A stretch of DNA of 53,415 nucleotides from Lactobacillus sp. ESL0700 (lineage in GTDB: Bacteria > Bacillota > Bacilli > Lactobacillales > Lactobacillaceae). The notes under the pieces were generated by a model. That model saw only the letters and a program-made list of their open reading frames with translations, searched no databases and was not told where the DNA came from. Location: positions 1 to 53,415 of the forward strand of contig NZ_CP113931.1 of NCBI RefSeq assembly GCF_029392095.1, given 5' to 3'. Shown here piece by piece: positions 1-53,415 of the stretch (position 1 is its first letter; the number at the start of each line of letters is the position of its first letter). The translations under genes were made by a program, and so were the position numbers.

Positions 1-579
1 TTTAATCATGGTAAAACTCGAATGCCGTTTGCTCATACTTTCTTAACGGAATTTGACCCACAGATTGATCCTAATTTAGTTAGGGTTGAATGCTTACATA
101 AAGATTTGGACTTAAACAGTTTAAACATTAATTATGTTGATTTTTTGCGTGGAACTGCCAGCCCAGCAGCTGTTGAAGCTTATGAGAATAGTATTGCACC
201 TAAAGAGGTTAAATGTGATAATGATGATGACATCGTGAGACATGTTTTAGAAAAAATAAATGATGAAGCCGGGAAAATAGCAAAGAAGAAAGGAAAAACG
301 AAGATGGACGATATTGAAAATGATGAAAAAGTTTTAGAAAACGTTGTTGATGAACCACTGACACCGGAGCAGGAGGATAAGCGTAGTAATTCAGGGTTTG
401 CTCTATTACTTGAAGATTATCGTGGTAACGGAGTTGATTTTGATTTAGCAAATAAAATCCTTGCCTATTTTGATTCTGGTGATACTCGAAAAGTTAAGAC
501 GTGTTTAAATTCAATTGGAGATGATGATATTAGAGTTAAACTGGATAAGTTATTTACAAAAGAAATAGAAGAAGCCTAG
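1..579 (+). CDS. VirD4/TraG-type T4SS coupling protein, C-terminal part (gene wraps from 51214)
   Basis: These 192 codons are the end of the coupling-protein gene that begins at 51214 and is open to base 53415. The last codon there is complete, and base 1 continues the same frame with Phe-Asn-His-Gly-Lys-Thr-Arg before the first Met at base 22, so the full protein would be 926 aa. This part carries the end of the ATPase domain (the segment HTFLTEFDP is typical of family C-termini) followed by an acidic and lysine-rich tail (about residues 800-860) and a small helical end. Tails of coupling proteins often contact relaxase or secreted substrates; that role here is inference. The stop codon lies inside a terminator hairpin. 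An independent start at 22 is unlikely because no ribosome binding site precedes it. Confidence 0.9.
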   Translation, partial: FNHGKTRMPFAHTFLTEFDPQIDPNLVRVECLHKDLDLNSLNINYVDFLRGTASPAAVEAYENSIAPKEVKCDNDDDIVRHVLEKINDEAGKIAKKKGKTKMDDIENDEKVLENVVDEPLTPEQEDKRSNSGFALLLEDYRGNGVDFDLANKILAYFDSGDTRKVKTCLNSIGDDDIRVKLDKLFTKEIEEA

Positions 580-600
580 TGGTTAGCCACTAGGCTTTTT
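572..600 (+). terminator. Rho-independent terminator overlapping the coupling-protein stop codon
   Basis: Perfect 11-bp stem AAGCCTAGTGG / CCACTAGGCTT with a TTAG loop, then a T run. The stop codon TAG is within the left arm. It is followed 20 bases later by a second hairpin with nearly the same stem, and both precede the ribosome binding site of the VirB6-like gene. Confidence 0.8.
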
Positions 601-617
601 ATTTTAAAAATCGTGAG

Positions 618-650
618 AAACCTAGTGGGAAACTACTAGGTTTTTATTTT
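618..650 (+). terminator. Second, near-duplicate terminator hairpin before the VirB6-like gene
   Basis: Stem AAACCTAGTGG / CTACTAGGTTT with one G-T pair, closed by a GAAA tetraloop, then a T-rich tract to about 650. It repeats the CCTAGTGG arm of the preceding hairpin. Only 18 bases separate it from the next start codon, leaving no room for a promoter, so the downstream tra genes must be read through it or start inside it. Confidence 0.7.
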
Positions 651-668
651 TTAATTAGGAGAAAACAA

Positions 669-2921
669 ATGTTGATATTTCGACTGTTGGAACTAGCCGA
701 TGTAGCTCCTACAAATGCTTTACATAGTGCTCTTAATTATTTGAACTATTCAAATATTTTTATTCGTGCATTTTCGATTATGAAGTGGTGGATTGTTCAG
801 ATGATTTATGGCGTGGCCAACGCCTCTAGTGAGTTCATGAATGATATGCTCAATCTATCTAGTTTTGTGAATCAAGTTAATGGTGACGGTCAAGTTGGTA
901 CTTTTATGAAGTGGGCTAGAGAATTGTCAGCTTCATTAGTGATAATTTGTTTAATTTGGATTGCAATTAAAATTATTGTTGATCATCACGCACCTAGAAT
1001 CAAAAATGTTGTAGTACAACTTTTGATAAGCGCTTTTTTGATTACAAATTTGGGTACTATGACAACTTGGCTAACGCAACAATCTGTAGACTTTGCACAA
1101 GGTTTATTGGGTTCAACTTCTTCAAAAATAGATAAAGGAACTAGTGCATTACCTTTTAATATTCTAGCAAGCCATACTAATGACCTGGAATACATGATTG
1201 ATACGAACTTTAAGGGAACTAATGTAAGTTCAGCTAATTCAACGGATAAAGCACCAGCTAAACTACATTGGGGGTTAAATAATTTAAGCCGTAAGAAAGT
1301 TGATGATGGTGAGGTTGACTTTACCGAAGTTTTGGATAACGAAAAAGTAAAAGATGGTTCTGCACTTGAGAAAAAAGATCATCCTTACAAGAAAGGCTCG
1401 TATGATAAAAAGCCTGGTACTCACTTCTTGTATGGTTGGCTGAAATACACTGCTGAAAATACTCCTAAGCAAGATGGTAAAGGCACAACATGGGATACAG
1501 CTGATATTTGGCACCTATTTGGTTTTTCAATTGGTGGTTATCAAAGATTTACAGTTAATTTCTTACCAGTTTTGATTGCCCTGGTTGCTTTAACTTTTGC
1601 CTACTTATTTGCAGGATATGCAATTGTAAAATCATTTATTGATATTGTTGTAATGAATATCTTGGGTACAGTAATTTTTGCGGTTGACTTGGACACTGGC
1701 CAAAAAACTAAGCAAGTAATTAATTCGCTTTGTTCAGCAATCCTTTTAGTTAGTCTGCAAGCCTTTGAATTGGCCTTCTATCAAGCAGCATGTACATGGG
1801 CTAACTCAAGCATTTCAAATGTTTGGGGCTTCTCAATATTTATGTTAGCAGCCACAATTATGTTGATTACTGGTAATGATAAAGTTGCCTTATTCTTCAA
1901 CGTTGATACTGGAGCACAACACGGTTGGCGTGCAGCAGGTTCAGTCGCTTACGGTGCTAGACAATTAGGTCATTTAGGTGCTGCAGTAGCGGGTGTTCCT
2001 GGAAAAGCTAAAAATAAGATGGAAAACTGGGGTGACAAGCATAATACTACCGGTAGCTTGCAACGTGCCGCAAGAAAGCAAGCACAGGCAGGTTCACGTC
2101 AGAATGCCATTAACAAGTTAGCAGGAATGGATTCTAACGGTAATAAGATCACTAATCCAAATACTTCTGGGTCAGGTAGTATTACCGATGTTGGTTCAAC
2201 AGGCATTAAGCAAACACCTAAGGCTCAACAGAAAGCAGAACAAGTTCAAAAACAGGGTGAAAAAGCTTCAAGAGAATCACAATCAGGCCATGATGGCTTT
2301 GCAGGTAAAATGGCTAGTGCTTTTGGTGCTGGTGACGCAATGGCTGCTGCAGAAGCAGCTCAAAGAGTTAAAGATGATCAAGTTGTAGATCGGGCGCAGC
2401 AGCCACAAAGTGACCAAGAAGCACCTAAATCTGACAGTCAAGGTAGCAGTGACGTTGATCCTAGATTTGACGTGCCACTTCCTTCTGAATCAGATATGCC
2501 GATTACTGATCCTGGTAGTTTTAATGAAAATGATATTCCCCCAATTGGAAATGGCTATCAAGATATGCCAACACAGAGTAATCCATTAAGTTCAACTAAT
2601 TTTAATAGTTGGAAGAATAGAGCTAAAGAATATGATACTAGAAACAAATTGACAGAACCTAATTCAACCTATTCGCCAGTTGACTATAATCCGGTTACTA
2701 AACAGCCATATTCTTATGCTGAATGGAAAGATGATGTCAATTCAGTACGAACAAATGATATTCCTAGCCGTAACTTAGATGGTTCTAAATTTAATGCGTC
2801 TAAGAACTTAGAAACTACTTCTATGGATAAACCTGTAAGTACTTATGCTCACGACAATCTAAGTAGAAATTCGCTTACAAATGATTCTGGTTCTACTGTT
2901 CCACCACGTACAAGAAAGTAG
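669..2921 (+). CDS. VirB6/TrbL-like polytopic mating-channel protein
   Basis: 750 aa. Ribosome binding site AGGAG lies just upstream of the ATG. The N-terminal half is strongly hydrophobic: membrane segments near residues 10-60, 90-125 and 125-160, a polar loop (about 160-290), then several more segments (about 290-425). After residue 430 the protein becomes a long hydrophilic, Gln/Ser/Ala-rich tail. This arrangement is that of VirB6/TrbL proteins of Gram-positive conjugation systems, which form the inner-membrane base of the channel. It is followed 8 bases later by the VirB3-like gene and then VirB4, the expected order. The large cytoplasmic tail is a common Gram-positive variation. The family assignment is by topology and context, not by a conserved catalytic motif. 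Confidence 0.75.
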   Translation: MLIFRLLELADVAPTNALHSALNYLNYSNIFIRAFSIMKWWIVQMIYGVANASSEFMNDMLNLSSFVNQVNGDGQVGTFMKWARELSASLVIICLIWIAIKIIVDHHAPRIKNVVVQLLISAFLITNLGTMTTWLTQQSVDFAQGLLGSTSSKIDKGTSALPFNILASHTNDLEYMIDTNFKGTNVSSANSTDKAPAKLHWGLNNLSRKKVDDGEVDFTEVLDNEKVKDGSALEKKDHPYKKGSYDKKPGTHFLYGWLKYTAENTPKQDGKGTTWDTADIWHLFGFSIGGYQRFTVNFLPVLIALVALTFAYLFAGYAIVKSFIDIVVMNILGTVIFAVDLDTGQKTKQVINSLCSAILLVSLQAFELAFYQAACTWANSSISNVWGFSIFMLAATIMLITGNDKVALFFNVDTGAQHGWRAAGSVAYGARQLGHLGAAVAGVPGKAKNKMENWGDKHNTTGSLQRAARKQAQAGSRQNAINKLAGMDSNGNKITNPNTSGSGSITDVGSTGIKQTPKAQQKAEQVQKQGEKASRESQSGHDGFAGKMASAFGAGDAMAAAEAAQRVKDDQVVDRAQQPQSDQEAPKSDSQGSSDVDPRFDVPLPSESDMPITDPGSFNENDIPPIGNGYQDMPTQSNPLSSTNFNSWKNRAKEYDTRNKLTEPNSTYSPVDYNPVTKQPYSYAEWKDDVNSVRTNDIPSRNLDGSKFNASKNLETTSMDKPVSTYAHDNLSRNSLTNDSGSTVPPRTRK

Positions 2922-2929
2922 GTAACTAT

Positions 2930-3841
2930 ATGCAGAATTATGATCGTAAACATATGATGATTCCTAAAACTACCAAAGTTGCTATTAAACTTTGGTTTTT
3001 TAATGTAATTGATATTGGGATTGTCTTTTTGTGTACTTTCATTGGATTACGGTTGAGTGGACTTTATTCAACTTTGCCATTGATAAAAATCACAATGGGT
3101 ATTTTAGGGTTTGCGATGGGATTGTTTTTTATCATTAGAACCAAGTCGGCACCAGGTATGCGTAATTGGCGTGTATTAATATTTTTATTATTGCAGGATA
3201 GAAGTAAGTATTTTCCAATTTCAATTGTCAGCCAAGAAGTTGTAGATGAAAAAAGTAAAGGTAATAAGGTGGATCAAGAATTGTTTAGCATTAAAAATAA
3301 AAATAAAAAGCTAGAAGATCAAATTAAAAACACCTTGGCGCTGGGTGGGCCAATTAATTGTACCGAAGATGGAATTTTAACTTATCAAAACGGGACAGCT
3401 GCTCGTTATTTACAGTTGGATTCAACGGATCTTTTTAATTTGCCAGATTCAGGTTTAGTTATTTGGCAGGATAGTTTAACGAATGTTAGTCGAACTTACG
3501 TTGAAGATTGTGCCTATTTTGTAATTACTTCCAGAATTAATATGAGTAGCAATCAGCGATACTGGCGACATTTGCGCCAAAAATGTGGTACTTCCGTACA
3601 AGATAGGCAAAGGATTAGAGATATTTCAGAAAAAATTGAACAAGCTAGTATGATTGAGCGGCGAACAGATCTGTATAGTTCAAGAAAGTATTATGTACAA
3701 CTTTATGCAGACAGTGTTAAAGAAGTTAGACAAAAGACCGGGTATTACAAGATGGGGGCAGGTATTTTAGCTCCAAAAGAATTAAATCGTGAGGAAACGA
3801 TTGCGGTTGAATTTGCAAAAAATAATCCAATCAATAATTAG
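2930..3841 (+). CDS. VirB3/PrgI-like membrane protein with an added soluble domain
   Basis: 303 aa. The first 80 residues start with a basic stretch (KHMMIPKTTKVAIKLW) and two membrane segments (about 25-45 and 50-70), followed by an amphipathic RNWRVLIFLLLQDR region. That is the usual shape of VirB3/PrgI/TcpE proteins, which dock VirB4 to the membrane. Unlike a plain VirB3 (about 100 aa), it continues with a soluble domain (about 110-300) whose pattern, including YLQLDSTDLFNLP and RRTDLYSSRKYYVQLYA, recalls the N-terminal domain of VirB4 ATPases. The next gene is VirB4, 15 bases downstream. A VirB3 plus partial VirB4-N fusion is my inference. Confidence 0.65.
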   Translation: MQNYDRKHMMIPKTTKVAIKLWFFNVIDIGIVFLCTFIGLRLSGLYSTLPLIKITMGILGFAMGLFFIIRTKSAPGMRNWRVLIFLLLQDRSKYFPISIVSQEVVDEKSKGNKVDQELFSIKNKNKKLEDQIKNTLALGGPINCTEDGILTYQNGTAARYLQLDSTDLFNLPDSGLVIWQDSLTNVSRTYVEDCAYFVITSRINMSSNQRYWRHLRQKCGTSVQDRQRIRDISEKIEQASMIERRTDLYSSRKYYVQLYADSVKEVRQKTGYYKMGAGILAPKELNREETIAVEFAKNNPINN

Positions 3842-3856
3842 GAAGAAGTGGTTTAG

Positions 3857-5866
3857 TTGAAAGTTATTGATAAATTTAAGATTTTTGGTAGAAAAGCATT
3901 TTACTCTGAACGTAGTAATCATTTGGGTAAGGACAACAGAAAACAGCTTTTTTCTGCAAGTGATGAACAAAGATTAAAAGCTAAAGGATATGATCTAAAC
4001 TTTATTGCGGCTTATCAGCCACAAGGTGGCGTTCGTTTCTATGATAAATATGCTGCTACTGGGAATTGCTACTTTACCTATTTAACAATAATTGACTATC
4101 GAAAAGACCCGAATCTGTTGTGGCTCTATCAAATTTTTGGTAATGACTTTACACAAGTTAAATTTGATGTTCATACCGAAGAACCAGACAAAGTTAAAAG
4201 CCAACTTAATCGCAGTATTACGGAAAAGCAAGAACAAGCTGGTAAAGGGCGGTATCAGACTGATATGGATACAGCTGATCAAGAACAGCTGGATTTGAGA
4301 GAGTTAGCCAAGCAGTTTAATTCTGGTGCTGAAATACCTAAATCAATTCGTATTCAAATTAAAGTCTATGCTCCCACTCTACCTAAATTAGAAGAACGCA
4401 TGAGTGAGATTGCTCGTGAGTTAAAAGGTGATGGTTATACTGGGGTTGTTTTTCAATTTACGTTGCCGGAACAGTACAAGTCGTGGTATCAAGACTATTC
4501 AGGTCAAAAGCTTTCTTTAGTTGCTCCCACAGCAACAACACTAGGTGCAGCGGTAATTGGAGGGGGTGTGCCTTTTCAAGGCGAAGAATTAATTGATGAT
4601 CATGGTACTCTGATAGGTCACACGTCAACAAATGGCCCGTTTATCTTTGATCGCTTTGCACACACACCGGAAAGAACGTCCTATAATACCCTAGTTTTAG
4701 GGCAAATGGGTTCTGGTAAATCAACTTTTTTGAAAATGAATGAAAAGAGTGATTATGATCGTGGTTACTATGTTCGCCTAATTGATAAGGCTGGTGAATA
4801 TACCAAACTAGTTAAATCGCAAGGTGGGGTTGTCATTAAGCTAGATGGTTCAGAAGGTATGATTAATCCAATGCAAGTTTTAGCGACAGCTACTTCTGAA
4901 ACTGATCAAACGAAAGTTGATGAAATGGCAAGTTTTAGGCAGCATGTGGCCAAACTACTTGTTCTTTTTAGTAACGTGATGAATAACCAACTTGATGAAT
5001 CTACTAAACAGGAGTTTTCATCGCTTCTACAGCATTTTTATGTTGACTGCGGGTTATTACCAGCTGATTGGCAAAAACGCCCAGAGAGCATTCATATTAC
5101 TGGCTTAAAACCAGAAGAATACCCGGTTTTATCTAATTTTAGAGATTATGTAACTAGAATTACTACACCAGAATTTTTAGATAAAATTCATGCAACTGCT
5201 AAAAGACGTAATACCTACGAACAAATAATTATTGCCTTAAATAATATGATTGAGAATTATGCTAATTTATTTGATGGTATTTCTAGTTTGCGAGATTTAA
5301 ACCATACGCAAATTGTTTCTTTTGATACCTCAACGTTATCTAAAATGGATCAAAATATTTATCATGCCCAATTATTCTCTACTTTAAATTTAATTCAGAA
5401 TCAAGCCGTTATTAATGGCCGGCAACAAGTTAATGTACCAGATATTGATCGTCAATACTTTAGTATTTACTTTGATGAGTGCCACAATATCATTAATCCT
5501 AACAACATGATTGCAGTTAACGAAATTGTTAATATGGCTCGAGAATTTCGTAAATATTATGCAGGAATTACACTTGCTACACAGGATTTAGGTGCTATGT
5601 TACCCGATAATGTATCTTCTGCAGACTTAGAAACTTTGAAGTCAATTGTATTGTTCTGTCAGTATAAAGCCACTTTTCGGCATGAAGCAGGACAATTAGA
5701 AAAACTAAATAAGCTTCTGGGTTCTACATTAAGTGAAGCAGATTATGAACAAATTCCTAAACAAGAACAAGGTAAGACAATTATTACCATTGGAACGACT
5801 AAACGGTACCATGTTCAAGTTGAACCAACACAACAAGAATTAGAGCTATTTACTGGAGGACGGTAA
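3857..5866 (+). CDS. VirB4-family T4SS ATPase
   Basis: 669 aa with a TTG start; GGAAGAAGTGG just upstream overlaps the previous stop codon and serves as ribosome binding site. Walker A is GQMGSGKST at residues 282-290 and Walker B is FSIYFDECHN with the acidic pair at D540-E541. The N-terminal 230 residues form the non-ATPase domain that contacts VirB3 and the channel; ATP hydrolysis by the C-terminal RecA-like domain powers pilus or channel assembly and DNA transfer on the inner face of the membrane. It is shorter than many VirB4 proteins, consistent with some N-terminal material lying in the upstream gene. The downstream wall hydrolase follows immediately, so translation is probably coupled. 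Confidence 0.9.
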   Translation: MKVIDKFKIFGRKAFYSERSNHLGKDNRKQLFSASDEQRLKAKGYDLNFIAAYQPQGGVRFYDKYAATGNCYFTYLTIIDYRKDPNLLWLYQIFGNDFTQVKFDVHTEEPDKVKSQLNRSITEKQEQAGKGRYQTDMDTADQEQLDLRELAKQFNSGAEIPKSIRIQIKVYAPTLPKLEERMSEIARELKGDGYTGVVFQFTLPEQYKSWYQDYSGQKLSLVAPTATTLGAAVIGGGVPFQGEELIDDHGTLIGHTSTNGPFIFDRFAHTPERTSYNTLVLGQMGSGKSTFLKMNEKSDYDRGYYVRLIDKAGEYTKLVKSQGGVVIKLDGSEGMINPMQVLATATSETDQTKVDEMASFRQHVAKLLVLFSNVMNNQLDESTKQEFSSLLQHFYVDCGLLPADWQKRPESIHITGLKPEEYPVLSNFRDYVTRITTPEFLDKIHATAKRRNTYEQIIIALNNMIENYANLFDGISSLRDLNHTQIVSFDTSTLSKMDQNIYHAQLFSTLNLIQNQAVINGRQQVNVPDIDRQYFSIYFDECHNIINPNNMIAVNEIVNMAREFRKYYAGITLATQDLGAMLPDNVSSADLETLKSIVLFCQYKATFRHEAGQLEKLNKLLGSTLSEADYEQIPKQEQGKTIITIGTTKRYHVQVEPTQQELELFTGGR

Positions 5867-5867
5867 A

Positions 5868-7082
5868 ATGCTCAAACACTTAAAGCGTAAATTTAGAAAA
5901 TGGTTAATTATTGCTGCAGTTGGCTTTTTGGGAATTATGCTTATCTTTGCTGGTGTTTCTAGCATTGGTGGTGGCATTATGTCTTTACTACTCTCCTGGC
6001 AAAGTCAAACTTGCGACCAACAAACAGATAGTAGTAGCGGCAATTTAAGTGTGAGTGGTTATAGTAAAAACGTAATTAGTAAAGCAGTAGCTGCGTCAGA
6101 AGCAGTAGGAGCGGACTTAAAAATTAAGCCCGCTCTTGTTTTTGCTCAACTTGCAGCTGAAACAGGTATGCAAGATACAACAGAAGTTAGAGAAGATAAC
6201 AACTTCGGTGGTATAAAATATAGCTCCACTTTTAGTGACGTGGCTACTCCTGGTAACATTTCACCAGAAGGCGACCATTACGCTCATTTTAAGAGTATTA
6301 GTGGGTTCGCTACAATTTATCGCAACACAATAAAAAACATGCTAGGTGGCAAAAAACCTAGCACCTGGCGTGAGTTTGTAGTTATCTTAAAAAGTAAAGG
6401 TTACATGGGAGATAATGTTGATCACTATGTCAGTTTGGGTCAAAATTGGTACGCAAATTATAATAAATTGGCTAAAAAATATGGCAAAGGCAAAATAAAG
6501 TTGTCTGCAAGTAATAATGGTTCTAATTCCGACGCTACAGATTCATCAAGTGATGGTAGTAGCACTTGTCCTAATTCTTCTGATGATAGCCAATACAGTG
6601 GTACATGGACATGGCCTTTTAAATCTATTAAATCCAAGCCTGCCAGTCTTGATGGTGGTCAATATGGGCATACTTCATACTCACGTGGCCAAACTAACTT
6701 CCATGACGGTTTTGATTTTTCAAACGGTTTAAATGGTGTTCATAACGGCTCTGACGTTATTGCAGTTACTAGTGGTACAATTTACAAAGTTGGTTATGAT
6801 AGCGCTGCTTTACACTATATTTGGGAAAAAGCAGGTGACTACAACATTATTTACCAGGAAGGATTTAATAGCAGCAGCGATATTCACGTGCATAAAGGTG
6901 ACAAAGTTAAAATTGGCCAAAAAATTGGTACAATCACAGGCACCCACGTTCACTTGGGGATCACTACAAATAAAAAGAATCCTACAATGAATCAAATCGG
7001 CTCACCAGTTGCAAATGGATTTGACCACCCTAATTGTTGGCTAGATCCAATTAAAGTAATTCAACATGGATTGAAAAAATGA
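5868..7082 (+). CDS. Membrane-anchored peptidoglycan hydrolase, GH73 glucosaminidase plus M23 endopeptidase (VirB1-like)
   Basis: 404 aa with GGAGG before the ATG. A membrane anchor spans about residues 13-42. The GH73-type domain (about 62-205) contains the likely catalytic Glu in AQLAAETG (E98) and the conserved NNFGGIK. A Ser/Asp-rich linker (about 212-245) leads to an M23 peptidase domain (about 250-400) with zinc-binding motifs H279xxxD283 and H360-V-H362. Such two-domain enzymes open the cell wall locally so that the mating channel can pass, the role of VirB1 in Gram-negative and TcpG/TraG-like proteins in Gram-positive systems. All predicted zinc ligands are present, so it should be active. 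Confidence 0.9.
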   Translation: MLKHLKRKFRKWLIIAAVGFLGIMLIFAGVSSIGGGIMSLLLSWQSQTCDQQTDSSSGNLSVSGYSKNVISKAVAASEAVGADLKIKPALVFAQLAAETGMQDTTEVREDNNFGGIKYSSTFSDVATPGNISPEGDHYAHFKSISGFATIYRNTIKNMLGGKKPSTWREFVVILKSKGYMGDNVDHYVSLGQNWYANYNKLAKKYGKGKIKLSASNNGSNSDATDSSSDGSSTCPNSSDDSQYSGTWTWPFKSIKSKPASLDGGQYGHTSYSRGQTNFHDGFDFSNGLNGVHNGSDVIAVTSGTIYKVGYDSAALHYIWEKAGDYNIIYQEGFNSSSDIHVHKGDKVKIGQKIGTITGTHVHLGITTNKKNPTMNQIGSPVANGFDHPNCWLDPIKVIQHGLKK

Positions 7083-7093
7083 GGTCAGAATAT

Positions 7094-7717
7094 ATGAGAA
7101 AAAATTCTAAAGTATGGCAATATTTTTGCTGGGTAATTGCAGCAATATCAATTTTGCTAGCGGTAGCCACAAAACCAAAAAGGGCAGAACTTATTCAGAC
7201 TAATAATCAAATTGCTGCTACTAATCAAGAAATTAGTAACATGAAAAATCAAAAAAGTAATAACAAACATGAAAAAACTTTTGATATTACTCAAATGAAG
7301 CTTAAAGCTAGTGAAAGTTTGACTAATAGTTTAGAGATGGCATTAGGCGGCTACAAAACTGCAGCTGAATTTCAACAACATTCTCAAGAACTAGCAAAAG
7401 TTTTAAGCCCTAATTTTGAAAAAGCATTATACAAAATGAACGGTAATCCAGACGAAGTTTATGATAAAAAAGATGATGAAAAATTTAAATTTGTTTTAGC
7501 AGGTAAAGCCACGGCTAACGTTGCATTTAATGATACTAGCGACTTACAACATGCTCAAGTTACGGCCATAGTTCGGTATAAACCAAATTATTTAAAATAT
7601 GGAGTAATTAAGATAATTAATTTTGACTATGACTTAACTAAGCAAGCAGCTAATTCGGCCAAAATTATTAGTTTACAAAACGGCCAATTAAAAGGATATT
7701 ATGATACAGATGATTAA
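7094..7717 (+). CDS. VirB8/TcpC-like bitopic conjugation protein
   Basis: 207 aa. I chose the ATG at 7094 because GAGG lies 9 bases before it; an in-frame ATG at 7079 overlaps the previous stop but has a poor ribosome binding site. One membrane segment (about 7-25) is followed by a short coiled-coil-like Asn/Gln stretch (about 36-60) and a soluble extracellular domain of about 140 residues with alternating helix and strand, the size of a NTF2-like VirB8 domain. The next gene encodes a protein of the same length and layout. Function is assigned from architecture and position among T4SS genes; I do not see a diagnostic motif. Confidence 0.55.
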   Translation: MRKNSKVWQYFCWVIAAISILLAVATKPKRAELIQTNNQIAATNQEISNMKNQKSNNKHEKTFDITQMKLKASESLTNSLEMALGGYKTAAEFQQHSQELAKVLSPNFEKALYKMNGNPDEVYDKKDDEKFKFVLAGKATANVAFNDTSDLQHAQVTAIVRYKPNYLKYGVIKIINFDYDLTKQAANSAKIISLQNGQLKGYYDTDD

Positions 7718-7731
7718 AAAGAGGTGCGAAG

Positions 7732-8358
7732 ATGAAGCTTAAAGTACAAATAAGTATTGCCCTTATAATAGCTGCAATAGGATTAGGAACTACTGGTTAT
7801 TTTAAACTGCAGCAGGATCAAATTGATAGTCAAACTGCACAAGCTAAGATAGTTTTACAAGCTAAAAAACGTCAATTGAAAAATATTTCTGATCGTCAAG
7901 CTGCTATAAAAATTACTAATGATCCAGCAGCTAAAGCAAATTACAATGACGAAAAAAACATCAAATTACTACAAAACAATGCTAATGCTTTTTTCAAATT
8001 ACTCTATAACGTTAATCACGATCAAACACAAACTGAACTAGATACTAGAAATAAAAATCTACCTCGTTATGCAACTACTAGCGCAATTTCAGACACAGGT
8101 TTAGATACTAAATCAGTGAGAGAAATTAAGCAATTTAACGAAGTTTCAACGCATATTGAAACTACTGTTAGTGCTAGTCCAACAACTAAATCAGGTATCT
8201 ATTCAGGTATCATTGATGAAAACTCAACTCAATCTTCAATTAATATTAAAGGTAAGCACAATCAGGATGATTGGTATCTTTTTGAATATGATAGTAACAA
8301 TCAAAAGTTCACGAAGTTTACTTTGCTAGGCTTCAATTTTACACATGATAACGGATAG
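7732..8358 (+). CDS. Second VirB8/TcpC-like bitopic conjugation protein
   Basis: 208 aa, ribosome binding site AGAGGTG before the ATG. An N-terminal membrane segment (about 8-25) is followed by a helical region with many Gln and Lys (about 28-70) and a soluble domain rich in Thr, Ser and Asn ending in a strand-rich part (about 160-205). It looks like a structural partner of the preceding gene: same length, same single membrane segment, tandem position. Paired VirB8-like proteins are known in Gram-positive systems, so a channel component outside the membrane is likely. Sequence identity between the two is low by eye. Confidence 0.5.
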   Translation: MKLKVQISIALIIAAIGLGTTGYFKLQQDQIDSQTAQAKIVLQAKKRQLKNISDRQAAIKITNDPAAKANYNDEKNIKLLQNNANAFFKLLYNVNHDQTQTELDTRNKNLPRYATTSAISDTGLDTKSVREIKQFNEVSTHIETTVSASPTTKSGIYSGIIDENSTQSSINIKGKHNQDDWYLFEYDSNNQKFTKFTLLGFNFTHDNG

Positions 8359-8367
8359 GTTAGTTAA

Positions 8368-8847
8368 ATGAATCCAAGACTAAGGCAACAAAGAGAAGCA
8401 GAAAAGCGTGATCGTAAAAAACGCTTAAAACATAATTTATTTAAAAAGATCGGTAAAAGATTAGCAATTCTTGTTAGTCTTTTTTTTATGCTATTCATTG
8501 GTATCTCTATAGAAAATTCTCACATTAATCAAACTAGAACTAATCGTTCAGCAGTTCGAATTAAACGAAAAAATTCTATTCTATTTTTCTATCGTGATGA
8601 TTGTGCCGACTGCAAAAAAGTATTTCCACTGATTAGTATCATGCACGATTTGGGTTCACCAATTCAGTTTATCAATACTAAAAATGCACTAAATCATGAA
8701 AAATCTATCGTAGAATTTCACATCAAAACAGTCCCAACTTTAATATTAATTGATAATTCCGGCACAGAAATCAATCGATATTCTGGCTCAAATATTAAGA
8801 ATATCAAGACTTTTATTAAGAATAATAAAGTAGGTGAACAACATTAA
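8368..8847 (+). CDS. Membrane-anchored thioredoxin-like protein of the conjugation operon
   Basis: 159 aa. A basic N-terminus (residues 1-30) is followed by a signal anchor (about 31-48), placing the rest outside the cell. The thioredoxin-like domain has the active-site motif CADC within FFYRDDCADCKK and the cis-proline loop TVPTLI. Such proteins (for example TrsG-like proteins of Gram-positive plasmids) may make or reshuffle disulfides in secreted channel parts. The two Cys residues argue for redox activity; substrates cannot be read from the sequence. Its stop overlaps the next start (shared base 8847), so the two genes are translationally coupled. Confidence 0.75.
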   Translation: MNPRLRQQREAEKRDRKKRLKHNLFKKIGKRLAILVSLFFMLFIGISIENSHINQTRTNRSAVRIKRKNSILFFYRDDCADCKKVFPLISIMHDLGSPIQFINTKNALNHEKSIVEFHIKTVPTLILIDNSGTEINRYSGSNIKNIKTFIKNNKVGEQH

Positions 8848-9743
8848 TGGAAGAAGTTATTAATCATATTTACGAAATTTTTGGTCTTGAACCACCGAAA
8901 AAGAATGATAAACCCGAAGAACCGTATGGCCACCGAAGAAAATATATTAGAAAAGTATATATTTTCTTAGGAATTATTTTTCTTGGCTTTACCATTCCTA
9001 TTTTTATTACAAATAATAATCGCTATGCAGCCCCAACAATTACAGAAAGTGAGGTAACAGAAAGTGCGACACTTAAAAAAATCAAAAGCCAATATAATCC
9101 TAATACTCACTTAATGGTAAGTGAATTTTTTATAGGCAACCAAAATCAAATTGACAGTACAAGTGATGATAAAAACTTAGCTAATCTGAAATATGATATT
9201 GGATACAAAATTCAAAACAAAAAACCAGCAACATATCCAACTAAAGTTATTCGTGTAAATGACCATTTTATCGTAATTGAAACACAGAATGTAACTCCTG
9301 GTTTCGGTCTGCTTGAATATGATATTTGGCCTGAAAAAATAGATGCGGATCTAAATACCGATTGCGAAAATAAAATTGTTAATGCCTATATAGAAGAACA
9401 TCAAGTATCACAGATTAGCAATTTAACTGCCCACAATAAACAATATTATGAGCAGAAATATAAAGAATTTGCGCTACAAAAATATTCGCAACAGCTTAAA
9501 AATTTGAATAATGATATTAAGAAAAAGCATAGAATTATCAGTGATGATAACAAGATGTTAGATAAGCTTAATATGAAACTTGCTTCGGCAATGAAGGAAG
9601 ATAAGAGCGACCTACAAGACCAAATTAATGAAACTGAAAATGATATTTCCGTTCAAAATAACGACATTAAGCATGACCAAATTTCGATTGCTGAATATCA
9701 AAAACGGATTGACAGAGTAAATATTTTGGAACAAACAAACTAA
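8847..9743 (+). CDS. Conjugation-operon membrane protein with C-terminal coiled coil
   Basis: 298 aa, start overlapping the previous stop, with TAGGTGA as ribosome binding site. A short cytoplasmic N-terminus ends in a membrane segment (about 37-58). A soluble domain follows (about 70-195), then a long charged heptad-like region (about 205-298) with LKNLNNDIKKKHR and IDRVNILEQ, which should form a coiled coil. I do not recognise the family. As the last gene of the transfer operon, it may be an extracellular scaffold. About 395 bases without a coding gene follow. Confidence 0.5.
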   Translation: MEEVINHIYEIFGLEPPKKNDKPEEPYGHRRKYIRKVYIFLGIIFLGFTIPIFITNNNRYAAPTITESEVTESATLKKIKSQYNPNTHLMVSEFFIGNQNQIDSTSDDKNLANLKYDIGYKIQNKKPATYPTKVIRVNDHFIVIETQNVTPGFGLLEYDIWPEKIDADLNTDCENKIVNAYIEEHQVSQISNLTAHNKQYYEQKYKEFALQKYSQQLKNLNNDIKKKHRIISDDNKMLDKLNMKLASAMKEDKSDLQDQINETENDISVQNNDIKHDQISIAEYQKRIDRVNILEQTN

Positions 9744-9840
9744 TATTTTTGATTGCAAATATAAATTATTAGACGTTGAATTTTAAAAAATTAACGCCTT
9801 TTTCATTGCTAAATTTTAGTAAAAACGGCAAAAGTTTAAA

Positions 9841-9986
9841 ATACACGTACGTGTCAAAATACTTTAATATCAGCGTTTTTAGGGCTACACGTACGTGTAT
9901 CAAAACATACACGTGCATGTATTTTCACAAACTTCAAAATAGAAATATTGTTATATCAATCTTTTTCAGCATACACGTACGTGTAT
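9841..9986. repeat. Four phased copies of the palindrome ACACGTACGTGT
   Basis: Copies: 9843-9854 (12 bp core), 9886-9899 (TACACGTACGTGTA), 9907-9922 (imperfect, ATACACGTGCATGTAT) and 9971-9986 (perfect 16 bp). Centre-to-centre distances are 44, 22 and 64 bp, all close to whole turns of the helix, so bound dimers would lie on one face. The array sits directly before the oriT candidate and the relaxase operon. It could be the binding site of the RHH protein at 10138 or another accessory factor. An open frame of 75 codons through it has no ribosome binding site and I do not call it a gene. Confidence 0.8.
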
Positions 9987-9997
9987 TTTTTGAAGAA

Positions 9998-10137
9998 AAG
10001 TGATAGCACCCTCTATTTGTTAGAAATCGTTTGGCACCGCCAAACTATCAACTTACCAAAGGTAAGTGATAGCAGTTTCCCTTATGCTCTTTACTATTAG
10101 TTTGTGAAAACCGCATTTTTAGAAAGGTAAAAGCAAA
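9998..10137 (+). other. Candidate origin of transfer (oriT) with tandem hairpins
   Basis: Two adjacent inverted repeats: GTTTGGC / GCCAAAC (10029-10035 and 10039-10045) and ACTTACC / GGTAAGT (10051-10057 and 10061-10067). An 11-bp direct repeat AAGTGATAGCA occurs at 9998-10008 and 10064-10074. The second copy is followed by GTTTCCCTTATGCTCTTT, a plausible nicking region on distance and composition. Position just before the accessory and relaxase genes is typical of oriT. The exact nic site cannot be fixed from sequence alone. Confidence 0.55.
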
Positions 10138-10452
10138 ATGCCAGATATTTTTATCAGAAAAGTTCCAGACAAAACTCTTAATAAGTTGGATCAAAAAGTT
10201 GCCGAATTAAATCGAGTTAATCATACAAAGTTGAGTAGAAATGATTACATAAAAATGATTTTAGCAGACAATGCTGATCACGAATTAGAAAACTACGAAC
10301 GCACTAAATTCGATTTAGCACTTGAAGCATTGAATCGAAATGATGAAATAAAAATTGAACTTTTAAAGCGTGTAATTTATTGTCTTGCTGATGGCGAAAC
10401 TACGGAAGCACTAAATTTTATCGACAACTTACCTGGACTAAGGCAAAAATAA
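10138..10452 (+). CDS. Ribbon-helix-helix-like relaxosome accessory protein
   Basis: 104 aa, start preceded by AGAAAGG. The N-terminus MPDIFIRKVPDKTLNKLDQ followed by SRNDYIKMIL has the strand-helix-helix pattern of RHH DNA-binding proteins, with the strand at about residues 3-8. The rest is helical. It is the first gene after the palindrome array and oriT candidate and the first of four tightly packed genes ending with the relaxase. A role in binding oriT or the palindromes, and so in relaxosome assembly or autoregulation, is inferred from this context. Confidence 0.7.
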   Translation: MPDIFIRKVPDKTLNKLDQKVAELNRVNHTKLSRNDYIKMILADNADHELENYERTKFDLALEALNRNDEIKIELLKRVIYCLADGETTEALNFIDNLPGLRQK

Positions 10453-10471
10453 AATAGAAAGAATTAGTAAA

Positions 10472-10843
10472 ATGAATGATCCAAACTTATTACAGAAACA
10501 TATTTTAATTAATAAAGATGATTGGGAGTTTTTACAAAATTTAATAAAGAAAACTCCGTCAGTAAATAGTTTTACTGACGTAATCCATTTAATAATTCAA
10601 AAGTTAAAAGCTAATCAAGAAGAAAGTAAAGCATTAGAACTTTTGCAACAACTTCGCATTCAGTTGAGTAGCATTAGTAAAGATGTTTCGATGGGTAATC
10701 ACATGGTGGGTGAATTGTTTTACATTAATGATTTGCAATTTGTTCGTCACGGTGTAACTCCGGAAATAAAAACTACTGCAATGAAACTGGTTGATAAGGA
10801 TATTAAAAATGCTCAAGAAAGGAAAAATAGCAAACATGACTAA
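10472..10843 (+). CDS. Small helical mobilization accessory protein, family not recognised
   Basis: 123 aa. Ribosome binding site AGAAAGAA. The sequence is predicted mostly helical, with a central leucine-rich stretch (about 45-75: IIQKLKANQEESKALELLQQ) that could mediate dimerization. It overlaps the start of the next small gene by 8 bases and lies between the RHH protein and the relaxase, so it is probably a relaxosome component. No enzymatic motif is visible. Confidence 0.5.
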   Translation: MNDPNLLQKHILINKDDWEFLQNLIKKTPSVNSFTDVIHLIIQKLKANQEESKALELLQQLRIQLSSISKDVSMGNHMVGELFYINDLQFVRHGVTPEIKTTAMKLVDKDIKNAQERKNSKHD

Positions 10844-10973
10844 AACACTTTTTATAGATGAAGCTGATTGGGAACGAATTGCACGGCTCACATATAACGA
10901 ATTAGGTTACGACAATATGGGATTGACTATTCACACTTTAATTGATTTTTTTGAATCTCGAAATCAGAAATAA
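10836..10973 (+). CDS. Very small protein of the mobilization operon
   Basis: 45 aa starting MTKTLFIDEADWERIARL. The ATG at 10836 follows AAGAAAGG with good spacing; a longer reading starting at 10791 has no ribosome binding site. The start lies inside the end of the preceding gene, and the relaxase ATG is 2 bases after its stop, so all three are translationally coupled. The pattern resembles the N-terminal part of the preceding protein (DDWEFLQNLI compared with ADWERIARLT), suggesting a small paralogue or a DNA-binding subunit. Confidence 0.55.
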   Translation: MTKTLFIDEADWERIARLTYNELGYDNMGLTIHTLIDFFESRNQK

Positions 10974-10975
10974 AA

Positions 10976-12565
10976 ATGAGTAAAACAAAAATACCTCATA
11001 TTATTTTGACCAGCAAATTTACGTATTCTGTTGCTAGAAGTAAAACTAAAACTGATTATGGAAATTATGCTGTTGATTATATGGGACGAAAAAAAGCAAT
11101 CGAAAATTTAGCTTATTTAACCCCAGAAGAAGAAACTAAATTATTGCAGCGTAAAGCAGAACTTGGAACTGAAAATGAACCATTGCTGCAAAGAGTTAGC
11201 AACTACTCACCCAAATTAAAGGGCGATTCTATTTTAGAAAAAGACAACAAAACCGAATTAGATAAACCCAACTTTTTTGAATTAGACGGTCAAGACTATG
11301 GCAAATATATTGGCTATATGATGCGTAAACAAGCTCTGGCTAGCAAGAAAAAGAGTGAGGGATTATCACAAAAAGAAGAAGCTGAACTTGCTCGTGTAAC
11401 TAAAGGAGCTGCTAAATATGACGCTCCAAATATTGAAGGCAAAAACAAAGTATTGCAGGGCTATTTTTCATCAGATCAGAATACTATTCGCTTAAAAGAT
11501 TTAGGATCCATTCGTCAAAAAATGCGTTCAGCTCAAGCTAACAATTCTGTTCTATGGCAAGACGTAATTAGTTTTGACAATAATTATTTAAGAAAGATGG
11601 GCGTATTTGATCCAACAACTGGTTACTTAGATGAAGCCGGCATTCGTAAAGCAAGTGCTGCGATGATGTCAAATTTAATTAAAGAAGAAAATTTGAATTT
11701 ACCATTTTGGACAGCTTCAATTCATCGCAATACTGACAACATTCATATCCATTTTGCTTTAGTTGAAGGTATAAATTCACGTCCTGAAAAGCATTTTACA
11801 GACAAGCACGGTGTTGAGCACACGGCTCCAACAGGGTGGCGTAAGGCAACTACAATTCATCACATGAAAAGTAACTTTACTGGCACTATGTTTGATACTT
11901 CTTCAATGCTAAAAGAGATGAATTTACAAAGAAATAAAATTACCAAAGGTATGGCTGCTGCATTCGATCAATCACTACAGAAAGAGCCTAGTTTTCAAAA
12001 AGAACTAAATAAATTTGTTAAAACTTTACCCGAAAATACAGCTAAATGGCGCTGGGCAGATTTAAATTCTAACCAACGTAAGCAACTAAATAATTTAGTA
12101 GATTTAACCATGAAAGATAATCCTTCTTATCAGAAATGGAATAATCTTTTTTCAAAATATCAAACTTACTACACAGAAATGTATGGACAATCCAAAGATA
12201 ACAAGAAGAATACTGCAGCCAAAAAATGGGAAGATTTAAAATATCGTGCTGGTAATTCATTATTAAAAGAATTACGAACAGTCACAGAGCAAAGCAATCA
12301 CGCTAGACAAAATTACAGTGAGCTTCGTAAGCAAAGACAACAAGAATTTACTAAAAAGGTTAAGCAGCAGAAGCGAAAAAAAGAACTTGATTTTGCACTT
12401 AAAAAGACCGTTCAACCAACTTTTAGCAAGAATAAGAGCGCTAAAGTTTATAAGCAACTGCAGAATACGAATCAAAAAAATTTTGCTTCGTTTGAAAAGC
12501 AACAAGCACTGACCACCTATGAGCAAGTACAACATGCCATCGATCTTGAAATACAGCAACGTTAA
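10976..12565 (+). CDS. MOBL-type (MobP2) conjugative relaxase
   Basis: 529 aa. The three-histidine metal site is visible as H250 and H257-I-H259 in ASIHRNTDNIHIHFALVE. Candidate nucleophile tyrosines lie in the N-terminal YGNYAVDYMGR (Y28, Y31, Y35), the position used by the MOBL family found with pLS20 and widespread in Firmicutes. The enzyme would nick oriT, stay bound to the 5' end and be passed to the coupling protein. The C-terminal 150 residues are Lys/Gln-rich and helical, probably for DNA or partner binding. It does not carry the AELAAQ tail found on the Fic and LtrC proteins. It is the last gene of the mobilization operon. Confidence 0.85.
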   Translation: MSKTKIPHIILTSKFTYSVARSKTKTDYGNYAVDYMGRKKAIENLAYLTPEEETKLLQRKAELGTENEPLLQRVSNYSPKLKGDSILEKDNKTELDKPNFFELDGQDYGKYIGYMMRKQALASKKKSEGLSQKEEAELARVTKGAAKYDAPNIEGKNKVLQGYFSSDQNTIRLKDLGSIRQKMRSAQANNSVLWQDVISFDNNYLRKMGVFDPTTGYLDEAGIRKASAAMMSNLIKEENLNLPFWTASIHRNTDNIHIHFALVEGINSRPEKHFTDKHGVEHTAPTGWRKATTIHHMKSNFTGTMFDTSSMLKEMNLQRNKITKGMAAAFDQSLQKEPSFQKELNKFVKTLPENTAKWRWADLNSNQRKQLNNLVDLTMKDNPSYQKWNNLFSKYQTYYTEMYGQSKDNKKNTAAKKWEDLKYRAGNSLLKELRTVTEQSNHARQNYSELRKQRQQEFTKKVKQQKRKKELDFALKKTVQPTFSKNKSAKVYKQLQNTNQKNFASFEKQQALTTYEQVQHAIDLEIQQR

Positions 12566-12581
12566 AAATAGTGAAAATTTT

Positions 12582-12607
12582 CGCCTTACAATTGCCTTAC
12601 CGCCTTA
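12582..12607 (+). promoter_or_regulatory. Triple direct repeat before the MazEF-like pair
   Basis: CGCCTTA at 12582-12588, TGCCTTA at 12593-12599 and CGCCTTA at 12601-12607, immediately before the GAAAGGAG of the antitoxin gene. The repeats are spaced 11 and 8 bp apart and could be an operator for the antitoxin. No clear promoter was found here. Confidence 0.35.
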
Positions 12608-12623
12608 AAAGAAAGGAGTTACT

Positions 12624-12887
12624 ATGCAACAATTATCTGTTTTTGATCAAAAAGTAATATCAAAAATAACTAGTAAAAATCAGGTCACGCTTCCTCAAGC
12701 AATTAGAGAAATTCTAGCCGTAAAAGCTAACGACAATATCGAGTGGAATATTAGTTCTGATGGCAAAATTACGATTACAGCTGCTAAAAGAAGCTTTTGG
12801 CAAGGAATTGATGAACAGCAAGCCAAATATGGCAGCATAGACACGACAAAAATCGACTGGGGATCCGAATTAGAAAGCGAGGATTAA
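12624..12887 (+). CDS. AbrB/MazE-like antitoxin
   Basis: 87 aa with GAAAGGAG before the ATG. Residues 10-50 (VISKITSKNQVTLPQAIREIL) match the swapped-hairpin AbrB/SpoVT fold used by MazE/PrlF antitoxins to bind operator DNA. The acidic C-terminus (about 60-87) is the expected toxin-binding tail. The MazF-like gene starts 11 bases downstream. It should neutralise the toxin and repress the operon. Confidence 0.85.
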   Translation: MQQLSVFDQKVISKITSKNQVTLPQAIREILAVKANDNIEWNISSDGKITITAAKRSFWQGIDEQQAKYGSIDTTKIDWGSELESED

Positions 12888-12897
12888 AAATTTAAAA

Positions 12898-13245
12898 ATG
12901 AAACTACATCAAGGAGATATTGTTTGGCTGGATTTAGAGCCGGCCAAGGGAACTGAAACTAAAAAAAGACGACCATGCTTAGTCGTCAGCAACGATGATT
13001 ACAATCGTATTTTTAATACGGTTATGACCGTACCTATCAGTATGGCCAAAAAATATTCTACCGAGGAAAAATATAAAAAATCACCATTTTTTGTTCCAAT
13101 TGATCAAGAAAAGATCCACGGTACAGCACTTTTGCAGCAGGCAAGAACGGTTGATCCAACTAAACGTACTACTAGTAAGGTAAAAGGAAAATTACCAGCT
13201 TTAAAAATGCAACAAATTAGTAGTGTGCTTGCACAATTTTATTAA
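12898..13245 (+). CDS. MazF/PemK-like endoribonuclease toxin
   Basis: 115 aa. The motifs GDIVWLDLEPAKGTETKKRRPCLVVS near the N-terminus, TVPIS in the middle and the LLQQARTVD segment are those of the PemK/MazF family, whose members cleave mRNA at short sequences. The conserved Arg in KRRPCLV and the Thr-Val-Pro strand are present, so the toxin looks intact. Together with the upstream AbrB-like antitoxin it forms a type II plasmid-addiction pair. Confidence 0.9.
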   Translation: MKLHQGDIVWLDLEPAKGTETKKRRPCLVVSNDDYNRIFNTVMTVPISMAKKYSTEEKYKKSPFFVPIDQEKIHGTALLQQARTVDPTKRTTSKVKGKLPALKMQQISSVLAQFY

Positions 13246-13276
13246 TTATTAAAATAAAAAAGAGAGCTACCGCTCC

Positions 13277-13579
13277 CTAAATTAATTTCTTCAATTTCTG
13301 ATAAAAGTTTTCATGTGTTCCAACTAGCAATATTATTACTACTACTTCGTCTTGCTCAATTTTATAGGCGATTCGGTAGCTTGCCTTAGCATGGTTAAAA
13401 CCAATGGCGTAAATACCAGCTAAATCACCCTTTTTGGCACTTCCAATGTATGGGTCAACAGCAATTTCATCGTAAATTTTATCAACAATTTTTTGCTTTA
13501 ATTGTCTATCTTTGATTTTTTTAAGCACTTTAACAGTTCTAGCACTTAACTTTATTCTATAAGCCAATTTCTTTTTCAA
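13277..13579 (-). CDS. RelE/ParE-superfamily toxin
   Basis: 100 aa reading MKKKLAYRIKLSARTVKVLKKI with TTG as the likely start. AGAGGAG lies just upstream on this strand; a second TTG four codons later (AYRIKLS) is also possible. The ending KASYRIAYKIEQDEVVVIILLVGTHENFYQKLKKLI is typical of RelE/ParE toxins. Its start overlaps the end of the antitoxin gene by 23 bases. It is convergent with the MazEF-like pair, so two addiction systems lie tail to tail. RelE-like (mRNA cleavage) versus ParE-like (gyrase) activity cannot be decided here. Confidence 0.8.
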   Translation of the reverse strand: MKKKLAYRIKLSARTVKVLKKIKDRQLKQKIVDKIYDEIAVDPYIGSAKKGDLAGIYAIGFNHAKASYRIAYKIEQDEVVVIILLVGTHENFYQKLKKLI

Positions 13580-13883
13580 GCTCCTCTTTAGTCATAGCAG
13601 GTTCTTTAGCACCTTCTTCGGCTAATTTATTAAATGCTTGGGGAATGGCTTTTTTCATTTTTAAAAATCTATTATACAGTTCTTTACCAGCATAATTTTG
13701 CTCAAGTAGATCTTTTAGAATATCAGCGTCAAAGTCAAAAAATTCATCTTCATCAACAAATTCAAAAAATATGCCGTTGTTAGTTAATCGGGGAATGGTG
13801 GTTACGCCCTCTTTAACACCAAAACTCTTAGGAATTGAAAGCATTACCGCATTACCTTGTTTTCTAGTTTTTACTGTTTTCAT
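13557..13883 (-). CDS. AbrB-type antitoxin paired with a RelE-like toxin
   Basis: 108 aa from the ATG at 13883; TGAGGTGA lies 5-8 bases before it, which makes the in-frame GTG at 13892 part of the ribosome binding site rather than the start. The N-terminus MKTVKTRKQGNAVMLSIPKSF has the AbrB/MazE-like beta-hairpin pattern, while the remainder is helical and acidic for toxin binding. An AbrB-type antitoxin with a RelE-type toxin is a mixed pairing compared with the classical RHH-RelE arrangement. A perfect 11-bp inverted repeat at its promoter is a likely operator. Confidence 0.75.
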   Translation of the reverse strand: MKTVKTRKQGNAVMLSIPKSFGVKEGVTTIPRLTNNGIFFEFVDEDEFFDFDADILKDLLEQNYAGKELYNRFLKMKKAIPQAFNKLAEEGAKEPAMTKEELEKEIGL

Positions 13884-13901
13884 CTTGGTCACCTCAATAA
13901 T

Positions 13902-13941
13902 ATTATCTCATTTTGTAAAAGTAATTACAAGTAATTACTTT
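13902..13941 (-). promoter_or_regulatory. Promoter and palindromic operator of the AbrB/RelE-like pair
   Basis: On the minus strand, TTGTAA (13930-13925) and GATAAT (13907-13902) are separated by 17 bp. The -35 box is overlapped by the perfect inverted repeat AAAGTAATTAC / GTAATTACTTT (13918-13928 and 13931-13941). Binding of the antitoxin there would block the promoter and could also affect the divergent CPBP protease gene at 13961. Confidence 0.65.
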
Positions 13942-13960
13942 AAAATAGAAAGGAAATTTA

Positions 13961-14617
13961 ATGAAAAAAATTCTACCTAAAATTACAGCCTGGTTTACAG
14001 GATTTATTGCTTTATTTTTCTACTTTTTGCTGGAAAGTATGTTTGTTGTTCCTAATAAACGTAAAAGTGTAATTATTGGCTACATCATCACTTTAATAAT
14101 TGTTGTCTTAATACTATTAATATACCGTCAAGGTTTAAGACAGCAAAATTCTTGGGATTTTACATTTAAATTCTCTAAATGTGATAAAACTACAGTTAGA
14201 AAAGCTAGTTGGGCTATACTGGCATTTGTAATTATTCTATTAATTCAAATACTTATTGGCTATATACTGGGTAGTGGCGCAACCTCTCAAAATCAAACAG
14301 CACTCAATCAATTAATGAACCAAGAAGGTATACAATTTAAAGTTTTTATCGGCTTAATTGCACCTATCATTGAAGAAACTATCTTTCGTGGAATCTTTTT
14401 TAATCTTTGCTTTACTAAAAATACAAAGCAAAACATGATTCTAGGTGTAATCATCAATGGCCTAGTGTTTGCTATTTTTCATGATCCAGAGTTTTCTCCG
14501 TTTATCATTGGATATTGGTTAATGGGTAGTATACTTGCATTCGTTTACTTAAAAACTAGAGATTTAAAATGGTCAATTTTGGTTCACATTGCTAACAACC
14601 TAGTCGGTATTGTATGA
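13961..14617 (+). CDS. CPBP-family intramembrane metalloprotease
   Basis: 218 aa, AAAGGAA before the ATG. About six to eight membrane segments. The family motifs are visible: EETIFRG (motif 1, glutamates plus Arg), FAIFHD (motif 2, His) and HIANN (motif 3, His and Asn) close to the C-terminus. CPBP (CAAX protease and bacteriocin-processing) proteins in lactic acid bacteria are often linked to bacteriocin self-immunity. No bacteriocin gene is evident nearby, so a role in host defence, surface protein processing or protection of the plasmid host is open. It lies divergent from the AbrB/RelE-like pair. Confidence 0.85.
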   Translation: MKKILPKITAWFTGFIALFFYFLLESMFVVPNKRKSVIIGYIITLIIVVLILLIYRQGLRQQNSWDFTFKFSKCDKTTVRKASWAILAFVIILLIQILIGYILGSGATSQNQTALNQLMNQEGIQFKVFIGLIAPIIEETIFRGIFFNLCFTKNTKQNMILGVIINGLVFAIFHDPEFSPFIIGYWLMGSILAFVYLKTRDLKWSILVHIANNLVGIV

Positions 14618-14730
14618 CATAATTTATTTAGCAAACAAAAAGCTCCCGAAACAGGAGCCAGTTAAAGAATTAAAATCATAAAAGATTTCTTTTTAATTGT
14701 AAATTATTTTTATATTTTTGCAAAAATCAC

Positions 14731-14760
14731 TTGCTCCTTTAATAGCGTATGCGCTATAAT
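14731..14760 (+). promoter_or_regulatory. Promoter with ATAGCG-TATG-CGCTAT operator, copy 1
   Basis: TTGCTC (14731-14736) and TATAAT (14755-14760) with an 18-bp spacer. The inverted repeat ATAGCG / CGCTAT (14742-14747 and 14752-14757) fills the spacer and enters the -10 box. An identical 16-bp repeat occurs in the next promoter, 224 bp downstream, so one repressor probably controls both. Confidence 0.75.
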
Positions 14761-14792
14761 ACACGTGAATTGGAAAGGTAGTGAATTTTTTA

Positions 14793-14969
14793 ATGGCACA
14801 AACAGAAACACAGAAAAAAGCGACTAAAAAATATCGTGAAAAAAACAAAAAGAAAACAACTCGTGATAGTTATAAGCGTACAGCCAAAATGTTTATTAAA
14901 CGGTTTGCCGATAAAGATGAATTGAAAGAACTATCTGACTTAATTAAAGAAAAGGCTTGCAATTTATAG
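14793..14969 (+). CDS. Small basic protein between two identical operators, possible autoregulator
   Basis: 58 aa from ATG 14793 (MAQTETQKKATKKYREKNKK). A GTG at 14781 in the same frame is too close to the GGAAAGG site. The N-terminal half is strongly basic; the C-terminal half (about 28-58) looks like two helices ending in ELSDLIKEKAC. Small proteins of this type are common in Lactobacillales plasmids and phages, without a firm function. Its stop codon lies inside the second operator copy, and its own promoter holds the first copy, which suggests that it binds them. Confidence 0.6.
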   Translation: MAQTETQKKATKKYREKNKKKTTRDSYKRTAKMFIKRFADKDELKELSDLIKEKACNL

Positions 14970-14984
14970 CGTATGCGCTATAAT
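14957..14984 (+). promoter_or_regulatory. Promoter with ATAGCG-TATG-CGCTAT operator, copy 2
   Basis: TTGCAA (14957-14962), 16-bp spacer, TATAAT (14979-14984). The inverted repeat ATAGCG / CGCTAT at 14966-14981 again covers the spacer and -10 box and overlaps the stop of the small upstream gene. It would drive the gene at 15023, whose AAAGGAG follows. Confidence 0.7.
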
Positions 14985-15022
14985 ATAAGTAGTTAAAGAA
15001 TTGAAAGTAAAGGAGATTTCAA

Positions 15023-15532
15023 ATGTCAGACAATAAAGAAAATTTGTTTTTGAAAGCACATGTCAAAGGCAACGACCATTATTTCACCGGCGCAGGTGTA
15101 GATGTGCTTTTCATGCGAATTTATGAAGAAAAAAATCAAAATTCAGAATTTGCTAAGGCAATACCAAACGATTGGGACTTAATAAGCGGCCTTGAAAATG
15201 TTATACCCGAAAACGATTTAGATTACCTGTACCGTATGTTACGAAGTCATGCACTTAGCTTAACTATTTTTGCTGACGAAGAAGAAGAAAGCAATAACAA
15301 GGATCCTAAAAATCGTGTAGGCGATATTCTTATTGAACACCTTCAAGATCATGCCGCTTCTGCTCGTAACATTTTGAAGAATGTCTTTTTATACATTTTG
15401 AAGCAATTATCCACTGAAGATTTTCTAGATCTTTTCGATGAAGCTAGCTTTGAAGATAATAGTCTTGAAGCAGAACTAGAATTAAGTTTTGTATCGAAGA
15501 AAGAGTTTGAGGAGCATACAAATAATGATTAG
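15023..15532 (+). CDS. Acidic protein of unknown function, operator-controlled
   Basis: 169 aa with AAAGGAG before the ATG. Very acidic (for example DEEEESNNKD, about 93-102, and the Glu-rich C-terminus), mainly helical, no membrane segment or known motif. It is driven by the ATAGCG operator promoter and overlaps the next gene by 8 bases. Its acidic nature would suit a DNA-mimic or antirestriction-type protein in the leading region, but nothing in the sequence proves this. Confidence 0.5.
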   Translation: MSDNKENLFLKAHVKGNDHYFTGAGVDVLFMRIYEEKNQNSEFAKAIPNDWDLISGLENVIPENDLDYLYRMLRSHALSLTIFADEEEESNNKDPKNRVGDILIEHLQDHAASARNILKNVFLYILKQLSTEDFLDLFDEASFEDNSLEAELELSFVSKKEFEEHTNND

Positions 15533-15851
15533 AATTGCATTTGCAGAACCAGGTCATAAAGAACAAGTTGTACGCTTGAGTGCAATTAATCAAGATTGCC
15601 TTGTTTTTAAATTAGTTAAAAATAATTACATTTCAGAAAATAAATTTAGAGAAGCTGCAAAAGATAAGTACCCTTACCAATATAGGGAAAGTCCTACTGA
15701 TATGAGTGATAAAGCAATGCTTTATGATCGAAATTACTATAATGGAATTGATTCTACAGACTTCTTGAAATTTGTAGAAGCTGCTTGGTTGGGTAATAAA
15801 GCCTATAAACCATATTTTTTAGAACGTTATGAATGGAAATTTTTAGAATAA
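15525..15851 (+). CDS. Protein of unknown function, coupled to the upstream acidic protein
   Basis: 108 aa from ATG 15525 (MIRIAFAEPGHKEQVVRL). GAGGAG precedes it by 10 bases; a longer frame from TTG 15489 lies inside the upstream gene and lacks a ribosome binding site. Contains many Tyr and Lys in the middle (KDKYPYQYRESP) and a Trp/Phe-rich end. No recognised family. Overlap with the previous gene suggests that the two products work together. A terminator follows. Confidence 0.5.
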   Translation: MIRIAFAEPGHKEQVVRLSAINQDCLVFKLVKNNYISENKFREAAKDKYPYQYRESPTDMSDKAMLYDRNYYNGIDSTDFLKFVEAAWLGNKAYKPYFLERYEWKFLE

Positions 15852-15861
15852 TTAAGCTTAT

Positions 15862-15889
15862 GAGGTACTATTAAGTACCTCTTTTTATT
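15862..15889 (+). terminator. Terminator after the 15.0-15.9 kb operon
   Basis: GAGGTACT / AGTACCTC stem (15862-15869 and 15874-15881), ATTA loop, followed by TTTTTATTT. Confidence 0.8.
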
Positions 15890-15942
15890 TCACTATTTAG
15901 GAGGTGATTTTTAAAAAATCAAATATTTTATCCATTAGATGT

Positions 15943-15978
15943 AGGCACCTAGTTTTTATAAAGCTAGGTGCCTTTTTG
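15943..15978 (+). terminator. Terminator hairpin directly before the LtrC-like gene
   Basis: Perfect 10-bp stem AGGCACCTAG / CTAGGTGCCT (15943-15952 and 15964-15973), 11-base loop, then TTTTT. Its end is 20 bases from the start codon at 15998, with only AGAAAGG between, so it must either be passed by transcription from upstream or act as a conditional terminator. Confidence 0.75.
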
Positions 15979-15997
15979 TGTTTAGAAAGGTTTAAAA

Positions 15998-18463
15998 ATG
16001 GCAAAAAAAGAATTTAATGGCTGGTTAAATCAGCTATATCACACAAATATTGTAGATTTGTGTAATCAGTTAGGAATTGAACTTACACAAGATGGACGTA
16101 CGTACCGTGGTAAGGAACATGACAGCTTGGTTATCACACCAAATAAAAACTCATTTTATTGGAACTCTCGTCAAGTTGGCGGTACAGGTGGGTTGATGTT
16201 CTTGAAAAAGTACTATCTTGCTGACGATCAACTAAGCAAAAAAGAACTGTATGCAAAATTGCATAAAATTGCTTCTGAAAATAGCCTGATTGAATTTGAT
16301 GAATCAGAACAAACAGCAGAGCCTACTGTTCCCTATGTTTACCCTCAAGAAAATATTGTTGATAATATTAACCAAGCAAAAAACTATTTAAGTGATGAAA
16401 GAAAAATTGCTCCGCAATTCGTTGATTGGCTGCATGATCACGGTTACCTAGATCAAGATAAAATGGATAATGCTATTTTTAAAGAAATTAATCCATTAAC
16501 CGGTGAAATTATTGGTGCTACCAAGCAAGGAACGCACATTGACTTTGACAAGTATCCAAAACGGGGCACATTTAAAGAAATAGATAAAAATTCCACGCAC
16601 AACGCTGCGTGGTTTTTTGATATTGGTAAACCTGAAAATTTACGCTTTTTTGAAAGCCCAATTGACGCTATGTCCTTTTATCAACTTGCTCCAGGCAAAC
16701 TTAAAAATACCCGGTTTGTTTCCATGAATGGTTTAAAAGAACGAGTAGCGTCTACCTATATGACCTTGACCGATTCACAACTAGCAAAAGAAAATTCTGG
16801 AATTAAGTCTATTGCCTTTGGTGTTGATAATGATGAAGCTGGCGACAATTTTATTAAAACAATGCAGCAATACCGCTTTACCAATAATCAAGGAGATAAC
16901 GTCAAGTTGCTTTCAGCACAGCCGAATAAAAAATGGGGTAAAGACTGGAATGATGAACTTAAAGGTATTACCGATTTAAAAGAAAAACAGCAAGAAAAAG
17001 TAGTAACCAAAAGCACTAGTGCAACTACTAAAGTACCGTATGAAGATGAAACCGGGCGAGTAACCGATGAAGCTAGCAAAGAAAAAAAGTTTTACTTGAT
17101 AAATGAAGATGGTAGATATATGACCCACGCAAAATCATTTGATTTTAGTGATCGTGCACCTGGCCCAGTTAGTAATAACACAGTCAAAAGATTGTTAGCT
17201 GGGGCTAAATCTTCTGCAACACTTGAATTTTCTATTGAAGATATTAAGCGACACCAAACATTTAACCAATTACCCCAACATTATCAAAAAATTTTAGTAA
17301 CACCAGAAAGTACCCAGCAGTTAAAAGATATGGTCAACGAAAAACAAGTTAATTTAGAAAATAAGCACAAGTTAGAAAAAAATTTCCCTATTTCTTCTGA
17401 TGTCACCAAAACTTCAATTACAGATTTAATGCAGGACGTACAATCTTATCTTGTTGATCCAGAAAAAACATTACAACTAGCTGATTTTTTAAGTAATTTT
17501 CATGATTACTCCATTCGTAATCGACTACTAATTGCACATCAACGTGAAGGTGCACTAGCCGTGGCCAGCTATAAAAAGTATCAAGAAATGGGTTATTCAG
17601 TTAAACGTGGTGAAAAAGGTATAAAAATTTTAGTACCCGTTCAACTCAAGAAATTTAGCCGGAATGGTAAGGAAATACCACTTAAATACGCTACTAAAGA
17701 AGAAAAGGCTAAAATTAAGGCCGGCAGCATTTCAACTCATACTTCCTTAGGCTTTGTACATGGTAACGTTTTTGATGTTACTCAAACTACTATGCCAAAA
17801 GAGAAATACCCTGAAATGTACCCTAACCGACACCTAGATTTTGATATTAGTAAAGCAACTGATCAACAAAAACTTAATGACAATTTAGACAAATTTGCCA
17901 ATAATATTGGCTTTAAAGTTATTAGAAATTTACCTGATGCAGAGTATAGTCGGAACTTTGGTATATCCAAGGGCGTAACTTTACCAAAACAAAAAATAAT
18001 TTATTTAAATCCTTCTGATACGCCAACTGAAAAAGTTACTACCTTAATGCATGAACTTGGCCATGCTCAACTTCACGATGAAAAATCACAGGCTTCACGC
18101 CCAATTAAGGAACTACAAGCGCAGTTAACCTCCTACCTAGTTGCTAAAAGCTATGGTATTGATAATCATGATTACACAGTAGACTACATCGCAAGTTGGA
18201 CAGATCACGGCAAGAAGCTAAACACGCTAGACGAAAAGTCGCAAGCTGCAATTTTAAATAATGTCACTAAAGCAGCTGACAAAATGATTAGCTCTATAGA
18301 TGGTAGAGATAAAAGCCTAACTACTTCTATGACTATGAAGCAAACGCCTCAACGTAAAGTAAGGCAATCTACTACTACACAACAAACTGTTAATCAAAAT
18401 ATGCTGGCAGCACAATTTGCTCAACAGCAACAAGTGCAACAACGTGGTCTTGAACTTGGTTAA
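15998..18463 (+). CDS. LtrC-like multidomain protein: primase/Toprim, ArdC-type ssDNA-binding and zinc metallopeptidase
   Basis: 821 aa. The N-terminal part (about 1-100) resembles the primase-associated DUF3991-type region; a Toprim-like domain has FFESPIDAMSFY near 216 and FGVDNDEAGDNF near 273. The second half begins with an ArdC-like N-terminal domain (about 470-600; SNFHDYSIRNRLLIAHQ) and ends with a metallopeptidase-like domain carrying MHELGHAQLH near 684. ArdC proteins protect incoming plasmid DNA from restriction, and ArdC is related to the transported part of the RP4 TraC1 primase, so delivery to the recipient is plausible. The last 25 residues (NMLAAQFAQQQQVQQRGLELG) resemble the tail shared by three downstream Fic proteins. 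Confidence 0.8.
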   Translation: MAKKEFNGWLNQLYHTNIVDLCNQLGIELTQDGRTYRGKEHDSLVITPNKNSFYWNSRQVGGTGGLMFLKKYYLADDQLSKKELYAKLHKIASENSLIEFDESEQTAEPTVPYVYPQENIVDNINQAKNYLSDERKIAPQFVDWLHDHGYLDQDKMDNAIFKEINPLTGEIIGATKQGTHIDFDKYPKRGTFKEIDKNSTHNAAWFFDIGKPENLRFFESPIDAMSFYQLAPGKLKNTRFVSMNGLKERVASTYMTLTDSQLAKENSGIKSIAFGVDNDEAGDNFIKTMQQYRFTNNQGDNVKLLSAQPNKKWGKDWNDELKGITDLKEKQQEKVVTKSTSATTKVPYEDETGRVTDEASKEKKFYLINEDGRYMTHAKSFDFSDRAPGPVSNNTVKRLLAGAKSSATLEFSIEDIKRHQTFNQLPQHYQKILVTPESTQQLKDMVNEKQVNLENKHKLEKNFPISSDVTKTSITDLMQDVQSYLVDPEKTLQLADFLSNFHDYSIRNRLLIAHQREGALAVASYKKYQEMGYSVKRGEKGIKILVPVQLKKFSRNGKEIPLKYATKEEKAKIKAGSISTHTSLGFVHGNVFDVTQTTMPKEKYPEMYPNRHLDFDISKATDQQKLNDNLDKFANNIGFKVIRNLPDAEYSRNFGISKGVTLPKQKIIYLNPSDTPTEKVTTLMHELGHAQLHDEKSQASRPIKELQAQLTSYLVAKSYGIDNHDYTVDYIASWTDHGKKLNTLDEKSQAAILNNVTKAADKMISSIDGRDKSLTTSMTMKQTPQRKVRQSTTTQQTVNQNMLAAQFAQQQQVQQRGLELG

Positions 18464-18464
18464 T

Positions 18465-18506
18465 TTATACCAAAAATGTTATATTTTGTTTCAAATGTGG
18501 TATAAT
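18465..18506 (+). promoter_or_regulatory. Promoter and inverted-repeat operator of the Fic operon
   Basis: TATAAT at 18501-18506 with a weak TTATAT -35 box at 18479-18484 (16-bp spacer). The perfect inverted repeat TTATACCA / TGGTATAA (18465-18472 and 18498-18505) brackets the promoter and covers the -10 box. The HTH protein encoded next is the obvious candidate repressor. Confidence 0.65.
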
Positions 18507-18546
18507 ATAAGCAATGGAAAAAGTGATTATTTATGGAGGTAACCGC

Positions 18547-18969
18547 ATGACCACAGTTATTTATAAGCTTTTAGAAAATAAAAATATTTCACTAAACGAA
18601 GTCGCTAGAAAAAGTAGTGTTCCTGTAACTACTCTTGCTAATGCTGCAAAAAAGCCAATTGAAGCCTGGACTATCCGAATTTTAAATGCTTTTGCATTGG
18701 GATTAGATGAATTACCTAGTCATTTATTAGTCAAATTACAGCCTAAAACTTATCAATTAAAAATTAGTGACGATGAACAAAAAATTCAGGGTGTTTACAT
18801 TCCTGACAAATTAACCTATTACCAGATCAGATCAGTTGTAGAAGCTAGTCATCTAGAAGGCTGGAACCCTCAACCTAAAGATATTCAATACCTAGTAAAT
18901 AAAGCTTACAATCCTGATCCTGAATTAGAAAAAGAATACGAAGAAATTTTTGGAGCTAACAATGAGTGA
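18547..18969 (+). CDS. HTH regulator, possible antitoxin or repressor of the Fic operon
   Basis: 140 aa from ATG 18547, preceded by a strong GGAGGT. Residues 12-36 (NISLNEVARKSSVPVTTLANA) are a Cro/XRE-like helix-turn-helix. The C-terminal part ends with a helical acidic segment (DPELEKEYEEIFG). The final codons overlap the first Fic gene by 8 bases, as usual for antitoxin-toxin pairs. I looked for the Fic inhibitory motif [ST]xxxE[GN]; SHLEGW is close but one residue short, so direct FicA-like inhibition is not shown. The inverted repeat at its promoter supports autoregulation. Confidence 0.65.
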   Translation: MTTVIYKLLENKNISLNEVARKSSVPVTTLANAAKKPIEAWTIRILNAFALGLDELPSHLLVKLQPKTYQLKISDDEQKIQGVYIPDKLTYYQIRSVVEASHLEGWNPQPKDIQYLVNKAYNPDPELEKEYEEIFGANNE

Positions 18970-19642
18970 TTGGATAAAAGATACGCTATATAGCAATGGT
19001 GTGCTTAAAAACAAATTTCATATTCATGATCCAAAGTTATTGGAAGAAATAGAATATCGTGAATCCAACGAAAGGGCTTTACTAATTTTACAAAAGCAAC
19101 CTAAAATTAAAGACATTAGTTACTTAGCTAAAATTCATAAGTTCATGTTTAATTCTTTGTATGATTGGGCAGGAGAATATCGTCCCGGTAATTTCCAAAA
19201 AAATGGTTATGAATTTTTTGATCATTCAAGATTTGAATTTGCAGAGCAAAATATTAATTCAATTATGAAGCAGCAGCCTACCAAAGAACCTTTGCAGGTC
19301 GAAGATTATGCTAAATTGCTTGATGAGATTAACTTCATGCACCCGTTTAGAGAGGGCAATGGTCGTAGTACCAAAACCTTTTTACAAGCATACGCCGCTA
19401 ACCATGAACAGGTCTTAGATTACCCTCGACAAAATGATGAAATGATCCAGGCTCAAAATGAAGCTGATGTTAAGCATATTTCACGCTTACTCAAGGTTCA
19501 AAACTCTCCAACTAGGGAAGTAGCTTTTAAAACTTTAGTTAAGCAACATAAAGAAAGACAAACTGAAACTTTATCACAAGCCGAACTTGCTGCACAGTAT
19601 GAAGCCCAAAAGCAGCAACAAAAAGGACTTGAATTAGAATAG
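18962..19642 (+). CDS. Fic-domain protein 1 with conserved Fic motif and shared C-terminal tail
   Basis: 226 aa from ATG 18962 (GGAG at 18952-18955); a TTG at 18950 is part of the ribosome binding site region. The Fic core shows DWAGEYRPGN (about 68-77) and the active-site loop HPFREGNGRSTK at residues 127-138: catalytic His, acidic residue and the GNGR anion-binding turn are intact, the last Arg of the usual motif being Lys. Such proteins transfer AMP or other phosphate-containing groups to target proteins. No N-terminal inhibitory motif is seen, so control may come from a partner, perhaps the HTH protein upstream. The tail SQAELAAQYEAQKQQQKGL recurs on Fic 2 and Fic 3. Confidence 0.88.
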   Translation: MSDWIKDTLYSNGVLKNKFHIHDPKLLEEIEYRESNERALLILQKQPKIKDISYLAKIHKFMFNSLYDWAGEYRPGNFQKNGYEFFDHSRFEFAEQNINSIMKQQPTKEPLQVEDYAKLLDEINFMHPFREGNGRSTKTFLQAYAANHEQVLDYPRQNDEMIQAQNEADVKHISRLLKVQNSPTREVAFKTLVKQHKERQTETLSQAELAAQYEAQKQQQKGLELE

Positions 19643-19654
19643 AAGTTTAAAAGT

Positions 19655-19846
19655 ATGACAATGACTAACGAGGAAAAACAAGAGCGTGCTAATCACCATA
19701 CCCAATCTCATGACGAACAAATTTGTGAATGGTGTGGTAAACAATTTAAAACAGGCAATGTTGTGTACGAAGATATTACTGGTAACTATTACTGCACGAT
19801 TAAGCACTTTAAGATGGCACTGGGTCTTGAAAAGACTAAGTTATAA
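19655..19846 (+). CDS. Small zinc-ribbon-like protein within the Fic operon
   Basis: 63 aa (or 61 from the second ATG). CEWCGKQF followed by YYCTIKHF gives a CxxC...CxxxH set suitable for one zinc ion. It is hydrophilic, lacks a membrane segment and sits between Fic 1 and Fic 2 with short gaps on both sides. It does not carry the shared tail. Function unknown; a nucleic-acid or protein-binding adaptor is possible. Confidence 0.55.
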   Translation: MTMTNEEKQERANHHTQSHDEQICEWCGKQFKTGNVVYEDITGNYYCTIKHFKMALGLEKTKL

Positions 19847-19870
19847 TAATTAGTCAGAAGGTAATTAAAA

Positions 19871-20725
19871 ATGGAATACAAAGACAAATTTCAACTTACT
19901 CCAGAAGAAAATCGTCGTTTTGCTAAAACGAATTTAACCAAGCTAGTTTTCACTAATTCACGTTTTGAAGGCTTAACTACCACTCTGCCACAAACACAAA
20001 CTATTATTGATGGTATGGGCGTTAATGGTGTATCAGTTGATGATATTAACGTTATCGTACAATTAAAGCGTGGCTGGCAACTAGCTATCAATTATGATCA
20101 ACCGTTTGGCTTAGATTTTGAAAAAGAAATAAATAAGATTGTCGCACGTGATACCGCTGCTTTTCCAGGTTATTTACGCAACGGTTCAGGTGGTGTAGAA
20201 ACCTATCGTGGTGAATTTACGCCACCAATGATCAATGAACAGAAAGAAAAGAGCTTTTTAAACTCTATTTTAAATAGTGATCGTTCTGCCACTGATAAGG
20301 CAATGACCGTAATGTACCACAACATGCGGCAACAAATGTTTTATGATGGCAACAAGCGAACGGCCACTATTGCCGCTAACAAAATTATGATCGAAAATGG
20401 TGCTGGCTTAATCAATATACCTTTAGATCAATGGCCTACTTGGAACCAAAAAATAGCTGATTACTACTTTTCAAATGATATGTCAGATTTAAAAGATTGG
20501 ACTTATCAAACTGGGATTTCAGGTATTGAGCCTAATATACTTGCTCGTTCTCAAAATAAAGTAACTAAAATTTCTCACCAAGAACAGCAAGTAAACAACG
20601 CTGAATTTAAACAACTGCTCAAAGACAGCCGCAAAGAGAATACTCAAGCCGAATTAGCGGCACAATATGAAGCACAAAAGCAGCAGCAAAAAGAACTTGA
20701 ACAAGATGGCCCTGAATTAGAATAG
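19871..20725 (+). CDS. Fic-like protein 2 with Gln in place of the catalytic His, plus shared tail
   Basis: 284 aa. The Fic signature is altered: QMFYDGNKRTAT at residues 155-166, where the catalytic His is Gln and GNGR is GNKR, similar to the ANKR of Doc kinases in the second half. A NSRFEG segment (29-34) sits where class II Fic proteins have their inhibitory [ST]xxxEG helix, with Asn at the first position. I recall a broad family of Fic/DOC-like proteins with such a QxFxDGNKR loop, so this may be family-typical and not a decay product. It may be non-catalytic or use different chemistry. It ends with AELAAQYEAQKQQQKELEQDG, close to the tail of Fic 3. Confidence 0.8.
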   Translation: MEYKDKFQLTPEENRRFAKTNLTKLVFTNSRFEGLTTTLPQTQTIIDGMGVNGVSVDDINVIVQLKRGWQLAINYDQPFGLDFEKEINKIVARDTAAFPGYLRNGSGGVETYRGEFTPPMINEQKEKSFLNSILNSDRSATDKAMTVMYHNMRQQMFYDGNKRTATIAANKIMIENGAGLINIPLDQWPTWNQKIADYYFSNDMSDLKDWTYQTGISGIEPNILARSQNKVTKISHQEQQVNNAEFKQLLKDSRKENTQAELAAQYEAQKQQQKELEQDGPELE

Positions 20726-20735
20726 AGGTGCATTT

Positions 20736-21680
20736 ATGAATTACCAAGATCAACTTAAACAAATTACAAAGTTAAAAGAAAAAATGGACACATATCGGCC
20801 ACTTTCACCGTTAGAAATTAAGCGGCTAGAAAAAAATATTCGGATTGAACATGTGTGGTCATCAGCTGCAATTGAAGGTAACACTTTATCTAAAAATGAA
20901 ACTGCTGCTATCATTGATAGTGGTATCGGTGCTACAATTCACGGAAAAACCATTAAAGAAACGCTAGAAATCATCAATTTAAGTCAGGCGTACACTTATA
21001 TGAAAGATTTGGCTACCAAAAAGCAGCCAATAAGATTAGACGATATTAGAAATCTTAATCGTATATCTACCTTAGAAACAATTGAACCAAAATCAGAAGC
21101 AGGAAACTATCGTACCATCGACGTTTATCCTTATGGTACCGATAAACGCCCCTATGCTTCACCATTCGATATTCCAGATGAAATGGAAAAATTACAAAAT
21201 TGGAGTGATCAAGCGAGAACTAAGCTTCACCCTGTCCAATATGCAACTGATTTACACCAGAAGTTTGTAACAATTCACCCATTTAGAGATGGCAATGGAC
21301 GAACTGCAAGATTGTTAATGAATTTGGTATTAACTGAAAATGGGTATCCGGTAATTAATGTTAATCCTTCAAAAAAAGCCAGAGATAACTATATGACAGC
21401 CTTAGCCACAGCAGAGGCACCGGAAAATGATCCACAACCATTTAGAGAATTAATCGCTAATTATGTTGAAGAAGAATTAGACAGCAGAATTAAGACCCTG
21501 CAGTTAAATGAAAAATATACCCAAGAAGCAAAAGAGTCATTTAACCGCAGCGGAATAGACTGGAAAAGTTTAGAAAAGGAAAGCAAAGAAAAACTTTCGC
21601 AAGCCGAATTAGCGGCACAATTTGAAACACAAAAACAGCGGCAAAAAGGGCTTGAACAAAATGGCCCCGAATTAGAATAG
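20736..21680 (+). CDS. Class II Fic protein 3 (self-inhibited AMP-transferase type) with shared tail
   Basis: 314 aa, AGAGGTG before the ATG. The inhibitory helix motif S43-A-A-I-E47-G48-N lies in the N-terminal domain and the catalytic loop HPFRDGNGRTAR at 181-192 is fully canonical, so this should be an active, self-regulated Fic enzyme that AMPylates (or otherwise modifies) target proteins. It is fused at the end to the tail SQAELAAQFETQKQRQKGL followed by EQNGPELE, nearly the same as in Fic 2. The core family normally needs no such tail, which suggests a separate function for it, for example export or localisation. Confidence 0.88.
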   Translation: MNYQDQLKQITKLKEKMDTYRPLSPLEIKRLEKNIRIEHVWSSAAIEGNTLSKNETAAIIDSGIGATIHGKTIKETLEIINLSQAYTYMKDLATKKQPIRLDDIRNLNRISTLETIEPKSEAGNYRTIDVYPYGTDKRPYASPFDIPDEMEKLQNWSDQARTKLHPVQYATDLHQKFVTIHPFRDGNGRTARLLMNLVLTENGYPVINVNPSKKARDNYMTALATAEAPENDPQPFRELIANYVEEELDSRIKTLQLNEKYTQEAKESFNRSGIDWKSLEKESKEKLSQAELAAQFETQKQRQKGLEQNGPELE

Positions 21681-21689
21681 GAGAACAAA

Positions 21690-21977
21690 TTGCACAATTT
21701 CATATTTTCTAATCCCCACGTTTCTAGTATTTTTGACTATTACATTGATAATGGAACCTTTGACAAGCAGCAAATAGATAAAATTAATGATGGTGATTTA
21801 ACTACTAAAATCACCATCATTACAAAAGAGTTCAAAAAACTATCTTTAAAAAATTTACGAAGTATACAGTCGTATTTATGTTTGGTTATTGATTTTGGCC
21901 ATAGAAAGGATAAGAAACTCGCTACTCTACTTCTGCACACTGTTATCCCAATAATTATTATGAAAAAAGATATATAA
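21690..21977 (+). CDS. Small protein of unknown function ending the Fic operon
   Basis: 95 aa with a TTG start; GGAGAA precedes it by 4 bases. A helical, moderately hydrophobic C-terminal third (about 60-92) ends in MKKDI. It follows Fic 3 by 9 bases and is followed by a strong terminator, so it is the last gene of the operon. No motif recognised. It lacks the shared tail, so it could be an immunity or chaperone-like partner; that is speculation. Confidence 0.5.
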   Translation: MHNFIFSNPHVSSIFDYYIDNGTFDKQQIDKINDGDLTTKITIITKEFKKLSLKNLRSIQSYLCLVIDFGHRKDKKLATLLLHTVIPIIIMKKDI

Positions 21978-21980
21978 ACA

Positions 21981-22013
21981 AAAGCTAACAAGAATTTTCT
22001 TGTTAGCTTTTTT
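21981..22013 (+). terminator. Strong terminator between the Fic operon and the topoisomerase gene
   Basis: Perfect 14-bp stem AAAGCTAACAAGAA / TTCTTGTTAGCTTT (21981-21994 and 21997-22010), then T's. Only 12 bases separate it from the next start region, so the topoisomerase gene has no room for its own promoter after the hairpin. Confidence 0.85.
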
Positions 22014-22025
22014 CTTGAAAGGAAG

Positions 22026-24587
22026 ATGATATATTTGAAGCTTTTAATTCTAAATGAAAAAGCTAGTGCCGCTAAAAATTTTGCTGCAGCGCTTGGCGGA
22101 ATTAGCGGCTTTTTTGATAATGACAGTTACGACATTGTTCATGCTCACGGCCATCTTTTGCAGTTTAAAGAACCACAAGAAATGGTTAGTGCAGATAAAG
22201 TTGATAAATACAGTGATTGGACTGATTTAAGCTACTATCCTTGGAACCTACTAGATTTTTCTTGGCAAAAAGAGGTAAGTCCTGGTAGTAAGCAAGCTTT
22301 GGATACTATTAGTAATGCTGCAGCTGGTCACGACGCTATTGTAATTGCCACAGATGATGATCCATCTGGAGAAGGTGACTTACTCGGGTGGGAAATTGTC
22401 AATGCCATTGGCTGGCAAAAAACAGTGTATCGCATTAGATTCGCAGACGAAACACCCAAAAACATCAAGTCTGCTTTACTTAATAAAGTTGATGTTACTG
22501 ATCAATACAAGCAAGGTGAGTTTTTAGAAGCAACCGGTAGAGAACGATTTGATTATGCTTCAATGCAACTATCTCGTATTGCATTAATAATAGCTCGACA
22601 AGCCGGCTTTAATCCTCGCTCTTTGCGGCTAGGACGGCTTAAATCTACTATCATAGATAAGATATACCGGCAAGCCAAAAGCCGGCTAGAATACGTCAAA
22701 AAGCCTTTTTATGAAGTTCGCTTCCGTGACAGTAATCAAAATGTCTTTAAACGAACTGATGAGGAAGCAGAACAGCACCGGTTCCCAACAGAAAATGATG
22801 CCGCCTTTGAAATGAGTAATTACCAATCTTCTGGTGTTGTGATTGATTCTAAAGTAGAAAAAAGGCAACAACCACCAGCATTATTAGACCTTAGTCACTT
22901 ATCTATTTTAGTAGGGAAAAAAGGCTATTCTTCAAAAACATTTTTGGCCACTTATCAAAAAATGTATGAAGCAAGCATTCTTTCTTATCCTAGAACCGAA
23001 GATACTAAAATAACTCAAGCTCAATTTGATCAACTATTACCCCTTGTAGATCAAATTGCTCAAGTAATTGGTTTAAATCCTACTTTATTAACTCACCGCA
23101 CAATTAGGAAAAAATTTTTAGTAAAAGCTGCCACTCACGGTGCTAACCGTCCTGGAATTAATGTTCCAACTAGTCTTGACGAGATCGAACAGCAATTTGG
23201 TAAATGTGGTCGTGAAATTTATCTAACAGCCGCCAAAAGCTTTTTAGCAACCTTAGGGGAAGATTACCTTTACGAACAGCAAAAAGCTCATCTTGACCTC
23301 TATCCTGCTTTTACTTGCACAATTAACGTACCAAAAGCTAAAAATTACAAACTAATTTTTGATGAAGCAGAATTAACTGATGATACTCCTGATCCTGACA
23401 AGAAGATCATGGAATTTGGAACTTCGGCATTTCCAACTGTTCATCAAGGCCACAATCCTAAACCACAGCCGCCAACTCACAGCTTTATTATCAGCTTTTT
23501 AAAGAAGAACGAGATCGGAACCGGTGCCACTCAAGAATCAACTTTAGCAAGCATTACTACCGGTAATAATGCTTTAGTTAAAAATACTAAAGAAAAATAT
23601 TCTTTGACCTATCCGGGATTAATTCAAGCAATTTTATGCTTTGGAACGTATATCGCTTCACCAAAAGTCACTGAACAGCTGCAAGAAAAAATGAAGCAAG
23701 TAAAACAAGGTACGTTCGATTATCGCAACGTACCATTTTTAATTAATCAAATTGTCAATTATGATTTGCCGGCAGAACAAAAAAATGCAGCTAACCTTAG
23801 CAAAAATCCTCAATTGGCCAAACTAAAACAAGAATGGGACGCTAAAAATAACTTTACCCAGAAAGAAAAAGTTAAAGGTACCTGGCAAGGAAAAGAAGTA
23901 AAAATTAATCGTGAATGGAGAAATTATACTTTTACTGATCAAGAGCTGCAGCAACTTTTTGCAAATAAAAAAATCACAATCAATACAGGTTCTTCTATTA
24001 TTACTGGCAAGCTAGAACAGCAAAGTTACAAAGGTAAAAAGTTTGTCGGCTTTAAGCAAGAAACAAGAGAGCTGCTGGCAGACGAAACTCATGCAGTGGG
24101 ACTATACCAACCACAGAATATTACTATTCGGTTTAAGAAAATTTGGGATAACCATACTTTTACCAACCTGGAGCTGCAGCAATTACTAGCTGGACAAAAT
24201 ATTGCATTTCAAGCAATGGATAAAAACGGTAAGCCCTTTGAAGCCAAAGGAAAATTAGAAGAACAAGTCTATGAAGAAAAGCAAGGCCGAAAAGTGATCA
24301 AAAAAATCAAGTACTGGGGATTCAGCCTTGCTCCTAAAGAACTAATTGCTGATGATTCCCATTTTGTCGGTATCTTTATTCCTACTGGAAAGGAGGTGCG
24401 TTTTAAAAATAGTTTTGGTGATCATTCCTTCACCACTCAAGAACTGGCACTATTACTTAATGGTGATTCTATTTCATTTATCATTACCAGCAAGAAAGGC
24501 AGCTATCCAGTTACTGGTAAATTACAGACTTACACCTTTAAGGGTCACAAAATATTTGGTTTTAAACCAGAATTTAAGAAGAAATAA
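22026..24587 (+). CDS. Type IA DNA topoisomerase (TopB/TraE-like) with C-terminal repeats
   Basis: 853 aa if started at ATG 22026; the TTG at 22035 (MKLLILNEKAS) fits family starts better and is 11 bases from AAAGGA. The Toprim metal site is ATDDDPSGEG near 108-117 and the catalytic tyrosine is in SYPRTED near 320. After the core (to about 610) there are three repeats with the pattern HxFTxxELxxLLxG...GKL...YKGxKFxGFK (about 625-690, 695-780, 785-850), resembling DUF3945-type modules. Plasmid topoisomerase III-like enzymes decatenate or relax DNA during conjugation and replication. Likely active. Confidence 0.9.
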   Translation: MIYLKLLILNEKASAAKNFAAALGGISGFFDNDSYDIVHAHGHLLQFKEPQEMVSADKVDKYSDWTDLSYYPWNLLDFSWQKEVSPGSKQALDTISNAAAGHDAIVIATDDDPSGEGDLLGWEIVNAIGWQKTVYRIRFADETPKNIKSALLNKVDVTDQYKQGEFLEATGRERFDYASMQLSRIALIIARQAGFNPRSLRLGRLKSTIIDKIYRQAKSRLEYVKKPFYEVRFRDSNQNVFKRTDEEAEQHRFPTENDAAFEMSNYQSSGVVIDSKVEKRQQPPALLDLSHLSILVGKKGYSSKTFLATYQKMYEASILSYPRTEDTKITQAQFDQLLPLVDQIAQVIGLNPTLLTHRTIRKKFLVKAATHGANRPGINVPTSLDEIEQQFGKCGREIYLTAAKSFLATLGEDYLYEQQKAHLDLYPAFTCTINVPKAKNYKLIFDEAELTDDTPDPDKKIMEFGTSAFPTVHQGHNPKPQPPTHSFIISFLKKNEIGTGATQESTLASITTGNNALVKNTKEKYSLTYPGLIQAILCFGTYIASPKVTEQLQEKMKQVKQGTFDYRNVPFLINQIVNYDLPAEQKNAANLSKNPQLAKLKQEWDAKNNFTQKEKVKGTWQGKEVKINREWRNYTFTDQELQQLFANKKITINTGSSIITGKLEQQSYKGKKFVGFKQETRELLADETHAVGLYQPQNITIRFKKIWDNHTFTNLELQQLLAGQNIAFQAMDKNGKPFEAKGKLEEQVYEEKQGRKVIKKIKYWGFSLAPKELIADDSHFVGIFIPTGKEVRFKNSFGDHSFTTQELALLLNGDSISFIITSKKGSYPVTGKLQTYTFKGHKIFGFKPEFKKK

Positions 24588-24612
24588 AAAGAAGCATAAT
24601 TGCTTCTTTTTT
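24586..24612 (+). terminator. Terminator after the topoisomerase gene
   Basis: AAAAAGAAGCA / TGCTTCTTTTT stem (24586-24596 and 24601-24611) with a TAAT loop; it overlaps the stop codon. The A-rich left arm makes it potentially bidirectional. Confidence 0.75.
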
Positions 24613-24630
24613 GTTTAGTCAAAACGTTAT

Positions 24631-24659
24631 GCAGCTATATCTTTATAGCTGCTTTTTTT
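24631..24659 (+). terminator. Terminator hairpin before the surface metzincin gene
   Basis: GCAGCTATA / TATAGCTGC stem (24631-24639 and 24644-24652) followed by TTTTTTTA. The ribosome binding site GGAAAGG of the next gene begins at 24665, so no promoter fits between. Confidence 0.75.
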
Positions 24660-24682
24660 ATATTGGAAAGGTTCATGTAATC

Positions 24683-26287
24683 ATGAAAATCAATAAAATA
24701 ATCAGTTTATCCGCTGCAGCATTGTTAAGCATTGGTGCCATTGGCAACACCACTTACAATACTTTTGCACCACAAACAGTGCAAGCTGCTAAAAAAGCAA
24801 CAAGCAAAAAGGCAAAAACGTTTAAAATTAAGCTTAAAAAGAACGCCAAAGTGTTTACTAAAAATGGTAAACGCAAGGGTAAGAAACTTTTAAAGAAAGG
24901 GCAAACTTATACTGTATATGGCACTAAAACTATTCACGGTAAAAAGTTTTATCGTATAAGCCAAAACCGCTATATTAAGGCAATTAATGCTAAGAAACTT
25001 ACATTAAAGACAACTAATTCAAGTTCTCCAAGTACGAATACAGCTCCACATTTTCACACAATCAATCCAGTTACCGCAACTTCACCGTCACCTACAACAG
25101 GCACTACAGCAAGCGTAGCTGACACCGTAACACCGCCAGCAAATAATACGACTACTAAGCCAGATACTACAAAACCTTCAACTAATACACCTACTACTTC
25201 TTTAGCAATTAAAGATTTTTCTGTACCGTATGAAGCAACTAGTGATAGCGTGCAGCAAGCTCTACAAGACAATCTTATAAATAGTGAGAATAAAGACGTT
25301 ACAATTACTTTACTGACTAAAATCGATACAACTAAAGTAGGTAAGATCCAGGCTAAAGCAATTCTTCATGTTGATAAACAAGCTGATCGTACTGTAACTT
25401 TTACGGTTACCGTTACTGCACCTTCTGCTGACGATCTTTTTAGTCACATGACTATTATGCCGCTGCCTGACTTCAAACTTGGTACTAATCCGGCAGTTAT
25501 TACTCAACTACTTAACTACAGTTTTCCAGTAGCCAAAGGATACCGAGTAAAAGCTAATTTTGTAAAAACACCTGATACTTCTAAGTTGGGTAAAACCAAT
25601 TATGATGTTCAGGTTACAATTACAGATCCTAATGGCCAAACTGCAACCAAAGTAGTCACGATGGTAGTTAATATTGTGCCGCTGCATACTGATGATGGCT
25701 TTGAGATTGCAAAAGTCAATCCAGCATATAATGCCCCTGTTGTTGAAAATTTTGATCAATCAATTATCGATCAGTATCACCTGGAAGGCCACCGTTGGCA
25801 AAAATTGACCATTACATACAATACTGATGAGGTTGACAAAGACGATCTACAATATGTCAATCGTGTAATTACACAAATAAACAACCTACACATCGTTAAT
25901 CTAGTACCAACTGATGATAAAAATGCTGCAAATATTGGGATTTCCGTTGAAGATGGTGCCGATCAGAGCGATGTTGGTATAACTGGCTATAATTCCTTCA
26001 CTGGCAAAACACATAAAGGGCTTGACGCAGACTCAAAAGATCACATTACTATTTATTCGGGAAGAATCAGAAAATGGATGGGCTGGACAACTACAAATGA
26101 TAACTATCAATCTGCTTTCATGACCGTCACTGCACACGAACTTGGTCATGCATTAGGCTTAGCACATTCAGAAAAAACTGGAGATGATATTATGGCCACA
26201 TATTCAACCACACGCCGTATCGATAATGATAATGATTTACTAGACGAACATTATAAGCAATATTTGGCCGTACTTTATCAGAATTAG
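24683..26287 (+). CDS. Secreted SLAP-anchored metzincin-type metalloprotease
   Basis: 534 aa from ATG 24683 (GGAAAGG upstream). Signal peptide of about 37 residues ending VQAAKK. A Lactobacillus SLAP domain (about 38-100; KTFKIKLKKNAKVFTKNGKR) should bind the wall non-covalently. A Thr/Pro/Ser-rich linker (about 110-185), two Ig-like domains (about 185-250 and 255-335) and a catalytic domain follow, with HELGHALGLAH near 485-495 and the Met-turn-like DDIMA. The zinc-binding pattern HExxHxxGxxH is that of metzincins such as matrixins. It may cut host, competitor or mating-partner surface proteins. It stands outside the tra operon, after a terminator. Confidence 0.85.
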   Translation: MKINKIISLSAAALLSIGAIGNTTYNTFAPQTVQAAKKATSKKAKTFKIKLKKNAKVFTKNGKRKGKKLLKKGQTYTVYGTKTIHGKKFYRISQNRYIKAINAKKLTLKTTNSSSPSTNTAPHFHTINPVTATSPSPTTGTTASVADTVTPPANNTTTKPDTTKPSTNTPTTSLAIKDFSVPYEATSDSVQQALQDNLINSENKDVTITLLTKIDTTKVGKIQAKAILHVDKQADRTVTFTVTVTAPSADDLFSHMTIMPLPDFKLGTNPAVITQLLNYSFPVAKGYRVKANFVKTPDTSKLGKTNYDVQVTITDPNGQTATKVVTMVVNIVPLHTDDGFEIAKVNPAYNAPVVENFDQSIIDQYHLEGHRWQKLTITYNTDEVDKDDLQYVNRVITQINNLHIVNLVPTDDKNAANIGISVEDGADQSDVGITGYNSFTGKTHKGLDADSKDHITIYSGRIRKWMGWTTTNDNYQSAFMTVTAHELGHALGLAHSEKTGDDIMATYSTTRRIDNDNDLLDEHYKQYLAVLYQN

Positions 26288-26299
26288 GAAGGAAGTAAT

Positions 26300-27128
26300 A
26301 TGAACTTAAAACCTTTCACTAAATGGGTCGGAGGTAAAACTAAACTGCTACCTGAACTCAAAGAAATAGTACCTATTAATTACAATCGATACTATGAACC
26401 CTTTATTGGTGGTGGCGCATTATTCTTTTCTTTGCAGCCTAAAATAGCAACTATTAACGACATGAATCAAGAACTTGTTAATGTTTACCGAGTAATTAAA
26501 GAGCAACCAACTCAACTTTTAGCCTTATTGCAGCAACATCAAGAAAAAAATTCGAAAGAATATTTCTTAAAAATTCGTTCTTTAGATCGCATTGCTGAAC
26601 CCGCTTACACAATCGGGGGGGTAGAACGTGCTGCCAGAATTTTATATCTGCTAAAGACTGATTTTAATGGGCTATATCGTGTTAATTCTAAAGGACAATT
26701 TAACGCTCCCTACGGGCGCTATAAAAATCCTAAAATTGCTAATAAAGACAATATTCTAGCTATCAGCAAATATCTTAATACAGCTCAAATAAAAATTTTG
26801 AGTGGTGACTTTCAAAAAGCGGTGCAAACTGCAGGCTTCCATGATCTAATATATTTCTGATCCTCCGTATATTCCTAAATCTGCAACAGCAAATTTCACT
26901 TCATATACAGCCCAGGGCTTCACAATGACAGAGCAAAGACGTTTACGTGACGTCTTTTTTTCTTGCGCCAAGAAAGGAGCATACGTTATGCTTAGTAATT
27001 CTGACACCCAGCAAACTAGAGAGTTATACAAGAATGCAAATATTCATCAAGTTTTTACCAACAGGGCAATTAATTCTGATCCTAAAAAGCGAGGGAAAAT
27101 TGCTGAATTACTAATTACTAATTTTTAA
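26300..27128 (+). pseudogene. D12-class adenine-N6 DNA methyltransferase (Dam/DpnM-like) split by a frameshift
   Basis: The first frame (26300-26860) carries FTKWVGGKTKLLPEL (SAM-binding FxGxK motif) and EPFIGGGALFF, then stops right after HDLIYF. One extra base (the T of TTC-T-GAT near 26858-26861) shifts the frame; in the +1 frame it resumes at once with the catalytic motif DPPY and FTSYTAQGFTMTEQRRLRD and runs to 27128 (LLITNF). The joined product would be about 275 aa, the normal length. No long homopolymer is present at the break, so simple slippage is not obvious. A methylase protecting GATC sites would be useful in recipients; here it is probably inactive or a sequencing error. Confidence 0.85.
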
Positions 27129-27140
27129 ACAAAATAAAAG

Positions 27141-27178
27141 ACCTACTTCTCACCATTGTGTGAGAAGTAGGCCTTTTT
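27141..27178. terminator. Bidirectional terminator between the methylase remnant and parR
   Basis: Perfect 12-bp stem CCTACTTCTCAC / GTGAGAAGTAGG (27142-27153 and 27160-27171), A-rich on the left and TTTTT on the right. It lies between convergent transcription units. Confidence 0.85.
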
Positions 27179-27201
27179 ATTTCTAACTTTTCTACTTGAT
27201 T

Positions 27202-27513
27202 TTAAAAGTCCTTATCAGAGAATGCTTTAAATCCAGAATCTAGCCGCTCTTTATTCTTTGAAGTTGGAGCTTGCATATTTGGATTATCAGAAAGTATATC
27301 CTTATATATATCCTCTTCTTCTTTTTCTGAAGCTGAACCAATATATGATTTTCCTTTCGGATGTGTAGAAATATTAATTATTTCGTGAATGATTGCCGTT
27401 TTAACCAACTTAGACTTAGAGATGTATGGATTATCTAGAAAATCTAGTATTTTTTTATCTAATATTTTTTCCGGATTAAGCCTAATAGCTAACGTTTTCG
27501 ATTTATTTGTCAT
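27202..27513 (-). CDS. ParR-like RHH adaptor of the ParMR partition system
   Basis: 103 aa. The N-terminus MTNKSKTLAIRLNPEKILDK followed by SKSKLVKTAIIHEI has the RHH pattern; the C-terminal half is hydrophilic and acidic, as in ParR proteins, whose tail contacts the ParM filament. Its start overlaps the end of parM by 4 bases (ATGA). Gene order parM-parR with an upstream repeat-rich region is that of type II plasmid partition cassettes. Confidence 0.75.
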   Translation of the reverse strand: MTNKSKTLAIRLNPEKILDKKILDFLDNPYISKSKLVKTAIIHEIINISTHPKGKSYIGSASEKEEEDIYKDILSDNPNMQAPTSKNKERLDSGFKAFSDKDF

Positions 27514-28574
27514 CGTTTATTATCTTCTTCCTTAACTTTATTTTCTTGATCTAATGCAAACTTATAAAATCCATTTACATTGGCTGTTTCTGTTTCAGAA
27601 ACCACAACAACTTTAACTTTATCAAATGCTTCGGTCAATATCTTCTGATTGAGTAGATTAGCACCACCACCTGTTAATAGTAGCATATCTATACTCTCTA
27701 AATTTTTGAGAGTGGTCTTAATATTAGCGATTATTTTTTTAGTAAAACGAGTAATTTCTTTGGTCACAATTCCAGTAATATCATCAGTACGATTATCAGA
27801 AAAGCGATAACTCCACTGCTTGTTTTTCATTCCTGCACGCAATTCATCGGCTAGTTGATGCAAGCTAACATCGCCATTTATTTGTCCTGCAATAACCTCA
27901 TATAAGCTATTTGCACCTGTGTTAAATTGATGGCGATTTCTGCTGCTCAATTGAAAATTAAGCACTGTATCAATTAAAATAGTTCCGCCACCAACATCAA
28001 TTACACCAACTTTTTTATTTAAGAGTCCATCATCATCTTTAATATAGGCTTCATCATCTAAAAGTTCATTATAAAGTGTGCCAATAGGCTGTGGCAGAAC
28101 ATAGACATGCTCAACACGTACCGTCAAAATTTGCTTGTCAATTGTAATTTGGTGTTGACCTTTTAACATTTCAATAAGTGACCTTAGCTTGTTTTCGTCT
28201 GCATAATCTTCGGTTGGCAAACCAACAGCTACAACTACTTTTAACACTTGCTTTTGTGCTTCTTTAAAATCACATGCTAGCAGTCCTAATGCAAAATTAG
28301 CCAATAACTTAAAAGACTGATCTTCGTATCGATTACCATACATAATAGTGTCGATCATGTACTCATCAAGATGTAGAGAACCTATATCCTTGCCCCAAAT
28401 AAATTTATCATCACTAAATGGAACAGAGTATGTATGCAAGTCCTTACTAGTATCAATTCCAAAAGACAGTGGCATATCTGATTCATAAAGAAAGCTAGAC
28501 GGTAAGACTACCCTGGCTTTGCTGCTCATTAGTTTTGTTTGTTTATTTCCTAGATCTAAACTAAAAATTTCCAT
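27510..28574 (-). CDS. ParM/StbA-like actin-family plasmid segregation protein
   Basis: 354 aa. Actin-fold signatures: phosphate 1 motif SLDLGNKQTK near residue 5, phosphate 2 motif VGVIDVGGGTILID (about 188-201) and adenosine motif LLTGGGANLL (about 299-308). ParM filaments push sister plasmids apart after ParR-parC captures their ends. AGGAG precedes the ATG on the minus strand. The promoter TTGATA-17-TATAAT (28647-28619) drives the pair. This plasmid also has a separate ParA-type system at 29.1-30.1 kb. Confidence 0.88.
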   Translation of the reverse strand: MEIFSLDLGNKQTKLMSSKARVVLPSSFLYESDMPLSFGIDTSKDLHTYSVPFSDDKFIWGKDIGSLHLDEYMIDTIMYGNRYEDQSFKLLANFALGLLACDFKEAQKQVLKVVVAVGLPTEDYADENKLRSLIEMLKGQHQITIDKQILTVRVEHVYVLPQPIGTLYNELLDDEAYIKDDDGLLNKKVGVIDVGGGTILIDTVLNFQLSSRNRHQFNTGANSLYEVIAGQINGDVSLHQLADELRAGMKNKQWSYRFSDNRTDDITGIVTKEITRFTKKIIANIKTTLKNLESIDMLLLTGGGANLLNQKILTEAFDKVKVVVVSETETANVNGFYKFALDQENKVKEEDNKR

Positions 28575-28618
28575 ATTTGTATTCTCCTTTTGTAGCCTTT
28601 GTAATACTTGTATAACAA

Positions 28619-28727
28619 ATTATAAGTCATTTCGCTATATTTATCAATACAAATTTTACAAAAAGTGTAAATGAATTATATTTATTGTGCATTAATGTAA
28701 TATTTGTATTGCAAAATATTACATTAA
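28619..28727 (-). promoter_or_regulatory. parM promoter and candidate parC centromere region
   Basis: Minus-strand promoter: TTGATA at 28647-28642, 17-bp spacer, TATAAT at 28624-28619. Upstream is a perfect 14-bp inverted repeat TTAATGTAATATTT / AAATATTACATTAA (28692-28705 and 28714-28727). Related words TTTGTAATAC and GTATTACAAA recur at about 28598 and 28799. ParR usually binds repeats around its own promoter, so 28590-28810 is the likely parC. The rest of 28575-28898 also holds a hairpin (AAGTG / CACTT, about 28760-28785). Confidence 0.55.
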
Positions 28728-28898
28728 GTGGTAACATAATTATGTAAGAAAAAAAGCTGCCAAGTGTTCTAGCACTTAACAGCCTTAAAAACTTACATGT
28801 ATTACAAAAGTAAACATGGATTTTTTTGAGTTTAGATGGTTTTAGTATAACACTTAGAAACTTCTGTGTCTACCTGATTAAGATCAAGGAGATATATT

Positions 28899-29030
28899 AT
28901 GTTTGATGTTTTCAACTACTTGAAAGAGTTGCTTACTAATCCTGTTTTTATGGACGCACTTTTTACTTGGATATTTTACAAATTGGTTTACAAGAAGCAT
29001 AAACGTTTCTTCATGAAATTCTTTGAATAG
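28899..29030 (+). CDS. Candidate type I (Fst-like) membrane toxin peptide
   Basis: 43 aa: MFDVFNYLKELLTNPVFMDA, then LFTWIFYKLVYKKHKRFFMK and FFE. A hydrophobic segment followed by a strongly basic end is the layout of small membrane toxins such as Fst/Ldr. A strong AAGGAG ribosome binding site is 6-9 bases upstream; it is partly sequestered by a small stem (CCTGAT at 28873-28878 with ATCAAGG at 28883-28889). A bidirectional terminator follows at once. It sits between two partition cassettes, as such toxins often do. Antisense RNA has not been shown, so the class is inference. A minus-strand frame over the same bases has no ribosome binding site. Confidence 0.5.
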   Translation: MFDVFNYLKELLTNPVFMDALFTWIFYKLVYKKHKRFFMKFFE

Positions 29031-29034
29031 CAAA

Positions 29035-29062
29035 AAAGGGAAGCAAACTGCTTCCCTTTTTA
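29035..29062. terminator. Bidirectional terminator between the small toxin-like gene and the ParA/RHH operon
   Basis: Stem GGGGAAGCA / TGCTTCCC(T) around loop AAC, flanked by A6 and T5 tracts, which suits both directions. Confidence 0.8.
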
Positions 29063-29071
29063 CATGCCACA

Positions 29072-29118
29072 ATTCACATATCACATGTGCATTGTGATAT
29101 GTGAATTATCACATGTGA
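29072..29118. repeat. CACATGTG repeat and 15-bp inverted repeat downstream of the ParA/RHH operon
   Basis: A perfect inverted repeat AATTCACATATCACA / TGTGATATGTGAATT (29072-29086 and 29094-29108) is overlaid by CACATGTG at 29083-29090 and followed by another at 29111-29118, inside the end of the RHH gene. The same 8-mer occurs twice upstream of parA (30190 and 30211). The half-site AATCACA equals the WATCACW heptad bound by the omega protein of pSM19035-type plasmids. Likely a centromere (parS) site. Confidence 0.65.
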
Positions 29119-29342
29119 CCATTAATCAACTTTTCTAATTCAGAACTTATTATATCGCTAGCAACATCAGAAATTGACTTTTCATTTCTAAACGCATACT
29201 CACGCAATTCTTTGTAAACAGACAATCGAATCGAAATTGTACGTCTTGCTGTTTCTTTCTTTTTATATGGATTATCGGTATGCCTATCTTCTATTTTTTT
29301 AGCTTTACTAGCTAATTGATCTAAGAAATCATCTTTCATCAT
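29109..29342 (-). CDS. RHH partition/regulator protein (ParB-like, omega-type)
   Basis: 77 aa. After an unstructured N-terminal 30 residues, RRTISIRLSVYKELREYAF and SISDVASDIISSELEKLI form a ribbon-helix-helix. Its start overlaps the end of parA by 14 bases. ParA with a small RHH partner is the type Ib partition arrangement, exemplified by delta-omega of pSM19035. The CACATGTG sites on both sides of the operon are the likely targets, serving as both operator and centromere. Confidence 0.75.
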   Translation of the reverse strand: MMKDDFLDQLASKAKKIEDRHTDNPYKKKETARRTISIRLSVYKELREYAFRNEKSISDVASDIISSELEKLINGHM

Positions 29343-30123
29343 TTATTTTTACTCCCGCTCTATCTAACATTTCGTTTAAAACCAAATTATACATACTATG
29401 TGTGCGCTCGTCCCAAACATCATTTGGCTTATCAGTTATTCCAGTATCACTCCATCGTTTAATACGCTCTCTATGATAAATTCTGTTTTGAAACAAAGAA
29501 TCACCAAAAAATTCATGAGCTTTAGAGATAACTTTAGTATCAGTTGTTGAACTTCTATTCACTAAATACAAAATTGCTCCAAGTAGTTTGAAATTAACTT
29601 TGTAATCATTTCTCATTTGAGCATAATATGTAACTGTTTTTACAGCTGAATTAAAACTTGCTGCCTGGGATTGTACTACTACGGTTACATAATCACTAGC
29701 TAAAAGCGCATTATTAGTTATTTCAGATAATGTTGGTGGTGTATCAATAAAACAAAAATCAAAATTATTATCTATTTTAGATAATTCATCTTTAAGAATT
29801 GTTTCCTTATGCTCACTATCAAAAGCTTTGGCTGCTCTAACATTAAATAAACTCATGTCCCAGTCAGCTGGAGCTATATAGAGATTATCAGATAATTTAA
29901 CGATTGAAGAAACAAGATCATGTTTCAACAATCCTTCAAGTAAGGGTGTTTTTGGCTCCTTCTTTTCAAAAGTGGCAAATAAAATATCGGTAGCATTGGC
30001 TTGTGGATCCATATCAATTACCAAAACTTTATATCCCTTTTTAGCAAGTTCATACGCTTCTACAGCTGTCAGGGTAGATTTTCCTACACCACCCTTGAAC
30101 GAAAAATTATATATTTTTTTCAT
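29329..30123 (-). CDS. ParA-family Walker-type partition ATPase
   Basis: 264 aa, GGGAGG before the ATG on the minus strand. Deviant Walker A KGGVGKST at residues 10-17, Walker A' VLVIDMDPQAN near 34-44 and Walker B FCFIDTPPTLS near 117-127. The protein lacks an N-terminal HTH, as in the short type Ib ParA class. ParA binds nucleoid DNA and, driven by the RHH partner on the centromere, positions the plasmid. It is transcribed away from repA; CACATGTG sites lie before its start. Confidence 0.9.
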   Translation of the reverse strand: MKKIYNFSFKGGVGKSTLTAVEAYELAKKGYKVLVIDMDPQANATDILFATFEKKEPKTPLLEGLLKHDLVSSIVKLSDNLYIAPADWDMSLFNVRAAKAFDSEHKETILKDELSKIDNNFDFCFIDTPPTLSEITNNALLASDYVTVVVQSQAASFNSAVKTVTYYAQMRNDYKVNFKLLGAILYLVNRSSTTDTKVISKAHEFFGDSLFQNRIYHRERIKRWSDTGITDKPNDVWDERTHSMYNLVLNEMLDRAGVKINDER

Positions 30124-30186
30124 TATTAATTCCTCCCTTAATTTATAACTTTATTGTATCACAAAAATCACAATTCACAATACACA

Positions 30187-30221
30187 TTTCACATGTGAAA
30201 ATACACAAATCACATGTGATT
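30187..30221. repeat. Two palindromic CACATGTG operator/parS sites upstream of parA
   Basis: TTTCACATGTGAAA (30187-30200) and AATCACATGTGATT (30208-30221), both perfect 14-bp palindromes, centres 21 bp apart (two helix turns). They lie between parA and the repA leader promoter, so the RHH partition protein may also influence replication control. Confidence 0.75.
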
Positions 30222-30231
30222 ATGAAGAAGC

Positions 30232-30260
30232 TTGACTTTAATTCAACTTGCTCATATAAT
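30232..30260 (+). promoter_or_regulatory. Promoter of the repA leader transcript
   Basis: TTGACT (30232-30237), 17-bp spacer, TATAAT (30255-30260), a near-consensus promoter about 390 bases before the repA start codon. The intervening leader holds hairpins and a region covered by an antisense RNA. Confidence 0.8.
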
Positions 30261-30289
30261 CGATTTATAGCAGTTTTAAACTGCTAACA

Positions 30290-30520
30290 AAAAATTCCGG
30301 ATCATTACAATCCGGAATCTAGAAGATTAGCTCTAACTTCAACAACAACGAACTAACCTTAAATTTAAATTTGTATCAGCACTTACATGCTTTTAATTTA
30401 TAAGTCTAAATTACCTAGCCAATTAGTCTAGAGTCCAATCTAGACTAATTTAATACCTTAATACCCTAAAGTAACCTAATTTAGCACCTAGCTAACTTAG
30501 CGCTTAGTAACTTAGTACTT
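30290..30520 (-). ncRNA. Candidate antisense copy-control RNA over the repA leader
   Basis: A minus-strand promoter TTGTAC-17-TATAAT is at 30555-30527, so transcription would start near 30520. It would end at an intrinsic terminator whose stem is ATTCCGGAT / ATCCGGAAT (30310-30318 and 30294-30302), followed on this strand by T6. The roughly 230-nt RNA contains a perfect 12-bp hairpin (30421-30432 and 30439-30450) whose antisense loop TTGGAC contains a YUNR-type U-turn, a feature of antisense control RNAs. The short palindrome TAGCAGTTT-T-AAACTGCTA (30268-30286) lies beyond its end. Confidence 0.65.
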
Positions 30521-30586
30521 AACTATATTATACTCTAGGCAAGAACTGGGTACAAGCTCTTGTAACTAGAAATAATATTGTCTAAG

Positions 30587-30630
30587 AAGAACTAAGTAAG
30601 TGCAATAAACTACTTAGTTCTTTTTATTTT
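30587..30630 (+). terminator. Attenuator terminator in the repA leader
   Basis: AAGAACTAAGTA / TACTTAGTTCTT stem (30587-30598 and 30611-30622) followed by a T-rich tract to 30630, directly before the AAGGAG of repA. The left arm ACTAAGT can alternatively pair with ACTTAGT at 30510-30516, a possible antiterminator located under the 5' end of the antisense RNA. This is the arrangement of antisense-controlled transcriptional attenuation. Confidence 0.7.
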
Positions 30631-30651
30631 CAAGGAGAAACAAAAATTATT

Positions 30652-31779
30652 ATGACAAATAATTTTAACTTTATTAATTCAGCTCAAGCATATCAAACAA
30701 AATTCTTTCAATTCCCCCAAGTTTTACTGTATGGGGAACAATATAAAACTTTAAGCGATGGCGCTAAATTAGGCTATATGGTTTTAAGAGATCGCTTAGA
30801 TTATTCTCTACGCAATAATTGGATTGACGAAAACAATAACGTTTATTTTATTTTTACCAATGAGCAATTACAAACTTTAATGCACTGGTCAGGACATAAA
30901 GTCGTTAAAGTTAAAAAAGAACTAGAAAATGCCGGTTTACTTTATCAAAGAAAAATGGGCTTTAATCCTAAATTAAAAAAGAATCTGCCAAACCGATTAT
31001 ATTTAGCCGACCTCGAAATCACTACTCAAGACATTTATGCTAAAAAAGAGCCATCAGCCCTAGAACCACAAGGAAGTGTCAGAACTGCACCCCGACAAGC
31101 AAACTCACCAGCCCTAGAGCCACAAGGAAGTGTCAAAACTGCACTTCGACAAAAAAGTCAACAAAGCTTAGAGCCACAAGGAAGTGTCAAAACTGCACTG
31201 TATCAAGACAAGACTAATATACTAGATACTAATAAGATACATAAAGATACTAACTCATGGGATTTTTCCACAAATAATTACTCGGCCGAACAAGTGGCAA
31301 CTCAAAACGAAGATCTACTAAATCATGCTCAAGATTTTCTTACAAGTTCACGATCAGGAACTGCTAAATTCTTTTTAAGCAAAGACGCAATTCGTCGAAT
31401 TTGTTCCTATGCACGTACGCCACAAACCGTTAATGAGTTTATCAGTACAATTGTTTTAGCTAAAAATAATGCTGTTAAAGATTTTCGTGAATTAAATTCT
31501 GATACTACTGGCTTAGGTATTAGTTTTGAGGAAATTAACTACCAACATGACAATGAAGGTAATTTTGAAGGTATTGAAATTTATGATTCTGAAATCAAAG
31601 AAAAGGTTAACGAAACAATTCAGCGTTTCTTTAATCGTATTCGTGCCTACGAATATGATGACAGCAAACAGATTAAAAATGTAAGGGGCTACTTGTACAA
31701 AACTATGTACAACCTTTTTGCTACTGACTTAAATGAGCAACTTGAAGAAAAACGGATTAGTAGAACAGGTGAAAAGTAA
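30652..31779 (+). CDS. repA: RepA_N-family theta replication initiator
   Basis: 375 aa, AAGGAG before the ATG. The N-terminal domain (about 10-125; TKFFQFPQVLLYGEQYKTLS, DRLDYSLRNNW, VYFIFTNEQLQTL) matches the conserved RepA_N DNA-binding region. The central part has three 18-residue repeats with LEPQGSVKTA (about 137-182), encoded by 54-bp DNA iterons. The C-terminal domain (about 220-375; IKNVRGYLYKTMYNLF) is the host-specific domain of this family. In RepA_N plasmids the replication origin lies inside the rep gene, so the iterons are the probable origin. Expression seems set by the antisense RNA and attenuator upstream. Confidence 0.88.
   Translation: MTNNFNFINSAQAYQTKFFQFPQVLLYGEQYKTLSDGAKLGYMVLRDRLDYSLRNNWIDENNNVYFIFTNEQLQTLMHWSGHKVVKVKKELENAGLLYQRKMGFNPKLKKNLPNRLYLADLEITTQDIYAKKEPSALEPQGSVRTAPRQANSPALEPQGSVKTALRQKSQQSLEPQGSVKTALYQDKTNILDTNKIHKDTNSWDFSTNNYSAEQVATQNEDLLNHAQDFLTSSRSGTAKFFLSKDAIRRICSYARTPQTVNEFISTIVLAKNNAVKDFRELNSDTTGLGISFEEINYQHDNEGNFEGIEIYDSEIKEKVNETIQRFFNRIRAYEYDDSKQIKNVRGYLYKTMYNLFATDLNEQLEEKRISRTGEK
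31060..31198 (+). repeat. Three 54-bp iterons inside repA, probable replication origin
   Basis: A 31-bp core (TAGAGCCACAAGGAAGTGTC plus AAAACTGCAC) starts at 31060, 31114 and 31168, spaced exactly 54 bp (18 codons). The 23 bases between cores vary. Each core contains the dyad GTG...CAC. Exact spacing near five helix turns and the position in a RepA_N gene point to the origin bound by RepA. Confidence 0.75.
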
Positions 31780-31780
31780 A

Positions 31781-32356
31781 ATGAGTAAAAAAATAAATTT
31801 GATGACCATGACCGATGAATTAAGTGATCTCCATAAACAGGTGGGAATTCTTGATTTATTAATTATATTTTCAATGGGTCTTTTTGCCGGAACATTTTAT
31901 GTGATTTGTCGTAATAGTAAAACAATCTATACAGAAGCTAAAACTGCAAAATTTGGTGGTTGGATATGGCTAATACTGCTAATTTTAGTGATATTATACG
32001 CGGCATTGTTTTTTTATATGACATTAATGAAAAAAGTGTGTAACAAGTTGTATAGCTATAATTGCTTATTAAATAAAAAAGAAAAAAAGCAATACATACA
32101 GCAAGTTCTCGATATTAAATCAAGAGTAGCAACAGTATTTTGGTCAGCAACTGCAATTTATACAGTCTTTTATGTAATTGCTTTTTTTCTTATGTTTGGG
32201 AAATTAAAATCTATAAAGATTGGCGATTGGACAGCGCTGTTTACATTGACAGCACTCGTTACAGCAGTACATTATGTAATTGATACGGATAAAAAAATTT
32301 GTGAAGTTTGTTATAAGTATTTAGATGATCCATTAAACAAAACGGGTATTTTTTAA
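31781..32356 (+). CDS. Four-segment membrane protein of unknown function next to repA
   Basis: 191 aa from ATG 31781, one base after the repA stop codon; a longer TTG start lies within repA and is unlikely. Membrane segments near residues 20-42, 60-80, 115-138 and 145-165, with a basic loop KKEKKQY between segments 2 and 3. No family recognised. Its position suggests translation coupled to repA. It may be an accessory surface or immunity-type protein; nothing more can be said. Confidence 0.55.
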   Translation: MSKKINLMTMTDELSDLHKQVGILDLLIIFSMGLFAGTFYVICRNSKTIYTEAKTAKFGGWIWLILLILVILYAALFFYMTLMKKVCNKLYSYNCLLNKKEKKQYIQQVLDIKSRVATVFWSATAIYTVFYVIAFFLMFGKLKSIKIGDWTALFTLTALVTAVHYVIDTDKKICEVCYKYLDDPLNKTGIF

Positions 32357-32374
32357 AAGCCAGGAAGGTAATAT

Positions 32375-32989
32375 TTACTGTTTAGCTTTTAAATTACGTG
32401 CATAATCTCTAATTCTATAAATTTGCATTCTGGATATACCAACAGTTCTTGCAATTTGTGAGATTGGTATTTCTTGTTTTAACATTTTTACTACTTCGTT
32501 ATAAATAAATCTTTTTTGTAGATTAGGGGAGTTAGGTGCATAAAGACGTTTACCGCCTTTGTATGCACCTCTTTTTTTTGCTAAAGCAATACCTTGCTTT
32601 TGTCGTTCTTTAATTTTTCTACGTTCTTCTTCTGCTGTATATTTGTAAATTTCTAAAACTAAGTTTGTTAATAAATTTTTTAAGTTAGAATCAGTTACAC
32701 CGGCAAAACTAGGTAAGGATAGAATATTGAGAACAGCTCCTTTTCTTTTAATTTCTTCGATGATGTTAGTTAAGTCTGCTGAATTTCTGCCAAGGCGATC
32801 TAAACTTAAAACTACAACTTCATCTTCTTCATGAATGTAATCTAACATTTTTTGTAATTCAGGACGGTCTAAATTTTTACCTGAAATCTTTTCTTCAAAA
32901 ATTTTCTTTACACCACTTTTTTTAAGGGCGTCAAGTTGTCTTGCTAAATTTTGCTCCTGGGTGCTAACTCGTGCGTAACCAATTTTCAT
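32375..32989 (-). CDS. Serine resolvase/invertase 1
   Basis: 204 aa from ATG 32989 (MKIGYARVSTQEQN); TGAGG is 9 bases before it, making the upstream TTG at 33004 part of the ribosome binding site region. Catalytic Ser lies in YARVSTQEQN with the conserved LDRLGRN region (about residues 63-69) and the arginine-rich E-helix ERRKIKERQKQG. The C-terminus (SQIARTVGISRMQIYRI) is a helix-turn-helix. It would resolve plasmid multimers or invert DNA. The 550-bp intergenic region before it is the natural place for a res site. Confidence 0.88.
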   Translation of the reverse strand: MKIGYARVSTQEQNLARQLDALKKSGVKKIFEEKISGKNLDRPELQKMLDYIHEEDEVVVLSLDRLGRNSADLTNIIEEIKRKGAVLNILSLPSFAGVTDSNLKNLLTNLVLEIYKYTAEEERRKIKERQKQGIALAKKRGAYKGGKRLYAPNSPNLQKRFIYNEVVKMLKQEIPISQIARTVGISRMQIYRIRDYARNLKAKQ

Positions 32990-33004
32990 TTCTAATTGCC
33001 TCAA

Positions 33005-33555
33005 TGTTACAGTCTGATGTTACATTATTACTTATTATTATACTCTGCTGTAATTGTGTATCAATAGGGGACACCCAGTTGTTACAACTTTTTGGATATT
33101 TTTAAAAAATTGATGAAGCTAGATAAAAATACTTTGTTATTCCTAATTTTGCTAACATAAAAAACTTTTCACATCATAAAAGTTGTGAAAAGTTTTTTAG
33201 TGCACTCTGCTATATAGGCCAAAAATAATTTGTAATCCAACAAAAATGTTGCCTTTAAATTGCTTTTTTCTTTAATGGTTAATATATAAATATATTTCAC
33301 ATGGTTAAATTTAACGGCATTGCTTATACCAAAAGCAGCTAAAGTAGTTGAAGTCGCTTGATACAGCTGCTTTAATAAGACTATTTACTATTATCATAGC
33401 GTGTCGAAAACAATAACTAATAAAGCGCTAAAGCGACAAGCGGTGATTACAAATATTAGGACAAAACCCTTACTGCATAGCTTATCTGGAATTAGGAAAA
33501 AATTATTTCTGATTTTCACAAATTAAAAGTTATGAGAGAGCTATTAAATGACCTT
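33005..33555. other. Gene-free region between the two serine recombinases, candidate res site and terminator
   Basis: No convincing gene. Just upstream of resolvase 1 are TGTTACA words at about 33004 and 33016 and GTTACAA at about 33081, which could be resolvase subsites. A perfect 15-bp inverted repeat AAAAAACTTTTCACA / TGTGAAAAGTTTTTT (33159-33173 and 33184-33198) is a bidirectional terminator. A 13-bp word at 33527-33539 is repeated beyond resolvase 2. Confidence 0.5.
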
Positions 33556-34237
33556 TTATTGCTTTTTGGTTTCTTTTAATTTATTAAATCTTCTACACAA
33601 AGTTGCTATGCTAATTCCTGTTTTTTTATTAAGTTCTTTAAGTGATAAACCTTGTTTGTGTAACTTATAAGCAGCTTCAATTTGTTGATCGCTGTAAATT
33701 TCTTTACGTCCTTCATGATAATTTGGATTATGCTTTCTAGCGTATTCCTTACCCTCTTGAGTTCGTGTAATGATCATGTCACGGTCAAATTGAGCGATTG
33801 CTGAAAAAACAGAAAAAGAAAATTTCCCTGTTGGCGTGTTAGTGTCAACGATACCTAAATTTAGAATATTAACGATAACTCCCTTATCTGACAACGTTTG
33901 GATTGTTTCTTCTGCTTCCTTAGTATTTCTTGCAAAACGATCTAGCTTGGTTATGAGTAACTGATCGCCTTGCTTTAATTGTTTAAGTAGTTTGGAAAAT
34001 ACCGGGCGGTTAAGGGTCGTACCTGTAAACTTTTCTTGATATATTTTTTCTGCACCAGCTTTTTTTAGTAAAGCAATTTGAGCACTAAGGTCTTGTCCTG
34101 TTGTGCTAACTCTCGCATAACCATACAGCATATAACTCTTTCCTTTTTTTGATTTTTGTTAGCGAAATCATTACTTGCTAATTTTCTATTAGTATAGCAT
34201 TTAATTTTCTCTCTTACAACTTTTAAGTTATGAGAGA
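33527..34237. repeat. 13-bp direct repeats flanking the second resolvase gene
   Basis: AAGTTATGAGAGA occurs at 33527-33539 and 34225-34237, just outside the resolvase 2 gene on both sides. The right copy is part of an imperfect dyad of 32 bases (34207-34238: TTCTCTC...GAGAGAA) that looks like a recombination crossover site; the left copy is a half-site. This could mark the ends of a small recombinase unit or duplicated res sites. Confidence 0.6.
33556..34131 (-). CDS. Serine resolvase/invertase 2
   Basis: 191 aa. Catalytic Ser in YGYARVSTTGQD, conserved LDRFARN (about 63-69) and the helix AIAQFDRDMIITRTQEGKEYA. The C-terminal HTH (SLKELNKKTGISIATLCRR) resembles Tn3/Hin-type recombinases. GGAAAGAG precedes the ATG. 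It differs clearly from resolvase 1 in sequence and ends, so the two have separate origins. Direct repeats on both sides suggest that it came in as a unit. Confidence 0.88.
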   Translation of the reverse strand: MLYGYARVSTTGQDLSAQIALLKKAGAEKIYQEKFTGTTLNRPVFSKLLKQLKQGDQLLITKLDRFARNTKEAEETIQTLSDKGVIVNILNLGIVDTNTPTGKFSFSVFSAIAQFDRDMIITRTQEGKEYARKHNPNYHEGRKEIYSDQQIEAAYKLHKQGLSLKELNKKTGISIATLCRRFNKLKETKKQ

Positions 34238-34273
34238 AGAACGTAAGTTTGAACTGTAGAAAGGTATTGAAAG

Positions 34274-34450
34274 ATGAAAACTAAAAAATATCGGGTTTTT
34301 TGGAAAACTAGGGCGGATCAAGGTTATAACTTTACAGAAGTTATCGTGCCGGCTTCAATTCATGGCAAAGAACTTAACAGTGAAATTAAACGTGCTGCAA
34401 TTTCTGGAGCTGGACTTGAATTTGGTTACAATGAAATTGTAGCTAGTTAA
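34274..34450 (+). CDS. Small protein of unknown function
   Basis: 58 aa starting MKTKKYRVFWKTRADQGYNF, with AGAAAGG upstream at about 34259. It has a strand-rich N-terminal half and a C-terminal ISGAGLEFGYNEIVAS. No known motif. It precedes another unknown gene by 26 bases in the same direction, so they are likely co-transcribed. Confidence 0.5.
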   Translation: MKTKKYRVFWKTRADQGYNFTEVIVPASIHGKELNSEIKRAAISGAGLEFGYNEIVAS

Positions 34451-34476
34451 ACGATAGCTGAAAGGAGTTGGGATTA

Positions 34477-34971
34477 ATGGTTAAACCATATCAGTACGGT
34501 ATAAAATATAGCGTTCATCATGATTTCATTGATTGGAATAAGCAATATCGTATAACTGTTGACACACGTTTAGCGTCTGTTGCAGGTAAAGATATGTTTA
34601 TCAGCGACTTAACAAGTCAAAAAGAAAATAGTTCGGATAAAAGAACGGCTATTGATTTAGAAAATATTGCAGCTACTTATCCTAATTTGGTTTCATGTTT
34701 GTTAAATCATGGTTTGGTAGATTTCGATATTATGCACTCTTTGCCACTTATTGAAGTAACATGGCTGAATACTGGTAATAGATCTTGTTTGAAACAAGAA
34801 ATTATTACTGATCACGGCCTTAAATTTACTGTTTATAATACGCCAAGAGCTACTATTTCAACTTATCAAGAACACCGTAAACGAGATAACTTTCCTTGGT
34901 CATTGATTCTTAATGGTCATTGTTGGGAAGTTGATCCATTAGAGGTAGTAGAAATCAGAATGGCTGAATAA
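34477..34971 (+). CDS. Protein of unknown function upstream of the RNA-repeat region
   Basis: 164 aa from ATG 34477 (MVKPYQYGIKYSVHHDFIDW), AGGAG 9 bases before; a TTG at 34468 is within the spacing region. Mixed strands and helices, no membrane segment. The end has the conserved-looking WSLILNGHCWEVDPLEVVEIRM. I do not recognise it. Three to four repeated RNA-like units begin 10 bases after its stop. Confidence 0.5.
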   Translation: MVKPYQYGIKYSVHHDFIDWNKQYRITVDTRLASVAGKDMFISDLTSQKENSSDKRTAIDLENIAATYPNLVSCLLNHGLVDFDIMHSLPLIEVTWLNTGNRSCLKQEIITDHGLKFTVYNTPRATISTYQEHRKRDNFPWSLILNGHCWEVDPLEVVEIRMAE

Positions 34972-34980
34972 AGCCAAAAA

Positions 34981-35480
34981 GAAGTACTAGGTTAGCTGGC
35001 TAGTTTAAAACTAGAAGAATTGCAAACATTCTTTACTTCTATTGAGAACATGAAAAATGTTCTCAAAAAGAAATTCACTTTAAGACAATAATCTCCCAAA
35101 TAACATTATTGTCGAAGAAACATCAGGTTAGCTGACTGTTGATGATAAAGGCAGAGAAGTTGCAACACTTCTTGTTTCTGTTGAGAACAGTTCCTATGTT
35201 CTCAAATTATCAAAATTCAATTTTAAGACAATAAACTTCCAAAATGATTTTATTGCCGAAGAAATACCAGGTTAGCTGGCTACTGATGATAAAGGCAGAG
35301 GAATTGCAACATTCCTTGTTTCTGTTGCAAACACTTTTGTTTGCAAATACCCTCAACACATATATTTAATTACATTGCTTTTCCAAATTATTTTAAGCAT
35401 ATGTAAAGAAGCATTGCATGGTCAACTTACTTATGATAACGGTAAGGAAAGTATCGACACTTTCTGCTTCTATTAGGAAA
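34981..35480 (+). ncRNA. Tandem array of structured RNA units (3 full-length and 1 partial)
   Basis: Units start at 34981, 35114, 35258 and 35408 with GAAG. Each has a conserved 5' box (CAGGTTAGCTGRCT in three), hairpin H1 with loop TGCAAC (stems 35015-35033, 35155-35172, 35299-35316, 35447-35464), a CTTGTTTCTGTTG link, hairpin H2 (35044-35064, 35183-35203, 35327-35344) and hairpin H3 with a YCCAAA loop (35084-35113, 35227-35257, 35370-35406). Stem bases change in a compensatory way between units (H2 GAGAACA/TGTTCTC versus GCAAACA/TGTTTGC; H1 AAGAAT/ATTCTT, AGAAGT/ACTTCT, AGGAAT/ATTCCT, GAAAGT/ACTTTC). This covariation argues for RNA structure. No gene fits here. Function unknown. Confidence 0.6.
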
Positions 35481-35498
35481 TAAAAAAAGAAGGTAAGA

Positions 35499-35702
35499 AT
35501 GATGGGGTTAGCGTTAATAGGAACAATTTTTTTAATAATATGGATAATTGCATTTGTAGGACTCTTACATATGGCTAGTAATTTTGTTTCAGGAAAAAGT
35601 GATGAAGCGTTTTTATATATTAGTTTTACCGCTTTTTGTTGGTTTACCGCCGTTGTCGTTATTTTGTCTATTTCTTTTGTTTTGCAAATTATTTCAAAAT
35701 AA
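35499..35702 (+). CDS. Small two-segment membrane protein
   Basis: 67 aa (or 66 from the second ATG), AGAAGG upstream. Two hydrophobic segments (about 3-28 and 42-64) separated by a short loop SGKSDEAF. First of three tiny membrane proteins in a row, all with clear ribosome binding sites. Function unknown; holin-like, toxin-like or accessory membrane roles are possible. Confidence 0.5.
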   Translation: MMGLALIGTIFLIIWIIAFVGLLHMASNFVSGKSDEAFLYISFTAFCWFTAVVVILSISFVLQIISK

Positions 35703-35717
35703 AAAAGGAAAGTAAGA

Positions 35718-35885
35718 ATGACTGATTTAGTACCGGTATGGCTAGTTGCAGTTGCTTTTTGCTTTTTTGCAGTTCGACTTACTATTTTTGATCAAATTGG
35801 TTCTATAGCCATTCTTTTTGATGTGATTGGCTTATTTTGTTTCACTTTTTTGGGTTTTGTTTTGCTCTGTAGTTTTATGAAGTAG
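35718..35885 (+). CDS. Small hydrophobic membrane protein
   Basis: 55 aa starting MTDLVPVWLVAVAFCFFAVR, AAAGGAAAG upstream. Almost entirely hydrophobic with two membrane segments and a short DQIG loop. Fifteen bases after the preceding small membrane protein. Function unknown. Confidence 0.5.
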   Translation: MTDLVPVWLVAVAFCFFAVRLTIFDQIGSIAILFDVIGLFCFTFLGFVLLCSFMK

Positions 35886-35949
35886 TAAATATGCAGAATA
35901 AACGAGGCAGATCAATTATGATCAATCAACTTTAAAAAGGGGAGAAGAA

Positions 35950-36090
35950 ATGATAAGTATTGTTGTACTTGTGCCGTTCATATTATCAGTGTTTTTTATG
36001 GTTGTAGGATTGCATGATAATGATTTCAAAAATTTTTTGTTGGGTATGTTTCTTCTGTTAGCCGCATTTTTAATTGCAGCAGTTAGTTAA
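35950..36090 (+). CDS. Very small hydrophobic membrane protein
   Basis: 46 aa starting MISIVVLVPFILSVFFMVVG, with AGGGGAGAAG upstream. Two membrane segments around LHDNDFKN. Third of the tiny membrane proteins. An 11-codon open frame with a modest ribosome binding site follows at 36105 and could be a leader peptide; support is weak. Confidence 0.45.
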   Translation: MISIVVLVPFILSVFFMVVGLHDNDFKNFLLGMFLLLAAFLIAAVS

Positions 36091-36164
36091 AGGAAAATCA
36101 AGAAAATGTTTAACAAAAGTTCTTTGGCCAGGTTACTTTAAATAAAATTGTGGGAAATGATTTT

Positions 36165-36476
36165 ATGAGAAATACAGATCAAAAACAAAAACGTTCGAAA
36201 ACTTTACAAGCCTGTTCGATAAATAAAGTATTTGAGGTTGTGCTCAAAGTTAAAATGTTTGGTCGCCCTTGGATAAATGGCCAAGATGGCAACTTTTATG
36301 AAATTGCTTCTGATGGTTTAGGTTCAAGTCAGCCACTAAGCTTTGTTTATCAGTATATGCAGGAAGGATATGACATTCATGGAAAAAGAATTTGCTACAG
36401 GAAAAGGACGTATTCTAAATATACAAGGCAAAAATCCATTTTAATATGGCAAAAACAGTATCGTAAGCGGAAATAA
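36165..36476 (+). CDS. Basic protein of unknown function
   Basis: 103 aa from ATG 36165 (MRNTDQKQKRSKTLQACSIN); GGGAAATG lies upstream, and a GTG at 36150 is an alternative start. Strongly basic at both ends (KRSK and KQYRKRK). A central FGRPWINGQDGNFYEIAS suggests a small folded domain. Followed one base later by the next gene. Unknown. Confidence 0.4.
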   Translation: MRNTDQKQKRSKTLQACSINKVFEVVLKVKMFGRPWINGQDGNFYEIASDGLGSSQPLSFVYQYMQEGYDIHGKRICYRKRTYSKYTRQKSILIWQKQYRKRK

Positions 36477-36477
36477 A

Positions 36478-36771
36478 ATGAAAAGAATTGTAATACTCGT
36501 TTTAAACTTAGTTTTCGGGTTTATAGATCATGTGCTTACTTTTGTTATGTTTCATAGCAAAATTTGTCTTTTGCTATTTGTCTGCTGGGTATTAGCACTT
36601 TGTTTAATAAGTAAAAAAGCAGAAGAAACAGAAATATTTGGCTTTTGGTGGAGATTAAATCGTCGACTAGATACGCTTTTAAATGCTGGATTAAAGACTT
36701 TGGAATTTGCTTTTGTAATTGAGATGATTGGCTGTTTTATGGTTTATTTAGCTTTGTATAAAGGAGTATAG
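36478..36771 (+). CDS. Membrane protein of unknown function
   Basis: 97 aa with three probable membrane segments (about 4-25, 30-47 and 75-95) and a central amphipathic part FWWRLNRRLDTLLNAG. It starts directly after the previous stop codon. Part of the small-membrane-protein cluster. Confidence 0.45.
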   Translation: MKRIVILVLNLVFGFIDHVLTFVMFHSKICLLLFVCWVLALCLISKKAEETEIFGFWWRLNRRLDTLLNAGLKTLEFAFVIEMIGCFMVYLALYKGV

Positions 36772-36779
36772 AAAAATTT

Positions 36780-37178
36780 ATGTCTAGTTTTGAGCTTATT
36801 TTGTTTTGTGCATTCTTTGCATACTTATTGATGAAGATTCGTGAATATACTTTAGCGGCTAAGAAATTGAAAACTGATATGTTTTCTGAAAAGGACAAAA
36901 CTGCCACATTGGGAGCTTTTAAAGACAAGCTAAAGGTATTAGATGTTAAGTTGTCTAAATTACACGAAGCTAAACGAAATTTAGAAGTGCAGCCGGTATC
37001 ACATAAGATCAAGAAAAGATTACATAAACTTGATATGCAAATAGCTAAAATGGAACAAACAAAAGATGGATATGCTGCAGCATTTGCTGAATATCAGGAA
37101 TTAATCAATTCCGAAAGCAATAATTCTAAATTTAGAGATACATTACGTTCCTATTTGAACAACAAATATCATTTATAA
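36780..37178 (+). CDS. Membrane-anchored coiled-coil protein
   Basis: 132 aa, AAAGGAG upstream. One N-terminal membrane segment (about 5-22) and then a long charged helical region (about 28-110) with heptad-like LKVLDVKLSKLHEAKRNL and IKKRLHKLDMQIAKMEQ. Likely a rod-shaped cytoplasmic or external domain. Last gene of the cluster before the large structured-RNA region. Confidence 0.5.
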   Translation: MSSFELILFCAFFAYLLMKIREYTLAAKKLKTDMFSEKDKTATLGAFKDKLKVLDVKLSKLHEAKRNLEVQPVSHKIKKRLHKLDMQIAKMEQTKDGYAAAFAEYQELINSESNNSKFRDTLRSYLNNKYHL

Positions 37179-37184
37179 AAAATC

Positions 37185-37970
37185 AAAGTATTGCATAGCA
37201 ACTGTTATGAACAGATGAGCTGCAACGCTCTTTACTTTTTAGGGAGTTAAATCCCAGGTACATTTACATTTTAATATTAAAAACTGGCGGCACACTTAGT
37301 ATCTGGCTATTTGTGCTGAAATTTGAATGTAAGTTACAGTAATGTATCTTACCAAATGGATAAGCCTAAGGCGTGGTAAACATTGGAAACCACTGAAAAT
37401 ACAGAAGCTACAAAATTACCGGAGTGATAAGTAATGGATTGCAACTCGTTATTGCAAAAACATGATCTGCTGAACGGTGGTCGTCAGTTGCTCCCAAGCT
37501 GTCCTCGCTATGCTTCCAGGACGAAGAAGCACAAAAGCAAGTGTTTAATACACATTTGCAACGTTAAATATTTCTGTGTAGCACTATTCGTTATAGATAA
37601 GTTTTATTATCTCGGAGGAAATGCCCCATAAACTAAAACGTCGCTGCTGAAAAGGATATGACAAATGGTTTGCTTGATTTTTAAGTCAGGTTTAAAGAGA
37701 AAATATTTGTTGATATACCGTTGTCTATTATGAAATTTTTGCTAATTATGCTGAATAGTTAGATTTTAACGATTAAAAATTGATTGTAGAACAGTGATTA
37801 GCTAGACACTAAGTGGAAAGATAAAGGTGCACCTTTAATTAAGACCCTTTGTAATAACACTTAATTTTAATTTTTTATGATTAAAGAAAACCAATTTGGT
37901 TGATGTTTATGATAACGAAACTGCAGCGTAAAGCTGCATTAAATTTAGAAAAATAGGGATTAGTCCCTAG
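37185..37970 (+). ncRNA. Large structured non-coding RNA candidate (size and setting resemble ROOL/GOLLD-type RNAs)
   Basis: About 800 bases without a supported gene. The start (about 37190-37255) resembles the tandem units at 35 kb: TTGCAT, hairpin CTGTT/AACAG (37202-37214), GAGC-TGCAAC-GCTC (37217-37230), TTTACTTTTTAGG and GGGA/TCCC. Further stems: TTTACATT with AATGTAAG, GGCACA with TGTGC, GTGGT/ACCAC (about 37373-37393), GTCC/GGAC (about 37501-37522), TGCAGC-GTAAA-GCTGCA (about 37922-37938) and a final TAGGGA-TTAG-TCCCTA (about 37954-37969). Large ornate RNAs of the ROOL and GOLLD classes occur on Lactobacillus mobile elements; assignment needs a covariance search. A 65-codon open frame at 37434 is probably chance. 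Confidence 0.5.
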
Positions 37971-37995
37971 TTAAATTAATAAAGGTGATGTTTAA

Positions 37996-38214
37996 ATGGC
38001 AAAGAAACTAGACCCTGTTGTAGCTGCATACTTAAAAGAAAAAAAGGGTATAAGTTATGATAAATGGGTACAAGACGCTGTTTGGAATGCGTTCAGAGAA
38101 GCAATAACTGATAAAAAGTCTGATATGTATAAGCAAATTGTCGCAATTGCTGATCAAAAATTACATGATGAAGCGTACCAACAAGCAAGAATAGGAACAA
38201 TTAGTTTTGAATGA
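37996..38214 (+). CDS. Small helical protein upstream of sortase
   Basis: 72 aa, AAAGGTG before the ATG. MAKKLDPVVAAYLKEKKGIS then WVQDAVWNAFREAITDKKSD; all helical and charged, no membrane segment. The end overlaps the sortase start by 8 bases, suggesting translational coupling. Its shape recalls small DNA-binding or regulatory proteins; unknown function. Confidence 0.5.
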   Translation: MAKKLDPVVAAYLKEKKGISYDKWVQDAVWNAFREAITDKKSDMYKQIVAIADQKLHDEAYQQARIGTISFE

Positions 38215-38938
38215 AGACGAACGATTAGCCAAGAAGAATAGACGAATAGCAATTGTAGGATTGTTTTTTTTAGCTTTAATCGTTGCAGCAATTGTAGTAG
38301 TTTTGAACTTTGATAAACTGCAGGGACAAGCTGCGCACCGAATATCTACTGATAAGACCGAACTTCAACAAGCAAGGTATAATCACCAGAAACGTAAGCC
38401 AAGTTACAATATGAGAAAAGTCAACCCAATATCACCTAGCTCTTTGGCTCATGCGTGGCGAGTTAGGCGAGATTATCGGGCAGTTGGTCAAATTGCAATC
38501 CCAGATAAAAATATCTTACTCAATATTTTTCGAGGTGTTGGTAATGATGAATTAGCGCTAGGGGCTGGAACTTTTAGGGCAGATCAGAAAATGGGTAAGA
38601 ATAATTATCCATTAGCAGGCCACAATATGGACGATGCCCAGAGTTATTTTTCGCCGCTGTATACGGCAAAAGTCAATGGCACGTTGAGTAACGGAACTGT
38701 TATTTACTTGACGGATTTTACAAAAGTTTACTTTTATAAAATTACATCGTCACAATTCATTGGTGTTTACAATTTGAATTTGGCCTTTAATCGTAAAAAA
38801 TTTGTTAACCACCCGGTAATATCCTTGTTTACATGCGATTATACGGGACAAGGCAGACTATTTATCAGAGGTAAATTAACCGGCTCCCAGAGCCTAAAAA
38901 GCGCTACTAAGTATGTTAGACAAGTATTTGAATACTAA
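38207..38938 (+). CDS. Class A-like sortase transpeptidase encoded on the plasmid
   Basis: 243 aa with a TTG start inside the preceding gene; TAGGAAC precedes. N-terminal membrane anchor (about 13-33), then the sortase domain with catalytic H139 in LAGHNM, C210 in SLFTCDYTGQGR and R217. The pattern VGQIAIPDKNILLNIFRG also fits SrtA. Sortases attach LPxTG proteins to the wall; the LPRTG adhesin at 41.5 kb is the obvious substrate. A plasmid-borne sortase may ensure display of plasmid adhesins in hosts lacking a suitable one. Confidence 0.88.
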   Translation: MNEDERLAKKNRRIAIVGLFFLALIVAAIVVVLNFDKLQGQAAHRISTDKTELQQARYNHQKRKPSYNMRKVNPISPSSLAHAWRVRRDYRAVGQIAIPDKNILLNIFRGVGNDELALGAGTFRADQKMGKNNYPLAGHNMDDAQSYFSPLYTAKVNGTLSNGTVIYLTDFTKVYFYKITSSQFIGVYNLNLAFNRKKFVNHPVISLFTCDYTGQGRLFIRGKLTGSQSLKSATKYVRQVFEY

Positions 38939-38955
38939 TTTGAATGTGACAAAAA

Positions 38956-38992
38956 AGCCATTATTACAAGTCTTTGTAATAATGGCTCTTTT
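38956..38992 (+). terminator. Terminator after sortase
   Basis: Perfect 14-bp stem AGCCATTATTACAA / TTGTAATAATGGCT (38956-38969 and 38974-38987) followed by CTTTTTG. The next ribosome binding site starts at about 38998. Confidence 0.85.
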
Positions 38993-39010
38993 TGTAGAAA
39001 GGAGTTAAAT

Positions 39011-39442
39011 GTGGCTAAAAAATCTGACACAATAACTTATAAAATTTTAGAAACGGAATTTGAAGAAACAAGACAAATAATTGCTGATAAAATGCCAGCT
39101 GTAATTACTGACAATGCTCATATTGGGCAATATATACTAGTTTTTGCTTATGAAGAATTGAATGCAGAGGAGCATTACATTAATCAAAAAGAAATTGATG
39201 ATTTTGGAATAGTCAAATATCAAGAAGTTTATTTGGGTGATCATTATGTTAAGGTAACGGCACAGGCTAAACAAACGGGGATTGATGTTTTGATGACAAG
39301 ACTAAAATATATTTATCCTAATGTTTATAATGATAAGAATAAGAATAATTTTGATTTTATAGCACATCTTGGCTTTGTCTTTGCTAAAAGAATACAAAAT
39401 GGCCAAGTCATACCAAAATTAGCACAAAAGGTAAAAGGGTAA
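39011..39442 (+). CDS. Protein of unknown function, paralogue A
   Basis: 143 aa with a GTG start and AAAGGAG upstream. The C-terminal segment FDFIAHLGFVFAKRIQNGQV is shared with the next protein (TAFLAHLGYVFIKKAENGQV). The N-terminal half (ILETEFEETRQIIADKMP) also aligns in outline. No membrane segment. Start and stop overlap with the next gene by one base. Probably a two-subunit or duplicated protein; function unknown. Confidence 0.6.
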   Translation: MAKKSDTITYKILETEFEETRQIIADKMPAVITDNAHIGQYILVFAYEELNAEEHYINQKEIDDFGIVKYQEVYLGDHYVKVTAQAKQTGIDVLMTRLKYIYPNVYNDKNKNNFDFIAHLGFVFAKRIQNGQVIPKLAQKVKG

Positions 39443-39903
39443 TGGTAGTAGTTAAATTCACTATTTTAAAGTCCGAATTTAAACAAGCTGAAAATTTCTG
39501 TAAAGCAAATTTATCTATGCCGCAGCAAAATCAGGTTGAGTTTGTTGGATCAATGCTTTTTTGGTTTGCTCACCAAGAACTTTGGCTTGAAGAACAAGAT
39601 ACTAAAGAAAGAAAAAAATTTGGAACGGTTAAATATCCTAAACTTTTTCCTATTTCTGATTGCTACATTGTACAGACAAATTTGCGATTAACAAGGTATC
39701 GCAAAATGTCACATGAACTGCAGCAGGTTTATCCTAAAATGGTTAATGAAAAAGATAAGAGTGTTACAGCATTTTTAGCTCATTTAGGATATGTTTTTAT
39801 TAAAAAAGCAGAGAATGGCCAAGTTGATCCTGGGATAATCGTTGCCGCCAGAAATATTAGCAAAATTATGGAACATACAAAGGTTCCTAAAATAGTGTGT
39901 TAA
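39442..39903 (+). CDS. Protein of unknown function, paralogue B
   Basis: 153 aa, one-base overlap with the stop of paralogue A and AAAAGG upstream. Shares the AHLGxVFxKxxxNGQV block near residues 112-128 and the KFGTVKYPKLFPISDCYIV strand region, which aligns with DFGIVKYQEVYLGDHYVKV of paralogue A. Divergence between the two is high, so the duplication is old. Function unknown. Confidence 0.6.
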   Translation: MVVVKFTILKSEFKQAENFCKANLSMPQQNQVEFVGSMLFWFAHQELWLEEQDTKERKKFGTVKYPKLFPISDCYIVQTNLRLTRYRKMSHELQQVYPKMVNEKDKSVTAFLAHLGYVFIKKAENGQVDPGIIVAARNISKIMEHTKVPKIVC

Positions 39904-39951
39904 AGTAAACCTGATACGTTTAACTTTTTACAAATAGGAGGTCGTTTAACT

Positions 39952-40233
39952 ATGACAAGTAAAACAGAATTAATTGCACAAGTAGCTAAAAATGCAAAAA
40001 TCACTAAAAAGAGTGCTGCTGCAGGCGTTGAAGCCGTGCTTGCTACAATTCAAGAGAATCTGGTAAAAGGTAATAAAGTTCAGCTAATTGGTTTTGGCAG
40101 TTTTGAAGTGCATGAGCGTCCAGCAAGAAAAGGGCGCAATCCACAAAATGGTGAGGAAGTTGAAATTCCAGCAAGAAAAGTTCCAGTCTTCAAACCAGGT
40201 AGAGGACTAAAAACGGCCGTAAAAAATAGCTAA
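39952..40233 (+). CDS. HU-family nucleoid DNA-binding protein
   Basis: 93 aa, AGGAGG before the ATG. The complete HU fold is visible: helices 1-2 ([25 protein letters not shown]), the [18 protein letters not shown] arm base and the [13 protein letters not shown] end. HU bends DNA and supports replication initiation, recombination and relaxosome formation. A plasmid copy may free the plasmid from host HU levels or silence foreign genes. A terminator follows, so it is monocistronic or the last gene of its unit. Confidence 0.92.
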
Positions 40234-40237
40234 TAGC

Positions 40238-40263
40238 AAAGACGTTGAAAAACGTCTTTTTTT
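40238..40263 (+). terminator. Terminator after the HU gene
   Basis: AAAGACGTT / AACGTCTTT stem with GAAA loop (40238-40257), then a T run. Confidence 0.85.
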
Positions 40264-40367
40264 ACTTATCTATTTAATTTCGATTACAACATGAGAATAT
40301 TTTGCTATAATTTTGATAATATATAAGCTTTAGTAGAAAAATGTTTTCTATTAAAAGGGTGGTAAAA

Positions 40368-40874
40368 ATGAGTCAGAAGCCTAAAAATGAACATACTAAG
40401 TCTAAAGAATTAAAGCATAGGTCTAAAAGCATTTTTTTAAACTCGCTAAAGTATTATTTCAGTAGAGATAAACGTATTTTAGAGAAAGATGAACAATTTC
40501 AGAAAGAATTAAATAGAAAAACTCAAATTGAGTTATCTGCACTGTTAGCAAAAACAAGTAGAAAATATTATTTTGTCAAGACAATGACAGGTCTACTTTC
40601 AGTGGGAGTAATTGCTACTGTTGTATCAGCTATCTTTAAAGGCATTTCTAATATAGGTTTAGTTTTTTACAATAATTTTGAAAGCAAATATTCGATTAGT
40701 CAAACTGATATAATATTTGCATATATAACATTTGGTGTTTTACTATTTCTAGTTTTAATGCTAGTTTTTATAGCTATATGGGGACTGGTGCGCTCAATGT
40801 CTAAATTACAGACAGAAATTGAGTCGATAAAAAGTACCATAGAGCTAAAAAACAAGAAGGCTAACGATAAATAA
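40368..40874 (+). CDS. Two-segment membrane protein with cytoplasmic basic N-terminus
   Basis: 168 aa from ATG 40368 (AAAGGGTGG upstream; the ATG at 40341 lies before it). A basic soluble N-terminus (about 1-65) leads to two membrane segments (about 69-92 and 108-140), then a short coiled-coil-like tail (SKLQTEIESIKSTIELKNKK). A possible promoter TTACAA-16-TATAAT is at about 40286-40313. Function unknown; it forms a pair with the next membrane protein. Confidence 0.55.
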   Translation: MSQKPKNEHTKSKELKHRSKSIFLNSLKYYFSRDKRILEKDEQFQKELNRKTQIELSALLAKTSRKYYFVKTMTGLLSVGVIATVVSAIFKGISNIGLVFYNNFESKYSISQTDIIFAYITFGVLLFLVLMLVFIAIWGLVRSMSKLQTEIESIKSTIELKNKKANDK

Positions 40875-40888
40875 TATAGGGAAAAGCA

Positions 40889-41302
40889 ATGAATGAGGAA
40901 CAAAGAGTAAATATAATTAGTAAAATAATTTTTGAAGCACTATTTGTTATTTTTAGTGTAATATATCTAAGAAATTTGAATAATCTTAATAAGGATTTAC
41001 GGCAGCAAAACCTTACTAGTCCTTTTAAGGTAGTAGAATATAAGCAAGGTATTGCTATAAAATATTTTGTAGGAGCAGTAATAGTTTTAGCTATAGCACT
41101 AATTTTGATATGGCGATTCTACGTTGCTACATCTAAGCAAGATGGTGATCTGAAATTTGTTTCTCTTTTTCTTGTATCTTTGGTTATTAATTTGTTGATT
41201 TCCTATTTCACTGTTAAATTTATATACATTCCAATTTTTCAGTCTGTTTTGACGGTTGGATTTTTTGGATTTGGTGCACTTGTAGCTATGGGAAGTAATT
41301 AA
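40889..41302 (+). CDS. Membrane protein of unknown function
   Basis: 137 aa, weak ribosome binding site GGGAAAAG. Four membrane segments (about 12-28, 50-72, 84-105 and 112-135) with a short loop NNLNKDLRQQNL. Follows the previous gene by 14 bases. The pair may form one complex; no family recognised. Confidence 0.5.
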   Translation: MNEEQRVNIISKIIFEALFVIFSVIYLRNLNNLNKDLRQQNLTSPFKVVEYKQGIAIKYFVGAVIVLAIALILIWRFYVATSKQDGDLKFVSLFLVSLVINLLISYFTVKFIYIPIFQSVLTVGFFGFGALVAMGSN

Positions 41303-41315
41303 AGGTTAACTTTTG

Positions 41316-41342
41316 CTGTTACTGAAAAGTAACAGTTTTTTT
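41316..41342 (+). terminator. Terminator after the 40.4-41.3 kb pair
   Basis: CTGTTACT / AGTAACAG stem with GAAA loop (41316-41335), then T7. Confidence 0.85.
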
Positions 41343-41403
41343 ATTGTCAAAAAAGGAAGTGATTTATGAATTAAAAAGCTAAAAATTAAAATGATGTTTA
41401 AAT

Positions 41404-41437
41404 GGCACCGTTACTAAAAAGTAACGGTGCCTTTTTT
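41404..41437 (+). terminator. Second terminator, directly before the LPRTG adhesin gene
   Basis: GGCACCGTTACT / AGTAACGGTGCC stem with AAAA loop (41404-41431), then T6. It shares the GTTACT/AGTAAC stem with the preceding terminator. Its T run ends 22 bases before the adhesin start codon. Between the two hairpins is a ribosome binding site followed by a two-codon frame (ATG AAT TAA, about 41366). Confidence 0.8.
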
Positions 41438-41458
41438 GTTCTAAGAAAGGATAGCTGA

Positions 41459-43999
41459 ATGAAAAAGCTAACAAAAAGACAAACAAAGAAGTTACTGGCC
41501 ACAGTGGGTGCTAGTGCAGCTTTAGCCGGTGTTGGTGTCACTGCAGCAACTGTCTACCAAATAAATCAGCCGGCACCGATAACAGCTAAGGCAGCTGAAA
41601 AGGTTAAATTAGGCACAGAGGGCACTTTTGCTAAGGGCAAAGATATTGCTTTTGATATTAATTATCAAATTCCATTTGATAAAAAGATGGATAAGCTAGA
41701 GTTTTATGATCGCTTGGAACCGTGTTTTACTTACTCAAAAGCTAGAGTCTTTGATGAAAACAATAATGATGTAACAGATGAGGGAACTTTAAACTTTGAT
41801 AAAACTAAGAATCAGGTTTCCTGGCAGGCGAAAGACCCTACTAAGTGGTTTGGCCGTAAAATGACACTACGACCAGAAGTCAACTTGCAAGAAAACGCCA
41901 ATTTGGACAAATATCTTGATAAAAATACTAATCAGTACAACATACCAAATGTTGGTAACCTAGTAATTAATGACAAGGATATTCCATCTAACACCGTTTA
42001 TGTTCATACACCAAATGATAAAGACCCAACAGTTACTAAGGCGGTTCAAGACAAAGACGGTAACTGGACAACCGAAGCTAAATACAACCAGGGCGATGAA
42101 GTTCACTATAAGGTTACGTTTAACATTCCTAAAAATGGGACAGATATTTCAAATGTTGATTTTGAAGATGATCTTGAAGATGTACTAGACCTTGAAAGCG
42201 TCAAAGTTTCTGATGATAAAGGTAATGACATTACCAAAGATGAGGGTTCACTTACTAAAGATGACGCTAAGGAAAGCTTTGTCTGGCAGCCTACTAAGGA
42301 TTACTTGACCAAAATGCCTGATCATTCTTATACAGTTGACATTACAGCAAAAGTAAAGCCTGACGCTGACTTGTCCTCCTATTTAGATAAGGCTTCTAAT
42401 GAGTACAAGATACCTAATACAGCTGATATGAAGTATAACAACAAAAAGATACCGTCTAATACGGTTAAAGTTGTAACTCCACCTCCAGCTAAGAACAAGG
42501 TAGTTAAGAGTGTTGAGGGTCTGTCTGGCTCCTTCCATGAAGATCAAGATAACATTGAAATCGGAAAAGATTTTACTTATAAGATACAGTTCACACCGGG
42601 CTTAGGTCAAAACTTAAAAGATGTTGAATTTACTGACGACCTTGAAGATATACTCGATTTAGAGAGTGTCAAAGTAGAAAATGCTGATGGTAAAGATATT
42701 ACTGATTCTGACGGCACATTAAAGACTGACAAGGACAAAGAAAGCTTCAACTGGCAGCCTAAAGATGATGTTGTTAAAGAGATGGGTGGAAAGACTTATA
42801 CGGTCTTAGTTACAGCTAAAGTAAAGGCTGACGCTGATCTACAAAAGTATATTAAAAATAACGTTATTCAAATTCCGAATACAGCTCACATGAAGGCTAA
42901 CGGCGGTGATACACCGTCTAATACTCCGATTATTACTCCTAAGACGGAAGAACCGACAGCTAAAAAGGGAATAGTCCGGGATCCATCTAATTGGACTAAA
43001 TTCTTTGGTAATAAGACAGAAACAGCTGCCGGCCAAGATACAGGCGATAAGGTAGATCAAGAGATCGATAAAAGTCAGCAAAATGCCAGAATTGAAGCTG
43101 CTGAAAAGTTAGTAAAACAAAATCCTGATGGCTCATATGCTAAAGCAAATAAAAACGTGACTGATAAGCAATTCAATGACGCACTAAATACTTTAGCAGA
43201 GCCGTATAAGTCAGCACAGAAAGTAAAAGTTGCTGATCAAGGTAGCGATGTAACTACAACAGCCCCTACTAGCGCTGATGATTTAAAATCAATCATTAAT
43301 TCAACAACAGTTGATAGTAATACGGCTGCCCGTGGTGACGCAGTAGATTACCTACTTACTTTCTATATCGGTAACAGCATGGATATGAAATCGCTAGTTC
43401 TTAGTGACGATTTAGAAAATGTTTTGGACTTAAAGAATGTAGTAATTCTTGATTCTGATGGCAAGAACATCACTAATGACGGTGCGTTATCTACAAGTAA
43501 TACTGATGAGAGTTGGACTTGGACAGCTAAAGATCCAACAAAATATAGTAGGAAAACTCTGTATGCAGCCGTAGCAGCAAACATCAAGCCAGGCGCAGAT
43601 TTAAGTTCATATACCGATCAAGAAATTCCTAATGTGGGACATCTTCAAATTAACGGTAAGGATACACCTACTAATGAGGTTAAAACTAAACTGAATGGTG
43701 ATCCAGAAAGTCCGAATAATCCAAACAATCCAAGTGATCCGAATAATCCTGATACTCCCGATAAAACTAATCCAGATAAGAAGAATCCGTTAGGTAAAGA
43801 TGGTGCGTTAAATCCAAGTAATCCCAATAATGCGATAACTGGTAAGAACGGCTTGCTACCAAGGACTGGACGCTTTATGTTGAAATATGCAGGTTGGATT
43901 GTAGCTATTCTTCTGGTCGGAGCTGGTGGAATAATTACCTACTTGTATAAAAAGAATGATGGCTTTAAAGAAAAACTGAATAAGATCTTTAAAAAATAA
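41459..43999 (+). CDS. LPRTG-anchored repetitive adhesin with isopeptide-type domains
   Basis: 846 aa. Signal peptide of about 45 residues (LATVGASAALAGVGVTAATV, cleavage near AKAAEK). Four homologous domains (about 46-180, 185-340, 345-500 and 610-755) share patterns such as DDLEDVLDLESVKV, DADLSSYLDK and IPNTADMK, as in the isopeptide-forming D2 domains of Gram-positive adhesins and pilins. A linker with KKGIVRDPSNWTKFF (about 500-520) separates domains 3 and 4. After an Asn/Pro/Asp-rich wall spacer, the sorting signal LPRTG (800-804), a membrane segment and KKNDGFKEKLNK follow. It probably promotes donor-recipient contact, like PrgB-type aggregation adhesins. Confidence 0.88.
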   Translation: MKKLTKRQTKKLLATVGASAALAGVGVTAATVYQINQPAPITAKAAEKVKLGTEGTFAKGKDIAFDINYQIPFDKKMDKLEFYDRLEPCFTYSKARVFDENNNDVTDEGTLNFDKTKNQVSWQAKDPTKWFGRKMTLRPEVNLQENANLDKYLDKNTNQYNIPNVGNLVINDKDIPSNTVYVHTPNDKDPTVTKAVQDKDGNWTTEAKYNQGDEVHYKVTFNIPKNGTDISNVDFEDDLEDVLDLESVKVSDDKGNDITKDEGSLTKDDAKESFVWQPTKDYLTKMPDHSYTVDITAKVKPDADLSSYLDKASNEYKIPNTADMKYNNKKIPSNTVKVVTPPPAKNKVVKSVEGLSGSFHEDQDNIEIGKDFTYKIQFTPGLGQNLKDVEFTDDLEDILDLESVKVENADGKDITDSDGTLKTDKDKESFNWQPKDDVVKEMGGKTYTVLVTAKVKADADLQKYIKNNVIQIPNTAHMKANGGDTPSNTPIITPKTEEPTAKKGIVRDPSNWTKFFGNKTETAAGQDTGDKVDQEIDKSQQNARIEAAEKLVKQNPDGSYAKANKNVTDKQFNDALNTLAEPYKSAQKVKVADQGSDVTTTAPTSADDLKSIINSTTVDSNTAARGDAVDYLLTFYIGNSMDMKSLVLSDDLENVLDLKNVVILDSDGKNITNDGALSTSNTDESWTWTAKDPTKYSRKTLYAAVAANIKPGADLSSYTDQEIPNVGHLQINGKDTPTNEVKTKLNGDPESPNNPNNPSDPNNPDTPDKTNPDKKNPLGKDGALNPSNPNNAITGKNGLLPRTGRFMLKYAGWIVAILLVGAGGIITYLYKKNDGFKEKLNKIFKK

Positions 44000-44027
44000 T
44001 TTTTTGCTACATTTGTAGGTGAATGTG

Positions 44028-44042
44028 CTATAATTATTATAG
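44028..44042. promoter_or_regulatory. Palindromic operator at the RelBE-like promoter
   Basis: CTATAAT-T-ATTATAG (perfect 15 bp) contains the -10 box TATAAT (44029-44034). A -35-like TTGCTA lies 19 bp upstream. The RHH antitoxin is the expected repressor. Confidence 0.65.
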
Positions 44043-44064
44043 TAGTTAGGAGGAACAGATTATT

Positions 44065-44289
44065 ATGACTGTTACAACTATTAGATTCCCAGATAATGTA
44101 TATCAAAAAATTAAAGAAATGGCTGATTTTGAAGGCGAAACTATTTCTACGTTTATGAGAAAAGCTGTTACTGAAAAGGTAGAAGATCAACAAGATTATC
44201 AAGAAGCAATTAAAATGTTGAAAAAATCAACAGGAACAGTACCAGCTGATGAAGTTAGAAAAATGGTCTTCGGAAAATCAAATGACTAA
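44065..44289 (+). CDS. RHH antitoxin (RelB/DinJ-like)
   Basis: 74 aa, TTAGGAGG before the ATG. MTVTTIRFPDNVYQKIKEMA and STFMRKAVTEKVE form the RHH; the C-terminal half (about 45-74) is acidic with helical VPADEVRKMVFG and should wrap the toxin. The end overlaps the toxin start by 8 bases. This is the third type II addiction pair on the plasmid and lies between surface-protein genes. Confidence 0.8.
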   Translation: MTVTTIRFPDNVYQKIKEMADFEGETISTFMRKAVTEKVEDQQDYQEAIKMLKKSTGTVPADEVRKMVFGKSND

Positions 44290-44554
44290 GTTTAAGTGGG
44301 AATTTGATAAAGCAGGACTTAATAAGTTTCGAAAACTTGATCAACACGTGCAGAAGAGAATTGTTATTTGGCTTGATGGTCACATTACTAATTCTGAAAA
44401 TCCTCGATTATGGGGCAAAGTGTTAGATGGCAATTTACAAGCACTTTGGCGTTATCGGGTTGGTAAATATAGAATTATTGCAGATATTCATGATGATAAG
44501 TTTGTAGTTTTAGTTATTAATGCTAATAAACGTAATGATGTCTACAAAAAGTAG
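44282..44554 (+). CDS. RelE/ParE-superfamily toxin
   Basis: 90 aa from ATG 44282 (MTKFKWEFDKAGLNKFRKLD); a longer frame from 44249 lies within the antitoxin. The patterns LQALWRYRVGKYRIIADIHDD and LVINANKRNDVYKK match RelE toxins, with the Arg residues and final Tyr used for mRNA cleavage present. Should be an active ribosome-dependent mRNA interferase. Forms a type II system with the upstream RHH protein. Confidence 0.88.
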   Translation: MTKFKWEFDKAGLNKFRKLDQHVQKRIVIWLDGHITNSENPRLWGKVLDGNLQALWRYRVGKYRIIADIHDDKFVVLVINANKRNDVYKK

Positions 44555-44574
44555 TAAGTTTGGAGATAAAAATT

Positions 44575-45831
44575 ATGAAGAAGAAAGTATTAATTAGTTT
44601 AGCTTCTGCAGCATTATTAAGTGTTGGTGCAATTGGAATTACTGATGAAGGTAATTTTGCGCCACAAACTGTACAGGCAGCTAAAAAGGCTAAGACCTTT
44701 AAAATTAAGCTTACAAAGAACGCAAAAGTTTTCACTAAGTATGGTAAACGTAAGAGTAAGAAGCTTTTAAAGAAAGGCCATACTTTTACTGCTTATGGTA
44801 AAAAAACTATTCACGGTAAAAAGTATTATCGCCTTAGTAAAGGACGTTATATCAAGGCTGTAAATGCTAAAAAGACAAATATAGTTGAGGTAAGTAATCC
44901 AACTCCGATTAACACTGGTTCTTCTTCTAGCACTGGTAGCAACACTTCAACATCAAAGGGGTTTACTGTAACAGTAATTAAACCGGCTGTAGTTTATTAC
45001 GGTAATGGTGAAGATACAATGTCTACCCTTATGGTTGGCGCTAAAAGAACAGTTACAGGTACTAAAACTATTCGTGGTAAAAAATATTATCAAATAGATA
45101 CTGGTAAATATATTTTGGCAAGTTGTGTTACTACTAGTAATAATCCAAAACTTCCAAGCGCAAATGATAATAAGCAGAATAATGGTTCATGGTCAACTGA
45201 TGAAAATGGATGGGCAACTCCTAGTCATCAAGAAAAACCTACACAATCACAAATTGATCATTTATTAGCTAATAATAAATATTCTAAGGAAAAAACTATT
45301 TATTTTAGCGACGATGAATTAACACAAATTAAAGATTATTTGTGGCAAGATATTCAAAATCACCGTGTAGAGAATGGGTTACCTAAATATAAAAATAGTA
45401 GTGAAATTAATGACTTTTTGAGCAAAGTAACATCTTCCATGACAAGTATGTATACGTTTGAGAGTCATTTGAATGAAACTACTGCCGGACAGTTGGCAAC
45501 ATATTTACCTAATTTGGCCGAAAATGGTATGAATATTTCTGATTCTTTTGATGACTTAGATTATTATGGACGTCCATTAGAAGGCTATTCACAACCTAAA
45601 GCATTTGATTTTAATGATCGAAATCCAGAACATGTTGCAAAGCAAATATTTACTAGTTTTAAAGATGATAGTGATTATAATAAAATGATTTTAGGACACG
45701 GTGATAAGAAAGCTTTTGCTGGTATTGCCCTGTATTATGACTGGAAGGGTGATGATTCTGCTGTTGGAGTTGCCTTTATTGAGGTTTCTGGTAATAGTTC
45801 AAAATGGAATAGCTATTATGCGGCCAATTAA
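44575..45831 (+). CDS. Secreted SLAP-anchored protein with CAP-like domain, candidate surface-exclusion factor
   Basis: 418 aa from ATG 44575 (TTTGGAG upstream). Signal peptide of about 37 residues ending VQAAKK. Two SLAP wall-binding modules (about 38-100 and 125-195) are separated by a Ser/Thr linker. The C-terminal domain (about 235-418; VENGLPKYK, AGIALYYDWKGD, VGVAFIEVSG) resembles CAP/SCP domains such as those of PgrA/Sec10 surface-exclusion proteins. The SLAP and signal regions closely resemble those of the metzincin at 24.7 kb. In pCF10-type systems a surface protein with a CAP domain limits redundant mating; that role here is inference. Confidence 0.7.
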   Translation: MKKKVLISLASAALLSVGAIGITDEGNFAPQTVQAAKKAKTFKIKLTKNAKVFTKYGKRKSKKLLKKGHTFTAYGKKTIHGKKYYRLSKGRYIKAVNAKKTNIVEVSNPTPINTGSSSSTGSNTSTSKGFTVTVIKPAVVYYGNGEDTMSTLMVGAKRTVTGTKTIRGKKYYQIDTGKYILASCVTTSNNPKLPSANDNKQNNGSWSTDENGWATPSHQEKPTQSQIDHLLANNKYSKEKTIYFSDDELTQIKDYLWQDIQNHRVENGLPKYKNSSEINDFLSKVTSSMTSMYTFESHLNETTAGQLATYLPNLAENGMNISDSFDDLDYYGRPLEGYSQPKAFDFNDRNPEHVAKQIFTSFKDDSDYNKMILGHGDKKAFAGIALYYDWKGDDSAVGVAFIEVSGNSSKWNSYYAAN

Positions 45832-45849
45832 TTAAACAATTTAATAAAT

Positions 45850-45884
45850 AAAAAGCGTTATCAATTTTTGATAACGCTTTTTAC
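45850..45884 (+). terminator. Terminator before the second adhesin
   Basis: AAAAGCGTTATCAA / TTGATAACGCTTTT stem (45851-45864 and 45868-45881) with a 3-base loop and T run. The ribosome binding site AGAAAGGA of the next gene follows within 10 bases. Confidence 0.85.
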
Positions 45885-45900
45885 TTAGAAAGGAAAATAA

Positions 45901-47994
45901 ATGAATTTTTCAAAATTAAAAATGAAAAATGTTAAACACGCTAAAACAGTAATAGCACTGCTGGCTCTTACAATAGGCGCTGGTGTGGGAACTAACACTG
46001 TTTATGCAGATAATGCGCAAATGACAGACTTGCCTAAGGGTTCTAATGCCTATCAAAACAAAATACCTGGGCAATATGCTTTTTCTGGTAAAGTTTTACC
46101 TACGACAAAGGTTACTCCGTTTGGAGGAACAAATGGAGATTGGGGAGTATCAACTTCTAATACTGGTAATCATTGGTATGCTTTTAAATTAAGCGATAAT
46201 GTTGGAGATAATAATAAATGGAAAGGCAAAGTAGGCATTTATTATTCTAATATTGGTAACTATAAGGGCCATACTGTTGATTTGAAAATCACAATGCTTG
46301 ATTGGAAAGTCCAAAATTACGAATGGGTTGACACCAACGGGAACGGAATAAAAGATACTAGAAAAAACGTTAATGTTGCTTACGCTGCTTTTAGTAAGGA
46401 CGATTTTGATATTTATACACCAGGAATTGGTGCTGTAAAATATCGCTTAGATTATTTAGATCATGATACACATAAGCCGTTGAAAATGACAGCTTCATGG
46501 ACGTTTAATGATATAGATGGGAACCAGTGGGTTGGAATTGAACCAACAACTTTTTCTAATGTAGATCAGTTATACTATGGTGACGCTGAAGATAAAGGTA
46601 ATACATGGTTGAGTTATAAAAAGATGTCTGGAATGAATTACATTTATTCTGACGCTAACTTGCACAATACGGAATTAGCTCACGCTGCAGGTACACACAA
46701 TCCCGGAACGGTAACGTCAAAGGATAAAAAAGGTAGTTTTACAGCAGCTTATTCTGATTCATCTAGTTTTATTATTAATTGGGTTTATGGTGAAAACACT
46801 GGTAAACATGCTATTGAGGATCAAAATACTTTAGAGAATAATCCTGATTATTGGAATATGGTAGGTCAATATGATCCTAATGCGGATACAGAATATCCTG
46901 TTTCTAATATTGATAATTTTATTCGTGAGCAAGCATTTGACCACGCCTTTTTACAATTTAGTACTAATAGAATACTTCCTGATAAACCAGAAGTACCAAC
47001 AAAGTATGTTTCTGATTCTGATGAAGGTACTAATGTACCAAGCGAAATTGGTACTGACAAATCGGTTGATCATGATATTTTAAAGAATCGTTATGAAGAA
47101 TATCATTACTCAATTACGCATGATGTTCCAGAAGTTCGAAAAGAATTTAAGTATTCGGAGTACCAAATTACAGATCAATTGGATAAGGATTTAGATATAT
47201 CTAATGTTCACGTATATAATCGTGAAAATCAGGATGTCACTTACATGTTTACCGTTACTGTTGATAATAGTAATGAGTTGTCAGTGGTAGCTAAAGACGA
47301 CGCACTAGCTAATGATGACTTTTACCGTGAGCAATACAAAATTACATTTGACAGTAAGGTCAAGCCAGGTGTATCTCTAGCTGATCATCAAGATCCTAAG
47401 CATAAAGAACAAGCTGTTATTTATAACGTGGCCAAGGTTACAACTTCAAACGGGACTGCTGATAGCAACAAGACCACAACAAATATTCCGTTTACACCAA
47501 AAGATCAAACTAAAGCCGTTTCAGCTGATGGTAAAGGTGACGGTAAAGATTTAGCGGTAGATTTTGGTCAAGATTACAAATACTCTGTTAAAGTTGCTGC
47601 ACCTGATGATGTAAATATTAAGTCATTAGAACTTAAAGATAAGTTAGAACCTGTTTTGACTCTTAAAGACGTTAAAGTTTACGATTTGGACGACAATAAT
47701 AAAGATATAACTGATCAAGGTAAGTTGACTACTACTGATAATACTGTTGATTGGGTAGCTAATGAGCCAGCTAAATGGCATGGTAAGCATTTGGATATGA
47801 TTATTACTGCTAATGTCAAAAATGTACCAGAATTAATGAACTACCTTGATAAAGATAGTGGCAAAGTCAAAGTTCCTAATAAGGCAACGTTTACCATTAA
47901 TGACAAGCCGGATACGACTAACGAAGTTGATGTTGAGCCAAACAGTCCTAAAGCTAGTGATCAGAAGTGGATCGAACTTCCATATTTGGACTAG
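45901..47994 (+). CDS. Secreted adhesin-like protein with isopeptide-type domains but no wall anchor
   Basis: 697 aa. Signal peptide of about 37 residues (VIALLALTIGAGVGTNTVYA, cleavage before DNAQ). The N-terminal region (about 38-360) is a globular adhesin-type domain (GNHWYAFKLSDNVGDNN, WTFNDIDGNQWVGIEP). Two D2-type domains follow (about 375-525 and 535-680), similar to those of the LPRTG adhesin: LEPVLTLKDVKVYDLDDNNK, LDKDSGKVKVPNKATF. The sequence ends at WIELPYLD without spacer, LPxTG or membrane segment, so it is either secreted or truncated at its 3' end. Order and domains suggest that the two adhesins act in the same mating-contact apparatus. Confidence 0.8.
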   Translation: MNFSKLKMKNVKHAKTVIALLALTIGAGVGTNTVYADNAQMTDLPKGSNAYQNKIPGQYAFSGKVLPTTKVTPFGGTNGDWGVSTSNTGNHWYAFKLSDNVGDNNKWKGKVGIYYSNIGNYKGHTVDLKITMLDWKVQNYEWVDTNGNGIKDTRKNVNVAYAAFSKDDFDIYTPGIGAVKYRLDYLDHDTHKPLKMTASWTFNDIDGNQWVGIEPTTFSNVDQLYYGDAEDKGNTWLSYKKMSGMNYIYSDANLHNTELAHAAGTHNPGTVTSKDKKGSFTAAYSDSSSFIINWVYGENTGKHAIEDQNTLENNPDYWNMVGQYDPNADTEYPVSNIDNFIREQAFDHAFLQFSTNRILPDKPEVPTKYVSDSDEGTNVPSEIGTDKSVDHDILKNRYEEYHYSITHDVPEVRKEFKYSEYQITDQLDKDLDISNVHVYNRENQDVTYMFTVTVDNSNELSVVAKDDALANDDFYREQYKITFDSKVKPGVSLADHQDPKHKEQAVIYNVAKVTTSNGTADSNKTTTNIPFTPKDQTKAVSADGKGDGKDLAVDFGQDYKYSVKVAAPDDVNIKSLELKDKLEPVLTLKDVKVYDLDDNNKDITDQGKLTTTDNTVDWVANEPAKWHGKHLDMIITANVKNVPELMNYLDKDSGKVKVPNKATFTINDKPDTTNEVDVEPNSPKASDQKWIELPYLD

Positions 47995-48055
47995 TGCCAG
48001 GTTAGTTTTGTGCTAGTCGTAAAAACAGTATTGCCAATGCAATAAATGAATAGTT

Positions 48056-48102
48056 AAGAAAGACCAGTAATTATGGTAAAACATGAATTACTGGTCTTTC
48101 TT
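48056..48102 (+). terminator. Terminator between the surface module and the tra operon
   Basis: Perfect 17-bp stem AAGAAAGACCAGTAATT / AATTACTGGTCTTTCTT (48056-48072 and 48086-48102), 13-base loop. One of the longest hairpins in the window. Confidence 0.8.
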
Positions 48103-48121
48103 GTCGTTTAAAGGAAAAAAT

Positions 48122-48274
48122 ATGATTGTTATAAAATGGACTTTTTCAATAATATACATTTTGCTGGTTATTGTTGGTTGTGGTGCAGTAGGTTCAAATC
48201 GCTTTTTAGGTAGGTTAGTATCTTTTGGACGCATGATAGCCCACTTGTTTGGTAAAGAAGGTACTAAAGCTTAG
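48122..48274 (+). CDS. Small membrane protein at the head of the transfer region
   Basis: 50 aa from ATG 48122 (AAAGGAAAA upstream), one membrane segment (about 5-25; WTFSIIYILLVIVGCGAVGS) and a basic C-terminus. Longer readings from 48083 start in a hairpin. The position, just before a GC-rich structured element and the tra operon, suggests a regulator or channel-accessory role; unknown family. Confidence 0.55.
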   Translation: MIVIKWTFSIIYILLVIVGCGAVGSNRFLGRLVSFGRMIAHLFGKEGTKA

Positions 48275-48307
48275 TAATTAGTTAAAGTAGGGAAAAATAA
48301 AGATTTA

Positions 48308-48342
48308 GCGTGGTTCCTCCCTCGACCGGGTGCGTGGTGGGC
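48308..48342 (+). other. GC-rich island with repeated GCGTGG in an AT-rich context
   Basis: GCGTGG occurs at 48308 and 48333 around CCCTCGACCGGG, a short hairpin-forming word. The 35-base stretch is far more GC-rich than its surroundings, has no ORF and lies just before the transfer operon. It could be an RNA regulatory element or a protein-binding site. I cannot assign it to a known riboswitch. Confidence 0.35.
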
Positions 48343-48362
48343 ATTAATTTAATATTTTTAAA

Positions 48363-48407
48363 AGCGGCAGCTTAGTAGTAAAGAACTATTAAGCTGCTGC
48401 TTTTTTT
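48363..48407 (+). terminator. Terminator hairpin upstream of the VirB2-like gene
   Basis: 17-bp stem with two G-T pairs (48363-48379 and 48385-48401; core CAGCTTAGTAGT / ACTATTAAGCTG), then T7. Followed by AGAGGTGG and a two-codon frame (ATG ATT TAA at 48431), and a possible TTGACC-17-TTAATT promoter at 48446-48474 for the operon. Confidence 0.8.
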
Positions 48408-48499
48408 GCTTTCAAAAAGAGGTGGTAGCAATGATTTAATCGATTTTGACCGCTAATTTTATTTCGTATTAATTATTTTCAAGAATCAAGGAGAAAAAC

Positions 48500-48802
48500 A
48501 TGAATTTTTTAAGTAATCTTTTGTTAAAAGGACAATTATTTTTAGCTAAGGCTCCAAGCGGCAGTGCAGTAACTAATCCGATCGATAAGGCCAATACTGC
48601 AATTAGTGGCGTACAAGGTAGTTTGACAAAATTAGGTGTTACATTATCGATTATTATGTTGATCGTGGCTGGTATTGCCTGGTTCTTTGGTCGTGCAGGT
48701 TCAGCTTTTGCTAAAAAGATTATGGGTGGCTGTTTCATTGGTGCTGCCGTAATTGCTTTAGCAACATCAATTGTTCCGTGGGTAATGAGTATTTTTGCCT
48801 AA
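48500..48802 (+). CDS. VirB2/TrbC-like pilin or channel subunit
   Basis: 100 aa, AAGGAG before the ATG. N-terminal signal-like region (about 1-20; NLLLKGQLFLAKAPSG), then two membrane segments (about 46-64 and 74-97) joined by a short basic loop AGSAFAKK. This size and layout match VirB2-type subunits, often the first gene of a T4SS operon. In Gram-positive systems such proteins form a membrane-embedded or short extracellular conduit. The coiled-coil protein gene follows at 48831. Confidence 0.75.
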   Translation: MNFLSNLLLKGQLFLAKAPSGSAVTNPIDKANTAISGVQGSLTKLGVTLSIIMLIVAGIAWFFGRAGSAFAKKIMGGCFIGAAVIALATSIVPWVMSIFA

Positions 48803-48830
48803 CGAATTTTAATTAAGAGGGAGTTGGAAT

Positions 48831-51224
48831 ATGAGCAAAATTAGATTTTTGAACGTTCCTAGAAAAGTAAGAAGTTTGCTTAACGGCAAACGCTTTGCTT
48901 CAAATAGTAAATCATTGGATTTGATTACCGCTAATAAAAAAGTTAAAGCGCTGGCCAAAAAACTTAATGCTGATCAAAAGATAAACCTTAATTTAGAAAT
49001 TGAACCTGATAAGGATAAGAAGCAAGTTTTTACAGTTTCTAATATCTATATTGAACATGATGATGAACAATTGGGGTTACGTCGTATTGCCGATCGAATT
49101 GTGCTCGATTCTACTGTTGATCAAAAAGAAAGTGAAAGCAGATTAAAACTAGCCGATTTAATCGAAGCAGAATTAAAAGATGATGACCCCGAATCTGATT
49201 CTCAAAATGTAGGTTCAGATATGGATTATATGTTTTCTAAAAAGACTGAAAAAAGTATTGAAGAACATGTAATTGAAAAAGATGAAAAAGAAAGAGATAC
49301 AAATGAAAAAACAAATGATGAACGCTCCATAGGGGGCGTTACCCCTCAAGATACTGCTGCTGACACGAGCATTCAGAGGCCAAGTTCAGATGAAAGTAAT
49401 ACAGTTGACCATGAAAACACCGTAGAATCTTCATTAAAGGCAAATCCTAATCCTAGCTCTTTTTTACCTAACCAGGAAGATTTAAAGACGTATTCTGAAA
49501 ATGAAATTAATTTATCTACTACTAAGTCGCAGGAAGTAATTAGTAAGTCGAAATATATTGCTGAAAAAAATCTTTTTCAAGCGGTTCCGGATAAAAATTC
49601 AAAAGCTGTTTTTGATTTGCAAGATATAAAGAAACGCTTGGGGTATGTTGATGATCCACAAGATGAATATCAACAAAGATTAAATAGATTAATCGATCGT
49701 GATATTGAAAAATGCCATTTAAAAAATGCTGCTAACATATTTGAAAAAGAAGCAAGTAAATTAAAGCAAGATTCTATTACTCGTTTAGCTAAGTCCTATG
49801 ATGAAGTTAATAAATCACTACTTACTGAAACTGTTGAAGGTTTAGCCGGCAATGATCTAAAAGAAAACATGGGAGCAGCTTCAAAAGAAAAAGCTGATAC
49901 TGAACAAATTGTTTTGGACAAAAAGGAAGCTAAGTTAAAAGAGCTAAGAGATGAAGCAGCCAAAAGAATAGCAGAAGCTAGCGATCGTATTAATGCTGAA
50001 ATCAAACACCGGGAAGATACTTTTAACCAAGAGCAAAATCATTGGCTAGAAAAAAGAAAAAGTCAAATTGATACTGAATTAAAGCAGAAAAACCTTGCTA
50101 CTAAAGAGAAATATCGTGCTAAAGAAATTCAAAAACGTAATTTAAAACTGCAGGATATTCACCAACAGGTTGAAAACACTTATGCTAACAGTTTAAATAA
50201 GCTTTTTACCAGACATCAGAATGCCTTTGCTACTAACTTGGTACATTTAGAACGTAGCGTGCAAGCTCAAGCTAAACAAGTTGCTAGACAAAAACAGAAA
50301 GATGATAAACAGCAGGCTATGCTGGATCAACAGAAAGCTAAAGTTACAGCAATTAATCGTTCAAATGAATTAAAAGAACAAGAATTAAAGTATCGCCAAA
50401 AGCATGATCAACAATATCCAGAAGATTTTGCCAAAACTGTATCAGACGGTCTAAAAAAGGCAATTAAAGAAGCATTGGCTGATCAACAGAAAACGGCTAA
50501 AAAAGATGAAGATGTTGAAAAGCTTCTACTTGAAGAAGCTTTTGCTAAATATTTAGGTATAGATGGTATAGATAATCCAACAGAAATAGAAAAATCTGAT
50601 GGAGTAAAACAAGAAGATGAGATAAAACATAAACCTCATTCTAAATTTAAAAAGCGAATTGCTGGTATTACTGTGGGCACGTTGGCTGTAGCGATTTTAG
50701 CAGCTGGCGGTTATGAAATATATGCTAAAGAGAATAGTCAACCAGATTTGAGTGAATTAGTGGCCAAGAATCAATATTTTGGTTCTACACCACATGTTTC
50801 TAAGCCTAAAAAAGACGTGATCAAAAGTAGTAGAGCTAATAAGCAAAACAAAAAAGTTAAAAAAGTAACTAGCAAGCATACTAAGCCTAAAAAAGCAAAA
50901 GCACCTGTTAAAGCCGGTGACAGTAACGTTATTAGATACCACTCTACTAATAGCTGGTCAGCTAAAGTTGATGTTCTTGATGGGGCTTTAGGACAAGGCG
51001 ATATTAGGGCATTAAAGGAAATAAACGATTACCATTCTACTTGGATTAGTAGACTGTACTACGCTATTGCTGCCAACGATGAATCTAAGATCAGAAAAAT
51101 TTACTTAAAGATCACTCCGAACGAAAAGCAAGAACTTAGTGCAGCTGCTAAACATGCGATTGCTTTAGCCTTTTATAATGTTCATGATTGGAATAACGGT
51201 TGGAAGGCAAGAAATGGCTATTAA
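48831..51224 (+). CDS. Large coiled-coil membrane protein of the transfer operon
   Basis: 797 aa, GAGGGAG upstream. Residues 1-110 form a folded N-terminal domain; 110-250 are acidic and disordered (SDESNTVDHENTVESS). A long charged coiled coil extends from about 285 to 570 (for example EAKLKELRDEAAKRIAEAS). A single membrane segment lies near 608-630 (AGITVGTLAVAILAAGGYEI), followed by a Lys-rich stretch and a small domain (about 700-797). Its end overlaps the coupling-protein start by 11 bases. Position and topology suggest a scaffold linking the cytoplasmic substrate complex with the channel. Family not recognised. Confidence 0.6.
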   Translation: MSKIRFLNVPRKVRSLLNGKRFASNSKSLDLITANKKVKALAKKLNADQKINLNLEIEPDKDKKQVFTVSNIYIEHDDEQLGLRRIADRIVLDSTVDQKESESRLKLADLIEAELKDDDPESDSQNVGSDMDYMFSKKTEKSIEEHVIEKDEKERDTNEKTNDERSIGGVTPQDTAADTSIQRPSSDESNTVDHENTVESSLKANPNPSSFLPNQEDLKTYSENEINLSTTKSQEVISKSKYIAEKNLFQAVPDKNSKAVFDLQDIKKRLGYVDDPQDEYQQRLNRLIDRDIEKCHLKNAANIFEKEASKLKQDSITRLAKSYDEVNKSLLTETVEGLAGNDLKENMGAASKEKADTEQIVLDKKEAKLKELRDEAAKRIAEASDRINAEIKHREDTFNQEQNHWLEKRKSQIDTELKQKNLATKEKYRAKEIQKRNLKLQDIHQQVENTYANSLNKLFTRHQNAFATNLVHLERSVQAQAKQVARQKQKDDKQQAMLDQQKAKVTAINRSNELKEQELKYRQKHDQQYPEDFAKTVSDGLKKAIKEALADQQKTAKKDEDVEKLLLEEAFAKYLGIDGIDNPTEIEKSDGVKQEDEIKHKPHSKFKKRIAGITVGTLAVAILAAGGYEIYAKENSQPDLSELVAKNQYFGSTPHVSKPKKDVIKSSRANKQNKKVKKVTSKHTKPKKAKAPVKAGDSNVIRYHSTNSWSAKVDVLDGALGQGDIRALKEINDYHSTWISRLYYAIAANDESKIRKIYLKITPNEKQELSAAAKHAIALAFYNVHDWNNGWKARNGY

Positions 51225-53415
51225 TAAAGACAAATTACAGTCTATGCTACATAGAGTTAAGCATAACTTTAATGTGGCTGCTCCTGGAGAAGAAATACCA
51301 GGTGAATTGTCCCCGAAAAGTGGGATTAACTTACCAAATAAGCAGACAGTAATTACAGTTGGTGTTGTATGTCTTTTATTATTGTATTTAGATAATACTG
51401 CACGCTGGTTTAGTATTTTGTTTAAAGCAAGTCACCAACGTAATTTATTGCACAGCAGCATATTTTTTAAGAAAGCAGCTCTAGCAGCTTTAATTCCCTG
51501 GCAATTAAAAATTAGTTTTGGTGATTTAGCTGTTACGTTGCTATTAAGTATAATTGCAGTATGCTTCCTATTTATTAAGTTAAAAGTTCCGCTTACTAAT
51601 ACTGGAGTTCCTAGTAGTACTATTGCGTATGGCCAAAAGGGCGATAGTAGGTTTACTACTTTATCAGAACTTAAAGCACAATATAAAGAAATACCAGAAA
51701 AGGATCAAACCTTTCCTGGTTATGGTGGCTTTCCAATTAGTCACTATGGTAATAAATATTACATTGATGATGATACTTCGCATAATATTGTTGTCGGGAC
51801 TAGTCGCTCGGGTAAAGGGCAAACAGTTATTTTACCAATGATTGATAACTTATCAAGGGCTGAAAAGCAGTCCTCTATGGTTGTTAATGACCCAAAAAAG
51901 GAGCTATACATGGCTTCTGTTGACACTTTAAAAAAGCGTGGGTACGATGTCTATTTACTGAATTTAGCCGATCCAATGAACTCAATGAGCTATAATCCGT
52001 TGACACTGGCAACTGAAAAATGGCAAGAAGGAGATATAGCAGCTGCTGAAACAATGATTAACAGTATTTCGTATGCGTTTTATCATAAAGCAGACGCTGG
52101 CGTGAATAGTTGGGTTTATGAAGGAGCGCAAAGTGGTTCCAATGCCAATATTGCTGAACTAATTAAAATGTGTCTTAATCCTGATAAATTTGCTGATGGT
52201 AAAGCGCACCCTGAACGAATAACGCTACATAATGTTGCTGATCAAATAGCACAATTAGTTGGCGTAAAATTCTATGAAAAAATCGGGCCAACAATTAAAG
52301 AGCATATGATCTTTGACGACTATTTTGCCAATTTACCTCAAGGTTCTTTTGGTAAGCAACAGTACACTGTTATTCAAACTAGTCCAGAAAATTCACGTAG
52401 TTCAATTTATTCTTCCCTAGTTCAAGGCTTACAAAAGTTTCAGTTACCTCAAAATGCTGCCATGACAAGTATGAACTCAATTGAATTACGTAGTATAGGA
52501 TTTCCTAAGTATATAAAATTTCAAATATCTAAAGAATTGGCTGCCCGAAGAATTATTTTACGTTTTAGAAAACCTGCTGATCAGGGAACAAAACAATCTA
52601 AAGTTTTAGCTGAATTTCCGATTACAGTTGGTGCTGGTGGATTTGTTGACTATAATTTTGATGTCAAATTACAAGATGGTGATTGGGTAGAAATTTGTTA
52701 TAGAGTTGATAAAGCCAAAGTAAAGCATACGGTATTACAATTAGGCTTTAATTCAAGCGCTTCTAAGCAAAATAATCATGATGTTAGAGTTAAGAAATTA
52801 TTTGATGAGCTGAATATTACTAATATCAAATTTCGTTATTCTGATAAACCAACAGCGATATTTTTGTCGGCTCCTGATTATGATCAATCAAATAATGCAA
52901 TTATTTCTATTTTTATTCAACAGCTTTATAGTGAATTAGCCCGGCAATGCGAACATGTTGCAGGTAATAAAACTATTTATCGGGTTCATTTTATTTTAGA
53001 TGAGTTTGGCAATATGCTACCGATAACTGATATGGATAGTATGATGACCGTTTCTGCTGGGCGCAATATTTTGTTTACAGAAGCTTTACAATCTTACCAA
53101 CAACTTTATGGTAAGTATGGTAGGGATAAAGGCGAAACGATTAAGGAAAATGGTCAAAATCAAAAGTTAATCAAGACTAACGATAATAAAACTAATGAAG
53201 ATTTTAGTAAAGCAGCAGGACAACAAACTGTTGAAGCTAATAGTGTAAGTAATAGCAATGGAGAAAGATCATCAACTAGCACTAGTCGACATGCAGAAGC
53301 AGCGCCATTAATAACTGCTAGTCGCTTATCACAAATGTTAGCCGGTGAAGATTTTAATTTGCGATCAGTTCACCGCTTTGATAAATGGGGAAACCGTGTT
53401 CGACCGTATCCTATT
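51214..53415 (+). CDS. VirD4/TraG-type T4SS coupling protein, N-terminal part (continues at base 1)
   Basis: 734 codons open to the window end, exactly in frame with base 1; with the 192 codons there the protein is 926 aa. Two N-terminal membrane segments (about 44-62 and 100-122). Walker A GTSRSGKGQT at 195-204 and Walker B FILDEFGN (D596-E597) with the motor motif TEALQSYQQLYGKYG after it. An inserted region of about 130 residues (about 410-540) between the Walker motifs enlarges the ATPase domain. Coupling proteins recruit the relaxase-DNA complex and secreted proteins to the channel and hydrolyse ATP. The start overlaps the preceding gene, which favours coupled translation. Confidence 0.93.
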   Translation, partial: MAINKDKLQSMLHRVKHNFNVAAPGEEIPGELSPKSGINLPNKQTVITVGVVCLLLLYLDNTARWFSILFKASHQRNLLHSSIFFKKAALAALIPWQLKISFGDLAVTLLLSIIAVCFLFIKLKVPLTNTGVPSSTIAYGQKGDSRFTTLSELKAQYKEIPEKDQTFPGYGGFPISHYGNKYYIDDDTSHNIVVGTSRSGKGQTVILPMIDNLSRAEKQSSMVVNDPKKELYMASVDTLKKRGYDVYLLNLADPMNSMSYNPLTLATEKWQEGDIAAAETMINSISYAFYHKADAGVNSWVYEGAQSGSNANIAELIKMCLNPDKFADGKAHPERITLHNVADQIAQLVGVKFYEKIGPTIKEHMIFDDYFANLPQGSFGKQQYTVIQTSPENSRSSIYSSLVQGLQKFQLPQNAAMTSMNSIELRSIGFPKYIKFQISKELAARRIILRFRKPADQGTKQSKVLAEFPITVGAGGFVDYNFDVKLQDGDWVEICYRVDKAKVKHTVLQLGFNSSASKQNNHDVRVKKLFDELNITNIKFRYSDKPTAIFLSAPDYDQSNNAIISIFIQQLYSELARQCEHVAGNKTIYRVHFILDEFGNMLPITDMDSMMTVSAGRNILFTEALQSYQQLYGKYGRDKGETIKENGQNQKLIKTNDNKTNEDFSKAAGQQTVEANSVSNSNGERSSTSTSRHAEAAPLITASRLSQMLAGEDFNLRSVHRFDKWGNRVRPYPI

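Follow-up and report, generated by a model that had tools for sequence, protein, structure and literature searches.

Three Fic toxins and an LtrC-like protein encoded by one conjugative plasmid of a bee-associated Lactobacillus end in related C-terminal tails. We think it fairly probable (roughly 0.6) that this tail is a short C-terminal signal that recruits its bearers, TA toxins and anti-restriction/primase proteins, to the plasmid's own Gram-positive T4SS, in analogy to the BID module on VbhT. Shared tails on the toxins and escort proteins of several plasmids suggest that such proteins may be sent to the recipient during plasmid transfer.

Tailed proteins and transfer genes of the plasmid

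The window, by which we mean the whole 53,415-nucleotide stretch analyzed, encodes four tailed proteins by translation (LtrC, Fic1, Fic2, and Fic3). The same plasmid carries a conjugation set with its coupling protein: a MobP2 relaxase, a VirB4-type ATPase, and p028-type, VirB2-like, and VirD4-like CD1115 proteins.

1..579, +, VirD4-like coupling protein, last part; the gene spans the window start (record annotation)
669..2921, +, pLS20_p028 family conjugation transmembrane protein, untailed (family search, C-terminus inspected)
3857..5866, +, VirB4-type conjugation ATPase, untailed (family search, C-terminus inspected)
10976..12565, +, MobP2 family relaxase, expected T4SS substrate (NCBIfam MobP2, 4.9e-89; MobL Pfam)
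15998..18463, +, LtrC-like protein, 821 aa, with DUF3991, Toprim_2, ArdC N-terminal domain, and M78/zincin, tailed (Pfam, translation)
18392..18460, +, LtrC tail, diverged: NQNMLAAQFAQQQQVQQRGLELG (translation, tail alignment)
18547..18969, +, 140-aa XRE-annotated gene overlapping the Fic1 start, putative Fic1 antitoxin, untailed, ending EEIFGANNE (record annotation)
18962..19642, +, Fic1, 226 aa as annotated (230 aa for the ORF from 18950), HPFREGNGR motif (Pfam, PDB, annotation)
19574..19639, +, Fic1 tail: SQAELAAQYEAQKQQQKGLELE (translation, tail HMM coordinates)
19871..20725, +, Fic2, 284 aa, Fic/Doc family (Pfam, homologues)
20642..20722, +, Fic2 tail: TQAELAAQYEAQKQQQKELEQDGPELE (translation, tail HMM coordinates)
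20736..21680, +, Fic3, 314 aa, HPFRDGNGRTAR motif (Pfam, translation)
21597..21677, +, Fic3 tail: SQAELAAQFETQKQRQKGLEQNGPELE (translation, tail HMM coordinates)
48500..48802, +, TrbC/VirB2 family protein (record annotation)
51214..53415, +, VirD4-like (CD1115 family) coupling protein, first part (record annotation 25126-27906, mapped to the window)

The original prediction that LtrC and the three Fic proteins share related endings is borne out by the translated C-termini; the tail strings it gave are correct in their letters but omit the terminal G[LP]EL(E) of Fic1 to Fic3. Tails are 22 to 27 residues long, and the terminal G[LP]EL(E/G) is their most widely kept portion. The tail of LtrC is more diverged than those of the Fic proteins, yet the alignment shows that it retains LAAQF and GLEL. 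Some T4SS signals are described as positively charged, whereas a residue count makes all three Fic tails net acidic. When whole Fic1 was searched against the genome, it matched Fic2 and Fic3 over the tail region only (query 184-228 and 194-228; E = 8.2e-5 and 1.5e-4), which argues that the likeness goes beyond chance.

Fic1 has a Fic domain of the FicT/VbhT type, with matches to Pfam Fic (E = 1.1e-9), to the VbhT chains 3zcb, 3shg, and 3zc7 in the PDB (E = 6e-14 to 1.2e-13), and to the NCBIfam VbhT model (E = 6.7e-18, though at 65 bits where the cut-off is 800). Fic is the sole Pfam domain in the three Fic proteins, and no BID domain was found there. The 140-aa gene is a putative Fic1 antitoxin, a role assigned from gene order; it had no Pfam match, no match to a FicA antitoxin in Pfam or the PDB, and only two PDB matches (best E = 0.72), neither of them relevant.

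Constraint on the tail and its spread

The sister plasmid of Lactobacillus sp. ESL0679 (G055:C19) carries five tailed genes in one block, encoding LtrC, Fic1, a zeta toxin (PF06414, E = 6.7e-10), Fic2, and Fic3; some of the five are separated by small genes that lack the tail. The tail occurs on a zeta toxin as well as on LtrC and Fic proteins, and therefore on three unrelated folds. We compared six Fic/zeta tails over 19 codons, leaving out the LtrC tail: in every one of the 15 pairs pN was lower than pS (pS, 0.18 to 0.83; pN, 0 to 0.09), and even the weakest contrast was 0.18 against 0.09. This upholds the earlier claim of synonymous differences in tail DNA, which differs chiefly at such sites; judged from the codons, purifying selection acts on the Fic/zeta tails.

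Tail DNA is 81 to 96% identical among the six, the upper figure being that of window Fic1 and the sister-plasmid zeta toxin, and therefore copying between genes did occur. The shared 3' ends might then be a functionless by-product of duplication or gene conversion; the uniform excess of pS over pN, the persistence of LAAQF and GLEL in the diverged LtrC tail, and the presence of other shared tails on the same protein classes in other elements (see below) make this reading very improbable.

An exact scan of an 84,980-genome collection for DNA encoding QAELAAQ[YF]E found it on 15 contigs. One is the sister plasmid, with four matches, each 16 to 17 residues from a C-terminus. On the other 14, 13 matches are in frame but internal, at least 53 residues from the end, and one lies within no closed ORF of the stretch examined. 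The exact core is thus not widespread at the ends of chromosomal proteins in this collection; wide occurrence on such proteins was the outcome that the original prediction had named as fatal to it. A tail HMM run on 397 Lactobacillaceae genomes recovered the four tails from which it was built (E = 8.4e-13 to 4.6e-11) and a remnant resembling Fic3 on the chromosome of the same strain (E = 4.7e-6), with nothing else better than E = 1.5e-3 in those genomes; the genome of the sister plasmid was absent among the matches listed. Since no strong match fell outside its own strain, the AELAAQ stretch is a lineage feature. A tblastn search of plasmids with the tail peptide returned zero matches, even to the source plasmid, and is uninformative.

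Shared tails elsewhere and likeness to relaxase C-termini

Other Lactobacillales elements have common tails of their own (KGLER, KSKER, and xxFER) across toprim/ArdC, Fic, AbiEii, and ADP-ribosyltransferase (ART) proteins; none occurred on the machinery proteins inspected. The element G161, picked by its relaxase without regard to its tail, encodes a toprim protein ending in KQKGLERE, an ArdC in AQKGMER, and two AbiEii proteins in NKGLER and KLKGMERN. On the L. salivarius ZLp4b plasmid the endings are TKCKSKER (Fic), NKRKSKER (toprim), SVAKER (ArdC), and GRSMDR (relaxase). On L. sakei pFAM18311_1, 5 of 47 ORFs are tailed: Fic proteins ending in NEFER, NNLER, and SSERQ, a toprim protein in QNIER, and an ART, which matches Pfam ART-PolyVal, in QQFERD.

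Class labels were assigned with phmmer after the last 25 residues had been trimmed from the targets, and ORFs below 70 aa were dropped from the mechanical ORF calls. Nonhomologous proteins with a common C-terminus (score ≥28) made up 12 of 47,546 pairs within a genome or plasmid and 27 of 1,716,959 pairs between them, a roughly 16-fold higher rate within. In 11 of the 12, both partners belong to the Fic/zeta/AbiEii/LtrC classes, which account for 137 of the 47,546 pairs, and 7 of these 11 join different folds. Tail-sharing is thus found almost only among Fic/zeta/AbiEii/LtrC-type classes. (The Pfam zeta search was over-inclusive, matching 301 of 301 genomes, and was kept out of the counts.) A regular expression for the tail end, descriptive because it was written after the tails had been seen, matched 11 of 69 relaxases, 7 of 74 LtrC proteins, 16 of 58 toxins, 1 of 75 machinery proteins, and 11 of 1,553 others. 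Many plasmid Fic proteins are untailed. In 21 cases the DNA fetched around a Fic gene contained no transfer genes; 5 of these Fic proteins still fit the tail-end pattern, and the tailed Fic proteins ending in SLGLD of G030 (a 2.0-Mb contig) and G031 are also on such stretches.

MobP2 relaxases are obligate T4SS substrates. A profile was trained on the final 8 residues from 33 relaxases, with 1,247 other ORFs as background; these others are mechanical, not curated, calls and include a few likely cargo proteins (the L273 ART and the second AbiEii of L109). The sample was 39 stretches from 47 MobP2 rows and, outside Lactobacillaceae, 25 rows over the cut-off; ORFs were kept from 120 aa upward in the classes and from 90 aa among the others, and C-termini at least 70% alike over 20 residues were dropped. 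Against the background, AUC was 0.81 for LtrC (n = 42), 0.75 for Fic (n = 40), 0.94 for zeta/AbiEii (n = 4), and 0.40 for machinery (n = 32). With LtrC and Fic proteins of the window lineage left out and the training relaxases unchanged, values were 0.83 (n = 37) and 0.80 (n = 26). Outside Lactobacillaceae, AUC was 0.72 for LtrC (n = 30, p = 5e-5), 0.78 for relaxases (n = 24), 0.47 for machinery (n = 37), and 0.997 for toxins (n = 2, both ending in ER). The C-termini of the LtrC, Fic, and zeta/AbiEii classes, as wholes, resemble those of relaxases; machinery C-termini do not. Arg, not Lys, is favored at the last position, and outside Lactobacillaceae 4 of 24 relaxases, 13 of 30 LtrC proteins, and 23 of 332 others end in Arg.

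Could polar C-termini be alike simply by chance or composition? Composition-only AUC was 0.77 versus 0.86, so relaxase likeness owes something, in part, to composition; in this test and in that of same-element ends we set no class length limit and took class labels from whole proteins. The explanation is nonetheless extremely unlikely, given the concentration of shared ends within genomes and within one functional class, the lower AUC of windows further in from the C-terminus (0.49 to 0.67) than of the last 8 residues, and the fact that the profile also holds in other families. Relaxase and LtrC ends from the same element were not significantly more alike than ends across elements (19 pairs, p = 0.14).

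The four tails of the window itself are only moderately relaxase-like. With the relaxases of two window-lineage plasmids left out of training, LtrC, Fic1, Fic2, and Fic3 fell at the 82nd, 86th, 85th, and 87th percentiles of the 1,247 other ORFs. The window relaxase, itself held out, stood at the 25th percentile of the relaxase profile; it ends in HAIDLEIQQR, lacks the AELAAQ tail, and lies outside the profile. Strong likeness derives from Arg-ending tails of other elements and is uneven even there (64th percentile for the L268 ArdC and L273 ART, 56th for the second AbiEii of G161).

The unfit relaxase is one reason to consider that the tail is a docking or oligomerization peptide, which would keep toxins and LtrC together at one shared partner in the donor (a hub, a membrane site, or the relaxosome) with no export at all. 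Q/E/K-rich tails would suit putative coiled-coil contacts, and every tail bearer lies within one gene block. We regard docking as unlikely, though not negligible, since other elements have tails of different sequence on these same classes of protein, and since across each class the likeness to relaxase C-termini lies in the last residues and not in those preceding them. A tag for stability or degradation, setting toxin and ArdC levels, is very unlikely: a protease could read short C-terminal tags on several toxins, and the last residues weigh most in the profile tests, but toprim/ArdC proteins, not themselves TA toxins, carry the tail too, and nothing obvious connects a relaxase-like end with proteolysis.

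The original prediction of a short Gram-positive T4SS export signal is therefore partly supported: it gains from the zeta tail, the tail-sharing of other elements, and the class-wide relaxase-like ends, and loses from the moderate scores of the window tails, the unfit relaxase, and some tailed Fic proteins lacking transfer genes in the fetched DNA. Further points against the signal are the many untailed plasmid Fic proteins, the small share of Arg-ending relaxases in other families, the nonsignificant same-element match of relaxase and LtrC ends, the acidity of the Fic tails, and the contribution of composition to the likeness.

A candidate export signal and its relatives

Under the export reading, we infer from sequence which residues matter, as well as VirD4 binding, translocation, and an effect in the recipient. 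The critical part would probably be the last 4 to 8 residues, here G[LP]EL(E/G), with possible counterparts in GLER, xLER, and SKER of related elements and in GLIR, GLDL, EMER, and SMDR of some relaxases; a Q/E/K-rich stretch upstream (AELAAQYEAQKQQQ) may act as a spacer. The tail would have been copied from gene to gene and then retained by selection. A VirD4-like coupling protein would load the tail bearers (LtrC and Fic; elsewhere zeta, AbiEii, and ART), which would pass into the recipient together with the relaxase-DNA complex or alongside it. There, ArdC/toprim proteins could protect and prime the incoming strand, and toxins arriving without antitoxins could hold or kill cells that fail to establish the plasmid; the outcome would be addiction beginning at the moment of transfer. 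More tentatively, and at slightly less than even odds, Gram-positive conjugation systems of the MobP2/VirD4-CD1115 type may routinely inject effectors, with a C-terminal code of some 4 to 8 residues, as on many of their relaxases, marking, besides ArdC/toprim proteins, toxins or effectors that span four or more folds (Fic, zeta, AbiEii, and ART). Were recipient-directed proteins so coded, effectors would be predictable from the C-terminus.

According to a section of a recent T4SS review, nearly all known functions of Gram-positive T4SSs are limited to DNA transfer, which it terms surprising, and effector translocation by them is a long-standing question with one strong case, Streptococcus suis (PMC12857230). 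A literature search, mostly of titles and the openings of abstracts, found no earlier account of a Gram-positive tail like this one. If plasmid toxins and anti-restriction proteins do bear a C-terminal code, it would render the question of effector translocation directly testable in harmless lactic acid bacteria, would account for several toxin genes adjoining LtrC here, and would mean that the Fic/zeta route to T4SS effectors arose again outside the Gram-negative cases.

Those cases, as excerpts of Harms et al. 2017 (PMC5675462) describe them, are VbhT of Bartonella, a Fic toxin with a BID T4SS signal, and PezT-BID on Chelativorans plasmid 1. In common with them, the present proteins include TA toxins of the Fic and PezT/zeta types, encoded by conjugative plasmids and extended at the C-terminus by a module common to toxin types, and Fic1 is related in sequence to the VbhT Fic domain (E = 6e-14). 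The differences are a Gram-positive plasmid, no Pfam BID, a tail of 22 to 27 residues, and export that is here predicted from sequence; tails of other elements are also on ArdC/toprim, AbiEii, and ART proteins. Vir-type and Dot/Icm substrates have short C-terminal signals (the last 19 to 37 residues of VirF; the E-block), in the sections of PMC10025392 consulted. The tail resembles these in being short, C-terminal, weakly conserved, and portable; unlike them, the Fic tail of the window lineage is acidic and Q-rich with a G-[LP]-E-L end, and other elements often end in Arg. The same sections describe XVIPCD of the Xanthomonas killing T4SS, a C-terminal recruitment module of ∼120 residues common to antibacterial effectors; like the tail it is carried by several proteins, but it is domain-sized and belongs to a Gram-negative killing system.

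Polyvalent proteins of conjugative elements and phages, which combine zincin, primase, and ART domains, are predicted to enter the recipient with DNA, according to passages of Iyer et al. 2017 (PMC5512222). Zincin/primase-type domains occur here too, and the tailed L. sakei ART is of the polyvalent-protein type by Pfam; unlike polyvalent proteins, separate proteins here bear the same tail, and those passages describe no short shared C-terminal tail. The single-domain Fic proteins do not fit the polyvalent-protein criteria, whereas LtrC does (ArdcN, Peptidase_M78, Toprim_2, and DUF3991 on a conjugative element).

Related C-terminal tails in the window and its sister plasmid

Translation bore out the original prediction that LtrC and three Fic proteins (genes within 15998-21680) all carry related tails, but the Fic strings it gave ended too early: the true C-termini are GLELG (LtrC), GLELE (Fic1), DGPELE (Fic2), and NGPELE (Fic3). 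LtrC contains DUF3991, Toprim_2, ArdC-N, and M78 domains; Fic is the only Pfam domain found in Fic1 to Fic3. The 15998-21680 region is 100% identical to plasmid NZ_CP113923.1 (circular; 53,415 bp, as long as the window) in Lactobacillus sp. ESL0731, whose source is the stingless bee Scaptotrigona polysticta. This plasmid encodes a MobP2 relaxase, a VirB4-type ATPase, a pLS20_p028-type protein, a VirB2-like protein, and a VirD4-like, CD1115-family coupling protein; its PLSDB class, non-mobilizable, is odd for a plasmid with this gene set. Sortase and pilin-like, isopeptide-forming proteins encoded next to the transfer genes (38207-47994 of the window) are perhaps mating adhesins, and a protein that combines an SlpA surface-layer domain with a matrixin-type metallopeptidase (24611-26287) adjoins the topoisomerase gene.

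The sister plasmid (G055:C19 of Lactobacillus sp. ESL0679; 54,265 bp) has one block of five tailed genes, LtrC, Fic1, X, Fic2, and Fic3; a small gene lacking the tail separates LtrC from Fic1, and X follows another short stretch. X encodes a zeta toxin ending in the tail SQAELAAQYEAQKQQQKGLEQDGLEL; thus, the tail is present on three folds (toprim/ArdC, Fic, and zeta kinase). Tail DNA is 96% identical between window Fic1 and sister zeta and 89% between window Fic2 and Fic3, so the tails were copied from gene to gene; since copying, pN was lower than pS in 15 of 15 pairs among six tails. A widespread tail had been named as evidence against the original prediction: the exact core is not widespread, occurring in 15 contigs from a collection of 84,980 genomes and lying at C-termini in only one, the sister plasmid (4 matches).

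Tails related to these also end Fic relatives in four other genomes (G031, G030, G025, and G007); examples are SQAELAQKYAEQQEKEQQGLDRDDSLGLD, KKQQGLDRDDGLEL, and SQAELAKKYAEQQEKEQQELGNDGLEL, the last on a 110-amino-acid ORF resembling the 3' part of a Fic2 gene. Among the 120 Fic2 homologues listed out of 313, many stop close to the core and have no tail; the ends of several that do have one are DGPEL, HDGGLEL, NNLEL, or NNNMEL, or else NDLER, NELDR, QQGLDR, or NGLDRE. Scoring of 8,000 candidates gave 45 LtrC homologues, seven of which, window LtrC included, end in GLELG, EEGLERD, EEDGLELE (twice), DNGLELL, DQGLEL, and EQGLAR. Among the 120 zeta homologues listed out of 897, one ends in SRGLDR.

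Active Fic/Doc proteins have a His where the Fic2 motif (19871-20725; QMFYDGNKR, QIFWDGNKR in one homologue) has none; therefore, this subfamily may be inactive in AMPylation or act otherwise. The product of the gene before Fic1 (18547-18969), which matched no Pfam family and no PDB entry, contains an HLEGWNP stretch, also found in relatives, that is reminiscent of the inhibitory helix of FicA antitoxins.

Shared ends in other mobile elements

Of 301 Lactobacillaceae genomes, 36 encode MobP2 relaxases, and 39 stretches (≤20 kb each) around them were picked blind to tails. In one (G161), 4 of 23 ORFs, encoding a DUF3991-toprim protein, an ArdC, and two AbiEii toxins, end in KG[LM]ER(E/N). A K(R/C)KSKER end is common to a Fic and a toprim protein in both G096 and the L. 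salivarius ZLp4b plasmid; in ZLp4b, the ArdC ends in SVAKER and the relaxase in GRSMDR. On L. sakei pFAM18311_1, which was not a blind choice because it was picked as a Fic3 homologue match, ER or ERx ends 5 of 47 ORFs (three Fics, a toprim, and an ART-PolyVal protein). The topoisomerases, VirB4, and VirD4 inspected in these elements had no such end.

Non-homologous proteins shared C-termini (score of at least 28) in 12 of 47,546 pairs within a genome or plasmid versus 27 of 1,716,959 between genomes; both partners belonged to the Fic/zeta/AbiEii/LtrC class in 11 within-genome pairs and 7 between-genome pairs. Seven of the 11 class pairs span different folds; the other four are Fic-Fic pairs, beyond BLASTP reach and of a single fold. 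Nor is each pair an independent case, because the window lineage takes part in six (the sister plasmid in five of these) and the related G031 in one, and G096 and ZLp4b have one tail in common.

Likeness to relaxase C-termini

A profile built from the terminal 8 residues of 23 relaxases in the 39 stretches ranked 21 LtrC proteins higher than 514 other ORFs, with an AUC of 0.86 (p 1.7e-8); composition alone reached 0.77, and the value for 19 machinery proteins was 0.38. In a larger set (33 relaxases, 1,247 other ORFs), AUCs were 0.81 for LtrC (n = 42), 0.75 for Fic (n = 40), 0.94 for zeta/AbiEii (n = 4), and 0.40 for machinery (n = 32); windows placed farther inward lowered the LtrC and Fic values to 0.51 to 0.64, part of which were still significant. 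Arg was the last residue in 15/33 relaxases, 21/42 LtrC, 11/40 Fic, 1/32 machinery, and 68/1247 other proteins, and Lys was not enriched at that position.

Applied to 25 loci from other Lactobacillales families (332 other ORFs), the profile gave 0.78 for relaxases (n = 24), 0.72 for LtrC (n = 30), 0.997 for two toxins (a Fic ending DDLER and an AbiEii ending REMER), and 0.47 for machinery (n = 37). Only 4 of these 24 relaxases end in Arg; some have cargo-like ends (EQGLIR, REYGLDL, REQGFEM, and NQEMER). The window's four tails fall at the 82nd to 87th percentile of other ORFs, the sister zeta at the 98.7th, and the window relaxase, kept out of training, at the 25th; therefore, the likeness is a property of classes across elements, strongest in Arg-ending tails and modest in the window's.

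Export as a reading of the tails

Several results weigh against export. The window relaxase is without the tail and outside the relaxase profile, and matching of relaxase and LtrC ends within elements was not significant. A tailed Fic3-like remnant (AQAELAAQYETQKVLKQDGPKLE) lies on the host chromosome (L067:9742-10089). The tail-end pattern, picked after inspection of the tails, marks 17 of the 26 Fics whose contigs carry transfer genes, compared with 5 of 21 in fetched DNA that has none (Fisher p 0.008); fetched DNA around the Fics of G030 and G031 with SLGLD tails also lacks transfer genes. These Fics and the 5 that match the pattern may be remnants or may use the T4SS of another element. 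Among the readings considered, a short C-terminal recruitment signal for the T4SS, as originally predicted, is nevertheless the best supported, at a probability of roughly 0.6. For the broader idea of a predictable Gram-positive T4SS effector code, the odds fall somewhat short of even.

Beyond a shared, selected C-terminus on a protein class with relaxase-like ends, we infer the following mechanism. In the donor, an antitoxin without a tail would presumably hold each toxin (the presumed Fic1 partner overlaps the Fic1 start and ends in GANNE). The coupling protein would read the terminal residues, and tailed proteins would accompany the relaxase-DNA strand; LtrC would act against restriction and aid second-strand synthesis, while the toxins would hit the recipient at once, the antitoxin being still absent there. 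Harms et al. (PMC5675462) propose a similar role for VbhT and PezT-BID and describe T4SS signals as mostly short and notoriously hard to predict. C-terminal T4SS signals on toxin-antitoxin toxins are a kind already known, of which the window tails would be a variant; a review (PMC12857230) treats effector transport by Gram-positive T4SSs as an open question.

A longer common tail, approximately NPE(I/V)KPKN(N/D)PENKNDRPSY, ends an L. paragasseri plasmid Fic (L270:1499-2320; MobQ relaxase nearby, plasmid typed mobilizable) and zeta toxins (loci L183-L190). Judged by their ends, small unlabelled proteins at relaxase loci are candidates for further T4SS substrates: L280:46-396 (EQGLEL), L276:8036-8476 (SHGLER), and L101:6020-6532 (DNGFER) and L288:10883-11446 (IEDLER), the last two with no Pfam family over the cutoff.
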